A DNA stretch of 56,270 nucleotides from Pseudomonadota bacterium (lineage in GTDB: Bacteria; Desulfobacterota; Desulfuromonadia; Geobacterales; Pseudopelobacteraceae). Positions 1 to 56,270 of this stretch are shown in pieces (positions within the stretch are counted from its first letter, which is position 1; every line of letters starts with the position of its first letter). Below the pieces are notes generated by a model. That model was not told where the DNA came from, did not search any database, and saw nothing but the letters and a program-made list of their open reading frames with translations. The translations under genes and the position numbers were made by a program. Location: assembly GCA_019352135.1 (NCBI GenBank), contig JABBNX010000006.1, forward strand, positions 1 through 56,270, written 5' to 3'.

Positions 1-75
1 ATGAGGCAATGGGTGTCCTTCCGCCTGCCTCGTTACAATAAACCGGGAATGCAGGATTTAATCGAGATTTTATAA
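1..75 (+). CDS. 3' end of an upstream gene (partial)
   Basis: Frame 1 is open from the first base of the window and stops with TAA at 73-75, two bases before the ATG of the next glycosyltransferase gene. Only about 24 C-terminal residues are present, so no family can be assigned. The tight spacing to the next gene suggests the same polysaccharide operon continues upstream. The ATG at position 1 happens to be in frame, but it is not evidence of a start. Confidence 0.4.
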   Translation: MRQWVSFRLPRYNKPGMQDLIEIL

Positions 76-77
76 CA

Positions 78-995
78 ATGGAATTTGAATTAACAACTCC
101 CGTAGCATTTCTTATATTCAACCGCCCTGATACCACACAGCGGGTTTTTGAAGAGATCAGGCGTGCGCGGCCGCCTAAGTTGCTTGTGGTTGCAGATGGA
201 CCACGTGGGGATAGGGCTGGCGAGGCTGAGAAGTGCCAAGCTGTCCGGGCGATAATTGATACCGTTGATTGGCCATGCGAAGTAGTCAAGAATTATTCAG
301 AAGTCAACCTCGGCTGCAAGGTGCGGATGTCAAGCGGCATTGACTGGGTCTTTGATCAGGTTGAAGAGGCAATCATTCTGGAGGACGATTGTCTACCTCA
401 CCCCACATTCTTTCGGTTTTGCCAGGAATTGCTGGAAAAGTATCGAAATGACGAACGAATAGGTATGATCAGTGGAGATAATTTCCAATTTGGATTACGC
501 CGCAATGATGACAGCTATTATTTTTCAAAATACAATCACATCTGGGGTTGGGCTTCTTGGCGTGATCGCTGGCAAAATTGCTACGATGTAAATATGACTT
601 ATTGGCCCAAAATACGTGATGAAGGATGGCTGTTAGACATGTTATGTAACAAAATGGAGACGGCCCGCTGGACTGAAATATTTGATGATGTGCATCAAGG
701 AAGGATTGATACGTGGGACTATCAATGGACATTTGCTTGCTGGCTACAAGGACGGTTGTCAGTGCTACCCAATCTTAATCTAATATCAAATATTGGCTTC
801 GGGGCAGAGGCGACACATACTACAACAGAAAATAAATTTGCTAATATTCCGAACGATTGTCTTCAATTTCCGCTAAATCATCCAATTGGAGTGGTATGTA
901 ATCGCATCATGGATGCTAGGGTATTCAAAAGTAATATTGCAGTCCCATTTACCACTCGACTATGTCAAAAAATACGTCGGATGATCAAACCATAA
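78..995 (+). CDS. GT2-like glycosyltransferase (HlpA/GNT-I-like type)
   Basis: A 305-residue protein that looks like a GT-A fold glycosyltransferase adding a sugar to a lipid-linked glycan at the cytoplasmic face of the membrane. The N-terminus reads PVAFLIFNRPD, the usual first beta strand of this subgroup (often annotated hemolysin HlpA-like). The metal/nucleotide-binding motif is ILEDDCLP at about residue 100, and a conserved IWGWASWRDRW segment follows at about 155. There is no membrane segment. It is the first complete gene of the polysaccharide cluster, 18 bases ahead of a methyltransferase gene. Base composition is AT-rich relative to the window beyond 8.7 kb. Donor and acceptor cannot be told from sequence. 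Confidence 0.85.
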   Translation: MEFELTTPVAFLIFNRPDTTQRVFEEIRRARPPKLLVVADGPRGDRAGEAEKCQAVRAIIDTVDWPCEVVKNYSEVNLGCKVRMSSGIDWVFDQVEEAIILEDDCLPHPTFFRFCQELLEKYRNDERIGMISGDNFQFGLRRNDDSYYFSKYNHIWGWASWRDRWQNCYDVNMTYWPKIRDEGWLLDMLCNKMETARWTEIFDDVHQGRIDTWDYQWTFACWLQGRLSVLPNLNLISNIGFGAEATHTTTENKFANIPNDCLQFPLNHPIGVVCNRIMDARVFKSNIAVPFTTRLCQKIRRMIKP

Positions 996-1013
996 ACTGG
1001 AATAACAATTATT

Positions 1014-1820
1014 ATGCCGCATATATGTAAAATCTGTGGTTCACCCTTGACGCAAGCCTTTAAGACTCTGGTATTAGGCAAGCACGAAGCTACCTATAAT
1101 TATTGTGAAGAATGTGGGTTTCTATGCGCTGAAAATCCTCACTGGTTGGAGGAAGCCTACTCCAGTGCCATTGCCTGTACCGATACCGGACTGGTTGCAC
1201 GAAATGTCGCCATTGCAAACCAATTGGCCGTTATTCTTTATTATCTCATGGGTGAACGAGGCAACGGTCTTTACGTTGATGTGGCCGGTGGTTATGGCAT
1301 GTTGACCCGACTTATGCGCGATTACGGTTTTGATTTTTATTGGTCTGATAAGTATTGCCAAAACCTTATGGCACTTGGATTTGACTATGCTATAGAAATG
1401 GGTGCCTGTCGCGCTGTAACAGCCTTTGAGGTATTAGAGCATACCGAAGATCCAATCAACTTTGTAGAGGAAGCATTAAGATACGGCCAAACCGATACGC
1501 TGATTTTTACTACGGAGTTATATGAAGGTAAGCCACCCACTCCTGAACAATGGTGGTATTATTCCTTTGAAACAGGCCAACACATCGCATTTTTCCAACG
1601 CCGAACGTTACAGATACTCGCCAGCAAGTTGGGGCTAACCTTTAGTTCAAACGGATGGCTGCATATTATTTCTAAACGCAAAATAAACGAAGCGCTACTA
1701 AAGGCATATACGGGTAGATTAAGCATCTTGGTAACTCGTCGGATACGAAAAAAACTTGCGAGCCACACAATGAGTGATCATAATTTAATCGTCAACCAAC
1801 TAAACCGAAACAACACCTGA
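1014..1820 (+). CDS. Zinc-ribbon class I SAM-dependent methyltransferase
   Basis: A 268-residue protein with an N-terminal pair of CxxC motifs (KICGS and EECGF, within the first 40 residues) that probably bind zinc, followed by a Rossmann-type methyltransferase core. The SAM-binding glycine motif is VDVAGGYGML at about residue 88, and the later motif AFEVLEHTEDP is typical of the Methyltransf_23 type. In polysaccharide clusters such enzymes methylate a sugar hydroxyl or a nucleotide sugar; here the substrate is inferred only from context. Its stop overlaps the start of the next glycosyltransferase by one base, implying co-translation. Confidence 0.82.
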   Translation: MPHICKICGSPLTQAFKTLVLGKHEATYNYCEECGFLCAENPHWLEEAYSSAIACTDTGLVARNVAIANQLAVILYYLMGERGNGLYVDVAGGYGMLTRLMRDYGFDFYWSDKYCQNLMALGFDYAIEMGACRAVTAFEVLEHTEDPINFVEEALRYGQTDTLIFTTELYEGKPPTPEQWWYYSFETGQHIAFFQRRTLQILASKLGLTFSSNGWLHIISKRKINEALLKAYTGRLSILVTRRIRKKLASHTMSDHNLIVNQLNRNNT

Positions 1821-2914
1821 TGCGCATAGCCTTCGATCAACAAATTTTTTCCTGGCAGCAATACGGCGGAATTTCCCGCTATATTTGCAGTTTGGTAACC
1901 CATTTATCTGAGATACCGGGTGTTGAAGCTAAAATATTTGCGCCTTTGCATGTTAATGCCCACTTGCCAATGCTTCCTGCTGATATTAGAACCGGCATTA
2001 AAGTTAAAGTTTTACCCAAAACGGGCAGAATCAGGCTTAATGCCAGCCGCTTGATGGCTATTCCGTTAATACGGGCATTCCGACCTGATATAATCCATGA
2101 AACTTATTATTCAGATTGGGCGTATGCCCCAAAGGGCGCACGCCGTGTGCTCACCGCACACGATATGATCCATGAACATTTTCCGGGCATGTTTAGTACG
2201 AATGATCCAAGTACGAACTGGAAAAAAAAGGCATGTTCGCGAGCAGATCATATTATCTGTATTTCCGAGTGCACCCGACGCGATTTGCTGGATTTATTTG
2301 ATGTTCCTGCTGAGAAGGTTTCGGTTGTGTATCATGGCTTTGATGCTTTTGACTCTGAAGCTGAACAAGGTAATAAACATCAAAACAGCCCTTATATACT
2401 GTATGTAGGTCAACGAGGTGGCTACAAGAACTTTCATGATTTTATTCGGGCATATACAAGTTCTGAATGGTTGCGGAATAATTTCCGCATTCTTTGCTTT
2501 GGTGGTGGCGCATTTACCTCAGTAGAAAAAGCGATGCTTACGGCAAATAGAGTCAACGAGGCTAACATCCAGCAGATTGGTGGGGCTGATTCTGTTCTTG
2601 CTACCTGCTACCGCAATGCAGCAGCATTCGTGTATCCTTCATTATATGAGGGTTTTGGTATTCCTCCCTTAGAGGCAATGTCTGTGGGTTGTCCGGTTGT
2701 TTGTAGCGATACCAGTTCCATTCCCGAAGTAGTTGGTACTGCTGGTGAATACTTTGACCCAACCAGCATTGATTCCATACGATCGACCATTGAAAAAGTT
2801 TTACAGTCTACGGAGCTACAGGCTGATTTAACTGCAAAAGGGTTTGAACGATGTAAGTTATTCACTTGGGAGAAGTGTGCGGCCGAAACACTTGCTGTTT
2901 ATAGGAGTTTATGA
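1820..2914 (+). CDS. GT4 family glycosyltransferase
   Basis: A 364-residue GT-B fold retaining glycosyltransferase. The N-terminal acceptor domain begins MRIAFDQQIF and contains a glycine patch (YGGISRY, about residue 14). The C-terminal donor domain carries the EX7E motif YEGFGIPPLEA (about residue 276), which binds the nucleotide sugar, followed by GCPVVCS and IPEVVG. Length is normal for the family. It overlaps the methyltransferase gene by one base and is four bases from the next glycosyltransferase, so all are in one transcript. The closest functional class is mannosyl- or rhamnosyltransferase-like, but specificity is not readable. Confidence 0.88.
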   Translation: MRIAFDQQIFSWQQYGGISRYICSLVTHLSEIPGVEAKIFAPLHVNAHLPMLPADIRTGIKVKVLPKTGRIRLNASRLMAIPLIRAFRPDIIHETYYSDWAYAPKGARRVLTAHDMIHEHFPGMFSTNDPSTNWKKKACSRADHIICISECTRRDLLDLFDVPAEKVSVVYHGFDAFDSEAEQGNKHQNSPYILYVGQRGGYKNFHDFIRAYTSSEWLRNNFRILCFGGGAFTSVEKAMLTANRVNEANIQQIGGADSVLATCYRNAAAFVYPSLYEGFGIPPLEAMSVGCPVVCSDTSSIPEVVGTAGEYFDPTSIDSIRSTIEKVLQSTELQADLTAKGFERCKLFTWEKCAAETLAVYRSL

Positions 2915-2917
2915 ATT

Positions 2918-3898
2918 ATGCCAACTGGCGTAAACGCAGCCGACATCTTTTGCCTCGCCTCCGCCTACTCGACTACACGTCTCGTGACTCTGCAACTGCC
3001 GGTGCCGGAGAATCCACCGGATACCACGCTTGCTTCAGTGCTGTTTTTGCCTGAAGGTGAAGGGCGCAAAGGTGAGGGCGGACTGCGGACGAAGGGGTAT
3101 TTCAAAAAGAGCTTGTCCGATAAGCCGTTAATTACTGTGATTACGGTGGTGTTTAATGGTGAAAAGTATCTTGAAAAGACGATTCTGAGCGTCATCAACC
3201 AGACGTATGATAATGTTGAATATATTATTATTGATGGAGGGTCTACGGATAGAACGGTTGATATTATAAAGAAATATGAAGGGCAGCTAGATTATTGGGT
3301 GAGTGAATCTGACAACGGTATTTATGATGCTATGAACAAGGGATTACGATTAGCCACTGGAGATTATATTCATTTTCTTAATGCCGGTGATACCTTTATT
3401 TCTAAAAAGACGTTAAGTGAAATAGCAAATATCATCATATCCCGAAATAATGGATTAATAATGTTTCAAGTCATTGCCTCAGACAAATCGAATAAATATA
3501 TATTTCCCAAAAAAAATGACGTTATTGATATTCGACAACTTTTTCATTCTGCTTATTGCCATCAAGCTGCCATCTTGAAACGACATATATATCTTGATGC
3601 AGGTGGGTTTGATACTAACTTCCCAAACTTTGCAGACTTCAAAATACTTGTGTATGCAAGAGCTCATAAAAGTGGCTTTTACGAAATTCCAAAACCTATT
3701 GTTAACTTTCCTTTGGATGGTGTTTCAAGTTCATGGATAAAAGCGGTTACTTTATATAAGGAAAAAGAAAAACTTTTGCAGTCGTTGGGTTTTTCTGTGA
3801 CGACATTTAGTTATTATGTTGGATTGATTCGAACCTTATTTTATAGAGAAAAAATGCGCCTAAAAGTTATATTAGGCAAGACAAATGTATATGTTTGA
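2918..3898 (+). CDS. GT2 glycosyltransferase with GC-rich N-terminal extension
   Basis: A 326-residue protein. Residues from about 70 form a standard GT2 domain: LITVITVVFNGEKYLE, the IIIDGGSTDRT aspartate motif, and the acceptor segment DNGIYDAMNKG followed by GDYIHFLNAGD. The first 65 or so residues (2918 to about 3115) precede the usual start of this family and are encoded by clearly GC-richer DNA than the genes on both sides. The segment includes EGEGRKGEGGLRTKGYFK. I see no convincing ATG close to the GT2 domain, so I keep the upstream ATG. The extension could be a genuine subgroup feature or a recombination scar. The end overlaps the following membrane-protein gene by 14 bases. Confidence 0.8.
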   Translation: MPTGVNAADIFCLASAYSTTRLVTLQLPVPENPPDTTLASVLFLPEGEGRKGEGGLRTKGYFKKSLSDKPLITVITVVFNGEKYLEKTILSVINQTYDNVEYIIIDGGSTDRTVDIIKKYEGQLDYWVSESDNGIYDAMNKGLRLATGDYIHFLNAGDTFISKKTLSEIANIIISRNNGLIMFQVIASDKSNKYIFPKKNDVIDIRQLFHSAYCHQAAILKRHIYLDAGGFDTNFPNFADFKILVYARAHKSGFYEIPKPIVNFPLDGVSSSWIKAVTLYKEKEKLLQSLGFSVTTFSYYVGLIRTLFYREKMRLKVILGKTNVYV

Positions 3899-5093
3899 GT
3901 ATTTCAACATATCTAGCACACTGTTATTTATTGTTGCTACAATACTTTTTTTAAGATTTTTAATATCCAGAAAATTAATTTTGCATAGTTGGTTTGACCC
4001 GCTCACAATGGCAATTTTTCAAACCACATTTACATTTGTAGCACTCGGCTTCAGAATAATTTCTTGGCCTAGCTGCTTGGCCTTTTTGCTGTTTGTTTTT
4101 GCGATATCATTTTCAAGGCCAAAAACACATGTAACAAATAGAATCCACAATAACAATTGGGAAAAATTCATACCATGGGTTTTGTTTATTTCAATCACTG
4201 CAAATGTAATTCTTCTATCTCAAAAAGGTTTTGTTTTTGCAGGTGACGACCCAAGTACAGCACGACTTACTTTCTACCAGGGATGGGGAATATTTCAAAG
4301 GTTAAACTCTGGGTTCTCTGTCGTATTAGGGGTTTATTGGGCTGTACAGTGCTTAAGAGGGAATGGCCTCAAGATATCAAATATACTGATTCTGTTTTTA
4401 ACCGTATATATGATTCTAACACTCGGATCTAAATCAGGAATATACTTATTACTTACCTCAATAGCAACAGCTTCATACTTTGAAAGGAAAACCTTTAATG
4501 CCAAACAGTTTTCTTTATTAGTCACTTTAACGTTGCTTAGTTCGATAGGAATGTTTTGGTTGTATTATGGCGTTAAATTAATTCCGTATATAGCTCTTAG
4601 AATTATATCATATGCTGATGGTCCGTTTTATTATTTTAAATTATCCAATCATTTTTCAACTCGCGTAGACTACCCATTTCATCAATTATATATGGCTTTA
4701 AGATTAGTTCATGTCCTGCCTGAAATGAGTCTTGGTCCTAGAATTAATTCAGAGTACTTTTCGTATAGCAATGAGCTCGTTGGACCCAATCCTCAAATTT
4801 TTGTTGAGGCGTTAGCTATATTTAGAGATTTCTTTTTCCTTTATTACTTTATAATTGCTGGGTTATTTTTTCTGTTGTTACGTACTCCAAAGGATCCCTA
4901 CAAGTTTGCACTGTTTTGCACCGTTGCAGGTCCATTATTGATCGACTCTCAATATGCATTTTCCAATTTATTTAATGTCGCATTAATATTTGCTGTCCGT
5001 GGTTTTTGTATGACGCTTAGAAAGGTTTGCCTTGTCATTACGTCCCGAGTTGAATTGGTACCACGCACCACGCAGGCGGCGCTTTCCCGTTGA
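3885..5093 (+). CDS. Polytopic membrane protein, candidate O-antigen/EPS polymerase (Wzy-like)
   Basis: A 402-residue protein with about ten hydrophobic stretches spread over its length, the first at residues 8-26. The largest extracytoplasmic loop lies between about 225 and 290. There is no ABC or kinase motif. Wzy polymerases diverge strongly and are recognised by topology and context: one such protein among glycosyltransferases, with WecA, Wza and Wzz homologues downstream, makes polymerase the best reading. It could alternatively be an O-antigen ligase. The last 15 residues are encoded by a short GC-rich tail unlike the AT-rich body of the gene. Translation may start here or at the ATG six bases on. 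Confidence 0.6.
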   Translation: MYMFEYFNISSTLLFIVATILFLRFLISRKLILHSWFDPLTMAIFQTTFTFVALGFRIISWPSCLAFLLFVFAISFSRPKTHVTNRIHNNNWEKFIPWVLFISITANVILLSQKGFVFAGDDPSTARLTFYQGWGIFQRLNSGFSVVLGVYWAVQCLRGNGLKISNILILFLTVYMILTLGSKSGIYLLLTSIATASYFERKTFNAKQFSLLVTLTLLSSIGMFWLYYGVKLIPYIALRIISYADGPFYYFKLSNHFSTRVDYPFHQLYMALRLVHVLPEMSLGPRINSEYFSYSNELVGPNPQIFVEALAIFRDFFFLYYFIIAGLFFLLLRTPKDPYKFALFCTVAGPLLIDSQYAFSNLFNVALIFAVRGFCMTLRKVCLVITSRVELVPRTTQAALSR

Positions 5094-5105
5094 GTGAGTT
5101 TATAT

Positions 5106-6164
5106 ATGATTAGTAAAAAATCATATGCTATATGCTATCTGGGTTTCCATGACCCACGAATTCATATAAGAGGCACTGAAAATGTAATTAAAGTGCAATC
5201 GAGCGCATGTCAGGCAAGAAAATATTATTTATTCCGTAGTAACAAAATTGAATGTTTTAAATGGGGACGATTAATAGCCATTGCGCTCCCGATAAATTAT
5301 TTTATGGGTTTCATGGTGCTGAATAAACTTTTGTGGCGCATTAATAGAAGGCATAAGCCATTAATTGTTCATGCACACAATTATATTCTTGCCACACTTG
5401 TTTTGACTGGTACTCTTGTTTTTACTGTCCATGATAGCCTAACTTATCACAAACAAATGTCAGGCATTAGATTTCTATCCCCATATAAACTCATGGAATT
5501 TTATGTATACCTGCGTGCAAAAAAAATCCATGCAATATCAAATTATACTTGGGGTCAAGCTCCTTTTCATGATCTTTTCAAAAATAAAGTAAATATTATA
5601 TACAATTCAATTGCTAACACACCTAAAGCAACAGCTAAGTGTAATTGTAATCCCTATTTCCTAGTTGTCAGAAGTATTGAAGAACGTGCTAACATTGATT
5701 TGATAATTGATTTTGCTGATTATCTGCAAAAAAATAATCACACCGAAACTGTAATGATAGCCGGCAAAGGCCCTCTTCTTAATTATTATATAAACATCGC
5801 TAATATAAAAAAAATATCTAACATTAACTTTCTAGGCTATGTTTCTGATTCAGTTCTAAATGACCTATATAACTCAGCAAAATGCGTCATAATGCCGGCG
5901 AGTTATGGAGAGGGTTTTGGCTTGCCTTTGATTGAAGCTTATTCTAGGGGTATTCCTGTAGTTGGTTCACGTGTCTGTGCCGTGCCTGAAGTCATATATG
6001 ACAAGCAACATATGTTTGATAATTCAACCCAATCACTTTTAAAAGCAATTAGTACAGCAATTACAGTACCACCAGAGGAACTTAAATCTTATTTTATGAA
6101 AAGATTCGCTGAAGCCATTATAAAACCGCAATATTTTGAATTTTACTTGAAAGTCTTATCTTGA
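5106..6164 (+). CDS. GT4 family glycosyltransferase
   Basis: A 352-residue GT-B glycosyltransferase. The donor domain has the EX7E motif GEGFGLPLIEA at about residue 268, followed by GIPVVGS and VPEVIY; VRSIEERANIDL at about 188 opens the second Rossmann domain. I take ATG 5106, preceded by GAGTGAG, over the GTG at 5094 that abuts the previous stop. Very AT-rich. After it come about 100 bases without a gene, the largest break inside the cluster. Sugar specificity is unknown. Confidence 0.83.
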   Translation: MISKKSYAICYLGFHDPRIHIRGTENVIKVQSSACQARKYYLFRSNKIECFKWGRLIAIALPINYFMGFMVLNKLLWRINRRHKPLIVHAHNYILATLVLTGTLVFTVHDSLTYHKQMSGIRFLSPYKLMEFYVYLRAKKIHAISNYTWGQAPFHDLFKNKVNIIYNSIANTPKATAKCNCNPYFLVVRSIEERANIDLIIDFADYLQKNNHTETVMIAGKGPLLNYYINIANIKKISNINFLGYVSDSVLNDLYNSAKCVIMPASYGEGFGLPLIEAYSRGIPVVGSRVCAVPEVIYDKQHMFDNSTQSLLKAISTAITVPPEELKSYFMKRFAEAIIKPQYFEFYLKVLS

Positions 6165-6268
6165 ATATTCATTTAATCCACCATCGTTTTGATAATAGAT
6201 TTTTACTAACTGTAGGCAAAGTTCCAAAATCCAAATTTAGCAAGTGAAAAAGGCCCCAGGACCAAATA

Positions 6269-6877
6269 ATGAGTTTATTATCTAAATATGGTTTTAGTGG
6301 GATTATTAAATTATTTGCAGTTATAATCTTAACTCGAATAGAGGCAGTATTTCTTTGGAAGTCAAAAGTTCGAATCATAAGGCGTCCTGTATATATTCGG
6401 GGTCAAAAATATATATCTCTAGGAAACGGATTTACGTCCGGCGTTGCTATGCGCCTGGATGCTTTCCCTATTCACGGTAAAGTATGCATTGAAATTGGCG
6501 ATAACGTACAAGTCAATGACTACGTGCATATAGGCGCTATTAACTCAGTAAAAATAGGCAATAATGTGCTTATTGCCAGTAAAGTATTTATTTCTGATCA
6601 TAATCATGGTTTCTATGGCCAAGAAGATCGGCACGACAGTCCTCTGTCAATTCCTAAAGATCGTGAACTTTCATACTCATCCGTTATAATTGAAGATAAC
6701 GTGTGGTTAGGTGAATTTGTTGCTGTACTACCAGGGGTCATCATAGGAAAAGGATCAATAATTGGCAGTATGTCAGTTGTCTCAAAGAGCATCCCTCCGT
6801 TCTCAATTGCCGTTGGTTCCCCTGCAAAAGTGATAAAAACATATAATTTCGATATAGCAAAATGGGAATTAATATGA
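6269..6877 (+). CDS. Left-handed beta-helix acyltransferase (hexapeptide repeat)
   Basis: A 202-residue sugar O-acetyltransferase of the LbH/maltose-acetyltransferase type. Hexapeptide repeats run from about residue 50 to 190 (IEIGDNVQVNDYVHIG, VKIGNNVLIA, VIIEDNVWLG and GVIIGKGSIIG). The loop FISDHNHGFY at about 110 carries the expected catalytic histidine, and GSPAKVIK near the end is the standard family closing motif. AGGA lies ahead of the ATG. It probably acetylates a sugar of the polymer or a precursor, modelled on WcaF-type enzymes. The end overlaps the next gene by a few bases. Confidence 0.87.
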   Translation: MSLLSKYGFSGIIKLFAVIILTRIEAVFLWKSKVRIIRRPVYIRGQKYISLGNGFTSGVAMRLDAFPIHGKVCIEIGDNVQVNDYVHIGAINSVKIGNNVLIASKVFISDHNHGFYGQEDRHDSPLSIPKDRELSYSSVIIEDNVWLGEFVAVLPGVIIGKGSIIGSMSVVSKSIPPFSIAVGSPAKVIKTYNFDIAKWELI

Positions 6878-7983
6878 AAAAAATAATTGTTGTATCTGCG
6901 ATCAATTTTTTTGAAGGAGGTCCATTAACAATCCTAAAGGAATGTCTTGAATATTCAGCTGAATATTTGTCACTAGAATACAAAATTATCGCATTAGTAC
7001 ATGATGCAAAATTACTACGTGTTGATAACATTGAATTTATTGAGTACAAAAAATCAAGGAAAAGTTGGTTGCATCGCCTTTATTACGAGTATTGTCATTT
7101 CTTTTTCCTATCAAAGCGGCTAAAGCCCCATCTTTGGCTTTCCTTACACGATATTAGCCCCAATGTAACCGCCGACATACAAGCTGTGTATTGTCATAAT
7201 CCATCACCATTTTATTCATTTTCTTTTCATGCCCTGAAATATAATTACCAAGTTGCTTTGTTTAGCCTATTTTACAAATTTCTTTATCGTATTAATATTC
7301 GTAAGAATGCTTATGTCATAGTGCAGCAAAACTGGATTCGAAATGCTTTTAAAGACATGTATAATATCAAAAATGTGGTCGTATCATATCCAAATTCATC
7401 TAAAACGCTGGAGCCTGAAACTAAGGCGAAAAATGGTTCAAATAACATATTTCTCTATCCCGCTTTTCCTCGCGTGTTTAAAAATTTTGAAGTTGTCGCC
7501 GAAGCTGCTAAGATTTTGCATGATAATGGTTTTAATAACTTTAAAGTATTGATCACAATTAGAGGTGTGGAAAATAAGTTCGCTCGTTACATTGCCGATA
7601 AATATAAAGATGTGCCAACAATCTCTTTTATTGGGCTTAAATCAAAAGAGGAAATCAACACTTTATACCAGCAGGTTAGCTGTCTTATTTTTCCTTCAAA
7701 ACTTGAAACATGGGGGTTGCCTGTAACAGAAGCAAAACAATTTAATTTACCCATAATTCTTGCAGACCTACCATACGCACACGAGACAGTTGGTACATAT
7801 GATAAAGTAAAATTTTTCTGTCCCGATAATTGCGAGCAATTGGCTAAATACATGAGGTCATTTTTAGATGGTACATTGGCGTTTGATGGCAATCAGGCCG
7901 AAAATGTTCAGGAGCCTTTTGTACAAAGCTGGGATGAACTTTTTGACGTACTATTAAGTTCAGGTGTAAAGTCAAATGCTTGA
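6874..7983 (+). CDS. GT4-like glycosyltransferase
   Basis: A protein of about 369 residues that starts MKKIIVVSAINFFEGGPLTI; the glycine pair is the usual N-domain loop. The donor domain has an EX7E motif of the form LETWGLPVTEA at about residue 282, then LPIILADLPYAHETVG. I choose ATG 6874 over the in-frame ATG at 6862 because it gives the canonical N-terminus and a four-base ATGA overlap with the acyltransferase gene. It is AT-rich like its neighbours. The end overlaps the following GT2 gene by 8 bases. Confidence 0.82.
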   Translation: MKKIIVVSAINFFEGGPLTILKECLEYSAEYLSLEYKIIALVHDAKLLRVDNIEFIEYKKSRKSWLHRLYYEYCHFFFLSKRLKPHLWLSLHDISPNVTADIQAVYCHNPSPFYSFSFHALKYNYQVALFSLFYKFLYRINIRKNAYVIVQQNWIRNAFKDMYNIKNVVVSYPNSSKTLEPETKAKNGSNNIFLYPAFPRVFKNFEVVAEAAKILHDNGFNNFKVLITIRGVENKFARYIADKYKDVPTISFIGLKSKEEINTLYQQVSCLIFPSKLETWGLPVTEAKQFNLPIILADLPYAHETVGTYDKVKFFCPDNCEQLAKYMRSFLDGTLAFDGNQAENVQEPFVQSWDELFDVLLSSGVKSNA

Positions 7984-8758
7984 TTGCACCGCATCAGTTG
8001 TAATTTATAATAACCCACCTGATATGATCAGAAATGCAATTATGAGTTTTCTATCTTGCTCGCTGGATTGTGAGCTCTATGTTATAGACAATTCCCCAAC
8101 AGACTCTTTAAAAACATTACTTGCTGATTTACCTGTTAAATATCATTTTTATGGATCAAATGCAGGTTATGGCAGCGGCCATGACCTGGCCATAAGTAAA
8201 GAACTTAACAGTCGCTATCATGTAATTAGCAACCCAGATATAATTATCTCCCCTTCCACCATAGTAACTTTATGCTCCTTCATGGCTGAGCATCCGGACA
8301 TCGGTATGGTCTGTCCCAAAATATTGAATGAAGACGGGACAATTCAGTGTTTAAACAAACGCTATCCCACCGTATTTGACCTTTTTGCTCGTCGGTTTAT
8401 TCCCAAGTCACTGCATTACCTTATTCAAACCAGGTTGGATCGCTACGAGATGAAAGACGTCGGCTATGAAGATATTTGTGATGTAGAGTGCATTTCCGGG
8501 TGCTTTATGTTTTGCCGCACCGAAGTACTAAAAGACGTTGGCGGGTTTGACGACCGCTATTTCATGTATTTCGAGGACTTTGATTTAAGCAGAAAGATCC
8601 AATTAGCCGGTTACCGAACAGTCTATTACCCACATGCTTCTGTAACCCACTTATGGGAACGCGCATCACATAAAAGCCTGAAAATGACATGGGTGCATGT
8701 ACAAAGTGCAATAAAATACTTCAATAAATGGGGCTGGAAATTCTTATGTACCCATTAG
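7976..8758 (+). CDS. GT2 rhamnosyltransferase-like glycosyltransferase (WbbL type)
   Basis: A 260-residue GT2 enzyme. The N-terminus TASVVIYNNPPDMI leads to VIDNSPTD, then GSNAGYGSGHD at about 62 and VISNPDI, which holds the metal-binding aspartate. The segment ECISGCFMFCRTEV with GGFDDRYFMYFEDFDLSRK at about 185 is the family acceptor/base region. This pattern matches rhamnosyl- or fucosyltransferases adding the second sugar onto lipid-linked GlcNAc, which fits the WecA homologue that starts inside its 3' end. The substrate is inferred from family resemblance only. Confidence 0.84.
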   Translation: MLDCTASVVIYNNPPDMIRNAIMSFLSCSLDCELYVIDNSPTDSLKTLLADLPVKYHFYGSNAGYGSGHDLAISKELNSRYHVISNPDIIISPSTIVTLCSFMAEHPDIGMVCPKILNEDGTIQCLNKRYPTVFDLFARRFIPKSLHYLIQTRLDRYEMKDVGYEDICDVECISGCFMFCRTEVLKDVGGFDDRYFMYFEDFDLSRKIQLAGYRTVYYPHASVTHLWERASHKSLKMTWVHVQSAIKYFNKWGWKFLCTH

Positions 8759-10413
8759 ATTTATTCTACATATTTTTAACCTCACTTATGACCTCCCTGG
8801 TCATGGTCCCACCTATTTCAAAACTGGCTGTGAAAATCGGCGGCATCGACAAACCGGACGAACGGAAGGTTCATTGCACTGAAACTCCCCGCCTGGGTGG
8901 AATCGCCATCTTCAGTGCCTTTCTCTTTTCGGTCCTGTTTTTTGTCGACATTGACCGCCAAATTAAAGCCTTTCTTGCTGGATCGGTAGTTATTTTTCTA
9001 ACCGGCCTAGCCGATGACCTGACCGGTTTGAGTCCCCGGAACAAACTGATTGGTGAGATTTTTGCTGCCACAGTGGCAATCGTCTCCGGCGGCATTAGTA
9101 TGACGACGCTGGGATATCCGCTTGGACTTGGCGAGATTCAGTTGGGACTTTGTGCCATTCCGTTTACTATTTTTGCCGTTGTGGGAGTCATGAACGCCAT
9201 CAATCTCATTGATGGCCTTGATGGTTTGGCCGGCGGCACGTCAGCCGTTGCCTGTCTGGCCTTTGGCATACTTTCCTGGCAAGCCGGCAACACCATCTTG
9301 TTGACACTTGTCATTGCGCTCCTGGGGGCGATTGTCGGTTTTTTGCGCTATAACACCTATCCTGCAAAGATTTTCATGGGGGATTCGGGCAGCTTGTTTT
9401 TGGGCTACTGCATGGGGCTCTTTTCGGTTCTGTTGTTAAGGTCGCCAGGGGGGGCTGTCTCCCCGGTAGCCCCGCTTATGATTCTGGGCGTACCTATTCT
9501 GGATACACTTGTTGTTATGTGGAGGCGGAAACTGCATGGTAAGTGTATCTCCAACCCGGATAAAACCCATCTTCACCACCGTTTACTGGATCTTGGCTTT
9601 GGCCACCGTTTTTCTGTGTTGCTTGTCTATGGACTTTCCTATCTTCTTGCTGTAACTGCACTTATGTTGCACGGCACCAGTGATTTAATCCAGGTCGTTG
9701 TCTTGGTACTGTTTTGTATGGGTTTGTATTCCGGACTTTATATATTAACCACTTCTGAAAAAGTCCAACAAACTCATTTTTTAAATAGTTACATAGGAAT
9801 ACGGCATACCGATACCTTTCGATCTTTATTGAAGTACAGTCATTTTCTACTAGTGGTAATAAAATATATACTGTTGTTGATACTCACCCTTGTTATTTTC
9901 GTTAAACCGGAATATCCGACAAATATTGCCTGGGTAAGCTTCATGATCCTGATGTGCCTGTCGGGACTGTTGATGGTCGGAAAAAGATGGAATAATTCTT
10001 TGCTGCAGTCGGTTATTTATTTCAGTGGGCTGATCAGTGTTTTCATTATTGAAAACTATGGTCGCCAGACAGAGTTTGCCGACTTCCATTTGCTCATGAT
10101 CTCTCATGCTTTGTTTATTTGTCTACTTCTCGTAGTCTCTGTCAAGGTCGTTTTGCGCAAACAGGTAAGGCATTTGATATATACCCGCTTCGAGTATCTG
10201 ATCCTGTTTGTTGTGGTTGCCGTACCGTTATTGCCTTCCGAGATTACTGCCCACTTCCATTTGCTGAGCGTTGCTGCCAAATCGGTTATTTTATTTGTAG
10301 CCTACAAAATGATTCTCATGCGACAGGCACATAAAAACCGAAAAATAGTGTTTGCTACCTACATTGCCCTGCTGGCGCTGGTGTTGCGATATGCGCTAAA
10401 AATGCAATTTTGA
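8746..10413 (+). CDS. wecA: Undecaprenyl-phosphate GlcNAc-1-phosphate transferase (WecA/MraY family) with extra C-terminal membrane region
   Basis: A 555-residue polyprenyl-phosphate sugar-1-phosphate transferase that would start the repeat unit on undecaprenyl phosphate in the inner membrane. Diagnostic motifs: DKPDERKVH with PRLGG (about residues 33-50), GLADDLTGL (about 86), NAINLIDGLDGLAGG (about 152), KIFMGDSGSLFLG (about 207) and PDKTHLHHRLLDLGF (about 275). Normal WecA ends near residue 350; here about 200 further residues with six or so hydrophobic segments follow. ATG 8746 is chosen because GGGGCTGGA precedes it, while the earlier in-frame ATG at 8728 has no ribosome-binding site. 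GC content rises here relative to upstream genes. Confidence 0.88.
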   Translation: MYPLDLFYIFLTSLMTSLVMVPPISKLAVKIGGIDKPDERKVHCTETPRLGGIAIFSAFLFSVLFFVDIDRQIKAFLAGSVVIFLTGLADDLTGLSPRNKLIGEIFAATVAIVSGGISMTTLGYPLGLGEIQLGLCAIPFTIFAVVGVMNAINLIDGLDGLAGGTSAVACLAFGILSWQAGNTILLTLVIALLGAIVGFLRYNTYPAKIFMGDSGSLFLGYCMGLFSVLLLRSPGGAVSPVAPLMILGVPILDTLVVMWRRKLHGKCISNPDKTHLHHRLLDLGFGHRFSVLLVYGLSYLLAVTALMLHGTSDLIQVVVLVLFCMGLYSGLYILTTSEKVQQTHFLNSYIGIRHTDTFRSLLKYSHFLLVVIKYILLLILTLVIFVKPEYPTNIAWVSFMILMCLSGLLMVGKRWNNSLLQSVIYFSGLISVFIIENYGRQTEFADFHLLMISHALFICLLLVVSVKVVLRKQVRHLIYTRFEYLILFVVVAVPLLPSEITAHFHLLSVAAKSVILFVAYKMILMRQAHKNRKIVFATYIALLALVLRYALKMQF

Positions 10414-10476
10414 ATTTTGGATTGGAAAGCTGGAAAAGCAATTTAAAGAAAATTTGGATTTAAATTTTAAAGTATT

Positions 10477-10494
10477 TATGAATCAATATTCATA
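10477..10494. repeat. Small inverted repeat in AT-rich intergenic DNA
   Basis: TATGAAT and ATTCATA form 7-base arms around CAAT in the AT-rich gap between the wecA-like and wzi-like genes. It could be a regulator site or part of a promoter. Nothing else in the gap stands out. Confidence 0.35.
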
Positions 10495-10526
10495 ACAATC
10501 GTGTCCAAATTAAAATTTTACTGTTG

Positions 10527-12200
10527 ATGTGGGAATATGTGAAAAAAAATAATTCAGAATTCAGAATTCATTTAGGCCCACTGGGATCAAATTCAAAATT
10601 GGCATCAGCTTTTGCCCTTTTGCTGATACTGTTGTACACCACGCCGCTGTATGCACTTTCCTCAGCCAACATCCCGCTCGACAGCCCTGTTTACTCCTAT
10701 CTGGACAAGCTGGCTGGTTTCGGCCTGATATCGAGCGATATGAAGGGAATCAAGCCATTCAGCAAGGCAGAGGCGGCGCGGCTGCTGCTGGAGGCGGAAA
10801 ATAATCTGGCAGAAAATCCATCTGCTCCCGCCGGGTTTGCTGCTGAATTGATCAGGCGGGTCCGTGAGCTGATTCCGCGTGAGATTTCGCTGCGGGAACA
10901 CCCGGATAAAAAACCACCCCTGCTTGACTATAATCCGGTGTCCTCGCTCCGCTTTCGCTCCGTCTACCTGGATGGAGCTCCCCGTGATTATCACCGCCTC
11001 GTGCATGATCCGGGGAACGATGGCGTCTTCGGCATCGGCTCGGGGCTGCGGCCGAAAAATCCGACGACGGCAACGGTAATGCAGCGGGGCAGTGAAGGGA
11101 CGCCGCTCCTGGAGAACAACAACGGTGTCGTACATGGTGATGGCAGCTCCGCTGAACTCCGCTGGGGTTCGGAATGGTATCTGAGTACCGTTGCCGTCGG
11201 ATTGCTGGAACCATCCGTACTGGCAGACGGCGACGATAATCAGATCCGCCTCAACCGGGGATATGTGAAGCTGGGCGGCGGCGCCCTGGAGCTTGAGGCG
11301 GGCAAGGATGAAAACTGGCTCGGCCTTGGCTACCGTGGCAACATCACGCTGACCAATAATGCGGAGAATTTTACCCAGGTCAAACTTTCCAGCCCCGAGC
11401 CGTTTCGCATCGGCTGGCTCTCCTGGCTGGGGGAGATGAAGTACTCCCTGATCGGATCGCGACTGGACAGAACCGTTACTGACGGAGCGGAGCGGCAGCC
11501 CTGGTTTTATGCCGCCAAGCTGTCGGTCAAGCCAAGCAAAAATCTGGAGATCGGTTTCAATCTGGGGCGGCAGGTGGGTGGACCGGGAGTCAAAAACAGT
11601 ATCAGCGATACACTGCGAGGCCTGGTCGGCGGCACCAGTGCCGATAATTCCAACGGCTTGGCCGGTATTGAAGCACGCTATCGCATGCCATGGCTGCGTA
11701 ATTCCGAATTGTATGGTGAATTTTCCGGCGAGGACACCGCCGCTTTCTGGCCGATCGTGGAGAGCTACGTGGCTGGCCTGTATATCCCGCGCCTGACCGA
11801 TGCCGGCCGCGATGATTTCCGTTTCGAGTTTTTCCAGGGAAACCAGATACTCTACACGAACGGCACCTTCCCGGAGGGATACCTCTACAAGGGAATGCCG
11901 ATCGGGCACTCACAGGGGGGGGCGACACAGGATTTTTTCACCCGCTACAGCCACTGGTTCGGGGTGCGCAACAACCTGGCGCTGGAATATATTTACACCA
12001 ATCGCGGCATGGTAGGACGGGTGCCGGGGCAGGCGATCGAGAGAAAGCATGCCGGGCGCATCTTCTGGTCCCTGCCGCTGTACGGCGAGACGGATGCCCA
12101 GCTCGAATACGGCATCGAGAAGATCAGCAACCTGAACCTGGTGGAAGGTGCGGAACGGACCAATCAGCTGGTGAAGTTTGAGTTGCGCTACCGGTATTGA
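10527..12200 (+). CDS. Wzi-type capsule-assembly outer-membrane protein
   Basis: About 557 residues with an N-terminal hydrophobic segment (about 26-45, ending TTPLYALS) that looks like a signal peptide. The repeat-rich start of the mature protein (YSYLDKLAGFGLI then GIKPFSKAEAARLLLEA) and alternating beta-strand pattern to the C-terminal ELRYRY are typical of the Wzi family, a beta-barrel that helps surface polysaccharide attach to or leave the outer membrane. The start is uncertain: TTG 10524, ATG 10527 and GTG 10539 (preceded by GGGA) are all in frame, and the 5' end contains a low-complexity GAATTCA triplication. It sits between wecA-like and SLBB export genes. Confidence 0.75.
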   Translation: MWEYVKKNNSEFRIHLGPLGSNSKLASAFALLLILLYTTPLYALSSANIPLDSPVYSYLDKLAGFGLISSDMKGIKPFSKAEAARLLLEAENNLAENPSAPAGFAAELIRRVRELIPREISLREHPDKKPPLLDYNPVSSLRFRSVYLDGAPRDYHRLVHDPGNDGVFGIGSGLRPKNPTTATVMQRGSEGTPLLENNNGVVHGDGSSAELRWGSEWYLSTVAVGLLEPSVLADGDDNQIRLNRGYVKLGGGALELEAGKDENWLGLGYRGNITLTNNAENFTQVKLSSPEPFRIGWLSWLGEMKYSLIGSRLDRTVTDGAERQPWFYAAKLSVKPSKNLEIGFNLGRQVGGPGVKNSISDTLRGLVGGTSADNSNGLAGIEARYRMPWLRNSELYGEFSGEDTAAFWPIVESYVAGLYIPRLTDAGRDDFRFEFFQGNQILYTNGTFPEGYLYKGMPIGHSQGGATQDFFTRYSHWFGVRNNLALEYIYTNRGMVGRVPGQAIERKHAGRIFWSLPLYGETDAQLEYGIEKISNLNLVEGAERTNQLVKFELRYRY

Positions 12201-12278
12201 AGGCGATTTTGTATTTTGAATTGAAATGTAGGCGCTGGTGTCATTTGATATTGAACTCCGCAGGGGAGGATATGGCCC

Positions 12279-12307
12279 TTGACGGTGGTACTGTCATCAC
12301 GTAAGAT
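12279..12307 (+). promoter_or_regulatory. Candidate sigma70 promoter for the export genes
   Basis: TTGACG at 12279, a 17-base spacer and TAAGAT at 12302, 44 bases ahead of the ATG of the SLBB gene. It could let the exporter and Wzz genes be transcribed separately from the glycosyltransferase block. Confidence 0.45.
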
Positions 12308-12350
12308 ATCGCGCTGTCATAACGACGCTAATAATAAGGAGTTTTTTGAA

Positions 12351-15260
12351 ATGCGAATCGTTTATCGGATACTTTTCCTCTCACTGCTGGTAATTTCTGT
12401 GGCTGCCGGTGGTGCCTTTGCCGCTGATAGTGACTCTTTGCGTTCGTGGTCGTCTCCCCCTTCACAATCCACGGTTCCGGGCTTTGGAATGAATGCCGGT
12501 CAGGGCACACTTCCCCTGCAGAACAGTGGCAATAGCACCGGTATGCCCTTGACCAAAGATGACCAGATGATCAATGTGCTGGAAGAGCGCGAGCGGCTGA
12601 AAGAGTTGCAACCGCTTTCTGATCAGGATCTGCAGGGAACAAAAGAAGATGAAATGCTGCAGGGGAAAGATTCCACCGTCAAACAGAAATCAAAGAAACC
12701 GACGGTGCTGCTGAAGGGCGAACCGGGGGATGGCCTCGTCAAGTTGAGCTGGACGCTGGCGAATCTGCCTGTCCGCAGCGAAGACCAGCAGCTGCGCTTC
12801 ACGATTCGCTACGGCATTGAGTCGGAGAAACTGAACAAGAGCATAATGGTCGGTCCCGGCACCGATTATGTGCTGCGCGATTTGAAAAACTTCCAGCCGT
12901 ATTTCATCCAGGTGATTGCCCTTGACCGGGACCAGCAGACGCTCTTCAAGTCCGACGAACTGCGGGTGACCGCACTGCCGGCCGAGGACCAGGGGTCGCG
13001 GATTGAACGGTCGTTTTCACGTAAGGCCACCACCCTGCTTGACAAAACAGAACCAAAGCCGCTGGACCGCGATTTGAAACAATTCGGCTATGATTTTTTC
13101 AAGAACAGCCTCCAGTTGACGAGCGCCATCGACGCCATGCCGGCGGGGTCAAATTACCTGCTCGGTCCGGGGGATGTGCTGAACCTTACTGTCTGGGGAG
13201 CAGTCAATTTCCGTTATGAATTGACGGTTGACCGGACCGGCGAACTGACAATCCCCAAGGTCGGGGCGGTGCGGGTATGGGGCCTCCCCTTTGATAAAGC
13301 TCAAGCTGCGGTGAAGGAGGCTATCAGCCGTTATTACCGCAATTTTGAGATGAGCTTGACGCTCGGCAGGTTGCGCAGCATCCAGGTCTATGTGGTGGGT
13401 GAAGTTGAGGCGCCCGGCAATTATCCGGTCAGCTCGCTTGCCACGGTCATCAACGCGCTGGCGGCTGCCGGCGGTCCGTCGCACAACGGGTCGCTGCGGA
13501 AAGTAAAGGTAACGCGCGGCAACCAGACGGTGGCAACGGTCGATCTGTATGACATGCTGCTGTCAGGGGACCGCAACAAGGACGTCCAGCTGCAAAACGG
13601 CGATACGATTTTTGTGCCGGTAATCGGACCGGTCGTGGCGGTGGCCGGCGAGGTGCGCCGCCCCGCAATTTATGAAATGAACGGCCGGACGACTCTCGCG
13701 GATGCTTTGAAAATGGCCGGCGGTGTGGCGGCCAGCGGCTCGCTGGGACGGATCCAGGTTGAACGCCTCGAGAACAACAGTGCCCGTATCGCCCTGGATA
13801 TTGTTCCGAAAGGCGGCACTATGGAGGCCGAACTGGGGAATGTGGAATTGAAGGATCGCGACATGGTGAAGGTGTTTCCGGTGCAGGCGGCGGTGCGGCA
13901 GGTTGTCGTGCTGAAGGGGAACGTCCAGCAGGCGGGGGAGTACCAGTTCCGTCCCGGAATGCGCCTGACCGATCTGATTCCATCGACGCAGGCGTTGTTG
14001 CCCGAGTCTTACCTGGATTCGGTCGAGATTACCCGGCTGTCTCCGCCCGACTATCGGCGGGAGCTGATTACCGTCAGCCTGCGGCGCGCGCTGGACGGCA
14101 ATCAGGCCGACAACCTGCTGTTGCAGGAACAGGATACGGTCAAGGTCTTCGCGCGTGCGGAGATGGAGGAAAAGCCGCGGGTGGCGGTCAACGGCGCTGT
14201 CGTCAATCCGGGCACCTATGATTTTTACCCCGGCATGGCGGTGCGCGATCTGGTGACCGCCGCCGGGAGCGCCAAGCGCAATGCGGTTCTTGATGATGCC
14301 GAGCTGAGCCGGATTGTCATTACCAAAGACAAGGCACAGTCAACCAGGCTGCAGCTGAATCTTGGCAAGGCGTTGGCGGGCGATCCTGCGAACAACCTGC
14401 CGCTGCAGATTGATGACGTGCTGATCGTGCGCGGCGTTGCCGATTGGCAGGATTCGACCGACAAATTTGTGACGCTCAAGGGTGAAGTGCGTTTTCCCGG
14501 TGTCTATTCGCTGGCGCGTGGTGAAAAGCTGAGCTCGGTGATTACCAGGGCAGGCGGCTATACTGACAACGCCTACCTGCGCGGAGCCAAGTTTACGCGG
14601 CGTTCGGTTCAGGAAGCACAGCAGAAACGGATGGATGAGATCGTGCGCAAGTCCGAAAAAGATATTATGCAAAAGCAGGCCGCCCTGGCGTCGGTTTCGT
14701 CATCAAAGGAAGAGCTGGAAGCGACCAAGGCGGCCCTTGACAGCCTGTTGAAGAGTGCGGAGCAGATGAAGGGGCTCAAGGCGGAAGGACGGGTGGTGAT
14801 GCGTCTGTCGCCCGTTGCCGAGTTGAAGAGGACCAGCTATGATCTCGTGCTGGAGGGGGGGGATAAGCTGGAGATTCCGCCGCGTCCCAGTGTGGTGAGT
14901 GTCCTCGGGCAGGTGTATAATCCGACGTCCTTTATCTATCTGCCCGGGCAGGATGTCGACAGCTATCTCCAGAAGGCGGGTGGACCGGACAACGATGCCG
15001 AATCGTCCGAGATGTATATCATCCGGGTGGATGGCACTGTGTTCAGCCGGCAGCAATCATCGTTCGGCATTCACTGGAGCGATGAAGGGCGCAGCTGGAA
15101 TTTCGGCAGCTTCCTGTCGTCCCCTCTTGAGGCGGGCGATACGCTGGTGGTGCCGCAAAAACTGGAGCGGATTTCCTGGATGCGGGAGATCAAGGATATA
15201 ACCCAGATTCTGGCCAACGTCGCTTTGACTGCCGGAACTGTTATGATCGGCCTGAGATAG
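12351..15260 (+). CDS. Large SLBB-domain polysaccharide export protein (Wza-like)
   Basis: A 969-residue secreted protein expected to form the outer-membrane/periplasmic export channel. The start ATG follows TAAGGAG, and the first 24 residues form a signal peptide ending GGAFA. There is no lipobox, unlike Wza. An FN3-like beta domain spans about 118-212. The polysaccharide-export domain starts at about 266 (YLLGPGDVLNLTVWG), and several SLBB repeats follow, each with an NGDTIFVP- or EQDTVKVF-like end. Between the last repeats lies a predicted coiled coil of about 60 residues (about 754-816). The C-terminus is hydrophobic. It is far larger than Wza (about 380 residues). It is followed 8 bases later by the Wzz-like gene. 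Confidence 0.85.
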   Translation: MRIVYRILFLSLLVISVAAGGAFAADSDSLRSWSSPPSQSTVPGFGMNAGQGTLPLQNSGNSTGMPLTKDDQMINVLEERERLKELQPLSDQDLQGTKEDEMLQGKDSTVKQKSKKPTVLLKGEPGDGLVKLSWTLANLPVRSEDQQLRFTIRYGIESEKLNKSIMVGPGTDYVLRDLKNFQPYFIQVIALDRDQQTLFKSDELRVTALPAEDQGSRIERSFSRKATTLLDKTEPKPLDRDLKQFGYDFFKNSLQLTSAIDAMPAGSNYLLGPGDVLNLTVWGAVNFRYELTVDRTGELTIPKVGAVRVWGLPFDKAQAAVKEAISRYYRNFEMSLTLGRLRSIQVYVVGEVEAPGNYPVSSLATVINALAAAGGPSHNGSLRKVKVTRGNQTVATVDLYDMLLSGDRNKDVQLQNGDTIFVPVIGPVVAVAGEVRRPAIYEMNGRTTLADALKMAGGVAASGSLGRIQVERLENNSARIALDIVPKGGTMEAELGNVELKDRDMVKVFPVQAAVRQVVVLKGNVQQAGEYQFRPGMRLTDLIPSTQALLPESYLDSVEITRLSPPDYRRELITVSLRRALDGNQADNLLLQEQDTVKVFARAEMEEKPRVAVNGAVVNPGTYDFYPGMAVRDLVTAAGSAKRNAVLDDAELSRIVITKDKAQSTRLQLNLGKALAGDPANNLPLQIDDVLIVRGVADWQDSTDKFVTLKGEVRFPGVYSLARGEKLSSVITRAGGYTDNAYLRGAKFTRRSVQEAQQKRMDEIVRKSEKDIMQKQAALASVSSSKEELEATKAALDSLLKSAEQMKGLKAEGRVVMRLSPVAELKRTSYDLVLEGGDKLEIPPRPSVVSVLGQVYNPTSFIYLPGQDVDSYLQKAGGPDNDAESSEMYIIRVDGTVFSRQQSSFGIHWSDEGRSWNFGSFLSSPLEAGDTLVVPQKLERISWMREIKDITQILANVALTAGTVMIGLR

Positions 15261-15268
15261 GGGGGGAT

Positions 15269-16504
15269 ATGAGTGAGACCACGGATATTCGCCCGGAATT
15301 AGGAGCTGAAGAAGAGATCAACCTGCTGGAACTACTGCGGGTTATTGTTCGTAACCTGCCGCTGATTGCCAAGATCACCGGAACAGTTGCGTTGCTCTCG
15401 ATTGTGGTGTCGCTGACCATGAAAAACATCTACACCGCCAAAGCGACCCTGCTGCCGCCGCAGAAGGATTCCGGCGGCGGTGCGGCGGCGCTGCTCGCCT
15501 CGATGGGGGGCGGACTGGGCGGACTGGCCGGTCTGGCGGGCGGGTCCGGGGGCGGTTCTGCGGATTTGTACCTCGGAATCCTCAAAAGCCGTACGGTCAC
15601 GGATGCCGTCATCAAACGGCTTAACCTGCAGACGGAGTATAAATCGAAAAATGCCGATGACACCCGTAAAATGTTAGAGGGGCTGGTCAAGTTTCAGGCC
15701 GCCAAGGATGGTATCATCACCATAACCGCCGACGACACGGATCCGGTCAAAGCGGCACTGCTCGCCAATACCTTCGTCGACGAGCTCCAGAATAAAAGCC
15801 TGTCGCTGAACCTCTCCAAGGCCAGCACCGAACGGAGTTTTCTCGAAAAGCGCCTGGTCGTGGTCAAGCAGGACTTGAAAACTGCCGAAGATGAGATGAA
15901 GAGTTTCCAGGAGAAGAACAAGACCATCAAGGCTGACAGCCAGGCCGCGGCCGCCATCGAAGGGATCGCCCGGGTGCGCGCGGAGATGGTCTCCAAAGAG
16001 GTTCAGCTGGCGGCGCTCAGAAACTCCATGACCGATGCAAGCCCCGAGGTCAGCTCCCTGCTGGCGGCAATCGCGGGGTTGCGCAGGCAGCTGAACAGCA
16101 TGAGCGGCACCGGTGTGAGCGGGGTGATCCCGTCGGTCGGCAACGCTCCCACGATCGAGATGGAATATATCCGGCGCCTGCGTGAGCTGAAGACCCAGGA
16201 AGCGCTGTTCGAACAGCTGACCAAGCAGTATGAACTGGCCAAGATCAACGAAGCGCGCGATTCGTCGTCGCTGCAGGTGCTGGATAACGCCGTGGCGCCG
16301 CTGCACAAGAGTAAACCCAAGCGGGCGCTGATCGTGATCCTTGCAACGGTGACGGCATTTTTCTGCTCGATTTTTCTGGTGTTCATCAGGGAATATCTGG
16401 CCAAACTTACTCCGGAAGACAGCGCCATCATGGCCGAGATGAAGGGCACACTGAAGGGGATGCTCCATCTGCGGCGGTCGGGGCGGGGTACCCCTGGGCC
16501 GTGA
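15269..16504 (+). CDS. Wzz-type chain-length determinant protein
   Basis: A 411-residue inner-membrane protein that would set polymer length with the polymerase and exporter. It has the Wzz topology: a short cytoplasmic N-terminus, a first membrane segment at about 31-54, a long periplasmic coiled-coil region at about 180-350, and a second membrane segment at about 355-378 preceded by the proline-containing VAPLHKSKPKRA. A glycine-rich stretch at about 70-95 (ASMGGGLGGLAGLAGG) follows the first segment. There is no C-terminal tyrosine-kinase domain, so regulation by phosphorylation would need a separate kinase. GGGGGG precedes the ATG. Confidence 0.87.
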   Translation: MSETTDIRPELGAEEEINLLELLRVIVRNLPLIAKITGTVALLSIVVSLTMKNIYTAKATLLPPQKDSGGGAAALLASMGGGLGGLAGLAGGSGGGSADLYLGILKSRTVTDAVIKRLNLQTEYKSKNADDTRKMLEGLVKFQAAKDGIITITADDTDPVKAALLANTFVDELQNKSLSLNLSKASTERSFLEKRLVVVKQDLKTAEDEMKSFQEKNKTIKADSQAAAAIEGIARVRAEMVSKEVQLAALRNSMTDASPEVSSLLAAIAGLRRQLNSMSGTGVSGVIPSVGNAPTIEMEYIRRLRELKTQEALFEQLTKQYELAKINEARDSSSLQVLDNAVAPLHKSKPKRALIVILATVTAFFCSIFLVFIREYLAKLTPEDSAIMAEMKGTLKGMLHLRRSGRGTPGP

Positions 16505-16621
16505 TCACTCTCCCTCAGCACCGGACGGCGTTGCAACGGTACTGTATCCCATTTCCCTCCTTGCCATCCCCGCCGCAAACAGGCATAATGCCTTACATTT
16601 TACTAACGGAGTTTCTATCGT

Positions 16622-18103
16622 ATGGCACTGCGCGTCTACAACACCCTCTCGGGTGAAAAAGAGCTTTTCGTCCCGTTGATCCCCGGCAAGGCCGGGATGT
16701 ATGTCTGCGGGGTAACAGTGTATGATTACTGCCACATCGGACATGCCCGTGCCGGGGTTGTGTTCGATATTATTTATCGCTACCTGAAATACGCCGGATA
16801 CGATGTCACCTATGTGCGCAATTATACCGATATTGATGACAAGATCATCAACCGCGCCAATCAGGAAGGAACCGACTACCGTACAATTGCCGACCGGTAT
16901 ATCCAGGCTTTTGACGAGGATATGGCGCGGCTGGGGCTGGCAAAGCCGACGGTGGAACCGAAAGCCACCGATCACATCGGCGGGATCATCAGTATCATCG
17001 AGACCTTGATTGCCAAGGGGCATGCGTATGTCTCGGATGGTGACGTGTATTATGCGGTGGAAACCTTCCCCGATTACCTCAAACTTTCCGGGCGCAATCT
17101 TGACGAGATGCAGGCGGGGGCCAGGGTCGAGGTGGGAGACAAAAAGCGCCATCCGATGGATTTTGCCCTCTGGAAAGGGTCGAAACCGGGGGAACCGTGG
17201 TGGCAATCGCCGTGGGGCAACGGGCGGCCCGGCTGGCATATCGAGTGTTCGGCGATGAGCATGGAATTTCTGGGCAAAACGTTCGATATTCATGGCGGCG
17301 GCAAAGACCTGGTGTTCCCCCATCATGAAAACGAGATTGCCCAGTCCGAGGGGGCCAATGGCTGCCGGTTCGTGCGCTACTGGCTGCATAACGGCTTTGT
17401 CAACATCAATGCCGAAAAGATGAGCAAGTCTTTGGGCAACTTTTTCACCATCCGCGAGGTGCTGAAAAAGTTTGACCCGGAAACGCTGCGCTTTTTCATC
17501 CTTTCGGCCCACTATCGTTCACCGCTCGATTTCTCCGATCAGAATTTGGACGAGGCCCAATCGGGACTGGAACGGATCTACAGCTGTCTGGCGGCGCTGG
17601 ACGCAGTGCTCAGCGGTACGAATCCGGCGGCTGACATCGCTGTGATAGAGAACCTGTCTCCGGTCGGTCTGGAGCTGCAGGAAAAAATCGAGCAGTTTAT
17701 TCCCCGGTTTGTCGAAGCGATGGATGATGATTTCAACGCCGCTCTCGCGCTTGGCGTTCTGTTTGAAACGGTGCGCTGCACCAACCGCTTTCTTGCGGAA
17801 ACAAAGGAGTCGACACCGCTTTCCTTGTCGCTGGTTGCGCATGTCCGCCATCTGTTCGGTGAGGCAGGGGGGGTGCTCGGGCTGTTCACGTCTTCTCCGG
17901 CTGCCTGGCTGGAAGGGATCAAGACCGCCAAGGCCGGCCACATTGATATAGCGCCGGACGAGATTGAACGGTTGATTGCCGAACGGAGCGCAGCCCGGGC
18001 CGCACGGAATTTCAAACGCGGCGACGAGATTCGCGATCTGTTGCTGGCACAGGGAATCCAGCTGCTTGATTCGGCCCAGGGTACCACCTGGAATGTAAAA
18101 TAG
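16622..18103 (+). CDS. cysS: Cysteinyl-tRNA synthetase
   Basis: A 493-residue class I aminoacyl-tRNA synthetase charging tRNA-Cys in the cytoplasm. Seen are the zinc/cysteine-binding [15 protein letters not shown] region containing the HIGH signature (about residues 29-43), the [10 protein letters not shown] segment (about 207), the [12 protein letters not shown] zinc ligands (about 235) and KMSKSLGNF (about 268). Length and start (ATG after CGGAG) are normal. It is separated from the polysaccharide cluster by about 117 bases with no obvious terminator. There is no T-box leader. Confidence 0.97.
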
Positions 18104-18108
18104 GCCGA

Positions 18109-18136
18109 TTGCGTACTTGTTTTTGACTGATATAAT
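18109..18136 (+). promoter_or_regulatory. Candidate promoter with perfect -10 box ahead of the histidine-kinase gene
   Basis: A perfect TATAAT at 18131 is preceded by TTGCGT with a 16-base spacer. The leader would contain the perfect hairpin at 18174-18201 before the GTG start at 18233. Confidence 0.4.
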
Positions 18137-18159
18137 TAATCCTAACCATGAAGACCAGG

Positions 18160-18210
18160 ATACGTGCGTTAACGAAGTTATTTTCTGCATAAAATAACTT
18201 CTAACTTACT
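18160..18210 (+). repeat. Dispersed intergenic repeat, copy 1, with perfect hairpin
   Basis: The element starts GTGCGTTAACGAA at 18164. GAAGTTATTTT (18174-18184) and AAAATAACTTC (18191-18201) form a perfect 11-base stem with loop CTGCAT. Related copies lie at 41430-41470 (minus orientation) and 55888-55970. Too AT-rich for an ordinary intrinsic terminator. Confidence 0.6.
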
Positions 18211-18232
18211 ACTACATCTGACGAGGTTCTGT

Positions 18233-19861
18233 GTGGATCAGGAGTGTTGTTGCTGGAACAAGGATGGAATCAAGCAGGCAGATTGCCCGGAGATAGGTGC
18301 GGGCGAAGAGGATCTGCTCGTTTCCAAACGGCAGCGGAATCTGGATAAATGCTGCGAATGCCCACGGTTTCTGCACGACCTGAAACAGTTGCACGATGAT
18401 GCCAACCCGCTGGCCGCGATTCTTACCAGCTTTCTTGAAGAATATCGCCGCCAGAAAAACCAGATCCAGTCCCTTGTAAGTTTTCTCGATATCAAAACCC
18501 TTGAAATACGCTTTCTGCACGAATTGGGTTCGGTCCTGCAAAGCTCGGTTGACCTCGATGAGGTTCTATCGGTGGCGCTGACCGCGATTACCTCCGGAAA
18601 AGGTTTCGGCATGAACCGCGCCTTTCTGCTCCTCTGTGATCGTAAGGAGGGGATGCTGAATGGATATCTGGGCATCGGTCCCCGAAATCTTGAGGAGGCC
18701 AGCCAGGTGTGGAACGAAATTGTGCAGAATGATATGGATCTGCAGACACTGGCCCAGAACTTCCGCCTGAACAAACTTTCCTCCGAACGCGCCAAATTCC
18801 ACGACCTTCTCGAGCAGCTGACCGTTCCTCTCTCCAACAAAGAGCATATTCTCATCAAAGCACTGGATGGAAAGCGCCCGATCATGGTAGAGGGGGCTTT
18901 TCAGCATCCGGACGTTCCTCCGGAACTGGCACGCCTGCTGGGGGTTGATACCTTTTTGCTGATGCCGCTGATATCACGCAACCGTCGCGTCGGCATGATT
19001 ATCGCCGATAACTTCATTACGCATCGCACCATCACTGAAGAAGATATGCATTCGCTGGAAACATTCGGTTTTCCGGTGGCGTTTGCGATTGAACGCGCCT
19101 CGCTGTACGACAAACTGCAGATTGAACTCAACCGTGTTACCGAAGCCGGAAAAAAACTGAAAGAACAGCAGGAGCTGATCGTCAGAATGGAGAACATGGC
19201 TCTGGTCGGGCGGATAACCTCCAGCATCGCCCATTCGGTGCGGAATCCGCTGATGATTATCGGTGGTTTTGCCCGCTCCATGCTCAAAAACAGCCCCGCA
19301 TCCGACCCCAAGCGCACCTTTATCGAATCTATTGTCGCCGAAACCCGTCAACTGGAAGGGGTTCTGGATGAAATTCTCAATTATTCCGATTCGTTGTACC
19401 CGACCCGGGATTTCTGGGATGTGAACCAGCTCGTTGAGACCGTGCTGCGAGACACCGCCGATAATTTGACGTCACTTGGCTATGCCACAACGTATTTGCC
19501 GGGCCATAACCTGTCACCGGTGTATATCGATTTCAAACAGTTGTCCTACTGCCTCCGGACCGTGCTGCAAAATGATATCGCCGGTATCGGCGCTGACCGG
19601 TCGATTGTGATCCACTCCGAGAATGGTGCCGATGGCGTCATCCTTATGGTTGAAGACCACAGCCGGGATATTTCGCAGGCCGAACTTGACCACCTGCTGG
19701 TGCCGTTTTCGGAAACCCGTGACCTGGGCGCTGGGCTGGGGCTGGCACTGTGCAAGACCATGCTTGAAAAACAGGGGGTTCTGTTTGTCGCGCAGGCGGA
19801 CGCGCACGATGGAATCCGGTATACCATTACACTTCCCACCCGCAAGGAGGAGCACTCATGA
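18233..19861 (+). CDS. GAF-domain sensor histidine kinase with Cys-rich N-terminus
   Basis: A 542-residue soluble histidine kinase starting at GTG after ACGAGG. Residues 1-45 hold seven cysteines (C5-C7, C18, C40, C41, C43), suggesting a metal or Fe-S site. A GAF domain spans about 90-290, then comes a short coiled coil. The dimerisation/phosphoacceptor helix has SSIAHSVRNPL, with His334. The ATPase part has an N-box-like LQNDIAGI, a weak G1 box (VEDHSRDIS) and a clear G2 box (LGAGLGLAL). There are no membrane segments, so the signal is cytoplasmic. Its stop overlaps the next receiver gene as ATGA, so the two are a cognate pair. Confidence 0.88.
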   Translation: MDQECCCWNKDGIKQADCPEIGAGEEDLLVSKRQRNLDKCCECPRFLHDLKQLHDDANPLAAILTSFLEEYRRQKNQIQSLVSFLDIKTLEIRFLHELGSVLQSSVDLDEVLSVALTAITSGKGFGMNRAFLLLCDRKEGMLNGYLGIGPRNLEEASQVWNEIVQNDMDLQTLAQNFRLNKLSSERAKFHDLLEQLTVPLSNKEHILIKALDGKRPIMVEGAFQHPDVPPELARLLGVDTFLLMPLISRNRRVGMIIADNFITHRTITEEDMHSLETFGFPVAFAIERASLYDKLQIELNRVTEAGKKLKEQQELIVRMENMALVGRITSSIAHSVRNPLMIIGGFARSMLKNSPASDPKRTFIESIVAETRQLEGVLDEILNYSDSLYPTRDFWDVNQLVETVLRDTADNLTSLGYATTYLPGHNLSPVYIDFKQLSYCLRTVLQNDIAGIGADRSIVIHSENGADGVILMVEDHSRDISQAELDHLLVPFSETRDLGAGLGLALCKTMLEKQGVLFVAQADAHDGIRYTITLPTRKEEHS

Positions 19862-20238
19862 GCAGATTATTGGTAGTGGACGATGAAGCCAACATCCGGC
19901 TATTGTATGCCGAAGAGTTGAAGGATGAAGGGTACGAGGTGGTGACGGCGGCCAGCAGTGCCGAGGCAACGGAAAAGCTGCAGAAAGGCGCGTTTGACCT
20001 GGCGGTGCTTGACATCAAGTTGAAAAACGAAAGCGGCATTGACCTGTTGCAGAAGCTGGTCAAGGAGCGCCACGACATGCCGGTGATTCTCTGCTCGGCG
20101 TTCTCCTGTTACAAGGATGATTTTTCGGCATGGCTGGCAGATGGCTATGTGGTCAAGTCGGGTGACCTGACCGAGTTGAAACAGGAAATTGCCCGGCTGC
20201 TGGCCAAAAAGATGCAGAAAGAGAAAACGAAACTGTAA
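19858..20238 (+). CDS. Stand-alone response-regulator receiver
   Basis: A 126-residue CheY-like receiver without an output domain. The acidic pocket is D8/D9, the phosphoacceptor is Asp52 in AVLDIKL, and the conserved Ser (ILCSAF) and Lys (YVVKSG) are present. It would be phosphorylated by the upstream kinase, with which it overlaps by four bases, and must act by protein contact rather than DNA binding. The last ten residues are basic. AAGGAGG-like sequence inside the kinase 3' end serves as its ribosome-binding site. Confidence 0.93.
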   Translation: MSRLLVVDDEANIRLLYAEELKDEGYEVVTAASSAEATEKLQKGAFDLAVLDIKLKNESGIDLLQKLVKERHDMPVILCSAFSCYKDDFSAWLADGYVVKSGDLTELKQEIARLLAKKMQKEKTKL

Positions 20239-20298
20239 TTTCACCCCCTTTTGATGTAGGGGGCATGCTATTTGATTCCATCAACAAGGAGTGTTCAC

Positions 20299-22803
20299 AT
20301 GAAAGCAGTTATTATGGCGGGCGGCTTCGGCACCCGGATCCAGCCACTTACCGGCAGCATGCCCAAGCCGATGATTCCGCTCTTCAATCGACCGATCATG
20401 CTTCATATCGTGGAGCTGCTCAAAAAACACGATATCACCGAACTCGTCATGCTGCTGTATCATCAGCCGTTCTATATCAAAAATTTCTTCCGGGACGGTT
20501 CCGATTTCGGCGTCAAGATAACCTATGTCACGCCGATCTCCGATATGGGGACGGCAGGGGCGGTCAAGGCTGCCGAGAAGTTTCTTGACGAGCGCTTTCT
20601 GGTGATCAGCGGCGATCTCCTGACCGATTTCAATCTCAAGAAAATCATTGATTTTCATGCCGACCATAAAGCCAAGGCGACAATAACCCTCACATCGGTC
20701 AAGGATCCGCTCCAGTTTGGGGTCGTGATCACCGACAAGGAAAAGCGCATTACCCAGTTCCTGGAAAAGCCGGGGTGGGGCGAGGTTATTTCCGACACTA
20801 TCAATACGGGCATTTATGTGCTGGAACCGGAGGTATTGAAATTTATTCCCGATGGGGAAAATTTCGATTTTTCACAGGATCTGTTCCCGCTGATGCTGAA
20901 AAAGAAGGAGGCGCTCTTCGGGGTGACCGCCAAGGGGTACTGGCGTGACATCGGCAACACCGATTCCTATCGCGAAGCGTACCACGATATTTTCAAGGGA
21001 AAGGTAAACCTGAAGATCGACGAGCCGAAACAGGATTTTGTCGGCAAAGACCTGCGCATCGGCGCCGATGTCAGGCTGGAACACGCATCCGGGCTCGAAG
21101 GTACGGTCGTTATCGGCGACAACAGCCAGATTTTGGGCGATGTGCGTATCAAGGATTCGGTAATCGGCCGCAACTGCACGGTTGAATCCGGGGTCAGGCT
21201 TAACCGCTGCATTATCTGGGACAATTCCTATGTCAAGAAAGGGGCAAAGATTACCGACAGCGTGGTCTGCTCCAATGTGCGTATCGGCCAGGGCGTCACT
21301 CTTGAGGAGGGGGTCATTGTTGCCGACGAGACATCGGTTGGCGATGATGCGCTCATCAAGGCAGATGTCAAAATCTGGCCCAAGAAGACGATTGAGGCCG
21401 GGTCAACGGTTACCTCCAATATGATCTGGGGGGAAAAATGGAAAAAAGCGCTTTTTGAGGGGGCAATAATCAAGGGGCTCTCCAATGTGGAGCTTACGCC
21501 GGAATTTTGTGCCAAGCTGGGGTGCGCGTATGGCACCTCGCTTCCCAAGGGAAGCTTTGTGCTGGCCGGCCGTGATTCCAATCCTTCCTCCCGCATGCTC
21601 AAGCGCTGTTTTGTCGGGGGACTGCTCTCGGCCGGCGTCAATGTGCGCGACATGAAGATGACATCACTGCCGCTTGTTCGCTACAAATTGAAGACCTTTG
21701 GCGAGGTGGGGGGAGTACATTTCCGCCAGGCACAGGACGACCCCGCTTCACTGGAGATCGTTTTTCTTGATGGTGACGGCCTCGATTTTTCCAGCAACAT
21801 GGGGAAGAATGCGGAACGCATATTCTTCAAGGAAAATTTCCGGCGCGCCCACCATACCGAGCCGGGGGTCATCACCGATATTAACAATGTCGGCGATTTT
21901 TATCGTGAAGGGTTTTTGCGGGCGCTTGATCGTGACCTGCTCAAAAAAGCGGCTTTAACGGTGGTTGTGGACTTCAATTTTTCCCCTTCCAGCCAGATAT
22001 TGCCGCAACTGCTGAATATTCTCGGTTTTTCGGTGGTTGCTCTCAATGCCTATGTGGACGAAGGGCGCGGGATTCAGATTAAGGAAAAAGAGCAGGCCTT
22101 GGCCCAGCTTTCGGCAATTGTCTCGTCGCTCGGGGCGCAGGCCGGATTCTGGCTTGATCCTTCCGCAGAGGGGGTCGCTATGGTTGATGAGACCGGCCGG
22201 GTCTGCACCGGCACCGAGCTGCTCTCACTGACCGTGGCGTTGCTGATGAAAGCCAGGCAGAAGGGTGCGATTGCCGTACCGGTGCAGGCTCCCTCCACCA
22301 TTGAGCAGATGGCGGGGCAGAAGGGGTGCCAGGTGGTTCGTACCAAGAGTTCGGACCGCGCCATGCAGGAGGTCGCCTCATCTTCGGAAATTGTCCTGAC
22401 CGGCACTACGGACGGCCGCTTTGCTTTCCCCCGTTTTCAGGCGGCTTTTGACGGCATGTTTGCCATAGCGAAGCTGATGGAACTGAGTGCTGCCAGCGGA
22501 ATGCCGCTGTCACAGGCACTCCTGGATATCCCCCGCAGCGCCTATCTTCAAAGCAGCATCCCCTGTCCCTGGGAGATGAAGGGGGGCATCATGCGCAAGA
22601 TGAGCGAGGACAGTCTGGAAAAGGAGGCGACATTCATCGACGGCATCAAGGTGCATTTCGGCGCGGAGTGGGTGCTGGTCCTGCCGGACCAGTATCGGCC
22701 CCTGACCCATATCGTGGCCGAGGGCAACGATCAGAAGTCGGCACAGAGGCTGCTCGGCGAGTACGAGAAGAAGGTTGTCGCGTGGAAGAAGGAGATGGTG
22801 TAA
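20299..22803 (+). CDS. Two-part mannose-1-phosphate guanylyltransferase / degenerate phosphomannomutase-like protein
   Basis: An 834-residue protein starting at ATG 20299 after AAGGAG. Residues 1-240 are a nucleotidyltransferase (KAVIMAGGFGTRIQPLT, then GDLLTDF with the metal-binding Asp, then EKPGWGE). A left-handed beta helix follows (about 245-385). Residues from about 390 on resemble phosphomannomutase, but its catalytic motifs are lost: the TASHNP serine loop reads RQAQDD with Ala478 at the serine position, and the DPDGDR metal loop reads DPSAEG (620-625). The first part would make GDP-mannose (or another NDP-sugar); the second is probably structural or regulatory. A sugar-nucleotide source next to the polysaccharide cluster makes sense. 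Confidence 0.85.
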   Translation: MKAVIMAGGFGTRIQPLTGSMPKPMIPLFNRPIMLHIVELLKKHDITELVMLLYHQPFYIKNFFRDGSDFGVKITYVTPISDMGTAGAVKAAEKFLDERFLVISGDLLTDFNLKKIIDFHADHKAKATITLTSVKDPLQFGVVITDKEKRITQFLEKPGWGEVISDTINTGIYVLEPEVLKFIPDGENFDFSQDLFPLMLKKKEALFGVTAKGYWRDIGNTDSYREAYHDIFKGKVNLKIDEPKQDFVGKDLRIGADVRLEHASGLEGTVVIGDNSQILGDVRIKDSVIGRNCTVESGVRLNRCIIWDNSYVKKGAKITDSVVCSNVRIGQGVTLEEGVIVADETSVGDDALIKADVKIWPKKTIEAGSTVTSNMIWGEKWKKALFEGAIIKGLSNVELTPEFCAKLGCAYGTSLPKGSFVLAGRDSNPSSRMLKRCFVGGLLSAGVNVRDMKMTSLPLVRYKLKTFGEVGGVHFRQAQDDPASLEIVFLDGDGLDFSSNMGKNAERIFFKENFRRAHHTEPGVITDINNVGDFYREGFLRALDRDLLKKAALTVVVDFNFSPSSQILPQLLNILGFSVVALNAYVDEGRGIQIKEKEQALAQLSAIVSSLGAQAGFWLDPSAEGVAMVDETGRVCTGTELLSLTVALLMKARQKGAIAVPVQAPSTIEQMAGQKGCQVVRTKSSDRAMQEVASSSEIVLTGTTDGRFAFPRFQAAFDGMFAIAKLMELSAASGMPLSQALLDIPRSAYLQSSIPCPWEMKGGIMRKMSEDSLEKEATFIDGIKVHFGAEWVLVLPDQYRPLTHIVAEGNDQKSAQRLLGEYEKKVVAWKKEMV

Positions 22804-22809
22804 CCGTGT

Positions 22810-24999
22810 ATGCCGAAGCCCCTTGACGTGGTGATAGTATGGCACATGCACCAGCCATACTACAAAGACCCGCAAAAAAATGAATACGCCCTTCCGTGGA
22901 CCTATCTGCACGGCATCAAGGACTACTTTGACATGCCGGCTATTGTCGAAGATACGCCCGGCGCCACGGCGGTCTTCAACCTGGTGCCGTCGCTGATAGA
23001 ACAACTGCTGGAGTACGCCTCCGGCACGGCTGATGATCCGTTTCTCGTCAGGGGAAAAGCCGATCCGTCCGGATTGAGCCAGGATGACAGGATTTTCCTG
23101 CTGGAAAACTTTTTCTCGGCCAACCGTCAACATATGATCGAGCCTTCCCGGCGTTACCTGGAGCTGCTCTATATGGCCGGCGAAGGGAAGGAAGGGAGTG
23201 CCCGCGAGCGGATCAGGCATTTCAGTGACCAGGATCTGCTGGATCTGCAGGTCTGGTTTTTCCTCGCCTGGACCGGTGAGGCGGCGCGCCGCCGCTATCC
23301 GGTTTTTGCCGATCTGATTGCAAAGGGAGAAAACTTTACCGCAGCCGACAAGGATCTGCTTTTTGCCACCCAGCGGGAAGTATTACAGGCGATAATTCCG
23401 CTCTATCGGCGCCTTCATGAGGAAGGGCGGATTGAGCTGTCGGTGTCACCGTACTTTCATCCGATACTGCCGCTGTTGTGCGATATCCGCGCTGCCCAGA
23501 CCGCCATGCCGCGGACACTGCTGCCGACCGCCGCTTTTCGTCATCCCGAGGATGCCCGCGCCCAGATCCGCCGCGGGATCAGCTATTTTCAGGAAATATT
23601 CGGTTTCACCCCGACCGGCATGTGGCCTTCGGAGGGCTCTGTCAGTAATGAAACGCTGGCGCTCATTACCGAAAGCGGCATCAGCTGGATTGCCACCGAT
23701 GAGGAAATCCTGGAAAAAAGCCTCGATGGCGGGCTCGGCGCCGGCAAGGAACGGCTGTATCGACCCTGGCGCTACAGCAGCAGCCAGGGAGAAATCGGCA
23801 TATTCTTTCGCGATCACCAGCTCTCCGACCTGATCGGTTTTACCTACTCGCAGTGGGAGGCGGGGCGTGCCGTGGCCGATCTCTGCGGGCGTCTGGGCGC
23901 CATCAAGTCCCGGCTGGGAGGAGACGGCCGTGTCGTCCCGATCATTCTGGACGGGGAGAATGCCTGGGAGTATTATCCCGCTAACGCCTATGATTTCCTC
24001 CAGGGGATGTACCGGGGAATAGCCGGGTCAGCGGCGCTCCATCTGACGACCTGCAGCAAGGTAGTGGAAAAAGCCGGCTTTGACGGCCGCCTGCAGACGA
24101 TTTTTCCCGGATCGTGGATCAACGGCAACTACGGGATCTGGATCGGACACCCTGAAGAAAATATGGCGTGGGACCTCATTGCACAGGCCCGTGAAGCTGC
24201 CGTCTCCGGCAATCAGCTCGTCGCCGCCGCCCTGGAAAGCGGTGAGCCTTCCGTGGATAGTACGGCCGAGAGGATCTGCCGTTCCCTGTATGCCGCTGAA
24301 GGGAGTGACTGGTTCTGGTGGTACGGGGATGACCATTTTTCACCGCACAGCGACCATTTCGACCGACTTTTCCGCCGGCACTTGATGAATATCTACCGGC
24401 TTTTGGGGCAGGATGCTCCCCGCCAGCTGCTGGAGCCGATCAAGAAAAAGAACCCGGCCGGATTGATCCGGGAACCGGCCGCATTTATCGATCCCGAGAT
24501 CAACGGCAGGATCAGCGATTACTTTGAATGGCTGGCTGCCGGGCTGTATGACCTGACCCGCCAGGGTTCTGCGATGCACTCGTCCGACCGGATGCTGCAG
24601 AGTCTCTATTATGGCTACAACAGGAAATCCTTTTTTATCAGGATCGATGGCGTTCTGGAGCTCTCCCAGCTGCTGCATGAGGACGATGTCCTCTATCTGC
24701 ACCTGATCTGTGACCGTGAATATCGGCTGCCGCTACAGATGAAGAATGTTGAAGGTCTGCTGCTGGTCAAGGAAAACGGCGTCTGGACTCCTACCAATAG
24801 TTACTGTCATTGGAAAATAGCCAAAACGTGTGAAATCAGTATTCCACTGAGCGGTATCAAGCTGGCTGCGGGAAGCAAGCTGTTCGTTTCAGTGGCGCTC
24901 GTGCGTGATAACGAGGAGGCCGGACGCTGGCCAAGCGATGCGCCGCTGATGCTGTATTATGCGGGAGCGGATATCGAACTGGATAACTGGCTGATATAA
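22810..24999 (+). CDS. Glycoside hydrolase family 57 protein
   Basis: A 729-residue GH57 enzyme acting on alpha-1,4-glucans (alpha-amylase, glucanotransferase or similar). The N-terminal barrel starts VVIVWHMHQPYY, the family region 1. The nucleophile is Glu275 in GMWPSEGSVS, and the acid/base Asp381 lies in LDGENAWEYY. SDWFWWYGDDH at about 503 and the C-terminal beta domain also match the family. No signal peptide, so it acts in the cytoplasm, probably on glycogen-like storage glucan. AAGGAGATGG sits 12 bases before the ATG, inside the end of the previous gene, so the two are coupled. Confidence 0.9.
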   Translation: MPKPLDVVIVWHMHQPYYKDPQKNEYALPWTYLHGIKDYFDMPAIVEDTPGATAVFNLVPSLIEQLLEYASGTADDPFLVRGKADPSGLSQDDRIFLLENFFSANRQHMIEPSRRYLELLYMAGEGKEGSARERIRHFSDQDLLDLQVWFFLAWTGEAARRRYPVFADLIAKGENFTAADKDLLFATQREVLQAIIPLYRRLHEEGRIELSVSPYFHPILPLLCDIRAAQTAMPRTLLPTAAFRHPEDARAQIRRGISYFQEIFGFTPTGMWPSEGSVSNETLALITESGISWIATDEEILEKSLDGGLGAGKERLYRPWRYSSSQGEIGIFFRDHQLSDLIGFTYSQWEAGRAVADLCGRLGAIKSRLGGDGRVVPIILDGENAWEYYPANAYDFLQGMYRGIAGSAALHLTTCSKVVEKAGFDGRLQTIFPGSWINGNYGIWIGHPEENMAWDLIAQAREAAVSGNQLVAAALESGEPSVDSTAERICRSLYAAEGSDWFWWYGDDHFSPHSDHFDRLFRRHLMNIYRLLGQDAPRQLLEPIKKKNPAGLIREPAAFIDPEINGRISDYFEWLAAGLYDLTRQGSAMHSSDRMLQSLYYGYNRKSFFIRIDGVLELSQLLHEDDVLYLHLICDREYRLPLQMKNVEGLLLVKENGVWTPTNSYCHWKIAKTCEISIPLSGIKLAAGSKLFVSVALVRDNEEAGRWPSDAPLMLYYAGADIELDNWLI

Positions 25000-25004
25000 C
25001 CCCT

Positions 25005-25070
25005 CCCCCGCCTCCCCTTATCAGGGGAGGAGCTTTTCTTCCCCCCTGATAAGGGGGGATTGAGGGGGGT
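25005..25070. repeat. GC-rich palindromic intergenic element
   Basis: Two palindromes with mirrored cores lie between the GH57 and galT genes: CCTCCCC-TTATCA-GGGGAGG (25011-25030) and CCCCCC-TGATAA-GGGGGG (25041-25058). Each can fold alone, and the two can also pair with each other, giving one long stem. It looks like a REP/MITE-type repeat; in transcripts it may act as a processing or partial termination site. Confidence 0.7.
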
Positions 25071-25091
25071 TGAATTATAAGGAGAAGTACC

Positions 25092-26117
25092 ATGTCAGAA
25101 CTGCGCTGGGATCCGATAAAGCTGCATTGGGTAATTATTGCCACCGAGCGTGGCCGCCGTCCGCGCGATTTTCAGGTGGAGCCGGAGTCGAACGGCATGA
25201 CCTCCTGCCCGTTCTGCTATGGCAACGAGGATAAAACACCGCCGGAAATTTTCGCCATTCGTCCGGGCGGAACGCCGAACGCCGCTAACTGGCGGGTCCG
25301 GGTGATTCCCAACAAATACCCCGCACTCCGGGTGGAAGGTGATCTTAACAACCGCGGCTATGGTATGTACGATGTCATGAACGGTATCGGCGCGCACGAG
25401 GTGATCATTGAAACTCCTGATCATAACCGGACGCTTGCTGACCTGACGGTGAACGAGGTAACCGACGTCCTGACTGCGTACCGTCATCGCTATCTTGATC
25501 TGCGCAAGGATATCCGTTTTCGCTATATGGTGCTGTTCAAAAACCACGGCGCCCGTGCCGGCGCGTCACTTGCACATTCCCACAGCCAGCTTATTGCCGT
25601 GCCGCTGATGCCCCCGGTGGCAAGTACCCAACTGAAAGTGTCACGCAATTACTTCAACGACAAGGAACGCTGCATTTTTTGCGATCTGATCGCGTTCGAG
25701 TTGAGTGAAGGGGTGCGCGTGGTAAAGGAGTTTTCCAACTTCGTGACGATGGCGCCCTATGCCTCCAGTTCACCATTCGAGCTGCGGCTCTTTCCCAAAC
25801 GGCACAGCCATGACTTTGCCCTGATGAACGATGCCCAGCTGGCGGAACTTGCGGTGGCGATGAAGGATATGTTGCTGCGTGTCAAGACGGTACTGCGCGA
25901 TGCACCCTATAATTTTATTTTGCACACCGCCCCACCCATGCATAGCCGCCCCGGCAAACCAGATCATTGGAATTCGCTGGAGTATGACTACCACTGGCAC
26001 ATTGAGCTGGTGCCGCGTCTGACGCAGGTAGCCGGCTTTGAGTGGGGTACCGGTTTTTACATCAACCCGACGTCACCCGAGGATGCTGCCCAGTTTCTGC
26101 GAGAGGCGGATGTCTGA
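25092..26117 (+). CDS. galT: Galactose-1-phosphate uridylyltransferase
   Basis: A 341-residue HIT-superfamily nucleotidyltransferase of the Leloir pathway, exchanging UMP between UDP-glucose and galactose-1-phosphate; some bacterial homologues use ADP-glucose instead. The N-terminal half has the zinc CPFC motif (about residue 39). The active site has HSHSQ at 162-166, with the nucleophilic His164. A second half-domain holds ERCIFCDLI and WHIELVPRL near residue 300. AAGGAG precedes the ATG. The stop overlaps the next gene by eight bases. The adjacent GH57 gene points to glucan or sugar-nucleotide metabolism. Confidence 0.92.
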   Translation: MSELRWDPIKLHWVIIATERGRRPRDFQVEPESNGMTSCPFCYGNEDKTPPEIFAIRPGGTPNAANWRVRVIPNKYPALRVEGDLNNRGYGMYDVMNGIGAHEVIIETPDHNRTLADLTVNEVTDVLTAYRHRYLDLRKDIRFRYMVLFKNHGARAGASLAHSHSQLIAVPLMPPVASTQLKVSRNYFNDKERCIFCDLIAFELSEGVRVVKEFSNFVTMAPYASSSPFELRLFPKRHSHDFALMNDAQLAELAVAMKDMLLRVKTVLRDAPYNFILHTAPPMHSRPGKPDHWNSLEYDYHWHIELVPRLTQVAGFEWGTGFYINPTSPEDAAQFLREADV

Positions 26118-26973
26118 CATACAGGGTATACTTGATGCACTCTCCGCTTCCAGATCCGCGCAGCATCTCGGCAATGATCCGCTTTCATTCTGCCATCGCT
26201 TCTCGGATCCTGCCGATCAAGAGATCGCTGCAGTGGTCGCATCTTCATTTGCCTACGGCTCAATCGTCATCATCCTCCGGACACTGGAAAAGATCTTTGC
26301 CGCGCTCGGCCGGTCGCCGCGGAAGTATGTAGAAACATTCGACCCCGAAGCCGGTCTGCACACATTTTCCGACTTCAAGCACCGGTTTAATGATGGCCGC
26401 GATGTGTGCGCGCTCCTGTGGGGAATGCGGCAGATGATAGAGCAAGAGGGGAGCATCCACGCGTTTTTTCTGCGGGGACACACCGCTGCCGCTGCTGACG
26501 TGAGCAGTTCTTTAAGTCACTATTCCGCTGCCGTTCTCGCTCTGGATTATACCGGCGTATTCGGAACCCGTGAGATTCCGGCCGATTCCTCCTTCCCGTT
26601 CCTGTTTCCCTCCCCTGCCTCCGGCAGTGCCTGCAAGCGGCTCTGCATGTTGTTGCGCTGGATGGTCCGTCCCGCAGACGGCATCGATCTTGGTTTGTGG
26701 ACCGGCATATCACCGGCCCAGCTGATTATCCCGGTTGATACGCACATCAGCCGTATCAGCCGCTATCTTGGCTTGACCCGAAGAAAGGCTGCCGACTGGC
26801 GCATGGCACAGGAAATTACGGCCGCCTTGAGACGGTTTGATCCGGATGACCCGGTTAAATATGATTTTTCTCTTGCGCATCTCGGTATCAGTGACGGTTG
26901 TGACGGCAAGGACCCGAGTCGCTGCCGAGCCTGCCCGATTGTCACAATTTGTGCACAGAATCTGACTAAATAG
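26110..26973 (+). CDS. TIGR02757-family protein, EndoIII-like with C-terminal Fe-S cysteine cluster
   Basis: A 287-residue protein overlapping galT (ATGTCTGA). I assign it to the TIGR02757 family of unknown function. The second half resembles the HhH-GPD DNA glycosylase fold: IIPVDTHISRISRYLGL matches the EndoIII segment with the catalytic Asp (here Asp210). C264, C272, C275 and C281 give C-x7-C-x2-C-x5-C, nearly the EndoIII/MutY [4Fe-4S] spacing. The catalytic Lys of bifunctional glycosylases is not seen. Inference: an Fe-S protein derived from DNA glycosylases, possibly monofunctional or non-enzymatic. Confidence 0.8.
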   Translation: MSDIQGILDALSASRSAQHLGNDPLSFCHRFSDPADQEIAAVVASSFAYGSIVIILRTLEKIFAALGRSPRKYVETFDPEAGLHTFSDFKHRFNDGRDVCALLWGMRQMIEQEGSIHAFFLRGHTAAAADVSSSLSHYSAAVLALDYTGVFGTREIPADSSFPFLFPSPASGSACKRLCMLLRWMVRPADGIDLGLWTGISPAQLIIPVDTHISRISRYLGLTRRKAADWRMAQEITAALRRFDPDDPVKYDFSLAHLGISDGCDGKDPSRCRACPIVTICAQNLTK

Positions 26974-26996
26974 TCGGAATGTATCAGAGTAATGAT

Positions 26997-27025
26997 TTGA
27001 CACCCTCTACCCTTTCTGATATAGG
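26997..27025 (+). promoter_or_regulatory. Strong sigma70-like promoter
   Basis: A perfect TTGACA at 26997, a 17-base spacer and TATAGG at 27020, upstream of the zinc-ribbon protein gene starting at 27091. It leaves a leader of about 60 bases. Confidence 0.6.
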
Positions 27026-27090
27026 ACTAACGTTGTTTCAGATACTTCCGTGAATTACTGCTATACGCTATCATGGTCGAGGAGTCGCAG

Positions 27091-28575
27091 ATGATAATCC
27101 AATGCGAAAAATGTCAAACCAGATTTCGACTTGACGATTCCAGGGTCACGGATAAAGGCGTAAAAGTCCGCTGCACCAAGTGTAAACATGTATTCAGGGT
27201 GCAGAAGGAAAAAACGGAAGTGGAGTCTGTCGCAACTGAAGCTGCAACGGCTGATTTTTCTTCATCCGCCGAACAGAATGAAACCCCGATGACAACTCCG
27301 GAATCTCAGCCTGTTACAGAAAATCTTGTCCAGGAGACCCCTTTTGATTTCGGATCTTTTGAAACTGCTCCTGCTGATAGTGTGCCTGAGATCAACTCGT
27401 TTGAAATACCATCGTTTGAAGAGTCGACCGCGTTGTTTGACGCCGATGAATTCCATGGCGCAGCCACTGAGACGGTATCACCAGCACCTGCAGAACCTGC
27501 TGCTTTGATGGGAGAGGTTGATTTTTCGAGCTTTGATTTTGGCGAAAGCGGCTCAGAACCAGAAGTGACCCCACTGCCTCCTCTTTCACTAGATAATTTC
27601 GGCAATGGAGACTTCGAACCCGCGTCCGATGCGCCACGAAAAGAGTCTCCTCAGGGGCTGGATTTCTCTGATGATGATTTGTTCGGTGCGGTGGTACCAT
27701 CCACTCCTGAAACTGCAGATGACGCCATCTCCTTTGATTTTGAAGAAGACAGCTTTGCTGAATCCATGGACATGAGCTCCCATGATTCAAGTGCTAAAAG
27801 CGGCACGTTATTTTCCCTCGACACGCACGCTGATGCGCCATTTAATCTGGATGAGATTGACTTTGGCGACGAACTGACGTCGGTCGCTGTCCGGCAGGTA
27901 AATCCGGAGGATCTACAACCGTCCCAGGAAATTCTGTTTGCTCCCCTGGCCGAAGCACAGGGTAAACCGGTACCGGAGGATGTCCCGCACTCTTTCCCCG
28001 GGTCAGATTTCGCCGATACACAGCATGAGCTTCCACCCCTGTCGATAACGTCGCGGCGCAAGCAGAATCCGCTTTTTGGTGCATTGATCGGGGGTATTGC
28101 CCTCGTGGTAATTACCGCTCTTGTGTATTTTGGCATCACTTCGTTTTCCGCCCCCAAGGATATGGCTGCTACGGAGAATGGCATGATCGGTATCCAGGCG
28201 GTAAAAGCCACTTTCATTCATAACAGTAAAGCAGGCGAACTGCTGGTGATTTCAGGAGAAGCACTGAATGAGTATTCACAGCCGCGGGCGGCACTGCAAG
28301 TCAAGGTAACAGTCTTTGACGCCTCGGGGAAAAGTATCGCTACAAAGAGTGCCTATGGCGGGAACCCGCTGACAGAAGAACAATTAAAGAGCCTGGCGTT
28401 TGACAAGATCGAGGCGGTGATGGCCAATCAGTTTGGCGATTCTCTGACTAACATGGAAGTTGCTCCCGGCAAGTCGATCCCTTTTGTTGTGGTAATCGCC
28501 AATCTTCCTGCGGGAGCCAGTGATTTCGCGGTGCAGTCTGCCGGATCTACGGTTGCAACCGGAAGGCAGCAATAA
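27091..28575 (+). CDS. MJ0042 zinc-ribbon membrane protein with DUF3426-like C-terminus
   Basis: A 494-residue protein whose start at ATG 27091 follows GAGGAG. The N-terminus is an MJ0042-type zinc ribbon (C5-x2-C8 and C28-x2-C31). Residues from about 45 to 325 are acidic, low-complexity and rich in Phe, Ser, Pro and Glu, probably disordered. A single membrane segment lies at about 328-352, followed by a DUF3426-like beta domain on the outer side. Homologues are common in deltaproteobacteria, with no proven function. The disordered repeat-like part (motifs such as FDFG and FDFEEDSF) may bind partners. It is convergent with the FKBP gene, sharing a terminator. Confidence 0.82.
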   Translation: MIIQCEKCQTRFRLDDSRVTDKGVKVRCTKCKHVFRVQKEKTEVESVATEAATADFSSSAEQNETPMTTPESQPVTENLVQETPFDFGSFETAPADSVPEINSFEIPSFEESTALFDADEFHGAATETVSPAPAEPAALMGEVDFSSFDFGESGSEPEVTPLPPLSLDNFGNGDFEPASDAPRKESPQGLDFSDDDLFGAVVPSTPETADDAISFDFEEDSFAESMDMSSHDSSAKSGTLFSLDTHADAPFNLDEIDFGDELTSVAVRQVNPEDLQPSQEILFAPLAEAQGKPVPEDVPHSFPGSDFADTQHELPPLSITSRRKQNPLFGALIGGIALVVITALVYFGITSFSAPKDMAATENGMIGIQAVKATFIHNSKAGELLVISGEALNEYSQPRAALQVKVTVFDASGKSIATKSAYGGNPLTEEQLKSLAFDKIEAVMANQFGDSLTNMEVAPGKSIPFVVVIANLPAGASDFAVQSAGSTVATGRQQ

Positions 28576-28612
28576 CACGCATGTGACATCCGGGCAGAGA
28601 GAAACCTGTAAC

Positions 28613-28648
28613 AAAAAGGCCGTTGACATCACTGTCAACGGCCTTTTT
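28613..28648. terminator. Bidirectional intrinsic terminator
   Basis: AAAAAGGCCGTTGACA and TGTCAACGGCCTTTTT form a perfect 16-base stem with loop TCAC, with runs of A and T at both ends. It lies between the convergent zinc-ribbon and FKBP genes and works for both strands. Confidence 0.93.
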
Positions 28649-28670
28649 ACGCTAGAGGACGTCAGCGCTG

Positions 28671-29186
28671 CTACAGGATCTCAACCAGTCTGATAGAGAA
28701 GGTCAGGTCGCGACCAGCCAAGGGATGATTGCCGTCAAGCGTGATGGTCGTATCGGTAACTTCCGTAACCAGAACCGGAAAAGGGGAGCCGTTTTCAAGA
28801 ATTACTTCCATCTGATCGCCCGGCGCTGGATTGATGTCTGCCGGAATTTCACTCCGTTCGATAACGGCAACCATTTCTTCAGCCCGCTGTCCATACGCAT
28901 CATCAGCAGGAATAGAGACGGTGACGCTTTGGCCCGGTTCTAGCCCGATCACGGCTGCTTCGAACTTCGGAATCAATTGCCCGGAGCCAATGACAAACTC
29001 CATCGGACCGGTGGCGGTGCTGTCGCATCCACACCCGTCATTAACAACATCCTTGTCGCCACTGCAACAACATGAATGGTCATCCGGTTGAGCAACCGGA
29101 CGTTCCGATGTGTCAAATACGGATCCATCTTCAAGTGTCCCGGTGTAGTGAACGGTTACTTTGTCGCCTGTTTTAGCCTGTGCCAT
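28671..29186 (-). CDS. SlyD-like FKBP peptidyl-prolyl isomerase with Cys-rich insertion
   Basis: A 171-residue FKBP-type cis-trans isomerase of the two-domain SlyD type. The FKBP core starts GDKVTVHYTGTLEDGSVFDTSE and resumes with MEFVIGSGQLIPKFE; the chaperone insert-in-flap domain (about 100-150, DDAYGQRAEEM and later) and C-terminal FKBP strand follow. Between the two core parts, residues 31-60 form an insertion with five cysteines (C39-C41, C52, C54) and a histidine, likely binding a metal. Classical SlyD binds nickel through a His/Cys-rich tail, which is absent here. AAAGGATG precedes the ATG. Confidence 0.9.
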   Translation of the reverse strand: MAQAKTGDKVTVHYTGTLEDGSVFDTSERPVAQPDDHSCCCSGDKDVVNDGCGCDSTATGPMEFVIGSGQLIPKFEAAVIGLEPGQSVTVSIPADDAYGQRAEEMVAVIERSEIPADINPAPGDQMEVILENGSPFPVLVTEVTDTTITLDGNHPLAGRDLTFSIRLVEIL

Positions 29187-29272
29187 GGTTCATCCTTTCA
29201 GTCGGTATGCCCGATAATTAGTAAGATAGATGCTGCTTTACGGAAAAACGCCTTGTATGCGCGCCCTGTGTA

Positions 29273-29593
29273 TCAGGTGAGGGCTTTTGCCAGTGCGGAA
29301 ATGTGTGTGCTGAACTGCCCGGGATAAGTGCCGGTAATCCGGAGACGTTTATGCCGTGACGTTTCGCCCGAAATAATTTCCACAGCAGACTTCGGCACCT
29401 CAAAAAAATCTGCAACGAACTCCCGACAAAGTTTGTTGGCTGCTCCGTCAACCGGCGGAGAAGTGAGTCTTATTTTGAGTTCCGTTCCCTGAATGCCGCA
29501 GATCTCGTTCTTTGATGCTCGTGGCTGAATATAAACAGTCAAAATCAGACTGTTCGCAAGATGGGTGATAAAAACCGGCTCAGGGGCGTTCAT
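29273..29593 (-). CDS. DUF167 / YggU family protein
   Basis: A 106-residue protein of the DUF167 (YggU) family, with the signature LTVYIQPRASKNEI near the start and LTSPPVDGAANKLCREFVAD at about 42-61. The function of the family is unknown. I chose ATG 29593, which overlaps the divIVA stop; a longer form starting at TTG 29623 is possible. In many bacteria yggU, yggT and divIVA are neighbours; here yggT lies about 9 kb away. Confidence 0.85.
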   Translation of the reverse strand: MNAPEPVFITHLANSLILTVYIQPRASKNEICGIQGTELKIRLTSPPVDGAANKLCREFVADFFEVPKSAVEIISGETSRHKRLRITGTYPGQFSTHISALAKALT

Positions 29594-30032
29594 CGCTGGA
29601 CAGTTGTTGGCTGAAGCTTTCAAGTAATCCTTTGAAGCTCATCTCAAACTGGATCTTCTGCCGGCGGATCTCTTCAAACCGGCTCTTCAACTCCCCAAGT
29701 TGCCGTTCAGCATCAACAATAATACGCTCACCCTTTATCTCGGCTTCCGACACGATCAGTTCGGCTTCTTTACGGGCATTGGACTTCATCTCTTCAATGA
29801 CGCGCTGGGCAGAAAGCAGTGTTTCGCGCAACTCCCGCTCCTTTTCCGCTATATCGAGCATCTCGCGGTTTCGGAGGGAGTTCTCTTCCTTCAACTGGGT
29901 GTTTTCGCGAATCAGGTTCTCCATTTCGCCGGCGACGGACTGCAGAAAAGCATCGACGTCGTCCGGATCGAGCCCACGAAAAGTCTTTACCTTGAATTGT
30001 TGTTGCTGAATATCGAGTGGAGAGATCTTCAT
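29580..30032 (-). CDS. DivIVA-domain coiled-coil protein
   Basis: A 150-residue protein with the DivIVA N-terminal signature: KISPLDIQQQQFKVKTFRGLD then DPDDVDAFLQ (residues 2-31), followed by a nearly continuous coiled coil to about residue 140. In Gram-positive bacteria DivIVA senses membrane curvature and recruits division or growth factors. In Gram-negative deltaproteobacteria the role is not settled; a membrane-binding scaffold is the cautious inference. It overlaps the DUF167 gene by 14 bases, so the two are co-translated. About 115 bases separate it from the LysM gene upstream. Confidence 0.88.
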   Translation of the reverse strand: MKISPLDIQQQQFKVKTFRGLDPDDVDAFLQSVAGEMENLIRENTQLKEENSLRNREMLDIAEKERELRETLLSAQRVIEEMKSNARKEAELIVSEAEIKGERIIVDAERQLGELKSRFEEIRRQKIQFEMSFKGLLESFSQQLSSDERP

Positions 30033-30147
30033 TATGTATCAACCTCGTATAGATGCATATCGTTCGTGGGTGAGGATAAATAACATATAAGCGAGTAGTG
30101 GCACGCGGCCGTTTCAACATACCTCGTACCGGAAGATGACCGGTTGC

Positions 30148-30969
30148 TTATTGCGTGGACAGCTTGAGATAACAATCCGCTTTGTACAGATTCGCATCGG
30201 CAGCGAGAGGCGAACCGGAATACTCTGCCAGATAGCGATCGAGCAGCTCAAGTGCCGTACGGCAATCATCCTGACGATATGCTTTTACTGCTGACTCAAA
30301 AAGCTTTTGTCCGGCAACGTGGCTGGAGGTTGCAGGAGCGGCAGCAACTGTTTTTGTGTGAACAGCAGCTTGTGCAGCTGCCGGAGCTTTTACGTGTGGG
30401 GCCTCATGCGATGCGCTTCGTTTTGGATGGCCAGTCTTTTTTTTGCCGACATGGTGTGTCCGGGTTTTTTTCGCTTCGGACCTTTTCAAATCTTTCAAAG
30501 AAAGTTCGGCATCCGGATGTGAAACCGGTGAAGCCCCGGCTGATTTCCGGACGTACGGCTGTTCTTCAGTTTTGAGTGGTGCCTTTTTTGTCTCGGTGGC
30601 CACCGGCTTGTGGGAAAGAGCAGTCGCCGGAGTAGTGATACGTTCAGAAGTTTGACCTTCATTTTTTTGAGTTACCGGGACCTTGAGAATCGCTCCGCTA
30701 TAAATCAGGTTCGGATTTTTTATGGAATTGAATAACAGAATCTGGGGATAGTACATCCCGTGGCCGCTGGATGTGCGGGAAATATCGTAAAGTGTGTCGC
30801 CCTTCTTTATTTCGATCTCCCGGACAAGTATGCCATCATGAGAGGGCGCTTTCTTCTGGCTGGAATCCACGTGTTGCGGTACGTACAGAAGGTACTGTTG
30901 GCCCCAGGCCGGCAGTGCCGCACAGAGTATGATGGCGATGACGGTTGTATAACGGGCGCGTGTTCTCAT
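30148..30969 (-). CDS. Secreted LysM protein with TPR-like C-terminus
   Basis: A 273-residue protein with a signal peptide (residues 1-23, ending PAWG). A LysM peptidoglycan-binding domain spans about 50-98 (REIEIKKGDTLYDIS, then ILKVP). A basic, Ala/Lys/His-rich linker (about 100-215) leads to a TPR-like or YbgF-like helical hairpin pair (FESAVKAYRQDDCRTALELL) at about 218-268. It starts one base after the stop of the 870-residue secreted protein, so the two are one unit. Probably a periplasmic protein tethered to the cell wall; function unknown. Confidence 0.82.
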   Translation of the reverse strand: MRTRARYTTVIAIILCAALPAWGQQYLLYVPQHVDSSQKKAPSHDGILVREIEIKKGDTLYDISRTSSGHGMYYPQILLFNSIKNPNLIYSGAILKVPVTQKNEGQTSERITTPATALSHKPVATETKKAPLKTEEQPYVRKSAGASPVSHPDAELSLKDLKRSEAKKTRTHHVGKKKTGHPKRSASHEAPHVKAPAAAQAAVHTKTVAAAPATSSHVAGQKLFESAVKAYRQDDCRTALELLDRYLAEYSGSPLAADANLYKADCYLKLSTQ

Positions 30970-30970
30970 A

Positions 30971-33583
30971 TCAGTACCTGTTCCCCAGTTGGTCTTCGTA
31001 GGTCAGCATGTTTTTGACCTGGAGAGCTGTTCCAACGCCGGTGCCCGGCTTGACCCTGAATGAAACCGTGATGTTCCGTTTTTCGCCGGAACCAAGTTCC
31101 TTGAAGCGCCAGATAACCGTGCCGTTGCTGACTGCCGTTGTGGCAGGGTCGGCGGCCACCAGATCAAGTTGCTCCGGCCAGAGACTCTGCAACTCTACCA
31201 GCCGCGCAATGTTGGAGCCGTTATTGGTAATTGCCAGGTCAAATGAAGCGACGTCACCCGGTTTGAGGCGGCCGTCATGACCTGACATGACCATTTTGAG
31301 AACCGGTCTCGAATAGGTCAGTTGTGTTGACCCTGATGCTGAACGCGTCGCATCCCCTTCTGAAACAAAGGAAACCGTAACAGTCCCACGGCTGCCGTCT
31401 GCTGCAGTGAGTGGCGCTTTGATCTCCACGGCGATAGTGGCTTCTTCACGAGGGGCCAGTGGACCAATCTCGTCGATGGCAGGTTCACCGGCTTCGCGGA
31501 TGCCGTCACGATTTAAATCATTAAAAATAACGACACTCTGAGCAGCGGTAATGACCGAATGTATCTTGAGCTTTTCCCTGATATTGCCGGTGTTGGTGAC
31601 AACAAAGGGGAGGGTGATTGCCTGACCGGGAATCGCTATCAGATTGTTATAGCCGGCGCGAACGGAAATGCCGCGCTGCGTCTCAACAGTGGCCATGTTT
31701 GAAACAAAGGCCGCCGTGGTTTTAAGTGCCGTGTCACTCAACTCGGCACGGATGGCCAGTTCCTGCCCGGCCAAGGAGTCGTCCTTCAGCTGAAAGGTTA
31801 CCGTAAACTCACGGCTCTCTCCGGATTTAATCCGCAAACCGTCGAGTGCCAGGGCAGATTTCATCTCCTGCTTGAATCCGGACGCGGCGTAGTCAACCGG
31901 GTCTAATTGGGGCGGGAAACTGAGGCGGAAGTTCACATCCTCGGCGACGGTTGAACCGACGTTGAGAATTGCTATGTGATACACGAGCTTGTCACCCGGG
32001 AGAGGCCTGGTTCTATCCGTGCGCATGACGGCACGAAGGAGCGGCGCAGAGGCAATCAGCCGGACTTCCCTCGATTGGCTGGCTTCAGGCATCAGGCGCG
32101 AAGCGGCTTTGACCGGGTACGAAATGCGGAGGCCATCAATGCTGGCAGGTGGGATGACAAGGTCGATGATACCTTTGAACGTTTCGCCCGGTGCAAGGGG
32201 AGGTGTGTGACTGATTGCAGCTCTAGGAGCAGAGGCAGCGGCAAAACGGGTTTTGAAGTCAGCAGGGAAAGCCGATTCCAGGTAGAACGAGTCGGTACCG
32301 TTGCCACGGTTAATGACTTCAAACGGAACGGAAGCCGGCCGACCAACGGTAAAGGCATCCGGGTGAGAGGGAATAGTGAATTCGAAGCCGGCAAACTGCG
32401 CAACTTCAAGATGCAATATCTGGGAATTCTCCTGCATGGGCGCTGCGGCTGCCTGAGGAGGTAATACGACGGCAATGCCCAGTTCACGGAGCTTTGCCGC
32501 AGCAGTGACTGCGGCAGCGGACGTAGGGAATTTATCAATGATGGTCTTATACTGGGCAATCGCCTTCTCGCGATATGCCGATTGTTCAGCTTTGGCCTTT
32601 TCTTCAGTGAGCTTCTGTTCTGCCAGGCGGGCTTTTTCGGCCTTGAGTGCCGCAGTGCGTGCTGATTCGGCAGCAGCGGCTGCGCGCGTGGTTTCTTCTG
32701 TCTTGGCAATGGCAAGCCGTTTTTGTTCGGCTTTTTCTGCCGCCGCTTTGCGCTCGTTTTCCGCCTTCTGCGCATTCATGTGCGCCAATTCGGCCTCAGC
32801 CTGTTCGGCACGTTTTTTTTCAGCCTGTATCCGGGCAAGGCGCAGTACTTCGGCTTTTTGTGCGGTGATGCGGGCCGTTTCGGCTGCCGCTTCGGATTGC
32901 AGTGTTTCTTTTGCTTTAGCGGAACGTCGCAGCGCTTCTTCGTTTTTAGCGGCCGCAATCTTCTCTTGTTCTGCGTGTGCTGCTGCAGCGCGAGCCGTTT
33001 CTTTCCGTTGTGCAACGGCTATTTCATCAGCCTTTTTGAGTGCCGCAGTGCGTGCTGATTCGGCGGCTGCCGCAGCCTGTTTCGCTGCTTCGGCTTGTGC
33101 CGCTGCCACCCGCATTTTTTCGGCATTTTCATTCCGGGTAGCCAGGAGGTCAGCCTGTTTAGCTGCAAGCGGTCCGGTCGGCAGTTTTTCGCCTTTATCG
33201 TAGCGTGCCATCAGTGAGAGAAGTTCATCCTCCACGGTATTTTTGAGCGGACTGTCCGGGTATTCTTTGGAAAGCTGGGAAAGATAGCGGGCCGCCTCCT
33301 GCTGGTTGCCAACTTTATAGTAGGAGCGGGAAAGCCAGAAGAGCGTCATATCCTTGAGCGGGGTGTCCGGGTATTTTTTCAATACTTCGTTCAGCTTTTC
33401 GATTGAGGTTGCGTAATCCTTCTGCTGGTAGGCATTAAATCCGGCAATAAAAACCTGAGAATCCTCTGTTTCCTGACAATAGGCGGGAGGCGCAAGCAGA
33501 GATGAAATTATGACGAGGATGACCAGAAGCTGGAGTAGGGTGTAGCGACATAATCTCAATAATATCACGTTAATGGACCTCAT
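30971..33583 (-). CDS. Large secreted TPR / coiled-coil / beta-domain protein, function unknown
   Basis: An 870-residue protein not matched to a named family. It has a signal peptide or anchor (about 10-36, APPAYC, whose Cys could be a weak lipobox), then TPR-like repeats (about 40-135; ending YPDTPLKD and YPDSPLKN), then an Ala/Glu/Lys-rich coiled coil (about 145-345) that contains an internal duplication, a further TPR-like segment (YKTIIDKFPTSAAAV), and from about 390 on at least three beta-sandwich domains of CARDB/DUF11 type (EVINRGNGTDSFY, VVTNTGNIREKL, AITNNGSNIARL). The linked LysM protein suggests an envelope scaffold spanning from peptidoglycan outwards. Confidence 0.75.
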   Translation of the reverse strand: MRSINVILLRLCRYTLLQLLVILVIISSLLAPPAYCQETEDSQVFIAGFNAYQQKDYATSIEKLNEVLKKYPDTPLKDMTLFWLSRSYYKVGNQQEAARYLSQLSKEYPDSPLKNTVEDELLSLMARYDKGEKLPTGPLAAKQADLLATRNENAEKMRVAAAQAEAAKQAAAAAESARTAALKKADEIAVAQRKETARAAAAHAEQEKIAAAKNEEALRRSAKAKETLQSEAAAETARITAQKAEVLRLARIQAEKKRAEQAEAELAHMNAQKAENERKAAAEKAEQKRLAIAKTEETTRAAAAAESARTAALKAEKARLAEQKLTEEKAKAEQSAYREKAIAQYKTIIDKFPTSAAAVTAAAKLRELGIAVVLPPQAAAAPMQENSQILHLEVAQFAGFEFTIPSHPDAFTVGRPASVPFEVINRGNGTDSFYLESAFPADFKTRFAAASAPRAAISHTPPLAPGETFKGIIDLVIPPASIDGLRISYPVKAASRLMPEASQSREVRLIASAPLLRAVMRTDRTRPLPGDKLVYHIAILNVGSTVAEDVNFRLSFPPQLDPVDYAASGFKQEMKSALALDGLRIKSGESREFTVTFQLKDDSLAGQELAIRAELSDTALKTTAAFVSNMATVETQRGISVRAGYNNLIAIPGQAITLPFVVTNTGNIREKLKIHSVITAAQSVVIFNDLNRDGIREAGEPAIDEIGPLAPREEATIAVEIKAPLTAADGSRGTVTVSFVSEGDATRSASGSTQLTYSRPVLKMVMSGHDGRLKPGDVASFDLAITNNGSNIARLVELQSLWPEQLDLVAADPATTAVSNGTVIWRFKELGSGEKRNITVSFRVKPGTGVGTALQVKNMLTYEDQLGNRY
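32643..32671 (-). repeat. Intragenic direct repeat, copy B
   Basis: This 29-base stretch is identical to 33036-33064. Both encode ESARTAALK inside the coiled coil of the 870-residue protein. The 393-base distance is 131 codons exactly, so the reading frame is kept. Confidence 0.9.
33036..33064 (-). repeat. Intragenic direct repeat, copy A
   Basis: Partner of 32643-32671, in the same frame of the same gene. It marks either a past tandem duplication of a coiled-coil unit or ongoing gene conversion. Confidence 0.9.
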
Positions 33584-33646
33584 TTGGCCGGCGGCCCTGC
33601 TGACGGCGCACGGAGAGCAGATAGAGTCTGCAGGTAAAATGCCTCC

Positions 33647-33675
33647 TAAGTAGCACCTCTCCGCGCCGTTGTCAA
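33647..33675 (-). promoter_or_regulatory. Sigma70-like promoter for the secreted coiled-coil/LysM operon
   Basis: On the minus strand a perfect TTGACA (plus 33670-33675), a 17-base spacer and TACTTA (plus 33647-33652), about 64 bases before the ATG at 33583. The rest of the roughly 270-base gap to amt shows nothing else I can name. Confidence 0.5.
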
Positions 33676-33853
33676 CGAAAGAAACGGAATGTCAGTACGT
33701 TAGCAATCGTTACGGCGTGCGGATTCAGCAGGAGTAAATGGGCCGCGTACGGTTACACATATCGCCCTGAAAAAGAACGCACGAAGTGATTCTCTGCACC
33801 CGAAATTCAGGGTAAGCCGCTTCTTTGTATATCCGAAACGATTATCCGCGATT

Positions 33854-35074
33854 CTATCGAATGCTGTCTTCCGGGTAGGCCTCTATGTTGTGGATGGAGA
33901 GGTCGGCGCCGGCAAATTCATCCTCCTGGCTCAGGCGGATTCCGACGGTTTTGTGGAGTACGCCGTACACCGCAAAACTGCTGGTCATGGCAAAGAGAAC
34001 CGCGAGAAGGCTCCCGCTCAGCTGGGAAACAAAGCTGACCCCGCCGATTCCTCCCAAAAACTTCTGCCCGAAAATGCCGGCGGCAATCCCTCCCCAGGTG
34101 CCGATTATGCCGTGTAGAGGCCATACTCCGAGAACGTCGTCGATTTTTAGCTTTTCCTGTTCATAGTGGAAGCCGTACACAAATATGATTGAGGCGATAC
34201 ATCCAACCAGAAAGGCTCCCAACGGGTGCATGATGTCGCTGCCGGCACAGACGGCAATCAGGCCGGCCAGGGCGCCATTGTGGATAAAACCGGGGTCGTT
34301 TTTGCCGGCTACCAGGGCAGCAAGGACTCCTCCAACCATTGCCATCAGTGAGTTGACCGCCACCAGCCCGGATATTTTTTCCAGGTTGCCGGCGCTCATG
34401 ACATTAAAGCCGAACCAGCCAATTGCCAGGACCCATGACCCGAGTGCCAGAAACGGGATGTTGCTGACCATAATAGGGTGGGACTTGCCGCGAACATAGC
34501 GTCCTATGCGCGGACCGAGGATGATGATTGCCGGCAGTGCGATCCAGCCGCCGATGGAATGGACGACCACCGAACCGGCATAGTCGTGAAATTCAGCGCC
34601 ACCGATTGACTTGAAGAGCGATTGCAGATAGCCGGAGTTCTGCCCCCATATCAACGATTCAAAGATCGGATAGGAAATTCCGGCGAAGATGGCACCGGCG
34701 GTAACCTGCGGCCAGAACTTTGCCCGTTCTGCGACGCCGCCGGAAATTATGGCGGGGATACATGCGGCAAAACAGAGCAGGAAGAAGAAGTGAACCAGAT
34801 CGTAGCCGTGGGTTGTGCCGAGCAGTTCTCCTGCAGGCTTTAAAAAAGAGATCCCATAGGCGATCGGAAAGCCGATTAAAAAATACACAATCGTAGAAAT
34901 CGACCAATCGGTGAGTATTTTTACGAGTGCATTTACCTGGTTTTTCTTTCGCACCGAGCCGACTTCCAGAAAAGCAAAACCGGCGTGCATTGCGAATACC
35001 ATTACTGCGCCCAGCATGAGAAAAAGAACGTCCGCACTACTTGTCAGACCAGTCATCGTTGACATGGTTTCCAT
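33854..35074 (-). CDS. amt: Ammonium transporter
   Basis: A 406-residue Amt/MEP/Rh-family channel with eleven predicted membrane segments, importing ammonium as NH3 or NH4+. Seen are the family's first-helix segment FAMHAGFAFLEVGSVRKKN, GGVAERAKF, the pore histidine region (DYAGSVVVHSIGG) and a second histidine in VWPLHGIIGTWGG. Several Met codons (METMSTMTG) allow starts at 35074, 35065 or 35056; GGGGGT sits before the first. No glnK/PII gene is adjacent, which is unusual. A sigma54-type promoter lies about 45 bases upstream, so control by nitrogen status is likely. Confidence 0.95.
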   Translation of the reverse strand: METMSTMTGLTSSADVLFLMLGAVMVFAMHAGFAFLEVGSVRKKNQVNALVKILTDWSISTIVYFLIGFPIAYGISFLKPAGELLGTTHGYDLVHFFFLLCFAACIPAIISGGVAERAKFWPQVTAGAIFAGISYPIFESLIWGQNSGYLQSLFKSIGGAEFHDYAGSVVVHSIGGWIALPAIIILGPRIGRYVRGKSHPIMVSNIPFLALGSWVLAIGWFGFNVMSAGNLEKISGLVAVNSLMAMVGGVLAALVAGKNDPGFIHNGALAGLIAVCAGSDIMHPLGAFLVGCIASIIFVYGFHYEQEKLKIDDVLGVWPLHGIIGTWGGIAAGIFGQKFLGGIGGVSFVSQLSGSLLAVLFAMTSSFAVYGVLHKTVGIRLSQEDEFAGADLSIHNIEAYPEDSIR

Positions 35075-35128
35075 ACAGAATTACCCCCGTTGGTGTCTGT
35101 TGCCCGTCTTTGGGCGAGTGCTGGCGGC

Positions 35129-35146
35129 AAGCAAAAAAACGGCCAA
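35129..35146 (-). promoter_or_regulatory. Sigma54 (RpoN) -24/-12 promoter for amt
   Basis: On the minus strand the sequence is TTGGCCGTTTTTTTGCTT, with the invariant GG and GC exactly ten bases apart, matching the RpoN consensus TTGGCACG-N4-TTGCT. It is placed to give a leader of about 45 bases for amt. Confidence 0.7.
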
Positions 35147-35163
35147 TCAGGCTGCCCGGTGTA

Positions 35164-35230
35164 ATATGCTGATATTATGAACATGTTTATGATGACTCGT
35201 TGGTGGTCATTGCCCAAATAATCAGCATAT
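35164..35230. promoter_or_regulatory. Inverted 10-base repeats upstream of the amt promoter
   Basis: ATATGCTGAT (35164-35173) and ATCAGCATAT (35221-35230) are exact inverted copies 47 bases apart. They sit where an activator of a sigma54 promoter would bind. They do not match the NtrC consensus, so the binding protein is unknown; they could also belong to uvrC control. Confidence 0.4.
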
Positions 35231-35305
35231 GCCGCATAAACAGGCAATTGTTTGCTCAATAAAGACACTTCCCATTCCAAATGCAATCGGTGTAGGATTG
35301 CACTC

Positions 35306-37138
35306 ATGAACCTTGAAGAAAAGATACGGATGTTTCCGACTTCCCCGGGCGTCTATCTGATGCGCGATGCCGGCGGAGAAATAATATATGTCGGTAAAGC
35401 GCGCAGTTTACGGCAGCGGGTACGCTCATACTTCAATGCGTCAGGCGATTCGCGCTACCACATTAAATTTCTGATGGCTAAAGTTGTCGATATAGATGTC
35501 GTGCTGACCGATACCGAGAAAGAGGCGCTCCTTCTCGAAAATACGCTTATCAAGCAGCATCATCCTCGTTACAATATGAGCCTGAAAGATGATAAGACGT
35601 ATTTTTCGTTGCGGATTGATCCCCATGAAGAGTTTGCGCGCTTTACCGTCGTGCGCAAGCGTCCTCGCGACGGGGCGCGCTATTTTGGTCCGTATTCATC
35701 CGGGGTGGCGGCGCGGGAGGTTCTCCGGCAGATGATCCGCATATTCCCGTTACGGCACTATCCGCTTGCCGCCTGCATGTCCCGGAAGCGTCCCTGTCTC
35801 TACCACCAGATTGGACAGTGCAGTGCGCCCTGCCACGGCTTGATAACGCGAGAATCGTACGCCGTTCTGGTGGACGGGGCCATGCTTTTTCTCGAAGGAA
35901 AAGGGCGGCAGCTTATGGCCGAGTTCAAACGGCGCATGATTGATGCTTCGGAGCGGATGCTCTATGAAGAGGCGGCCCACTGGCGAAACCTGCTCCGCTC
36001 AATAGAGACAACGGTCGAAAAACAGAAGGTTGTGCTGCACGGTGGAGACAGCGATGTGGTTGGCTTTTACCGCGACGGGAAGCGGATCGAACTGGCCCTG
36101 CTGTTTATCCGCGCGGGAGTTCTTATCGGGAGCCGCCTGTTCCCGGTTTCCTGGGAGCTGGACGATGCAACAGCTATCTCGGCGTTTCTGAAGCAGTACT
36201 ATACCGATTCGATTTTTATCCCGGAAGAAATTCTGCTTCCGCTCGATATAGAGGATAAGGCGGCGTTGGCCGAACTGTTCGGCGAACTGAAAGGGAGTAA
36301 AGTGTCCATCATACTTCCGCAGCGCGGCACAAAGCGGGAATTGGTTGATCTGGCCGGAAAAAATGCTCTGTCTGCCTGCCGTGAGCGTGATGAGAAGAAA
36401 GCCTCGGCTGAAGCGGTGCTGACCGCTCTTTTTGACCGGTTGCAGTTGGCCCGGATTCCACAGCGAATGGAATGTTATGACATTTCCACCATTCAGGGCC
36501 GCTTTTCGGTGGGAAGCTGTGTTGTATTCACGTCCGGCACGGCTGACCGGGGCAACTACCGCCATTATCGCATCAAAACCGTTGACGGTCAGGACGACTT
36601 TGCCATGCTGCGAGAAGTTTTTCTCCGGCGATTTAGTGTCGATACCAGAGAAAAGAGTGCTCTCCCCGATCTGGTCGTTGTTGATGGAGGTATCGGACAG
36701 TTGAATGCGGTATTGGAGGTTATTGCCGAGCTGGGTTTGACAGGGTGTTTTGATGTGGTGTCGCTGGCCAAGAGCCGTGTTCGGCACGATGCTGCTGCGA
36801 CGGCAGTCCTCAAAAGCGATGAACGGGTGTTTATCCCCGGCAGGAAGAATCCGGTCGTACTGCGCCAGAACTCTGCACCGCTGCTTCTGCTGACCGCTAT
36901 CCGGGATGAGGCGCACCGTTTTGCAATCGGGTATCACCGGAAGCTGCGCGGGAAAGAGGGGCTTGTCTCGGGGGTTGAAATGATTCCGGGCATTGGCCCC
37001 AAGCGTCGCTCTGCCCTATTGAAGCATTTCGGCAGCCTCCGGAGTCTGAAGGAGGCGACGGTGGAAGAAATTCTGGCTGTCCCGGGGATGAACCGGACAA
37101 CAGCAGAAGCGGTACGCAAGGGGTTGCATAGTGATTAA
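35306..37138 (+). CDS. uvrC: UvrABC excinuclease subunit C
   Basis: A 610-residue nucleotide-excision-repair nuclease making both incisions around a lesion with UvrB. Domains in order: GIY-YIG nuclease (residues 12-45, GVYLMRDAGGEIIYVGKA), a cysteine patch, the UVR UvrB-binding motif (about 202-230), the RNaseH-like endonuclease domain (ECYDISTIQG at about 385; VVVDGGIGQLNAV at about 458), and tandem HhH at the C-terminus (IPGIGPKRRSALL, then VPGMNRTTAEAV). ATG 35306 gives the normal start; an in-frame TTG at 35252 adds 18 unneeded residues. It overlaps miaA by eight bases. Confidence 0.97.
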   Translation: MNLEEKIRMFPTSPGVYLMRDAGGEIIYVGKARSLRQRVRSYFNASGDSRYHIKFLMAKVVDIDVVLTDTEKEALLLENTLIKQHHPRYNMSLKDDKTYFSLRIDPHEEFARFTVVRKRPRDGARYFGPYSSGVAAREVLRQMIRIFPLRHYPLAACMSRKRPCLYHQIGQCSAPCHGLITRESYAVLVDGAMLFLEGKGRQLMAEFKRRMIDASERMLYEEAAHWRNLLRSIETTVEKQKVVLHGGDSDVVGFYRDGKRIELALLFIRAGVLIGSRLFPVSWELDDATAISAFLKQYYTDSIFIPEEILLPLDIEDKAALAELFGELKGSKVSIILPQRGTKRELVDLAGKNALSACRERDEKKASAEAVLTALFDRLQLARIPQRMECYDISTIQGRFSVGSCVVFTSGTADRGNYRHYRIKTVDGQDDFAMLREVFLRRFSVDTREKSALPDLVVVDGGIGQLNAVLEVIAELGLTGCFDVVSLAKSRVRHDAAATAVLKSDERVFIPGRKNPVVLRQNSAPLLLLTAIRDEAHRFAIGYHRKLRGKEGLVSGVEMIPGIGPKRRSALLKHFGSLRSLKEATVEEILAVPGMNRTTAEAVRKGLHSD

Positions 37139-38066
37139 GTCGGGGGCGCCGCTTGATATGCTCGTTATTCTTGGCCCGACCGCTTCCGGCAAGACGCGTC
37201 TGGCCGTTGCCCTTGCAGAGGAGTACGGCGGGGAGGTTATCTCGGCCGACTCGCGTCAGGTCTTCCGGGGGATGGATATTGGCAGCGGCAAAGATCTTCA
37301 TGAATATGGCCGGGTGCCATATCATCTGATCGATATCCTGAATGCCGGAGAAGAATTCAGCGTGTTCGACTTCCAGCGCAGGTTTCTGAAAACCGTTGCG
37401 GAGATTGCTTCCCGCGGCACCGTACCTGTCTTGTGCGGCGGAAGTGGTATGTATCTGGATGCGGCTCTGCGTGGCTATCGCATGATAGAAGTGCCGTTTG
37501 ACAGTGCTCTGCGGGCCGAACTGGCGCTGAAAACCGATGACGAACTGGTCCGGGAATTGCGGCATCTCAAGCCACATCAGCATAACAGTACGGATCTGGC
37601 GGACCGGGAGCGTACTGTCAGGGCGATTGAAATTGCCCGGGGAGAGGCGGAAAACTGTTCAGCCTGCGAGCCGCTCCCCCGGCTGCAGTCGACTGTTGTC
37701 GGCATTCACTGGGAGCGCGAAGCATTGCGCCGACGCATAACGGCGCGGCTGAGAGAGCGCCTCGATAACGGTATGATAGAAGAAGTGGAACGTCTCCATG
37801 CCGACGGCATCGCGTGGGAACGCCTCGATTATTACGGGCTTGAGTATCGGTACGTGGGGGCTTATCTTCGGGGCGACATGAATAAAAACGATATGATTCA
37901 GCGGCTGAACAGTGCAATCCATAACTTTGCAAAACGACAGGGAAACTGGTTTCGCCGCATGGAGCGACATGGCATAGTTATCAACTGGATAGACGGCAGC
38001 AGAGATCATCTGCTCCAGGCACGGAAAATCATCTGTGCCGACAGTAGCGTCGTACGCGGGAGGTGA
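37131..38066 (+). CDS. miaA: tRNA dimethylallyltransferase
   Basis: A 311-residue enzyme that transfers a dimethylallyl group to A37 of tRNAs reading UNN codons. The P-loop is GPTASGKT; SADSRQVFRGMDIGSGK (about 38-54), LCGGSGMYLDA (about 102) and RRITARLRERLDNGMIEEV (about 203) are family signatures. GTG 37131, with AAGGGG eight bases ahead and overlapping uvrC, is preferred; ATG 37158 is an alternative. Pairing with uvrC in one transcript is by position only. Confidence 0.95.
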   Translation: MIKSGAPLDMLVILGPTASGKTRLAVALAEEYGGEVISADSRQVFRGMDIGSGKDLHEYGRVPYHLIDILNAGEEFSVFDFQRRFLKTVAEIASRGTVPVLCGGSGMYLDAALRGYRMIEVPFDSALRAELALKTDDELVRELRHLKPHQHNSTDLADRERTVRAIEIARGEAENCSACEPLPRLQSTVVGIHWEREALRRRITARLRERLDNGMIEEVERLHADGIAWERLDYYGLEYRYVGAYLRGDMNKNDMIQRLNSAIHNFAKRQGNWFRRMERHGIVINWIDGSRDHLLQARKIICADSSVVRGR

Positions 38067-38135
38067 TCTTCCGGCTTTCAGCACGCCATCGGATAGCAAA
38101 ATATATACAAAATGTTAGAACATGATTTAATTTGC

Positions 38136-38164
38136 TTGACTTGGTTTATGCAATACGTTAGGCT
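38136..38164 (+). promoter_or_regulatory. Candidate promoter for the cold-shock gene
   Basis: TTGACT at 38136, a 17-base spacer and a weak -10 (TAGGCT) at 38159. It would leave a leader of about 54 bases ahead of the cold-shock ATG; shorter than the long CspA leaders of enterobacteria. Confidence 0.4.
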
Positions 38165-38224
38165 ACATAAAGTTCGGATGATTTCCGGATAAAATCATTA
38201 AGAAGAATCAGGAGAAGTAAGCAC

Positions 38225-38425
38225 ATGGTAAACGGAACAGTAAAATGGTTCAATGACAGCAAGGGTTTTGGATTTCTTGAGCAGGAAGGTGGCGAGGATG
38301 TATTTTGCCATTTCTCCGCAATCGCAGGCGAAGGTTTCAAATCCCTTGCAGAAGGCGATAGAGTAACTTTTGAAGTAACAAAGGGTCCGAAAGGGCTTCA
38401 GGCCGCGAACGTAACAAGAATTTAA
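38225..38425 (+). CDS. Cold-shock domain protein
   Basis: A 66-residue CspA-family protein, a single OB-fold binding single-stranded RNA and DNA. RNP1 is KGFGFLEQ and RNP2 is DVFCHFSAI, with the common [10 protein letters not shown] start. RNP2 usually reads VFVHFSAI; here a Cys replaces the second Val. AGGAGAAG precedes the ATG, and a strong terminator follows, making it a one-gene transcript. Confidence 0.96.
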
Positions 38426-38445
38426 GGCCCGCTTTGTACCAAAAC

Positions 38446-38481
38446 AAAAAAAGCCCCGGATACTCTCCGGGGCTTTTTTTT
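38446..38481 (+). terminator. Intrinsic terminator after the cold-shock gene
   Basis: AGCCCCGGA (38452-38460) and TCCGGGGCT (38466-38474) form a perfect stem with loop TACTC, followed by a run of T. The A run on the left lets it also serve the converging yggT transcript. Confidence 0.93.
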
Positions 38482-38543
38482 GGTTAAATCAGATAGTGCA
38501 GCAAAAACAGCGTCGCTACGAACAGAGTGTACTATTCGGAGCG

Positions 38544-38870
38544 TCAACCTCTCATTTTTAGTGTCATGCTGGCGCTTATCAGGTATTCGTAGGCGGTATC
38601 AAAAACGACAATCTGCAGGACATAGATAGCGGCAAAGGCGACCAGTGGTGAAATATCCAGCATGCCGGTGTCAGGCATGTAGCGTCGAATGCGGCGCAAA
38701 ATCGGGTCTGTAACGCGAAAGATAAAATTGACAAGCGGGTTGTAGGGATCGGCGTTTACCCATGAGATAATGACGCTGGCCAGCAGAATGTATTTGTAAA
38801 TAGTGAGAAGTCCGCTGGCCAGTTCAACCAGCTTGGCCAGAGCCAGCAGTATATTTGCGACGAGAACCAT
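38544..38870 (-). CDS. YggT family membrane protein
   Basis: A 108-residue protein with YggT-family segments: a first hydrophobic stretch (about 20-38, IYKYILLASVIISWVN), the conserved DPYNPLVNFIFRVTDPILRRIRR (41-63), and a second hydrophobic stretch (about 70-92). YggT proteins sit in the inner membrane and are linked to ion tolerance or cell-envelope shape; the role is not settled. AGGAG precedes the ATG. It is transcribed alone, convergent with the cold-shock gene. Confidence 0.9.
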   Translation of the reverse strand: MVLVANILLALAKLVELASGLLTIYKYILLASVIISWVNADPYNPLVNFIFRVTDPILRRIRRYMPDTGMLDISPLVAFAAIYVLQIVVFDTAYEYLISASMTLKMRG

Positions 38871-39026
38871 TGGTTTGCTCCTGAGTTCAGGGTAAAATCG
38901 GTGTAACTATGCCTTAATGCTTGGGCAAAGTCAAAACAGAAACGTCTCGTACACTCTGTCCGAGTAACACCAATTATGAGAAGAGACAGCGTACATCTCC
39001 CACTATGGAAGCAAGGAAAATCAAAT

Positions 39027-39347
39027 ATGAACAAAAAACTGGCTGCTTTGCTGCTTTCCGCCTTTGTGTTGCCGGGACTCGGGCAGCTGTACCTTGGCCG
39101 TAAAATGGCAGGCGGCATCATTATCGTACTGGTCAACATCGTGTTATTATTGGCGCTGTTTGTTCTGCTGCGGGGGCTTTCTCCGGTGATCGCCTCGCAG
39201 ATTGCCGGCGGTGCGATCAGCATAACGCCATCTGAGGTGATGAAGGCACTTGACGGAGAAGCCGGCTTTGGCAAAGTTGTTCTTGCCGCGTTTTTTGTGG
39301 TGTGGGCGTTTTCAATCGTAGATATACTCAGATCCGGAAAAAAATAA
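39027..39347 (+). CDS. Small TM2-like membrane protein
   Basis: A 106-residue protein that starts at ATG 39027 with AAGGA upstream. It has a first hydrophobic helix with the turn VLPGLGQLYLGRKMAGG (14-30), reminiscent of TM2-domain proteins, a second helix (about 31-50) and a third near the C-terminus (about 82-100). Function unknown. It lies between yggT and fabH with its own spacing; no partner can be inferred. Confidence 0.7.
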   Translation: MNKKLAALLLSAFVLPGLGQLYLGRKMAGGIIIVLVNIVLLLALFVLLRGLSPVIASQIAGGAISITPSEVMKALDGEAGFGKVVLAAFFVVWAFSIVDILRSGKK

Positions 39348-39370
39348 TAGAGCGCACTGTGGTGCTGACC

Positions 39371-39400
39371 TTGACAAACAGCGTTATTTTGTGAGATAAA
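39371..39400 (+). promoter_or_regulatory. Sigma70-like promoter for fabH
   Basis: A perfect TTGACA at 39371, an 18-base spacer and GATAAA at 39395. It gives a leader of about 55 bases. Confidence 0.5.
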
Positions 39401-39460
39401 TAAAAAGATTCTATTTAAAATGAAATTTGCCCGTCAGTGACAGGCGAACGCGGAGAAAAT

Positions 39461-40444
39461 ATGATTTTTTCAAAAATTATCGGCAGCGGTTCATGCCTTC
39501 CGGATCGGGTAATACCGAACAGCCATTTTGATTATCTGGTTGAAAATGCGGACGAGTGGATTTTCAGCCGTACCGGCATCCGTGAGCGACGTTTTGCTCA
39601 TGCCGACCAGGCGACCTCTGATCTGGCCACCGGTGCCGCTAAAAAAGCATTGGAAGCCGCCGGAATTGACGCCTCTGATATCGACTGTATCATTGTCGGA
39701 ACCTCGACTCCTGACATGAGCCTTCCTTCAACTGCCTGCATCGTCCAGGAGAACATCGGCGCCAAAAACGCTTTCGCCTTTGATGTCAACGCAGTCTGCT
39801 CCAGCTTCGTCTATGCGCTCGAAATTGCCGACAACTTTATCAAGTGCGGAAAATACAAGACCGTCATGGCAATTGGCGCCGATACCTACTCAAAAATTCT
39901 TGATTTCAATGACAAAACCAGCTGTCCGCTCTTTGGCGACGGTGCCGGTGCTGCCATTTTGAGCAGTGGTGGTGATGCAACAAAGGGGATTCAGCATACC
40001 TATATGCGCAGCGACGGCAAGGGGTGGCCGCTGATTCAGATCCCTTCGTCCGGTTCGCGCAAACCGGTTACGGCCGAAACGATTGAGGCCCGGGAGATTT
40101 ATTTCCAGATGGCCGGCAAGCAGGTCTACATATTTGCAACAGATGTCATTCCGGACATTATCAACACTCTCTGCGCGAAAGCCGGCATAACTGCTACGGA
40201 TCTGGATTACATCATTCCTCATCAGGCCAATGTGCGCATGATCGATTTTATATCCAAAAAAAGTGGCTTTCCCAAAGAGCGTTTCCTGCTCAACCTTGAC
40301 CGGTGTGGCAACACCTCTGCAGCTTCGGTGGCGCTGGTGATGGATGAAAATCTGCGTAATGGCACGATCAAGCCGGGCCACCTTGTGCTGGCCATGGGAT
40401 TTGGCGGCGGATTGACGTGGGGCGGATTGTTGATCCGCTTCTGA
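39461..40444 (+). CDS. fabH: 3-oxoacyl-ACP synthase III
   Basis: A 327-residue KAS III that condenses acetyl-CoA or another acyl-CoA with malonyl-ACP to begin fatty-acid synthesis. The Cys-His-Asn triad is Cys113 (VNAVCSSF), His254 (IPHQANVRM) and Asn284 (RCGNTSAAS), with normal spacing; GFGGGLTWG closes the protein. ATG 39461 follows GGAGAA; upstream starts add eight residues. It is a single gene, with its own promoter and terminator, not inside a fab operon. That fits a second FabH-like copy, possibly with different primer use, though nothing in the motifs shows it. Confidence 0.9.
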   Translation: MIFSKIIGSGSCLPDRVIPNSHFDYLVENADEWIFSRTGIRERRFAHADQATSDLATGAAKKALEAAGIDASDIDCIIVGTSTPDMSLPSTACIVQENIGAKNAFAFDVNAVCSSFVYALEIADNFIKCGKYKTVMAIGADTYSKILDFNDKTSCPLFGDGAGAAILSSGGDATKGIQHTYMRSDGKGWPLIQIPSSGSRKPVTAETIEAREIYFQMAGKQVYIFATDVIPDIINTLCAKAGITATDLDYIIPHQANVRMIDFISKKSGFPKERFLLNLDRCGNTSAASVALVMDENLRNGTIKPGHLVLAMGFGGGLTWGGLLIRF

Positions 40445-40501
40445 TAAACAGTGATCTCTCTGGCAAGTAGGTGCGTTGTCCCGCTTGTCAGCAATTTTAT
40501 G

Positions 40502-40536
40502 ACTCCTGTTCTTGTAATCGAGGACAGGAGTTTTTC
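40502..40536 (+). terminator. Intrinsic terminator after fabH
   Basis: ACTCCTGTTCT (40502-40512) and AGGACAGGAGT (40521-40531) form an 11-pair stem with one G-T wobble, followed by TTTTT. Confidence 0.88.
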
Positions 40537-40568
40537 TTGTAGTTCAGGGTAAATCCAAAGGAGTGGCA

Positions 40569-41384
40569 ATGCGTATCTGGTTGGTATGTTTTACTATTGC
40601 AGTGATGGCATTGCCTCGTAATGCGGCGGCGGAAGATAATATATTCAACAGCACGACGGCCATCAAGGAACAAACCGCACGTCTTGGTGATGAGGCGCTG
40701 GAAGTTGTCAAGACGCCGGTGGATACGGATGGTTACGGGTTTGTCGGTACACTGGCCGTGGCCGGTGCGGTCGGTCTCACCTATGTTTTTGACGACAATA
40801 TCCGTACCAAGCTTCAAGGCAGCAAGAGCAAGAGTCTGGACAAGGCCACGGATGTCGGCAATCTGATCGGCGACCCATATCTGCATATAGGGATCGCTGC
40901 GGTCGTTTATGGCGGCGGTATCTTCGCTGATTCACCCCGCTGGAAAGAGACTGGTGAGATGCTTGGTGAGACACTTGTCTTGGCTGATGCAACCACGCTT
41001 GTGCTGAAAGAGGCCATCGGCAGGGCGCGTCCATTCGCCAATGACGGCAAGGGAAACTTTACGCCGGGGCGTTTCAAAACCAACTATGATTCCATGCCTT
41101 CAATGCATACCTCCAGCTCGTTTGCCATGGCGTCAATCCTGGCCGCCACCTCGGAGAATATGGCCTCTAAAGTGTTCTACTATTCCGCAGCCACGTTTGT
41201 CGGCTTCTCGCGTATGTACAAGGACAAACACTGGGCCAGCGACGTGGTGCTGAGCGCGGCAATCGGCGAACTCTGCGGCCGGATCGTCATTGCAAATCAT
41301 GTACATAACGGCAGAGACAAGATATCCGTTGTCCCTCTTGCTTCTGGAAACTCGGCAGGACTAGCCATGGTGGGAAGTTGGTGA
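40569..41384 (+). CDS. Secreted PAP2-family phosphatase
   Basis: A 271-residue PAP2 acid phosphatase-like protein. ATG 40569, with AAGGAG six bases ahead, gives a signal peptide (1-21, PRNAAA). The three family motifs are present: KEAIGRARPF (about 142), PSMHTSSSFA (about 177; the usual Gly of PSGH is Met) and SRMYKDKHWASD (about 215). It probably dephosphorylates a lipid phosphate, such as undecaprenyl pyrophosphate, phosphatidate or lipid A, on the periplasmic side. Hydrophobic helices flank the motifs. It is preceded by the fabH terminator, so transcribed alone. Confidence 0.9.
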   Translation: MRIWLVCFTIAVMALPRNAAAEDNIFNSTTAIKEQTARLGDEALEVVKTPVDTDGYGFVGTLAVAGAVGLTYVFDDNIRTKLQGSKSKSLDKATDVGNLIGDPYLHIGIAAVVYGGGIFADSPRWKETGEMLGETLVLADATTLVLKEAIGRARPFANDGKGNFTPGRFKTNYDSMPSMHTSSSFAMASILAATSENMASKVFYYSAATFVGFSRMYKDKHWASDVVLSAAIGELCGRIVIANHVHNGRDKISVVPLASGNSAGLAMVGSW

Positions 41385-41429
41385 TTCCAGCCCACCAGGT
41401 CTGTGTACCACACAAGAAATAGACGGCAT

Positions 41430-41470
41430 GTTCGTTAATTGTTGAGAAACTAAGTTCGTTAACGCACCTA
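41430..41470 (-). repeat. Dispersed intergenic repeat, copy 2
   Basis: Read on the minus strand it starts GTGCGTTAACGAACTTAG; 21 of the first 25 bases equal copy 1 at 18164. Plus-strand TTCGTTAA occurs twice here, 24 bases apart. It separates two convergent genes. Confidence 0.55.
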
Positions 41471-41475
41471 TCCGC

Positions 41476-42525
41476 CTAAACCGTGCCGGGCTTTACCCCG
41501 CCGATCCCCTCGCCTGCTGAAAATGTGCGCAGGCCGTTCGCTTCAAACGCTATCCGCAGCAGATGCTGCGGATAGCGTCGTTTCCAGCCGGCGTGGAAGC
41601 TGTCGGCTGCCAGAATGATCCCGCCGGGCGCAAGCATTCCGGCCAGAGTGGATACTATATTTTTTACGAGCTGCGCTTCATGCAAGAGGGGGCCTCCCAG
41701 CAGGCCGTTGCACAGAATCAGGTCGAATGGTGCCGCTGCCGGCGGATTCGTCAGATCGACACAACGGAAGCAGATGCGCGCTTCGTACCCCCGCTCAAAG
41801 AGGGCAGCGGTTTCTTCCCGGAACCGTGCTTCTCGCTGCCGGTCGTGAGGAAAGCTACAATGAGCGCCAGCCCAGACCTCCAAAGGATCTATCGTCCAGC
41901 TTTCGATCTGCATCTCTTCCCGATCAAATCCGCGTTCAAGCAGCAGCGTGGCCAGGCCATAACTGTCTTCCCCGGTACCGCAGGCTGCATCCAGACAGCG
42001 AACTCCCGCTTTTTTCCGTTCTAAAAGCCATTTCCGGATACATACTGCCTGCCCGATATACCGCCTGAAACCGCCATAGAAGCGGTGCGGAAGGAAGGAA
42101 GCGAACAAAAACTCCGTCAACAGGTTTCGATCGTTGAGCAGGCGTTCCAGTAATGTCGAAGGGTTTATGCTGAACTGCATCTGCGGTGGCAAGCCGACAA
42201 AAGTGTCCGCCCAGCTCAATGCATTATGAAAAGGGGAACTGGATAAGATAGGGGGATAGTCCAGCGTGGCGCAATAAAGACGGTTAAAGATTTTGGTAAT
42301 CTCGGCAATCGGCAGGTACATCTCGGATTGCCGGCGGATCTCGGGTGTGATGACCAAGCCTGGAGCGATGAACGGCGCCGGGTTCGTGTCGGCATAGCTG
42401 GCAAAACGGCGCTGCAGGCGCTGGATGGCGCCATGGAAATGATCCGGGGCGATATCGGCAGCGAGCAGTGTGTCAAGGGTGCTGAGTGCATCTCCGGTAT
42501 CCAGGGATGGCGTCAGGGAGTACAT
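41476..42525 (-). CDS. SAM-dependent methyltransferase coupled to mqnE
   Basis: A 349-residue protein starting at an ATG that overlaps the mqnE stop (TGATG). The N-terminal 160 residues have no recognised domain. From about residue 175 comes a Rossmann methyltransferase with CLDAACGTGEDSYGLA as the glycine motif, DPLEVWAGAH, LILCNGLLGG at about 270 and LAPGGIILAADS at about 305, resembling CheR-type enzymes. The target is unknown. Coupling to a menaquinone gene suggests a role in that pathway or in quinone-linked regulation, but this is inference. It is not a standard UbiE/MenG. Confidence 0.72.
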   Translation of the reverse strand: MYSLTPSLDTGDALSTLDTLLAADIAPDHFHGAIQRLQRRFASYADTNPAPFIAPGLVITPEIRRQSEMYLPIAEITKIFNRLYCATLDYPPILSSSPFHNALSWADTFVGLPPQMQFSINPSTLLERLLNDRNLLTEFLFASFLPHRFYGGFRRYIGQAVCIRKWLLERKKAGVRCLDAACGTGEDSYGLATLLLERGFDREEMQIESWTIDPLEVWAGAHCSFPHDRQREARFREETAALFERGYEARICFRCVDLTNPPAAAPFDLILCNGLLGGPLLHEAQLVKNIVSTLAGMLAPGGIILAADSFHAGWKRRYPQHLLRIAFEANGLRTFSAGEGIGGVKPGTV

Positions 42526-43604
42526 CAATAACTGCGAATTGGGTGATACAGCGTATCGCGTTCAACGGGGACCTTTCCGGCTTTTCTGATGAGGCGGATA
42601 ATGCCTTCTTTTGTCAGTGATTGCGGACTGTTGGCTCCGGCATCATGGCCGATCTTTTCTTCTACTACGGTACCGTCCAGATCGTTGACCCCAAAAGACA
42701 GTGAAACCTGGGCAATCTTTTCACCCAGCATGATCCAGTAGGCTTTGATATGGTCAAAATTATCGAGGTAGACCCGCGCGATTGCCAAGGTCTTAAGGTC
42801 ATCGATGCCGGAGGTCCCCTTAATGTCCAGTTTCAGATCAGAGTTTTCAGCTTGGAACGCCAGAGGGATAAAGGCTTGAAAACCGCCGGTTTCATCCTGC
42901 AGGGTCCGCAGCATCTCCATATGAGCCACCCGGTCGGCAAAATTTTCGACGTGCCCGTAAAGCATGGTGGCATTGGTCTTTAGCCCTGCCCGATGTGCCA
43001 GACGGATGATTTCGAGCCAGCGTGACCCTGAGATTTTCTCGGGGCAGATTTTCTGTCGGACATTTTCGACCAGGATTTCGGCCCCGCCACCCGGCATCGA
43101 GCCGAGACCGGCGCTGATAAGACGCTCAAACACCTTCTCGACCGTCAGGCCTGAGATACGGGAAAAGTACTCGATCTCCACCGCAGTGAAGGCTTTGATA
43201 TGGAGCCGCTGCGCGGTGCTGCGGATGGCGCGCAGGGCTTCTTCGTAGAATTCGAAGGCCAGATCAGGGTGCAGGCCACCGACGATATGCACTTCGGTGG
43301 CTCCGTCGCGTTCTGCCTCGCAAGCCCGCCTGCATATTTCGTCAAGCGCCAGGGTGTACGCGCCATCTTCGCCGCTGGTTCGCGAGAATGCGCAGAATGC
43401 GCAGCGATTCACACAGACGTTGGTCGGGTTTATGTGGCGGTTGACGTTAAAATAAACATTTGTGCCGTTGTTGCGTTCATTGGCCAGCGCCGCCAGCTCG
43501 CCGATCGCGAGCAGGTCGTTGGACCGAAACAGAAAAAACGCTTCATCAGAGGTAATGCGCTGACCGGCGTGGATATGTGCGGATATGGTTTCAATGGTTA
43601 TCAT
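42525..43604 (-). CDS. mqnE: Aminofutalosine synthase (radical SAM)
   Basis: A 359-residue radical SAM enzyme of the futalosine menaquinone pathway, making aminofutalosine from carboxyvinyl-benzoate and SAM. The cluster motif CVNRCAFC holds C64, C68 and C71. SMPGGGAEIL at about 173 and TNATMLYGHVE, then QDETGGFQAFIPL favour MqnE over MqnC or CofH. Start ATG 43604 is clear. It overlaps the downstream methyltransferase and follows pdxA by about 50 bases. No other mqn genes are in the window. Confidence 0.9.
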   Translation of the reverse strand: MITIETISAHIHAGQRITSDEAFFLFRSNDLLAIGELAALANERNNGTNVYFNVNRHINPTNVCVNRCAFCAFSRTSGEDGAYTLALDEICRRACEAERDGATEVHIVGGLHPDLAFEFYEEALRAIRSTAQRLHIKAFTAVEIEYFSRISGLTVEKVFERLISAGLGSMPGGGAEILVENVRQKICPEKISGSRWLEIIRLAHRAGLKTNATMLYGHVENFADRVAHMEMLRTLQDETGGFQAFIPLAFQAENSDLKLDIKGTSGIDDLKTLAIARVYLDNFDHIKAYWIMLGEKIAQVSLSFGVNDLDGTVVEEKIGHDAGANSPQSLTKEGIIRLIRKAGKVPVERDTLYHPIRSY

Positions 43605-43655
43605 GGCTGGGAGTTTACGAAAAACGGGCGCTTAGTGCAAGCGGAAAGCAGAGAA

Positions 43656-44657
43656 TCATCCTGCCATCTTCACTGCCATCCTGATTGCCGCCAGAAGGCT
43701 TTCTTCGGAGGCCGTGCCACTGCCGGCAAGGTTATAGGCGGTGCCGTGGTCAACAGAGGTGCGGATGATCGGCAGGCCCAGCGTAATGTTGACGCCATCG
43801 TCAAAGTGCAGCATCTTGAGCGGGATCAACCCCTGATCGTGATACATGGCTACGACACCGTCATAGCCACCCTGCCGGGCAAAATGGAACAGGGTGTCAG
43901 CCGAAAGCGGCCCCTCGGCATTGATCCCTTCCAACCGGGCGGCCTTTACCGCCGGCGCGATGACTTCCAGCTCCTCGGTGCCGAACTTCCCGCCTTCACC
44001 GCAATGGGGATTGAGCGCAAGCACCGCCAGCTTCGGCGACTTTTTGCCGGTCAAACGCGCAACTCCTTCTGCCGTGATGCGTATGGTTTTGAGCACCTGC
44101 TCGAACGTCACCAGACGCGGAACATCACTCAGCGCCTCATGGATCGTCACCAGGCTGACCCGCAGCAGGTCACCGGCCAGCATCATGACAAAGTTGTCTG
44201 TGCCGCACAATTCGGCCAGCAGTTCGGTGTGGCCCGGATAGTCGTGCCCGGCTCGATGCATCGCTTCCTTGCTGATCGGGGCGGTCACCATCGCTGCGGC
44301 GTGGCCGTCAAGGCAGAGGCGTGCGGCGTGGCAGATATAGCGGTAGACTGCATCGCCGGCAACGTTTGACGGAGCGCCGTACAGCATGTCGGCTTCCGTG
44401 AGGTGTGAGAGTTCAAGCAGGGGAATGCTGCCTTCCGGGAAGGTTCGCGCATCCTCTATTGTGTCAGATGCGAAAAACTTCAGGGTTGAGCCGCAGACGG
44501 CACGCGCCCGTTCCAGTGCCAGCCGGTCTCCGATCACGAGTGGAACGCAGCTGTTTGTGACATCCGGCGACTGCAGCGCTTTTATGATGATTTCCGGACC
44601 GATCCCGCTGGGGTCTCCCATGGTAATCGCAATGACCGGTTTGCTATCAATATTCAT
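43656..44657 (-). CDS. pdxA: 4-hydroxythreonine-4-phosphate dehydrogenase
   Basis: A 333-residue PdxA-family oxidative decarboxylase in pyridoxal-phosphate synthesis (the DXP-dependent route). Features are the N-terminal ITMGDPSGIGPEII, metal-ligand motifs DYPGHTELLAE (about 132) and AMYHDQGLIPLK (about 270), and SVDHGTAYNLAG near the end. Its start overlaps the cbiG stop by one base (TAATG), so it is translated with the cobalamin genes. PdxA2-type relatives act in other pathways; the sequence alone does not separate these fully. Confidence 0.93.
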   Translation of the reverse strand: MNIDSKPVIAITMGDPSGIGPEIIIKALQSPDVTNSCVPLVIGDRLALERARAVCGSTLKFFASDTIEDARTFPEGSIPLLELSHLTEADMLYGAPSNVAGDAVYRYICHAARLCLDGHAAAMVTAPISKEAMHRAGHDYPGHTELLAELCGTDNFVMMLAGDLLRVSLVTIHEALSDVPRLVTFEQVLKTIRITAEGVARLTGKKSPKLAVLALNPHCGEGGKFGTEELEVIAPAVKAARLEGINAEGPLSADTLFHFARQGGYDGVVAMYHDQGLIPLKMLHFDDGVNITLGLPIIRTSVDHGTAYNLAGSGTASEESLLAAIRMAVKMAG

Positions 44658-45718
44658 TACATGTCCTTGAGTTGTGCTACCGCCAAGGTGATATTCGCGG
44701 ATTTGACCTTCCGTAACAGCAATTTCCCTCCACGTGCGGCAAGAATTGCGGCCGGCTCGGCGACACCGGCGGCACCGACTGCCGCCAGGGCATGTTTCGA
44801 GGGGGGCGAGGGAAAGGCAACCCTGTTCAGCTCTTCACTCTCAAAGCAACGGAGCGGAACCCCCAGGCGCCGTGCGTATTCTGCAAGCCCGATTTCATCG
44901 CGTTTGGCTGCTACCGAGGCGATGCAGCAGATGCTTTTTTGCGAGAGATCCAACTGTTTCAGGTGGGTCGTAACAAACGCTTCGATTTCATCAGCCGGTG
45001 TGCCGCGATTGCAGCCGATGCCGAGCACAAGGTTGCGGGGGCGGAGGATGAGGGTATTAGCCGTGTCGATCTGTTCCGGCAAAGTCCGATTGGTGACAAG
45101 CAATAAACCGCGTGCCGTGCTGTCCGCGGCTGTAGCAGATGTTTCAAAAAAAGTGACCTTCCCCCGGCCCTGCAGCCACGCGCTGGTCAGCCCGGTCGGG
45201 TCTACGACGGCAATCTCTTCGTCATCAAGCAGCAGGGTGTTGAGTGTCTTGACCCGGCTGATATCCTCAATGCCCCATCCCTGCTCCTTGGCCAGCATGT
45301 CGAAGGAAGGGAGCTCGTTGGCATCGGTTGCGGTAGTAATGACGGCACGGGCTCCGGTGACGGATGCGCAGGACCCGGCAAGCTCGTTGCCGCCACCCAG
45401 ATGCCCGGAAAGAAGAGCAATGGCATATCTGCCGGCATCATCCATCACGACAACCGCCGGATCGGTCTCCTTAGACTCCAGCAGCGGCGCGATCATTCGG
45501 ACTACGATGCCGGTAGCCATGATCAGCACGAAACCATCGTAGTGCTTCCAGTGCGAAGCGATCAGAGCTTTCAGTCCGGTTGGGTCAAAACAGTGGCAAG
45601 CAGTTCCGGCGTGGTCGGCATAGCGGCGGGATACATAGCAGTCGAACTCAGCCTTTTCGGCCAGCATATGACCCAGTCGGGCTCCCCCCCGGGTTATGGC
45701 AACAACAGCGACTCGCAT
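44657..45718 (-). CDS. cbiG: Cobalt-precorrin-5A hydrolase
   Basis: A 353-residue CbiG of the anaerobic cobalamin pathway, opening the delta-lactone of cobalt-precorrin-5A to release acetaldehyde. The N-terminal part has DGFVLIMATGIVVRMIAPLL and LLSGHLGGGNELA; the C-terminal domain starts LVLGIGCNRGTPADEI at about 220, with SVAAKRDEIGLAE. The ATG at 45718 lies one base after the cobM stop. Its presence marks an oxygen-independent pathway. Confidence 0.92.
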   Translation of the reverse strand: MRVAVVAITRGGARLGHMLAEKAEFDCYVSRRYADHAGTACHCFDPTGLKALIASHWKHYDGFVLIMATGIVVRMIAPLLESKETDPAVVVMDDAGRYAIALLSGHLGGGNELAGSCASVTGARAVITTATDANELPSFDMLAKEQGWGIEDISRVKTLNTLLLDDEEIAVVDPTGLTSAWLQGRGKVTFFETSATAADSTARGLLLVTNRTLPEQIDTANTLILRPRNLVLGIGCNRGTPADEIEAFVTTHLKQLDLSQKSICCIASVAAKRDEIGLAEYARRLGVPLRCFESEELNRVAFPSPPSKHALAAVGAAGVAEPAAILAARGGKLLLRKVKSANITLAVAQLKDM

Positions 45719-45719
45719 C

Positions 45720-46499
45720 TCAGGCAACGTGACCTTCCCGGAAACCATGAGAAAACTCGCGGTCGTACAGGAGTGACTTGGCTTTGAGCCCTTCGCGGCG
45801 GGCGGCCAGGACATCGCCGACAATGATCAGCGCCTGGCGATCAATGCCGGACTGCTGCACTCTTTCTACAAGCTCGGACAGGGTGCAGTGGATAATCTGC
45901 TCGTCATCCCAAGAGGCCCGGCAGACAACCGCTGCAGGGGTGGTGGTCGTATAGGCGCCCTGCAGCAACTGGTCAACGACCTTTTCGACCATACCGACCG
46001 AAAGATAGATTACCATCGTGGCGCCGAGTTTGGCAATCGCGTGCAGCTGCTCACGTTCCGGCACCGGGGTCCGTCCTTCCACGCGGGTGAAAATGACCGT
46101 CTGGGAAACCTCAGGCAGAGTCAGCTCCTGTTTGAGCGCGGCCGCTGCGGCAAAGGCGCTGGTTACTCCCGGCACGACCTGATATTCGATTTCCAATCGG
46201 TCAAGCGCTTCCATCTGCTCCTGAATGGCGCCATAGATGGACGGGTCGCCGGTGTGCAGGCGGACAACGTTTTGCCCTGCTGCCACGGCATCCACCATGA
46301 CGGTGATGACCTCGGAGAGCGTCATCGCTGCGGAATCATAGACATCGGCCCTTGGTGCATACAGCTGCACCAGCTTCCGGTCCACCAGGCTTCCGGCAAA
46401 AACGACGACATCGGCATGTTTCAAGAGGCGCGCGCCACGGACGGTAATCAGGTCGGTCGCTCCCGGACCGGCGCCCACAAATGATATTCTGACGGCCAT
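45720..46499 (-). CDS. cobM: (Cobalt-)precorrin-4 C11-methyltransferase
   Basis: A 259-residue SAM-dependent methyltransferase of the CobM/CbiF type, methylating C11 of (cobalt-)precorrin-4. The family signature FVGAGPGATDLITVRG is at 7-22; VVRLHTGDPSIYGAI is at about 79-93; VPGVTSAFAAAA follows. With the neighbouring cbiG the anaerobic name CbiF also applies. It is the first gene of the minus-strand cofactor operon, with GGAG five bases ahead of the ATG and a promoter upstream. Other cob/cbi genes are not in the window. Confidence 0.93.
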   Translation of the reverse strand: MAVRISFVGAGPGATDLITVRGARLLKHADVVVFAGSLVDRKLVQLYAPRADVYDSAAMTLSEVITVMVDAVAAGQNVVRLHTGDPSIYGAIQEQMEALDRLEIEYQVVPGVTSAFAAAAALKQELTLPEVSQTVIFTRVEGRTPVPEREQLHAIAKLGATMVIYLSVGMVEKVVDQLLQGAYTTTTPAAVVCRASWDDEQIIHCTLSELVERVQQSGIDRQALIIVGDVLAARREGLKAKSLLYDREFSHGFREGHVA

Positions 46500-46547
46500 G
46501 AGTTCTCCATCGCTTCATTTCGTTAAAAGACTGAACCACTGCTGTTT

Positions 46548-46576
46548 CTTGTAGCCGTAAAGCGCCGCCGTGTCAA
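46548..46576 (-). promoter_or_regulatory. Sigma70-like promoter for the cofactor operon
   Basis: On the minus strand TTGACA (plus 46571-46576), a 17-base spacer and TACAAG (plus 46548-46553). The leader to cobM would be only about 45 bases, too short for a cobalamin riboswitch. Confidence 0.55.
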
Positions 46577-46627
46577 GGTGGCGCGGATTCAGGTGCCGGT
46601 ATGAATTCAGGAACGTGCTATTCTGCG

Positions 46628-46656
46628 TTACCAAAATCCGGATTATATGGTATAAG
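46628..46656 (+). promoter_or_regulatory. Sigma70-like promoter for the OmpA-like gene
   Basis: TTACCA at 46628, a 17-base spacer and TATAAG at 46651, about 28 bases before the likely Shine-Dalgarno GGGAGG. Confidence 0.5.
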
Positions 46657-46690
46657 GCCGAAAGCACGATCTCTGCGGGAGGATGGACCA

Positions 46691-47533
46691 ATGATCAAAC
46701 GAGTACTTGTATATCTGGCCGGCGCTTTTTTTATGTTGTCTGCCAGTGGCTGCCTTGTTGCTGAAAGTACCTACCTGAAAAAAGCTGAGGAAGCTGATGG
46801 CGTGTCCAAATCACTGGCCGAGTTGCAGCAGGCGCACAAAAAATTATTGGTGGAAAACAGTGCTCTGAAAGCCAAATTTGACCAGCTTACCCAGGATGCC
46901 GCAGTACTTACCGATGAGAAAAAACAGCTCGAGGGGATTCTAAGGGCAAAATCAGATACATTGTCAAAAAATATCAGTGAGTTGCGCCAACAGGTATCGG
47001 AGCTTACAACTGAAAACAGCCGATTGAACGATGAAATATCCGAGCTTCAGAAGGCGAAAGAGGAAAAAGTTAAAGAGGTTAGCGGGACGTACGAGCAGCT
47101 TCTTGCCTCTATGAAGAACGAAATTGCCAAAGGGCAGGTTACCATATCCGAACTGAAGGGCAAGCTGACGGTAAATATGGAGGCAGCTATCCTGTTTGAT
47201 TCCGGCAGGGCCGACATCAAGCCCGAGGGGCGGGATATTTTGGACAAAATGGTGGATACGCTGAAAAAGGTCGGTGACAAAGCTATCCGGATTGAGGGGC
47301 ATACGGATGTGGTGCCGATTACGGGTACGCTTGCCCATATCTATCCTACCAATTGGGAGCTGTCAGCTGCCCGCGCTATTAATGTCACCAAATTTCTGCA
47401 GAAGCAGGGGGTTGATCCCCGCAATCTTTCGGCCGCCGCTTTTGCAGAATACAAACCGGTTGCTGACAATGGCACGAAAGAAGGCCGGGCAAGAAATCGT
47501 CGCATTGAAATAACGCTGGTCGCGAAGGACTGA
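46691..47533 (+). CDS. OmpA-family lipoprotein with coiled coil
   Basis: A 280-residue outer-membrane lipoprotein. Its signal peptide ends in a lipobox LSASGC with Cys21 as the acylation site. A coiled coil spans about 30-150, and the OmpA/Pal peptidoglycan-binding domain covers about 160-280: AAILFDSGRADIKPEG, IRIEGHTDVVPI and AARAINVTKFLQ, then RARNRRIEI. It links the outer membrane to peptidoglycan. ATG 46691 follows GGGAGG; the longer reading from 46601 would lack a signal sequence at its start. The Smr gene starts five bases after its stop. Confidence 0.92.
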   Translation: MIKRVLVYLAGAFFMLSASGCLVAESTYLKKAEEADGVSKSLAELQQAHKKLLVENSALKAKFDQLTQDAAVLTDEKKQLEGILRAKSDTLSKNISELRQQVSELTTENSRLNDEISELQKAKEEKVKEVSGTYEQLLASMKNEIAKGQVTISELKGKLTVNMEAAILFDSGRADIKPEGRDILDKMVDTLKKVGDKAIRIEGHTDVVPITGTLAHIYPTNWELSAARAINVTKFLQKQGVDPRNLSAAAFAEYKPVADNGTKEGRARNRRIEITLVAKD

Positions 47534-47538
47534 ACAAC

Positions 47539-48243
47539 GTGGCAAAGAAAAAGCAACGACAACAGAATGATCCCAAGCCGAAAGAGTTTCTTAGCACCCC
47601 GTTCGGGGTTCTGAAAGGGATTGCCGTTTCGGAGTCGGAGCCGATACCGCCGAGTCAGTCTGCCAGCCCAAAAACTGCGGAGCCGGTTGAAAACGCTCTT
47701 GATCTTTTTCTCCAGGAGGTGGCGGATGTGCGGCCGTTTCAAAACTCCGGGAAAAAGCCGGTTAAAGCCGGTTCGCATCCATTACAGAAAACAGCCGGAA
47801 AGGCGGCGGAAGAGATTCTGGTTGTCGAAGAAGGCGCTTTTCTTGAGGAAATCGGTCGCCTGAAACTGGATACGAAGTTTACGGATTCCGTCCCTGATGA
47901 AGGCGAATTGCAGCCGCTGGCCGGCAACCGGCTCCGGCAGGTGAAGCGGGGCGTTGTTTCAGTCAATCATCAGCTCGACCTGCACGGTTTGACGCGTGAG
48001 GAAGCTCTTGACGCTTTGCCGCGCTTTTTACGCTCTGCTCAAAAGAAGGGGCAAAAAGCTGTTTTGGTGATCACCGGCAAGGGCTACCATTCACAGGAAG
48101 AACCGGTGCTGCACCAGGCTGTTGCTTCGTGGCTGCGCGATGCTGGGCGGGAGATAGTTCTGGAATTTGCCCCTGCTCCCCGTGAAATGGGTGGTAGCGG
48201 TGCATATGTGGTTTTTTTGAGGGCTCTGCAGGCGCCCGGATAA
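47539..48243 (+). CDS. Smr-domain protein
   Basis: A 234-residue protein with a GTG start and GAAGGA about ten bases ahead. The first 130 residues are basic then mixed, of low complexity and without a known domain. The Smr domain spans about 140-234: LDLHGLTREEALDAL, then AVLVITGKGYHS, and a C-terminal GGSGAYVVFLR. The family acts on nucleic acids, as endonuclease or mRNA/ribosome-associated factor in different bacteria. Similar proteins are often annotated YdaL/SmrA-like. Function here is unproven. Confidence 0.88.
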   Translation: MAKKKQRQQNDPKPKEFLSTPFGVLKGIAVSESEPIPPSQSASPKTAEPVENALDLFLQEVADVRPFQNSGKKPVKAGSHPLQKTAGKAAEEILVVEEGAFLEEIGRLKLDTKFTDSVPDEGELQPLAGNRLRQVKRGVVSVNHQLDLHGLTREEALDALPRFLRSAQKKGQKAVLVITGKGYHSQEEPVLHQAVASWLRDAGREIVLEFAPAPREMGGSGAYVVFLRALQAPG

Positions 48244-48329
48244 ACACGATTTCAAGCAGAACACTGATCCAAAAATTACTCTACGGATAGCAACCAAACT
48301 TATATTCGATGCATGAAAGGAACAGCACT

Positions 48330-48620
48330 ATGATTACCCACATTGTATTGTTTAAACTGGCTGAACCGACTGATGAAAACCTGGCTGTCACCAGAAACAA
48401 ACTGCTCAGTATGGACGGTAAAATTGACATGCTGCGTCATCTTGAAGTCGGAGTTGATATGATCCGATCGGAGCGCTCATACGACATTGCGCTTACGACT
48501 CGTTTTGAATCACTCGAAGATCTGCAGGCCTACCAGATTCATCCGTACCACGCCGGAGAGGTGATCCCGCATATGAAGGCGGTCTGTTCATCTATTGTGG
48601 CGGTAGATTACGAAAACTGA
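48330..48620 (+). CDS. Dabb-domain (stress-responsive alpha/beta barrel) protein
   Basis: A 96-residue protein of the Dabb family. The start MITHIVLFKLAEP and the end HPYHAGEVIPHMKAVCSS, then VVDYE-like VAVDYEN, match the family, which forms dimeric alpha/beta barrels of ill-defined function. ATG 48330 follows AAAGGA at the right distance. It stands alone between the Smr and CoA-transferase genes. Confidence 0.9.
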   Translation: MITHIVLFKLAEPTDENLAVTRNKLLSMDGKIDMLRHLEVGVDMIRSERSYDIALTTRFESLEDLQAYQIHPYHAGEVIPHMKAVCSSIVAVDYEN

Positions 48621-48645
48621 AGGATTATACCGTATACTTTTTATC

Positions 48646-48674
48646 TTGACGAAACATAAGCGTATGCGTAGAAT
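48646..48674 (+). promoter_or_regulatory. Sigma70 promoter for the CoA-transferase gene
   Basis: TTGACG at 48646, exactly 17 bases, then TAGAAT at 48669. The leader is about 140 bases long and I see no clear riboswitch or hairpin in it. Confidence 0.6.
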
Positions 48675-48820
48675 CCGGTTCTACTCTGGCTCTTAATGGT
48701 TTTTTTGACGGAACATATCATATGAATCAATAGACTGCCTTTCGGGGCGGATGACGCTTTAGGTGCTTATCAACGCAGGTTATTGACCTGTAAACACAAA
48801 AAACAAACAGGAGGCAGTAA

Positions 48821-50416
48821 ATGTCGGATTACGGAACTCTTCAAGACCGAGTACAATGCAAGTCCCTTTTGAGCAAGGTGATGACCCCGGAACAAACCAT
48901 CCCATTTTTCAAAAACGGTATGAATCTCGGCTGGTCCGGCTTTACCCCGGCTGGCTACCCTAAAGTGGTCCCGATCGCCCTTGCGGAGCATGTTGAGAAG
49001 AACAACCTGCAGGGTAAGCTGAAATTCAACCTGTTCATCGGCGCCTCTGTTGGAGCCGAGACCGAAAATCGTTGGGCTATCAACGATATGATTGACCGTC
49101 GCTGGCCGTATCAGACCGGCAAGGATATCGCAGCCGGCATCAACCAAGGGCGCATCCGGATGGGTGACAAGCACCTTTCCCTGTTCGCACAGGATCTGGG
49201 CTACGGTTTCTATACCAAGGACACCGAGAGCGGCAGGCTTGACCTGGCCATCATTGAGGTTTCTGCTATCAAGGAAGACGGCAGCCTAGTTCCCACATCC
49301 TCCTGCGGCGTTATTCCCGAAATCCTGATGATCTGTGACCGGGTCATCATCGAGGTTAACACCGGACAGCCTTCTTTCGAAGGAATTCATGACCTGTTAA
49401 CTCCATTGACTCCTCCAAACCGGCAGGTATTCAACATTACTTCAGCCGGGTCGAGAATCGGTTCAACCTCCATCCCGTGCGATCCGAGCAAGATCATCGC
49501 CGTGGTCGAGTCAAAGCTCCGTGACCAGGGTCGTGCTTTTGCCGAGCAGGACGATACCTCCGAAGCGATTGCAGGCCATGTCATCGAATTTTTCACCCAG
49601 GAAGTCAAGGCCGGTCGTCTGCCGAAAAACCTGCTGCCGCTGCAATCCGGTGTTGGTTCCATCGCCAACGCCGTTATCGGTGGTCTGGCCAAAGGTCCCT
49701 TCACCAATCTGTCCGTCTACACCGAAGTACTTCAGGACACGATGCTCGACCTGTTCGACTCGGGCAAACTGGACCACGCTTCTTCCTGTTCGCTCTCTCT
49801 TTCGGCTGAGCCGGGCTTCCCGAAATTTTTCGAGCATATGGATAAATATTTTGACAAGATTACGCTGCGCCCGCTCTCAATCTCCAATGCACCGGAGCCG
49901 ATCCGCCGTTTGGGGTGTATCGCCATGAATACTCCGGTAGAGATTGATATCTATGCCCATGCCAACTCGACTCTCGTCGGTGGTACCCGCATGATCAACG
50001 GTCTTGGCGGCTCCGGCGACTTCCTGCGCAACGGCTATCTGAAAATGATGCATACCCCGTCGAGTCGTCCGTCCAAGACCGATCCGACCGGTATCTCCTG
50101 CGTTGTTCCGCACTGCTCACATATCGACCACACCGAGCACGACCTCGACTGTGTCATTACCGAACAGGGACTGGCAGATTTGCGCGGGGTGGCACCGAAG
50201 GAGCGCGCTCGTCTGATCATTGAAAAGTGTGCCCATCCGGATTACAAGGCACAGTTGACCGAGTATCTCAATATTGCTGAAGCTGATTGTCTCAAACGCA
50301 AGGTTGGTCACGAGCCGCAGCTGTGGGATCGTGCCTTCAAGATGCATCTCAACCTTGAGAAGAATGGTACCATGAAGCTTAAGAACTGGGATGTCAAAGT
50401 CGATCTCTGCGAATAG
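48821..50416 (+). CDS. Acetyl-CoA hydrolase/transferase family protein (succinyl-CoA:acetate CoA-transferase type)
   Basis: A 531-residue CoA-transferase preceded by a strong AGGAGG. It belongs to the Ach1/AarC-type family. YTEVLQD contains Glu302, the likely thioester-forming residue, and GLGGSGDFLRNG at about 392 is the glycine-rich family loop. In Geobacter relatives such enzymes make acetyl-CoA from acetate while turning succinyl-CoA to succinate, joining acetate use to the TCA cycle; propionyl-CoA:succinate or butyryl-type transfer cannot be excluded. Own promoter and terminator make it a one-gene unit, probably highly expressed. Confidence 0.9.
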   Translation: MSDYGTLQDRVQCKSLLSKVMTPEQTIPFFKNGMNLGWSGFTPAGYPKVVPIALAEHVEKNNLQGKLKFNLFIGASVGAETENRWAINDMIDRRWPYQTGKDIAAGINQGRIRMGDKHLSLFAQDLGYGFYTKDTESGRLDLAIIEVSAIKEDGSLVPTSSCGVIPEILMICDRVIIEVNTGQPSFEGIHDLLTPLTPPNRQVFNITSAGSRIGSTSIPCDPSKIIAVVESKLRDQGRAFAEQDDTSEAIAGHVIEFFTQEVKAGRLPKNLLPLQSGVGSIANAVIGGLAKGPFTNLSVYTEVLQDTMLDLFDSGKLDHASSCSLSLSAEPGFPKFFEHMDKYFDKITLRPLSISNAPEPIRRLGCIAMNTPVEIDIYAHANSTLVGGTRMINGLGGSGDFLRNGYLKMMHTPSSRPSKTDPTGISCVVPHCSHIDHTEHDLDCVITEQGLADLRGVAPKERARLIIEKCAHPDYKAQLTEYLNIAEADCLKRKVGHEPQLWDRAFKMHLNLEKNGTMKLKNWDVKVDLCE

Positions 50417-50440
50417 CATCCACTTTTCATCCCCAGGTTT

Positions 50441-50476
50441 AAAACTACCCCACCGGGCAACCGGCGGGGTAGTTTT
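50441..50476 (+). terminator. Intrinsic terminator after the CoA-transferase gene
   Basis: AAAACTACCCC and GGGGTAGTTTT pair as an outer stem (50441-50476), with CCGG/CCGG inside and loop GCAA, ending in a T-rich run. Confidence 0.92.
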
Positions 50477-50567
50477 ATTATGAGGTAATGACTTTCATGC
50501 TTGAACTTAACTCGCTGTTATGGTTTAAGTACAGTATTGATACTATCTCTCCGACAGGTTGGTATAG

Positions 50568-51269
50568 ATGTCTCAAAACGTAAGCGGTTTTAATGGTGCA
50601 GTGGCTGGACTTTCACTGACTGATGTTATACAGCTGAAGGGACAGAACAAATATACCGGCGCGATTTCCGTGGAATACGGGGTCAGCGAGGGAGTCATTT
50701 ACTTTGTTGATGGCGAGATCATTCACGCGGAGCAGGGTGATGAATCCGGCGAGCAGGCTATTTACGAAATCATAAAATGGCCGGGCGGCTCGTTTAACAT
50801 CCATCCCGAAATGACTTCCAATGTCTGTACCATCCATTATCGTACTGATTTCTTACTGCTTGAAGCACTCCGCCGCCTTGATGAAGAGAATGCGGGTGTA
50901 ACTGCGAACAGCTCTGCCGGCCCCTCCGTGACACCCCGTCGCACAATGAGTAAAATCGCCGCTCGCCTGCTGGAAATGCACAACATCACCTATGCTGTTT
51001 TACTCGATAAACAGGGCGTGCCGGTTCAGGACTCCAGTATTGAAGCGGTAGCGCTGGCAACAAAAGGCCTGTTTCTGGCCAAAACCGGCGGCAGTATCGG
51101 CGAGTTAATGGGGTTGGGTGAAATCAAGGCTGCAGCTGTTCACACGACAAACTACAATCTGTTGTTGTATGACTCCAAACAGCACTATTTGAGCATCGCG
51201 GTCAAGCCTGACTGCAACCTGGACACTGTTGAATCAGAAATCAAGTCTGCATTTGCATCGGCCAAATAG
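50568..51269 (+). CDS. DUF4388 and roadblock-like protein
   Basis: A 233-residue protein. Residues 1-100 form a DUF4388 domain (AGLSLTDVIQLKGQNKYTGAISVE, then GVIYFVDGEIIHAEQGDESGEQAIYEI and KWPGGSFNI), found in signalling proteins of deltaproteobacteria. Residues from about 125 on look like a roadblock/LC7 fold. Such proteins bind small Ras-like GTPases and adjust their activity or location; no GTPase gene is adjacent. It is followed by a second protein 12 bases later. Confidence 0.78.
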   Translation: MSQNVSGFNGAVAGLSLTDVIQLKGQNKYTGAISVEYGVSEGVIYFVDGEIIHAEQGDESGEQAIYEIIKWPGGSFNIHPEMTSNVCTIHYRTDFLLLEALRRLDEENAGVTANSSAGPSVTPRRTMSKIAARLLEMHNITYAVLLDKQGVPVQDSSIEAVALATKGLFLAKTGGSIGELMGLGEIKAAAVHTTNYNLLLYDSKQHYLSIAVKPDCNLDTVESEIKSAFASAK

Positions 51270-51281
51270 GGGAGCCGTATC

Positions 51282-51968
51282 ATGAAGGACATTCTGCAGC
51301 ATATAAACAGTGTTGATGGTGTGATTGGCAGCGCGGTCTTCAGCCATAAGGGCTCGGTACTTGCCCACATATTTCCTGCGCTTATTGATGATGCATCACT
51401 GCAGAAAGCCGCATCATTGACTCTGGAGTGTTCTCACGGTCTGCAGATGTCACAAACGCTGGAGCTACTCGATTTGCGCTATTCAGACGGCCGCATTCTC
51501 ATCAAATCATTTCCGGGCGCCATACTCTTCCTGTTATGTGCCAACAGTATTAATCTTCAGATTCTGCCGATAACGCTTAACCTGGTAATTAAAAAACTGG
51601 AGGCAAAGCTTTTAAGCGATGCTCCCGCTGAGTCTCAGCACTCCGCGGTTGAAGATTCAAGCCAGGGTGAAGGTCTTTTACGGATGAATGTCAGTCACCT
51701 GGCTGATAAACAAGCCAGCGCCAGTTTCGATTCGCTTGGAATGGTCGCTCTCAGTCTGCCTACGTCACAATGGATCTCTAATCATTACAAGACCCCCTTC
51801 AAAAAACTGATCCTTACAAATTCCGCTGCAGGTACGAGCGGTACTTTTCCGGTCATGATCATGAAAGAAATGGACCGGCAGTATGACGGTTCCGTGGTTG
51901 TTGGACCTGGAATCGAGAAGAGGCTCAAGGTGGCTGAAGGAGATAAAATTGAGATCAGAATCGGGTGA
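51282..51968 (+). CDS. Roadblock-like protein with extra C-terminal domain, function unknown
   Basis: A 228-residue protein. Residues 1-110 resemble a roadblock/LC7 fold (HINSVDGVIGSAVFSHKGSVLA, then INLQILPITLNLVIKKLEAKL). A variable linker precedes a C-terminal beta-rich segment (about 145-228) ending VVVGPGIEKRLKVAEGDKIEIRIG, of unknown family. It shares a transcript with the DUF4388 gene (12-base gap) and both end at the following terminator. The assignment is by fold resemblance only. Confidence 0.6.
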   Translation: MKDILQHINSVDGVIGSAVFSHKGSVLAHIFPALIDDASLQKAASLTLECSHGLQMSQTLELLDLRYSDGRILIKSFPGAILFLLCANSINLQILPITLNLVIKKLEAKLLSDAPAESQHSAVEDSSQGEGLLRMNVSHLADKQASASFDSLGMVALSLPTSQWISNHYKTPFKKLILTNSAAGTSGTFPVMIMKEMDRQYDGSVVVGPGIEKRLKVAEGDKIEIRIG

Positions 51969-51996
51969 TCCACCCGGATATGCAGGACCAGTCGGG

Positions 51997-52026
51997 AGCG
52001 GGGGATAAGATTACTTATTCCCCGCT
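51997..52026. terminator. Bidirectional terminator overlapping the xerC stop
   Basis: AGCGGGGGATAAG and CTTATTCCCCGCT form a 13-pair stem (one G-T wobble) with loop ATTA, followed by TTTT on the plus strand. The xerC TAA (52015-52017) lies in the right arm. Confidence 0.85.
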
Positions 52027-52920
52027 TTTCGTATGAGCCTTGGGATGAGCTTTGTCATAGACTTCCATCAGGTGGTCGATGCTGACATGGGTGTACTTTT
52101 GGGTCGTGGAGAGCGAGGAATGACCGAGCAGCTCCTGAATGGCGCGCAAATCGGCGCCCCCTTCCAGCATATGGGTTGCGAAAGTATGCCTGAGGGTATG
52201 TGGTGAAATCCGCTTGAAAGCGGCAATCTTCATGACATGGGCATCGACGATCCGTGCCACGCTCCGGCGGTTGATACGCCCGCCGCGAGTATTGAGAAAA
52301 AGAGCGCCAGTGGCTGCAGCATCACCACGCTGGCCAAGATACACCTGCAGCGCTTCCAGAGCGCGGCTGCCAACCGGAACGATACGCTCCTTTCCTCCTT
52401 TGCCGGTTACCCGCACCAATCCGCCTGTCACATCAAGCTCGCCGATATTCAGGCCGGTCAATTCGGAAACACGGAGACCGCTTGAATACAGCAATTCAAG
52501 AATTGCCCGGTCACGCGGTCCGTTTTTTTGTTCATCAGCCGGTGCTTCCATCAGGGTGGTGGTTTGATCAATATCCAGATGAAACGGGAGGTGCTGCTCT
52601 TTTTTTGGCGTAGCGATCAGCTCGGCAGGATTCTTTGTAATAGTGCCGCGCCGCAACAGGAAGCGGAAAAAGGAGCGGATTGCCGCCAACTTACGGCCGA
52701 TGGAGCTCTTCCTGTTGGTCTTGGAAAGTCCGGCCAGATACCGCCTGAGAAGCAGATGGTCAACATCCTGAACCGAGACGGTCTCCCCTTTTTCACGTCC
52801 GGCAAAGATTAAAAACTGCGCCAGATCGCTGCGATAGGCAGCCAGAGTATGCGAAGATACGTCCCGCTCGGTGTGCAGATAGGCGATAAATTGCTGTATC
52901 TGGTGCTCTAATAACGGCAT
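52015..52920 (-). CDS. xerC: Site-specific tyrosine recombinase XerC
   Basis: A 301-residue tyrosine recombinase that resolves chromosome dimers at dif with XerD. The N-terminal core-binding domain starts [18 protein letters not shown]. The catalytic residues are present: Arg in [11 protein letters not shown], Lys in [10 protein letters not shown], the [12 protein letters not shown] box, the His of [10 protein letters not shown] and Tyr in KYTHV. I choose ATG 52920 for normal length; a longer reading to 53055 runs into the upstream lipoprotein gene. XerC rather than XerD is a guess from N-terminal pattern and length. Confidence 0.9.
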
Positions 52921-52936
52921 ATTTTCTAAACTATCT

Positions 52937-53347
52937 TTATTCAAAAGGCGGCAGGCCGTTTTTAAGTTCCCAGCTCCTGGTATTCTCCAGATAAACCCAC
53001 TTCTGACGATAAGAAACCGTTTTGACTCTGTTTGACGGGAGTATGTAATAGTCAAATTCTGCTACCACATCCCCCGTTTTCTCCTCCGGAAGATACTTCG
53101 AGGAGAGTATGCGGAAATCGGTAAAAGAGATGCCCCGTTTTTTAAGGCTGCCGGCCTGTTTAAGAAATTCTTCCTGCAGTTTCGGATCAAGATAGGTCAT
53201 TCCGGCACTTTCAACTTCACGCCATCGCAGCATCCGATTGTAGGCTTTCATGCTCCGGTTAAAACTGTCGCTTAAGCCGGCCTGGGTTGCGCAGGCGGTC
53301 AGCAGCAGGCACACAATACACAAAAATCCTGTTTTCACCCTTGTCAT
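52937..53347 (-). CDS. Small lipoprotein, function unknown
   Basis: A 136-residue protein with a signal peptide and lipobox LLTAC (Cys19). The mature part is alpha/beta with basic and aromatic residues ([10 protein letters not shown]-like stretch, and YRQKWVYLE near the end); no family recognised with certainty. The start overlaps the end of the bifunctional methionine gene as ATGA, which implies coupled translation. It is separated from xerC by 16 bases. Confidence 0.7.
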
Positions 53348-55188
53348 GATTGTTTCTCTCTTTCTCGTTGCTGAATGTGTTCGATCAACTCGACTGCAAG
53401 TTCAAACTTCCCGAAGGGGGGGATCAGATAATAGCCACCGGCAACCGAGGCTGTAGCATCGATAAACTCTTTGGCGATGGCCAGTCCTTCCCGGACTCCG
53501 GGCTCCTTTTCAAGCCCCTTCATGCGTGCTCGGACGCTGTCCGGCACGGTTATCCCCGGTACTTCATTATTCAGATATTCAGCGTTGCGTTCGCTGACCA
53601 GCGGCATGATCCCGGCAAGAAAAGGGATGGCGCTGTCGTTGGTTGCCTCCAGCGCTTTAAACAGAATCGCCGGATCGTAGATCGGTTGGCTCTGGACAAA
53701 GCGGGCGCCGTTGGCAACTTTTTTTCGCAACCGTTCGGCCTGAAGGGTCATGTTTTGAGTATTGGGATTAAAGGCGGCTCCGATGGTAAAGCCGGTGCCG
53801 GCGCCGATCGGGTTGCCGATGGCATTAATGCCGCTGTTCATATCGCTCAACAGTTTGATCAACGTCAGGGAGTGCAAGTCAAAAACGGAGGTTGCCCCGG
53901 CATGATCGCCCATCGTCGCAGGGTCGCCGGTCACCGCCAGAATCGAACGGATGCCGAGCAGGCTGGCCCCCATCAGGTCTGACTGCATGCCGATCAGATT
54001 ACGGTCGCGGCCGGTGATATGCACGATGACTTCGATTCCAACCTCGCGCTGAATGAGGCTTCCGAGAGCAATATTCCCCATTCGGGGACGGGCAAGGGGA
54101 TTTTCCGCCAGGTTGATTGCATCGGCTCCCGCTTCCTTTATGCGCCTGCACCCCGCAATGATTTTAGTGCAGTCAAGCCCTTTGGGCGGGTCAAGTTCTA
54201 CGGTAATGACCTTACGGTTTCCCCAGCTGTCCAGAAAAGAGGCGGCCTTTGGGATCGTTCTGGCCGTTTCAGATACGGCAATAAACGGGACTTTACTCCG
54301 GGCTGTTGGCCGGGAACCGCGTATGGCCCGGGCGAGTGCGGCGATATGTTCAGGGGTTGTCCCGCAGCAACCTCCGACAATATTTGCTCCGACAGTAACC
54401 ATTTCACGCGCCATGGCGGCAAAATAATCCGGGGTGGCGCGGTAGATGAAGCGCCCGTCCAGGTACTCGGGAAAACCGCTGTTGGCGTAGGCGCTGATCG
54501 GTTTATCCGTCAAGGCCGCCAGACGTTTTATCACTTTGAGCAATTCCAGCGGACCGGCGCCGCAATTGGCGCCAAGTATATCGGCGCCAGCTGTCTCCAT
54601 TGCCTGACAGAAGCTTTCAACAGAGCTTCCATCGCCGCTGCGCCCTCCTTCAAGAAAAGCCAGGGATGCACATACCGGCAGTCCGGTCTCTCTCGCGACC
54701 GTAACTGCCAGCTGCAACTGCGGGAGAGAAGAAAAGGTTTCCAGAAGCAGAATATCGACGCCTCCCTCCGCAAGTGACCGGCATTGAACCCGAAATGCAT
54801 CTTCAATCTGTTCCGGGCTGTCTTCGCGTTCCTCACCTTTTATGGCTATCAGCGGACCAACCGATCCGGCCACCAGCGTTGTGTGGCCTGCCGCTGCACG
54901 GGCGATTCTAGCTCCGGCCAGATTGATTTCGCTTACCTTGTGGCCCAGGCCGATGGCGGACAGTTTGGTATAATTCGCGCCAAACGTATTGGTTTCGATT
55001 ATCTGGGCGCCAGCCGTAACATATTCACGAGCCAGTTCCGCAACCAGATCGGGGCGGACCAGGTTCAGATGTTCGAAATTACTGTCGAGGCTGACGCCTT
55101 TGGTGTAGAGCATGGTGCCGATGGCACCGTCACCGGTCAGGACTTCAGTGCTTAAACGGTTCAGAATGCGGTTTTTGTTTTCCTTCAT
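53344..55188 (-). CDS. Bifunctional homocysteine S-methyltransferase / methylenetetrahydrofolate reductase
   Basis: A 614-residue fusion. Residues 1-290 are a Zn-dependent homocysteine methyltransferase (DGAIGTMLYTKG start; zinc Cys in GANCGAG and GGCCGTTPEHI). From about 325 to 610 is a MetF-type TIM barrel: ITVELDPPKGLD, then ILAVTGDPATMGDH and FVQSQPIYD. Such fusions produce methyl-THF and methylate homocysteine. It lacks the B12-binding and activation domains of MetH, so the methyl carrier protein would be encoded elsewhere or S-methylmethionine is used. AGGAT precedes the ATG. Confidence 0.92.
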   Translation of the reverse strand: MKENKNRILNRLSTEVLTGDGAIGTMLYTKGVSLDSNFEHLNLVRPDLVAELAREYVTAGAQIIETNTFGANYTKLSAIGLGHKVSEINLAGARIARAAAGHTTLVAGSVGPLIAIKGEEREDSPEQIEDAFRVQCRSLAEGGVDILLLETFSSLPQLQLAVTVARETGLPVCASLAFLEGGRSGDGSSVESFCQAMETAGADILGANCGAGPLELLKVIKRLAALTDKPISAYANSGFPEYLDGRFIYRATPDYFAAMAREMVTVGANIVGGCCGTTPEHIAALARAIRGSRPTARSKVPFIAVSETARTIPKAASFLDSWGNRKVITVELDPPKGLDCTKIIAGCRRIKEAGADAINLAENPLARPRMGNIALGSLIQREVGIEVIVHITGRDRNLIGMQSDLMGASLLGIRSILAVTGDPATMGDHAGATSVFDLHSLTLIKLLSDMNSGINAIGNPIGAGTGFTIGAAFNPNTQNMTLQAERLRKKVANGARFVQSQPIYDPAILFKALEATNDSAIPFLAGIMPLVSERNAEYLNNEVPGITVPDSVRARMKGLEKEPGVREGLAIAKEFIDATASVAGGYYLIPPFGKFELAVELIEHIQQREREKQS

Positions 55189-55267
55189 AAATATCCTATC
55201 TGCTGTTGCCCGAATGGTTCAGTTGGTGTTATAAAGGGCAACTGTATAATTTTTGGAGGAGTTTCGC

Positions 55268-55876
55268 GTGATACATACCTTAGTAACATGGCTGGTGGAC
55301 ACGATTGGTGCCATGGGCTATCCCGGCATTTTTCTGTTGATGGTCATGGAGAGCTCGATCATTCCGGTCCCAAGTGAACTGGTTATGCCGCCGGCGGGAT
55401 ATCTGGCCTATCTGGGCAAAATGAACCTGCCAATTGCTATTCTGTGTGGTACTGCCGGCAGTCTGATCGGAGCATATATCAATTATTATGTTTCGCACTA
55501 TCTGGGGCGGCCGCTGATCCTTAAATATGGTAAGTATGTGTTGATTCCGCCCGACAAATTCGAACGGGTGGAGCGTTTTTTTCTCCAGCACGGGGAGATA
55601 TCTACCTTTATCGGCCGGCTCCTGCCGGTTATCCGCCATCTGATCTCAATTCCCGCCGGTGTGGCCGGAATGAATCACCTCAAGTTCTCCCTGTATACCC
55701 TGCTCGGCGCCGGTCTCTGGTGCACCATCCTGACGCTGATCGGCTATGTGATCGGCGAGAACCAGCAGCTGATCATGCAGTATTCGCATAAAGCGCTTCT
55801 CTGGGTTATGCTGTTCAGTGCCGTTCTGATTGCGGTTTATGTCAGGCGGCAGCGCCACCGGAACAGCAAGGCCTAA
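55268..55876 (+). CDS. DedA family membrane protein
   Basis: A 202-residue protein starting at GTG 55268 after GGAGGAG. It has the SNARE-associated/DedA features: MVMESSIIPVPSELVMPPAGYLA near the start (residues 28-50), GSLIGAYINYYVSHYLGR (about 69-86), and FIGRLLPVIRHLISIPAGVAGM (about 117-138). Members act as undecaprenyl-phosphate or phospholipid flippases and keep the proton gradient. The gene is divergent from the methionine gene. Confidence 0.92.
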   Translation: MIHTLVTWLVDTIGAMGYPGIFLLMVMESSIIPVPSELVMPPAGYLAYLGKMNLPIAILCGTAGSLIGAYINYYVSHYLGRPLILKYGKYVLIPPDKFERVERFFLQHGEISTFIGRLLPVIRHLISIPAGVAGMNHLKFSLYTLLGAGLWCTILTLIGYVIGENQQLIMQYSHKALLWVMLFSAVLIAVYVRRQRHRNSKA

Positions 55877-55887
55877 CCCGAATAACC

Positions 55888-55970
55888 AGAGAACGTGCGT
55901 TAATGGGGCTATTTTCTGCTATAACAGCGCAGAAAACAACTTTTAACTTACGAAAATAGGCCCGGAAGGT
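55888..55970 (+). repeat. Dispersed intergenic repeat, copy 3, with alternative hairpins
   Basis: The element starts GTGCGTTAATGGGGC at 55895 and later reads AACTTTTAACTTA, matching the flanks of copy 1. TTTTCTGC and GCAGAAAA can form an inner stem; CTATTTTC and GAAAATAG form an outer stem that uses the same left-arm bases. It lies just before the pgeF start. Confidence 0.6.
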
Positions 55971-55995
55971 AAATGTATTTTTGGAGGAAGTAACC

Positions 55996-56270
55996 ATGCA
56001 GATAAATCGTATCGGTCGTATCCAGTACGTCGAAGTGAATTTCACCGGGGCATCGTGTTCAACACAAGGCTTCACCACCCGCCATGAAGGCGTTTCGCGC
56101 CCTCCCTATAACTCGCTCAATCTGGGAATGAATACGCAGGACCAGCAGGCAAATGTAGAGGGCAACCGCAGTCTGCTTGCCCGCGCTTTTGGGGTCAACC
56201 AGGAGGCACTGGTGACGCCCCGGCAGGTTCACGGTAATGATATTCTGGTGATCAACGAACCGAATGAAGA
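55996..56270 (+). CDS. pgeF: YfiH/PgeF laccase-domain protein (5' part)
   Basis: The first 91 codons of a gene cut by the window end; the ATG follows GGAGGAAG. Translation shows the family start, GFTTRHEGVSRPPYNSLNLG (about residues 25-44) and RQVHGNDI (about 76-83), whose His is a metal or substrate ligand. The family is linked to peptidoglycan editing and purine nucleoside phosphorolysis. The C-terminal part, with the zinc CXXH region, lies outside. Confidence 0.9.
   Translation, partial: MQINRIGRIQYVEVNFTGASCSTQGFTTRHEGVSRPPYNSLNLGMNTQDQQANVEGNRSLLARAFGVNQEALVTPRQVHGNDILVINEPNE

Follow-up and report, generated by a model that had tools for sequence, protein, structure and literature searches.

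In proteins with the usual OmpA topology, the OmpA domain binds peptidoglycan in the periplasm. Domain II of TolA is a long Ala/Lys/Glu-rich helix that is used as a spacer, and TsaP, like FimV, works as a wall anchor. Many surface proteins carry DUF11 and tandem Ig domains. The Geobacter order is known for metal reduction and has been studied for an envelope that carries electrons to minerals and electrodes. How the parts of this envelope are tied to the wall has, to our knowledge, been little described. Since the gene pair reported here occurs in most genomes of the order but hardly at all in the rest of the class, it offers a concrete candidate for a wall scaffold specific to this lineage. 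The preferred reading, to which we give about an even chance, is that its products form a two-protein periplasmic scaffold of the Geobacter order that is docked on peptidoglycan.

The window, i.e., the whole stretch of 56,270 nucleotides that was analyzed, contains the pair as two neighbouring minus-strand ORFs with the following features.

30971..33583, minus strand: large protein gene, 870 aa, with a predicted signal peptide, two TPRs, a helical spacer, a helical hairpin and four Ig-like domains
33476..33583, minus strand: predicted N-terminal signal peptide, residues about 1-36, with an inferred cleavage site and no lipobox pattern in 44 orthologues
33197..33466, minus strand: N-terminal TPR helices of the CpoB/BamD type, residues 40-129 (Pfam/NCBIfam, profile match and model)
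32576..33157, minus strand: Ala/Glu/Lys/Arg helical spacer with a 10-residue repeat, residues about 143-336, the length of which varies between species
32483..32575, minus strand: conserved helical hairpin after the spacer, residues about 337-367, TPR-like by sequence reading
32048..32392, minus strand: Ig-like domain 1, residues 398-512
31679..32044, minus strand: Ig-like domain 2, residues 514-635
31313..31669, minus strand: Ig-like domain 3, residues 639-757
30995..31300, minus strand: Ig-like domain 4 (DUF11), residues 762-863
30148..30969, minus strand: gene of the partner (LysM protein), 273 aa, with a predicted signal peptide, a LysM domain, a linker and a short C-terminal TPR
30676..30816, minus strand: LysM domain, residues 52-98 (Pfam, alignment and model)
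30154..30333, minus strand: C-terminal TPR hairpin with an additional helix (residues 213-272), matching the N-terminal TPR of the large protein by profile

The earlier note had described two genes one base apart. Both ORFs are present, and they meet in a TGA-T-ATG junction with a gap of one base; that both lie on the minus strand was absent from that note. Exactly one base from stop to ATG was also found in 40 of the 50 printed orthologue junctions, which include L065 and L110 (the same locus), L040 (cut) and three loci of the genus that lacks the partner. Relative to locus L035, whose large protein is 96% identical to that of the window, dN and dS were 0.0176 and 0.120 for the large gene (ratio about 0.15) and 0.0569 and 0.1197 for the LysM gene (ratio about 0.48). 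Thus, both look like coding genes under selection, of which the LysM gene evolves faster. These ratios and the recurrence of the pair across the order show that it is real and not a product of chance. No DNA tandem repeats were found in 30100-33600. Both proteins start with signal-peptide-like stretches and are predicted to be exported, in keeping with the earlier description of the large one as secreted.

Large-protein matches were found in 56 of 58 relatives, some of which matched solely via paralogues. Profile A1, which comprises 44 of the 48 large-protein candidates and leaves out L057, L058, L065 and L112 (very long, or a locus duplicate), matched 118 of the 141 genomes of the order at E 1e-20. 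Profile A2, which comprises 36 of the 48 LysM candidates and was searched against the same 141 genomes, matched 111 of them at E 1e-10. The match to the large protein reached its C-terminus in 111 of the 141 genomes, and in 106 of these 111 the LysM gene was located directly downstream on the same strand. The co-occurrence that the earlier note wished to see is thereby found, and the pair is not confined to this strain, the outcome which that note had named as refuting. The hit-to-hit gaps in the linked pairs were mostly 4 bases, with four gaps of 147 to 391.

The linkage count uses 111 of the 118 large-protein genomes, i.e., those with a match to the C-terminus, and 108 of the 111 LysM genomes. 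G027 (cut by a contig end) as well as G002, G034, G043, G092, G103 and G120 (best E between 1e-34 and 1e-74, positions not listed) were left out of the former set, and G002, G092 and G103 (best E between 1e-10 and 1e-16, positions likewise not listed) out of the latter. Of the 30 genomes in which no large protein reaches its C-terminus, five (G025, G027, G002, G092 and G103) showed some match to the LysM profile. In G025 and G027, the LysM gene was at a contig end. These two account for two of the seven LysM matches away from a large gene, and the other five were second LysM genes. Fisher's test on the table 106, 5, 2, 28 gave a p of 3e-22 with phylogeny ignored; a second table credits the two broken contigs of G025 and G027. 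The five genomes with a large protein and no partner are G039, G042, G052 and G058, which belong to one genus, and G100. A six-frame check found no LysM partner at L108, L109, L110, L151 and L139, the weak match at L139 being the large protein itself, and a second LysM gene was found 129 bases away from L108 in convergent orientation. Because the partner is missing from five of the 111 genomes, the large protein may act alone or with another LysM protein.

Beyond the order, the large protein was matched in 2 of the 136 other genomes of the class, weakly in G156 and with the full pair in G271, and gave no match in the remaining 134. A phylum sample of 395 genomes yielded nine matches, of which eight came from the order and one (G560) covered model positions 167-349 alone. 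The pair is an order-level trait of the Geobacter order, not a strain oddity.

The nearest neighbours of the pair in the window were read by eye from their translations as uvrC, amtB, divIVA, yggU and slyD, all of which are housekeeping genes. Among the loci read, the arrangement of uvrC, amtB, the pair, divIVA, yggU and slyD was often syntenic near the genus of the window, and amtB/uvrC upstream of the pair were often conserved. Deriving a function from this synteny was set aside, as the conserved upstream genes are housekeeping. At L038, the two genes are kept together in different gene surroundings, and therefore the two genes are the unit. In several other genera, and also in part of the window's genus, the pair is followed downstream by a receiver-like gene in convergent orientation, sometimes with a second LysM gene. 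When four such downstream proteins were scanned with Pfam at E 0.01, two gave no match, one matched LysM and another matched a response regulator below threshold; the closest match to the receiver-like protein in the window's own genome lies on another contig. A cluster that reads by eye like exopolysaccharide synthesis was noticed about 14 kb from the pair in the window. Elsewhere, an ORF of 2994 aa, which contains 36 CxxCH motifs and runs off the end of the sequence fetched for that locus, adjoins the large gene in L109, CxxCH proteins are encoded downstream of the pair in L057, and in L107 a small TPR paralogue is beside genes read as GspA- and GspB-like. Overall, the neighbourhood points to no pathway or cargo for the pair.

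A scaffold for parts of extracellular electron transfer, in line with the near restriction of the pair to a metal-reducing order and with the CxxCH-rich neighbours in L109 and L057, has only a very slim chance of being correct. Genomes of this kind can be expected to place a cytochrome gene next to the pair in one relative or another, no cytochrome gene was recognized by eye beside the pair in the window, and 134 of the 136 other genomes of the class are without a large-protein match. Of the unnamed system that had been proposed, a conserved two-gene unit and a scaffold-like protein with TPRs, a helix and multiple Ig domains are supported, and the links to appendages, cell shape or electron transfer are not, given the housekeeping neighbours and the lack of a large-protein match in those 134 genomes. 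It is very unlikely, too, that the pair anchors a trans-envelope secretion or pilus machine to the wall in the manner of FimV or TsaP. The LysM plus TPR make-up recalls FimV, as presented in an excerpt of PMC12918733, and the L107 paralogue lies near GspA-/GspB-like genes; however, the partner is without the large cytoplasmic part of FimV, and no gene for a secretin, secretion ATPase or pilin was recognized by eye beside the pair in the window.

In the large protein, TPR_6 scored 41 bits against a Pfam cut-off of 26.3, DUF11 (PF01345) scored 61.1 bits against 24.6, and the NCBIfam DUF11-type repeat TIGR01451 was also above its cut-off (28.8 vs 24). The AlphaFold2 model, with a mean pLDDT of 80.9 and a pTM of 0.44, contained a signal helix, TPR helices at residues 40-129, long helices at 143-351 and four beta domains from about 398 to 863. 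Because the pTM is low, the relative placement of these domains is not defined. The TPR and multiple beta domains of the original description are thus borne out, and its coiled coil was imprecise, the segment being a helix with a 10-residue repeat. The name CARDB is not borne out, as CARDB was not among the Pfam matches to E 1; a remote relation may still exist, since HMMER discards most weak matches at its filter steps and the two have an Ig-like fold in common. "Giant" was too strong a word for 870 aa.

The TPRs of the large protein also gave sub-threshold NCBIfam matches to CpoB and BamD, and CpoB (PDB 6g5s, E 1.9e-9) was its sole PDB relative by profile at E <= 0.001. These matches, together with a spacer composition like that of TolA domain II, are consistent with a Tol-Pal/CpoB-like factor, i.e., a CpoB relative with a TolA-like helix that coordinates outer-membrane constriction or wall synthesis. 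The match to TIGR02795, however, was 39.3 bits, far below the family cut-off of 90.1, two other loci of the same genome (C125 and C238) are above that cut-off, and no tol/pal gene was recognized in the window when the opening 50 residues of every ORF were read by eye, which makes such a factor quite improbable. A role as CpoB substitute was set aside for its score under the cut-off and the two passing loci.

The spacer ranged from 112 to 392 residues across 44 orthologues and reached about 775 in L112, which is outside that alignment. Its flanks varied little: residues 37-131 were 95 residues long in all 44 aligned orthologues, and the part C-terminal of the spacer was 533-547 aa. With fixed flanking domains and a variable spacer, the protein is more like a tether than a ruler. 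A ruler of periplasm width was set aside because of these lengths and the Pro-rich stretch (12-13% Pro) that takes the place of the spacer in L116/L117. The term envelope-spanning is likewise weakened by this range of spacer lengths, from 112 to about 775 residues, and because no membrane anchor or lipobox is recognizable in the large protein. Identity autocorrelation of the spacer peaked at lags 10, 20 and 30 (0.325, 0.282 and 0.254) and was 0.136 at lag 7 and 0.176 at lag 11, which would speak against a simple heptad repeat. Opposite charges were enriched at i+3 and i+4 (ratios to shuffles of 1.50 and 1.39) and depleted at i+5 (0.32), as counted over 42 of the 44 rows with L116 and L117 omitted. 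Such traits appear more in keeping with a single charged helix, or a tether, than with a coiled coil built on heptads.

Fold searches yielded matches for the Ig domains and barely probed the TPR and spacer parts, and a family missing from their lists carries no weight. They returned 648 chains at E <= 0.001; the matches are to generic tandem-Ig proteins and indicate a rod with no specific ligand. Among the structural matches were integrin alpha chains, Gram-positive basal and shaft pilins and RbmA of V. cholerae, which, like the DUF11 and tandem Ig make-up, resemble what is found in surface proteins. Together with the exopolysaccharide-like cluster about 14 kb away, they would fit a large protein that is carried past the outer membrane and works there in adhesion or in scaffolding a biofilm, with the LysM protein aiding its passage or retention. 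We regard such a surface or matrix protein as unlikely. The Ig-rod matches are generic, Pfam, NCBIfam and the AlphaFold2 model showed the large protein to have no sorting signal, no anchor and no barrel that could be found, and the same Ig pair is found behind an OmpA wall-binding domain in a paralogue, which argues for a periplasmic position.

This paralogue, L098 of the window's own genome, is 687 aa long and contains an outer-membrane barrel (54.2 bits vs a cut-off of 28.7) and an OmpA domain (82.6 vs 27.2); it matches residues 304-643 of the large protein, including the Ig pair, with 26% identity (E 1.2e-27). Ig domains 1-2 of the large protein recur both in this OmpA-type paralogue and in L099, a 432-aa paralogue of the same genome with TPR, helix and Ig pair, a relative of which, in L077, is beside genes read as dnaG and rpoD. 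The OmpA domain is present in the paralogues L098 and L104 and was absent from the Pfam matches of the large protein to E 1. As the Ig pair of L098 is C-terminal to the OmpA domain, it is expected, given the usual OmpA topology, to be periplasmic, and by analogy the fusion suggests a periplasmic place for the Ig pair.

As the first reading of the sequence had it, the partner is a LysM/TPR protein. Its LysM domain (PF01476) scored 35.0 bits against a Pfam cut-off of 20.9, and family membership predicts binding of N-acetylglucosamine-containing glycan or peptidoglycan. The partner model (mean pLDDT 67.4, pTM 0.32) showed a LysM-like fold, an unstructured linker, which in the alignment is poorly conserved, and a confident C-terminal hairpin plus an extra helix. 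One N-terminal hydrophobic helix precedes the LysM domain, and a second long hydrophobic helix was not seen. A simple lipobox pattern was absent from all 35 N-terminal stretches of LysM proteins tested as well as from the 44 large-protein N-termini. In a profile comparison, 61 columns of the partner's C-terminal TPR could be aligned with the TPR at the N-terminus of the large protein, at 28% identity, with E 3e-5 and a probability of 73%. Since the partner ends after one and a half TPR repeats, its open end could complete the TPR solenoid of the large protein.

In the peptidoglycan-docked scaffold, both proteins would be exported by Sec, and the small protein would bind peptidoglycan through its LysM domain. 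Its C-terminal TPR would dock on the large protein, whose N-terminal TPR is related, and the latter would thereby owe its wall binding to a separate protein. Borne on a spacer whose length can change, the four Ig-like domains of the large protein may serve as a binding rod for other envelope proteins, tethering them to the wall. The basis of this scaffold was computed: signal-peptide-like N-termini, domain make-up, order-wide linkage and a design with fixed ends and a variable spacer. The TPR-TPR alignment probability of only 73% counts against it, as TPRs resemble each other in general, and operon-like linkage is no proof of a complex. A more specific version is tentative and somewhat doubtful: the LysM protein, bound to the wall, would use its truncated TPR to complete the TPR solenoid of the large protein, the expandable decad-repeat helix would be an adjustable tether for an Ig rod, and the whole would be a lineage-defining envelope module, the Ig pair of which has been re-mounted on OmpA in the same genome. 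If true, these bacteria would possess a modular wall-tether toolkit.

Wall-tethered periplasmic scaffolds are already known; the present composition and its order-wide linkage were not found described in the open-access full text searched. The TPR-domain proteins GSU2476 and GSU2508, named in an excerpt of PMC3495685, were neither matched to the pair nor excluded, and GSU3176 is given as a lysM-domain type VI secretion effector gene in an excerpt of PMC10580878. Similar to the polar organisers FimV/HubP, as presented in the excerpt of PMC12918733, the partner has LysM and TPR on one polypeptide, but it is short and without the large cytoplasmic part; a FimV domain is unlisted among the matches in the Pfam and NCBIfam scans. 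Similar to CpoB/YbgF, the large protein is predicted to be exported and combines a helical segment with the same type of TPR at its N-terminus; different from CpoB/YbgF, its parts are in another order, it adds four Ig domains and it scores below the CpoB cut-off. Its spacer is, like TolA domain II, a long Ala/Lys/Glu-rich helix, but is distinguished by the 10-residue repeat, the opposite charges at i+3/i+4 and the flanking TPR and Ig domains. Finally, the OmpA-type paralogue of the same genome shares the Ig pair of the large protein, whereas the large protein itself is without a barrel or OmpA domain, and its wall binding would come in trans from the LysM protein.

In one relative (L075:10013-13167), two ORFs of 448 and 569 amino acid residues were found in place of the single large gene, which encodes the TPR and Ig-like domain protein, and this split may be either a real break or an assembly error. 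In another locus (L109:2-8983), the large gene was followed immediately at its 3' side by an ORF of at least 2994 amino acid residues with 36 CxxCH motifs, and the LysM partner was absent there. Two relatives (L100:5003-7909 and L101:7548-10592) carried a further, second LysM/TPR protein that contains a helix rich in Lys and Glu, and the adjoining protein, of 582 or 587 amino acid residues, had CxxCH motifs.

In several genera, a convergent gene pair was located downstream (L108:10640-12975, L112, L113, and L114), of which the first member was a receiver-like protein whose C-terminal part had no match in a Pfam scan and the other was a second LysM protein. Putative GspA- and GspB-like genes adjoined a short stand-alone TPR paralogue (L107:3471-6429). 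The ORFs with a recurring peptide at L062:416-1125 are possibly a CRISPR array read through. In the window itself, positions 78-16504 held an exopolysaccharide-synthesis-like cluster, whose members, assigned by eye from the first residues of each ORF only, included glycosyltransferases, a sugar-phosphate transferase and a chain-length regulator.

Finally, the first two Ig-like domains of the large protein recurred as a pair in two OmpA-family proteins. To our knowledge, this architecture is not familiar from elsewhere: the Ig pair was fused C-terminal to the OmpA domain in a protein from the window's own genome (contig C99; L098:10379-12442) and likewise followed the OmpA domain in L104:7065-9062.
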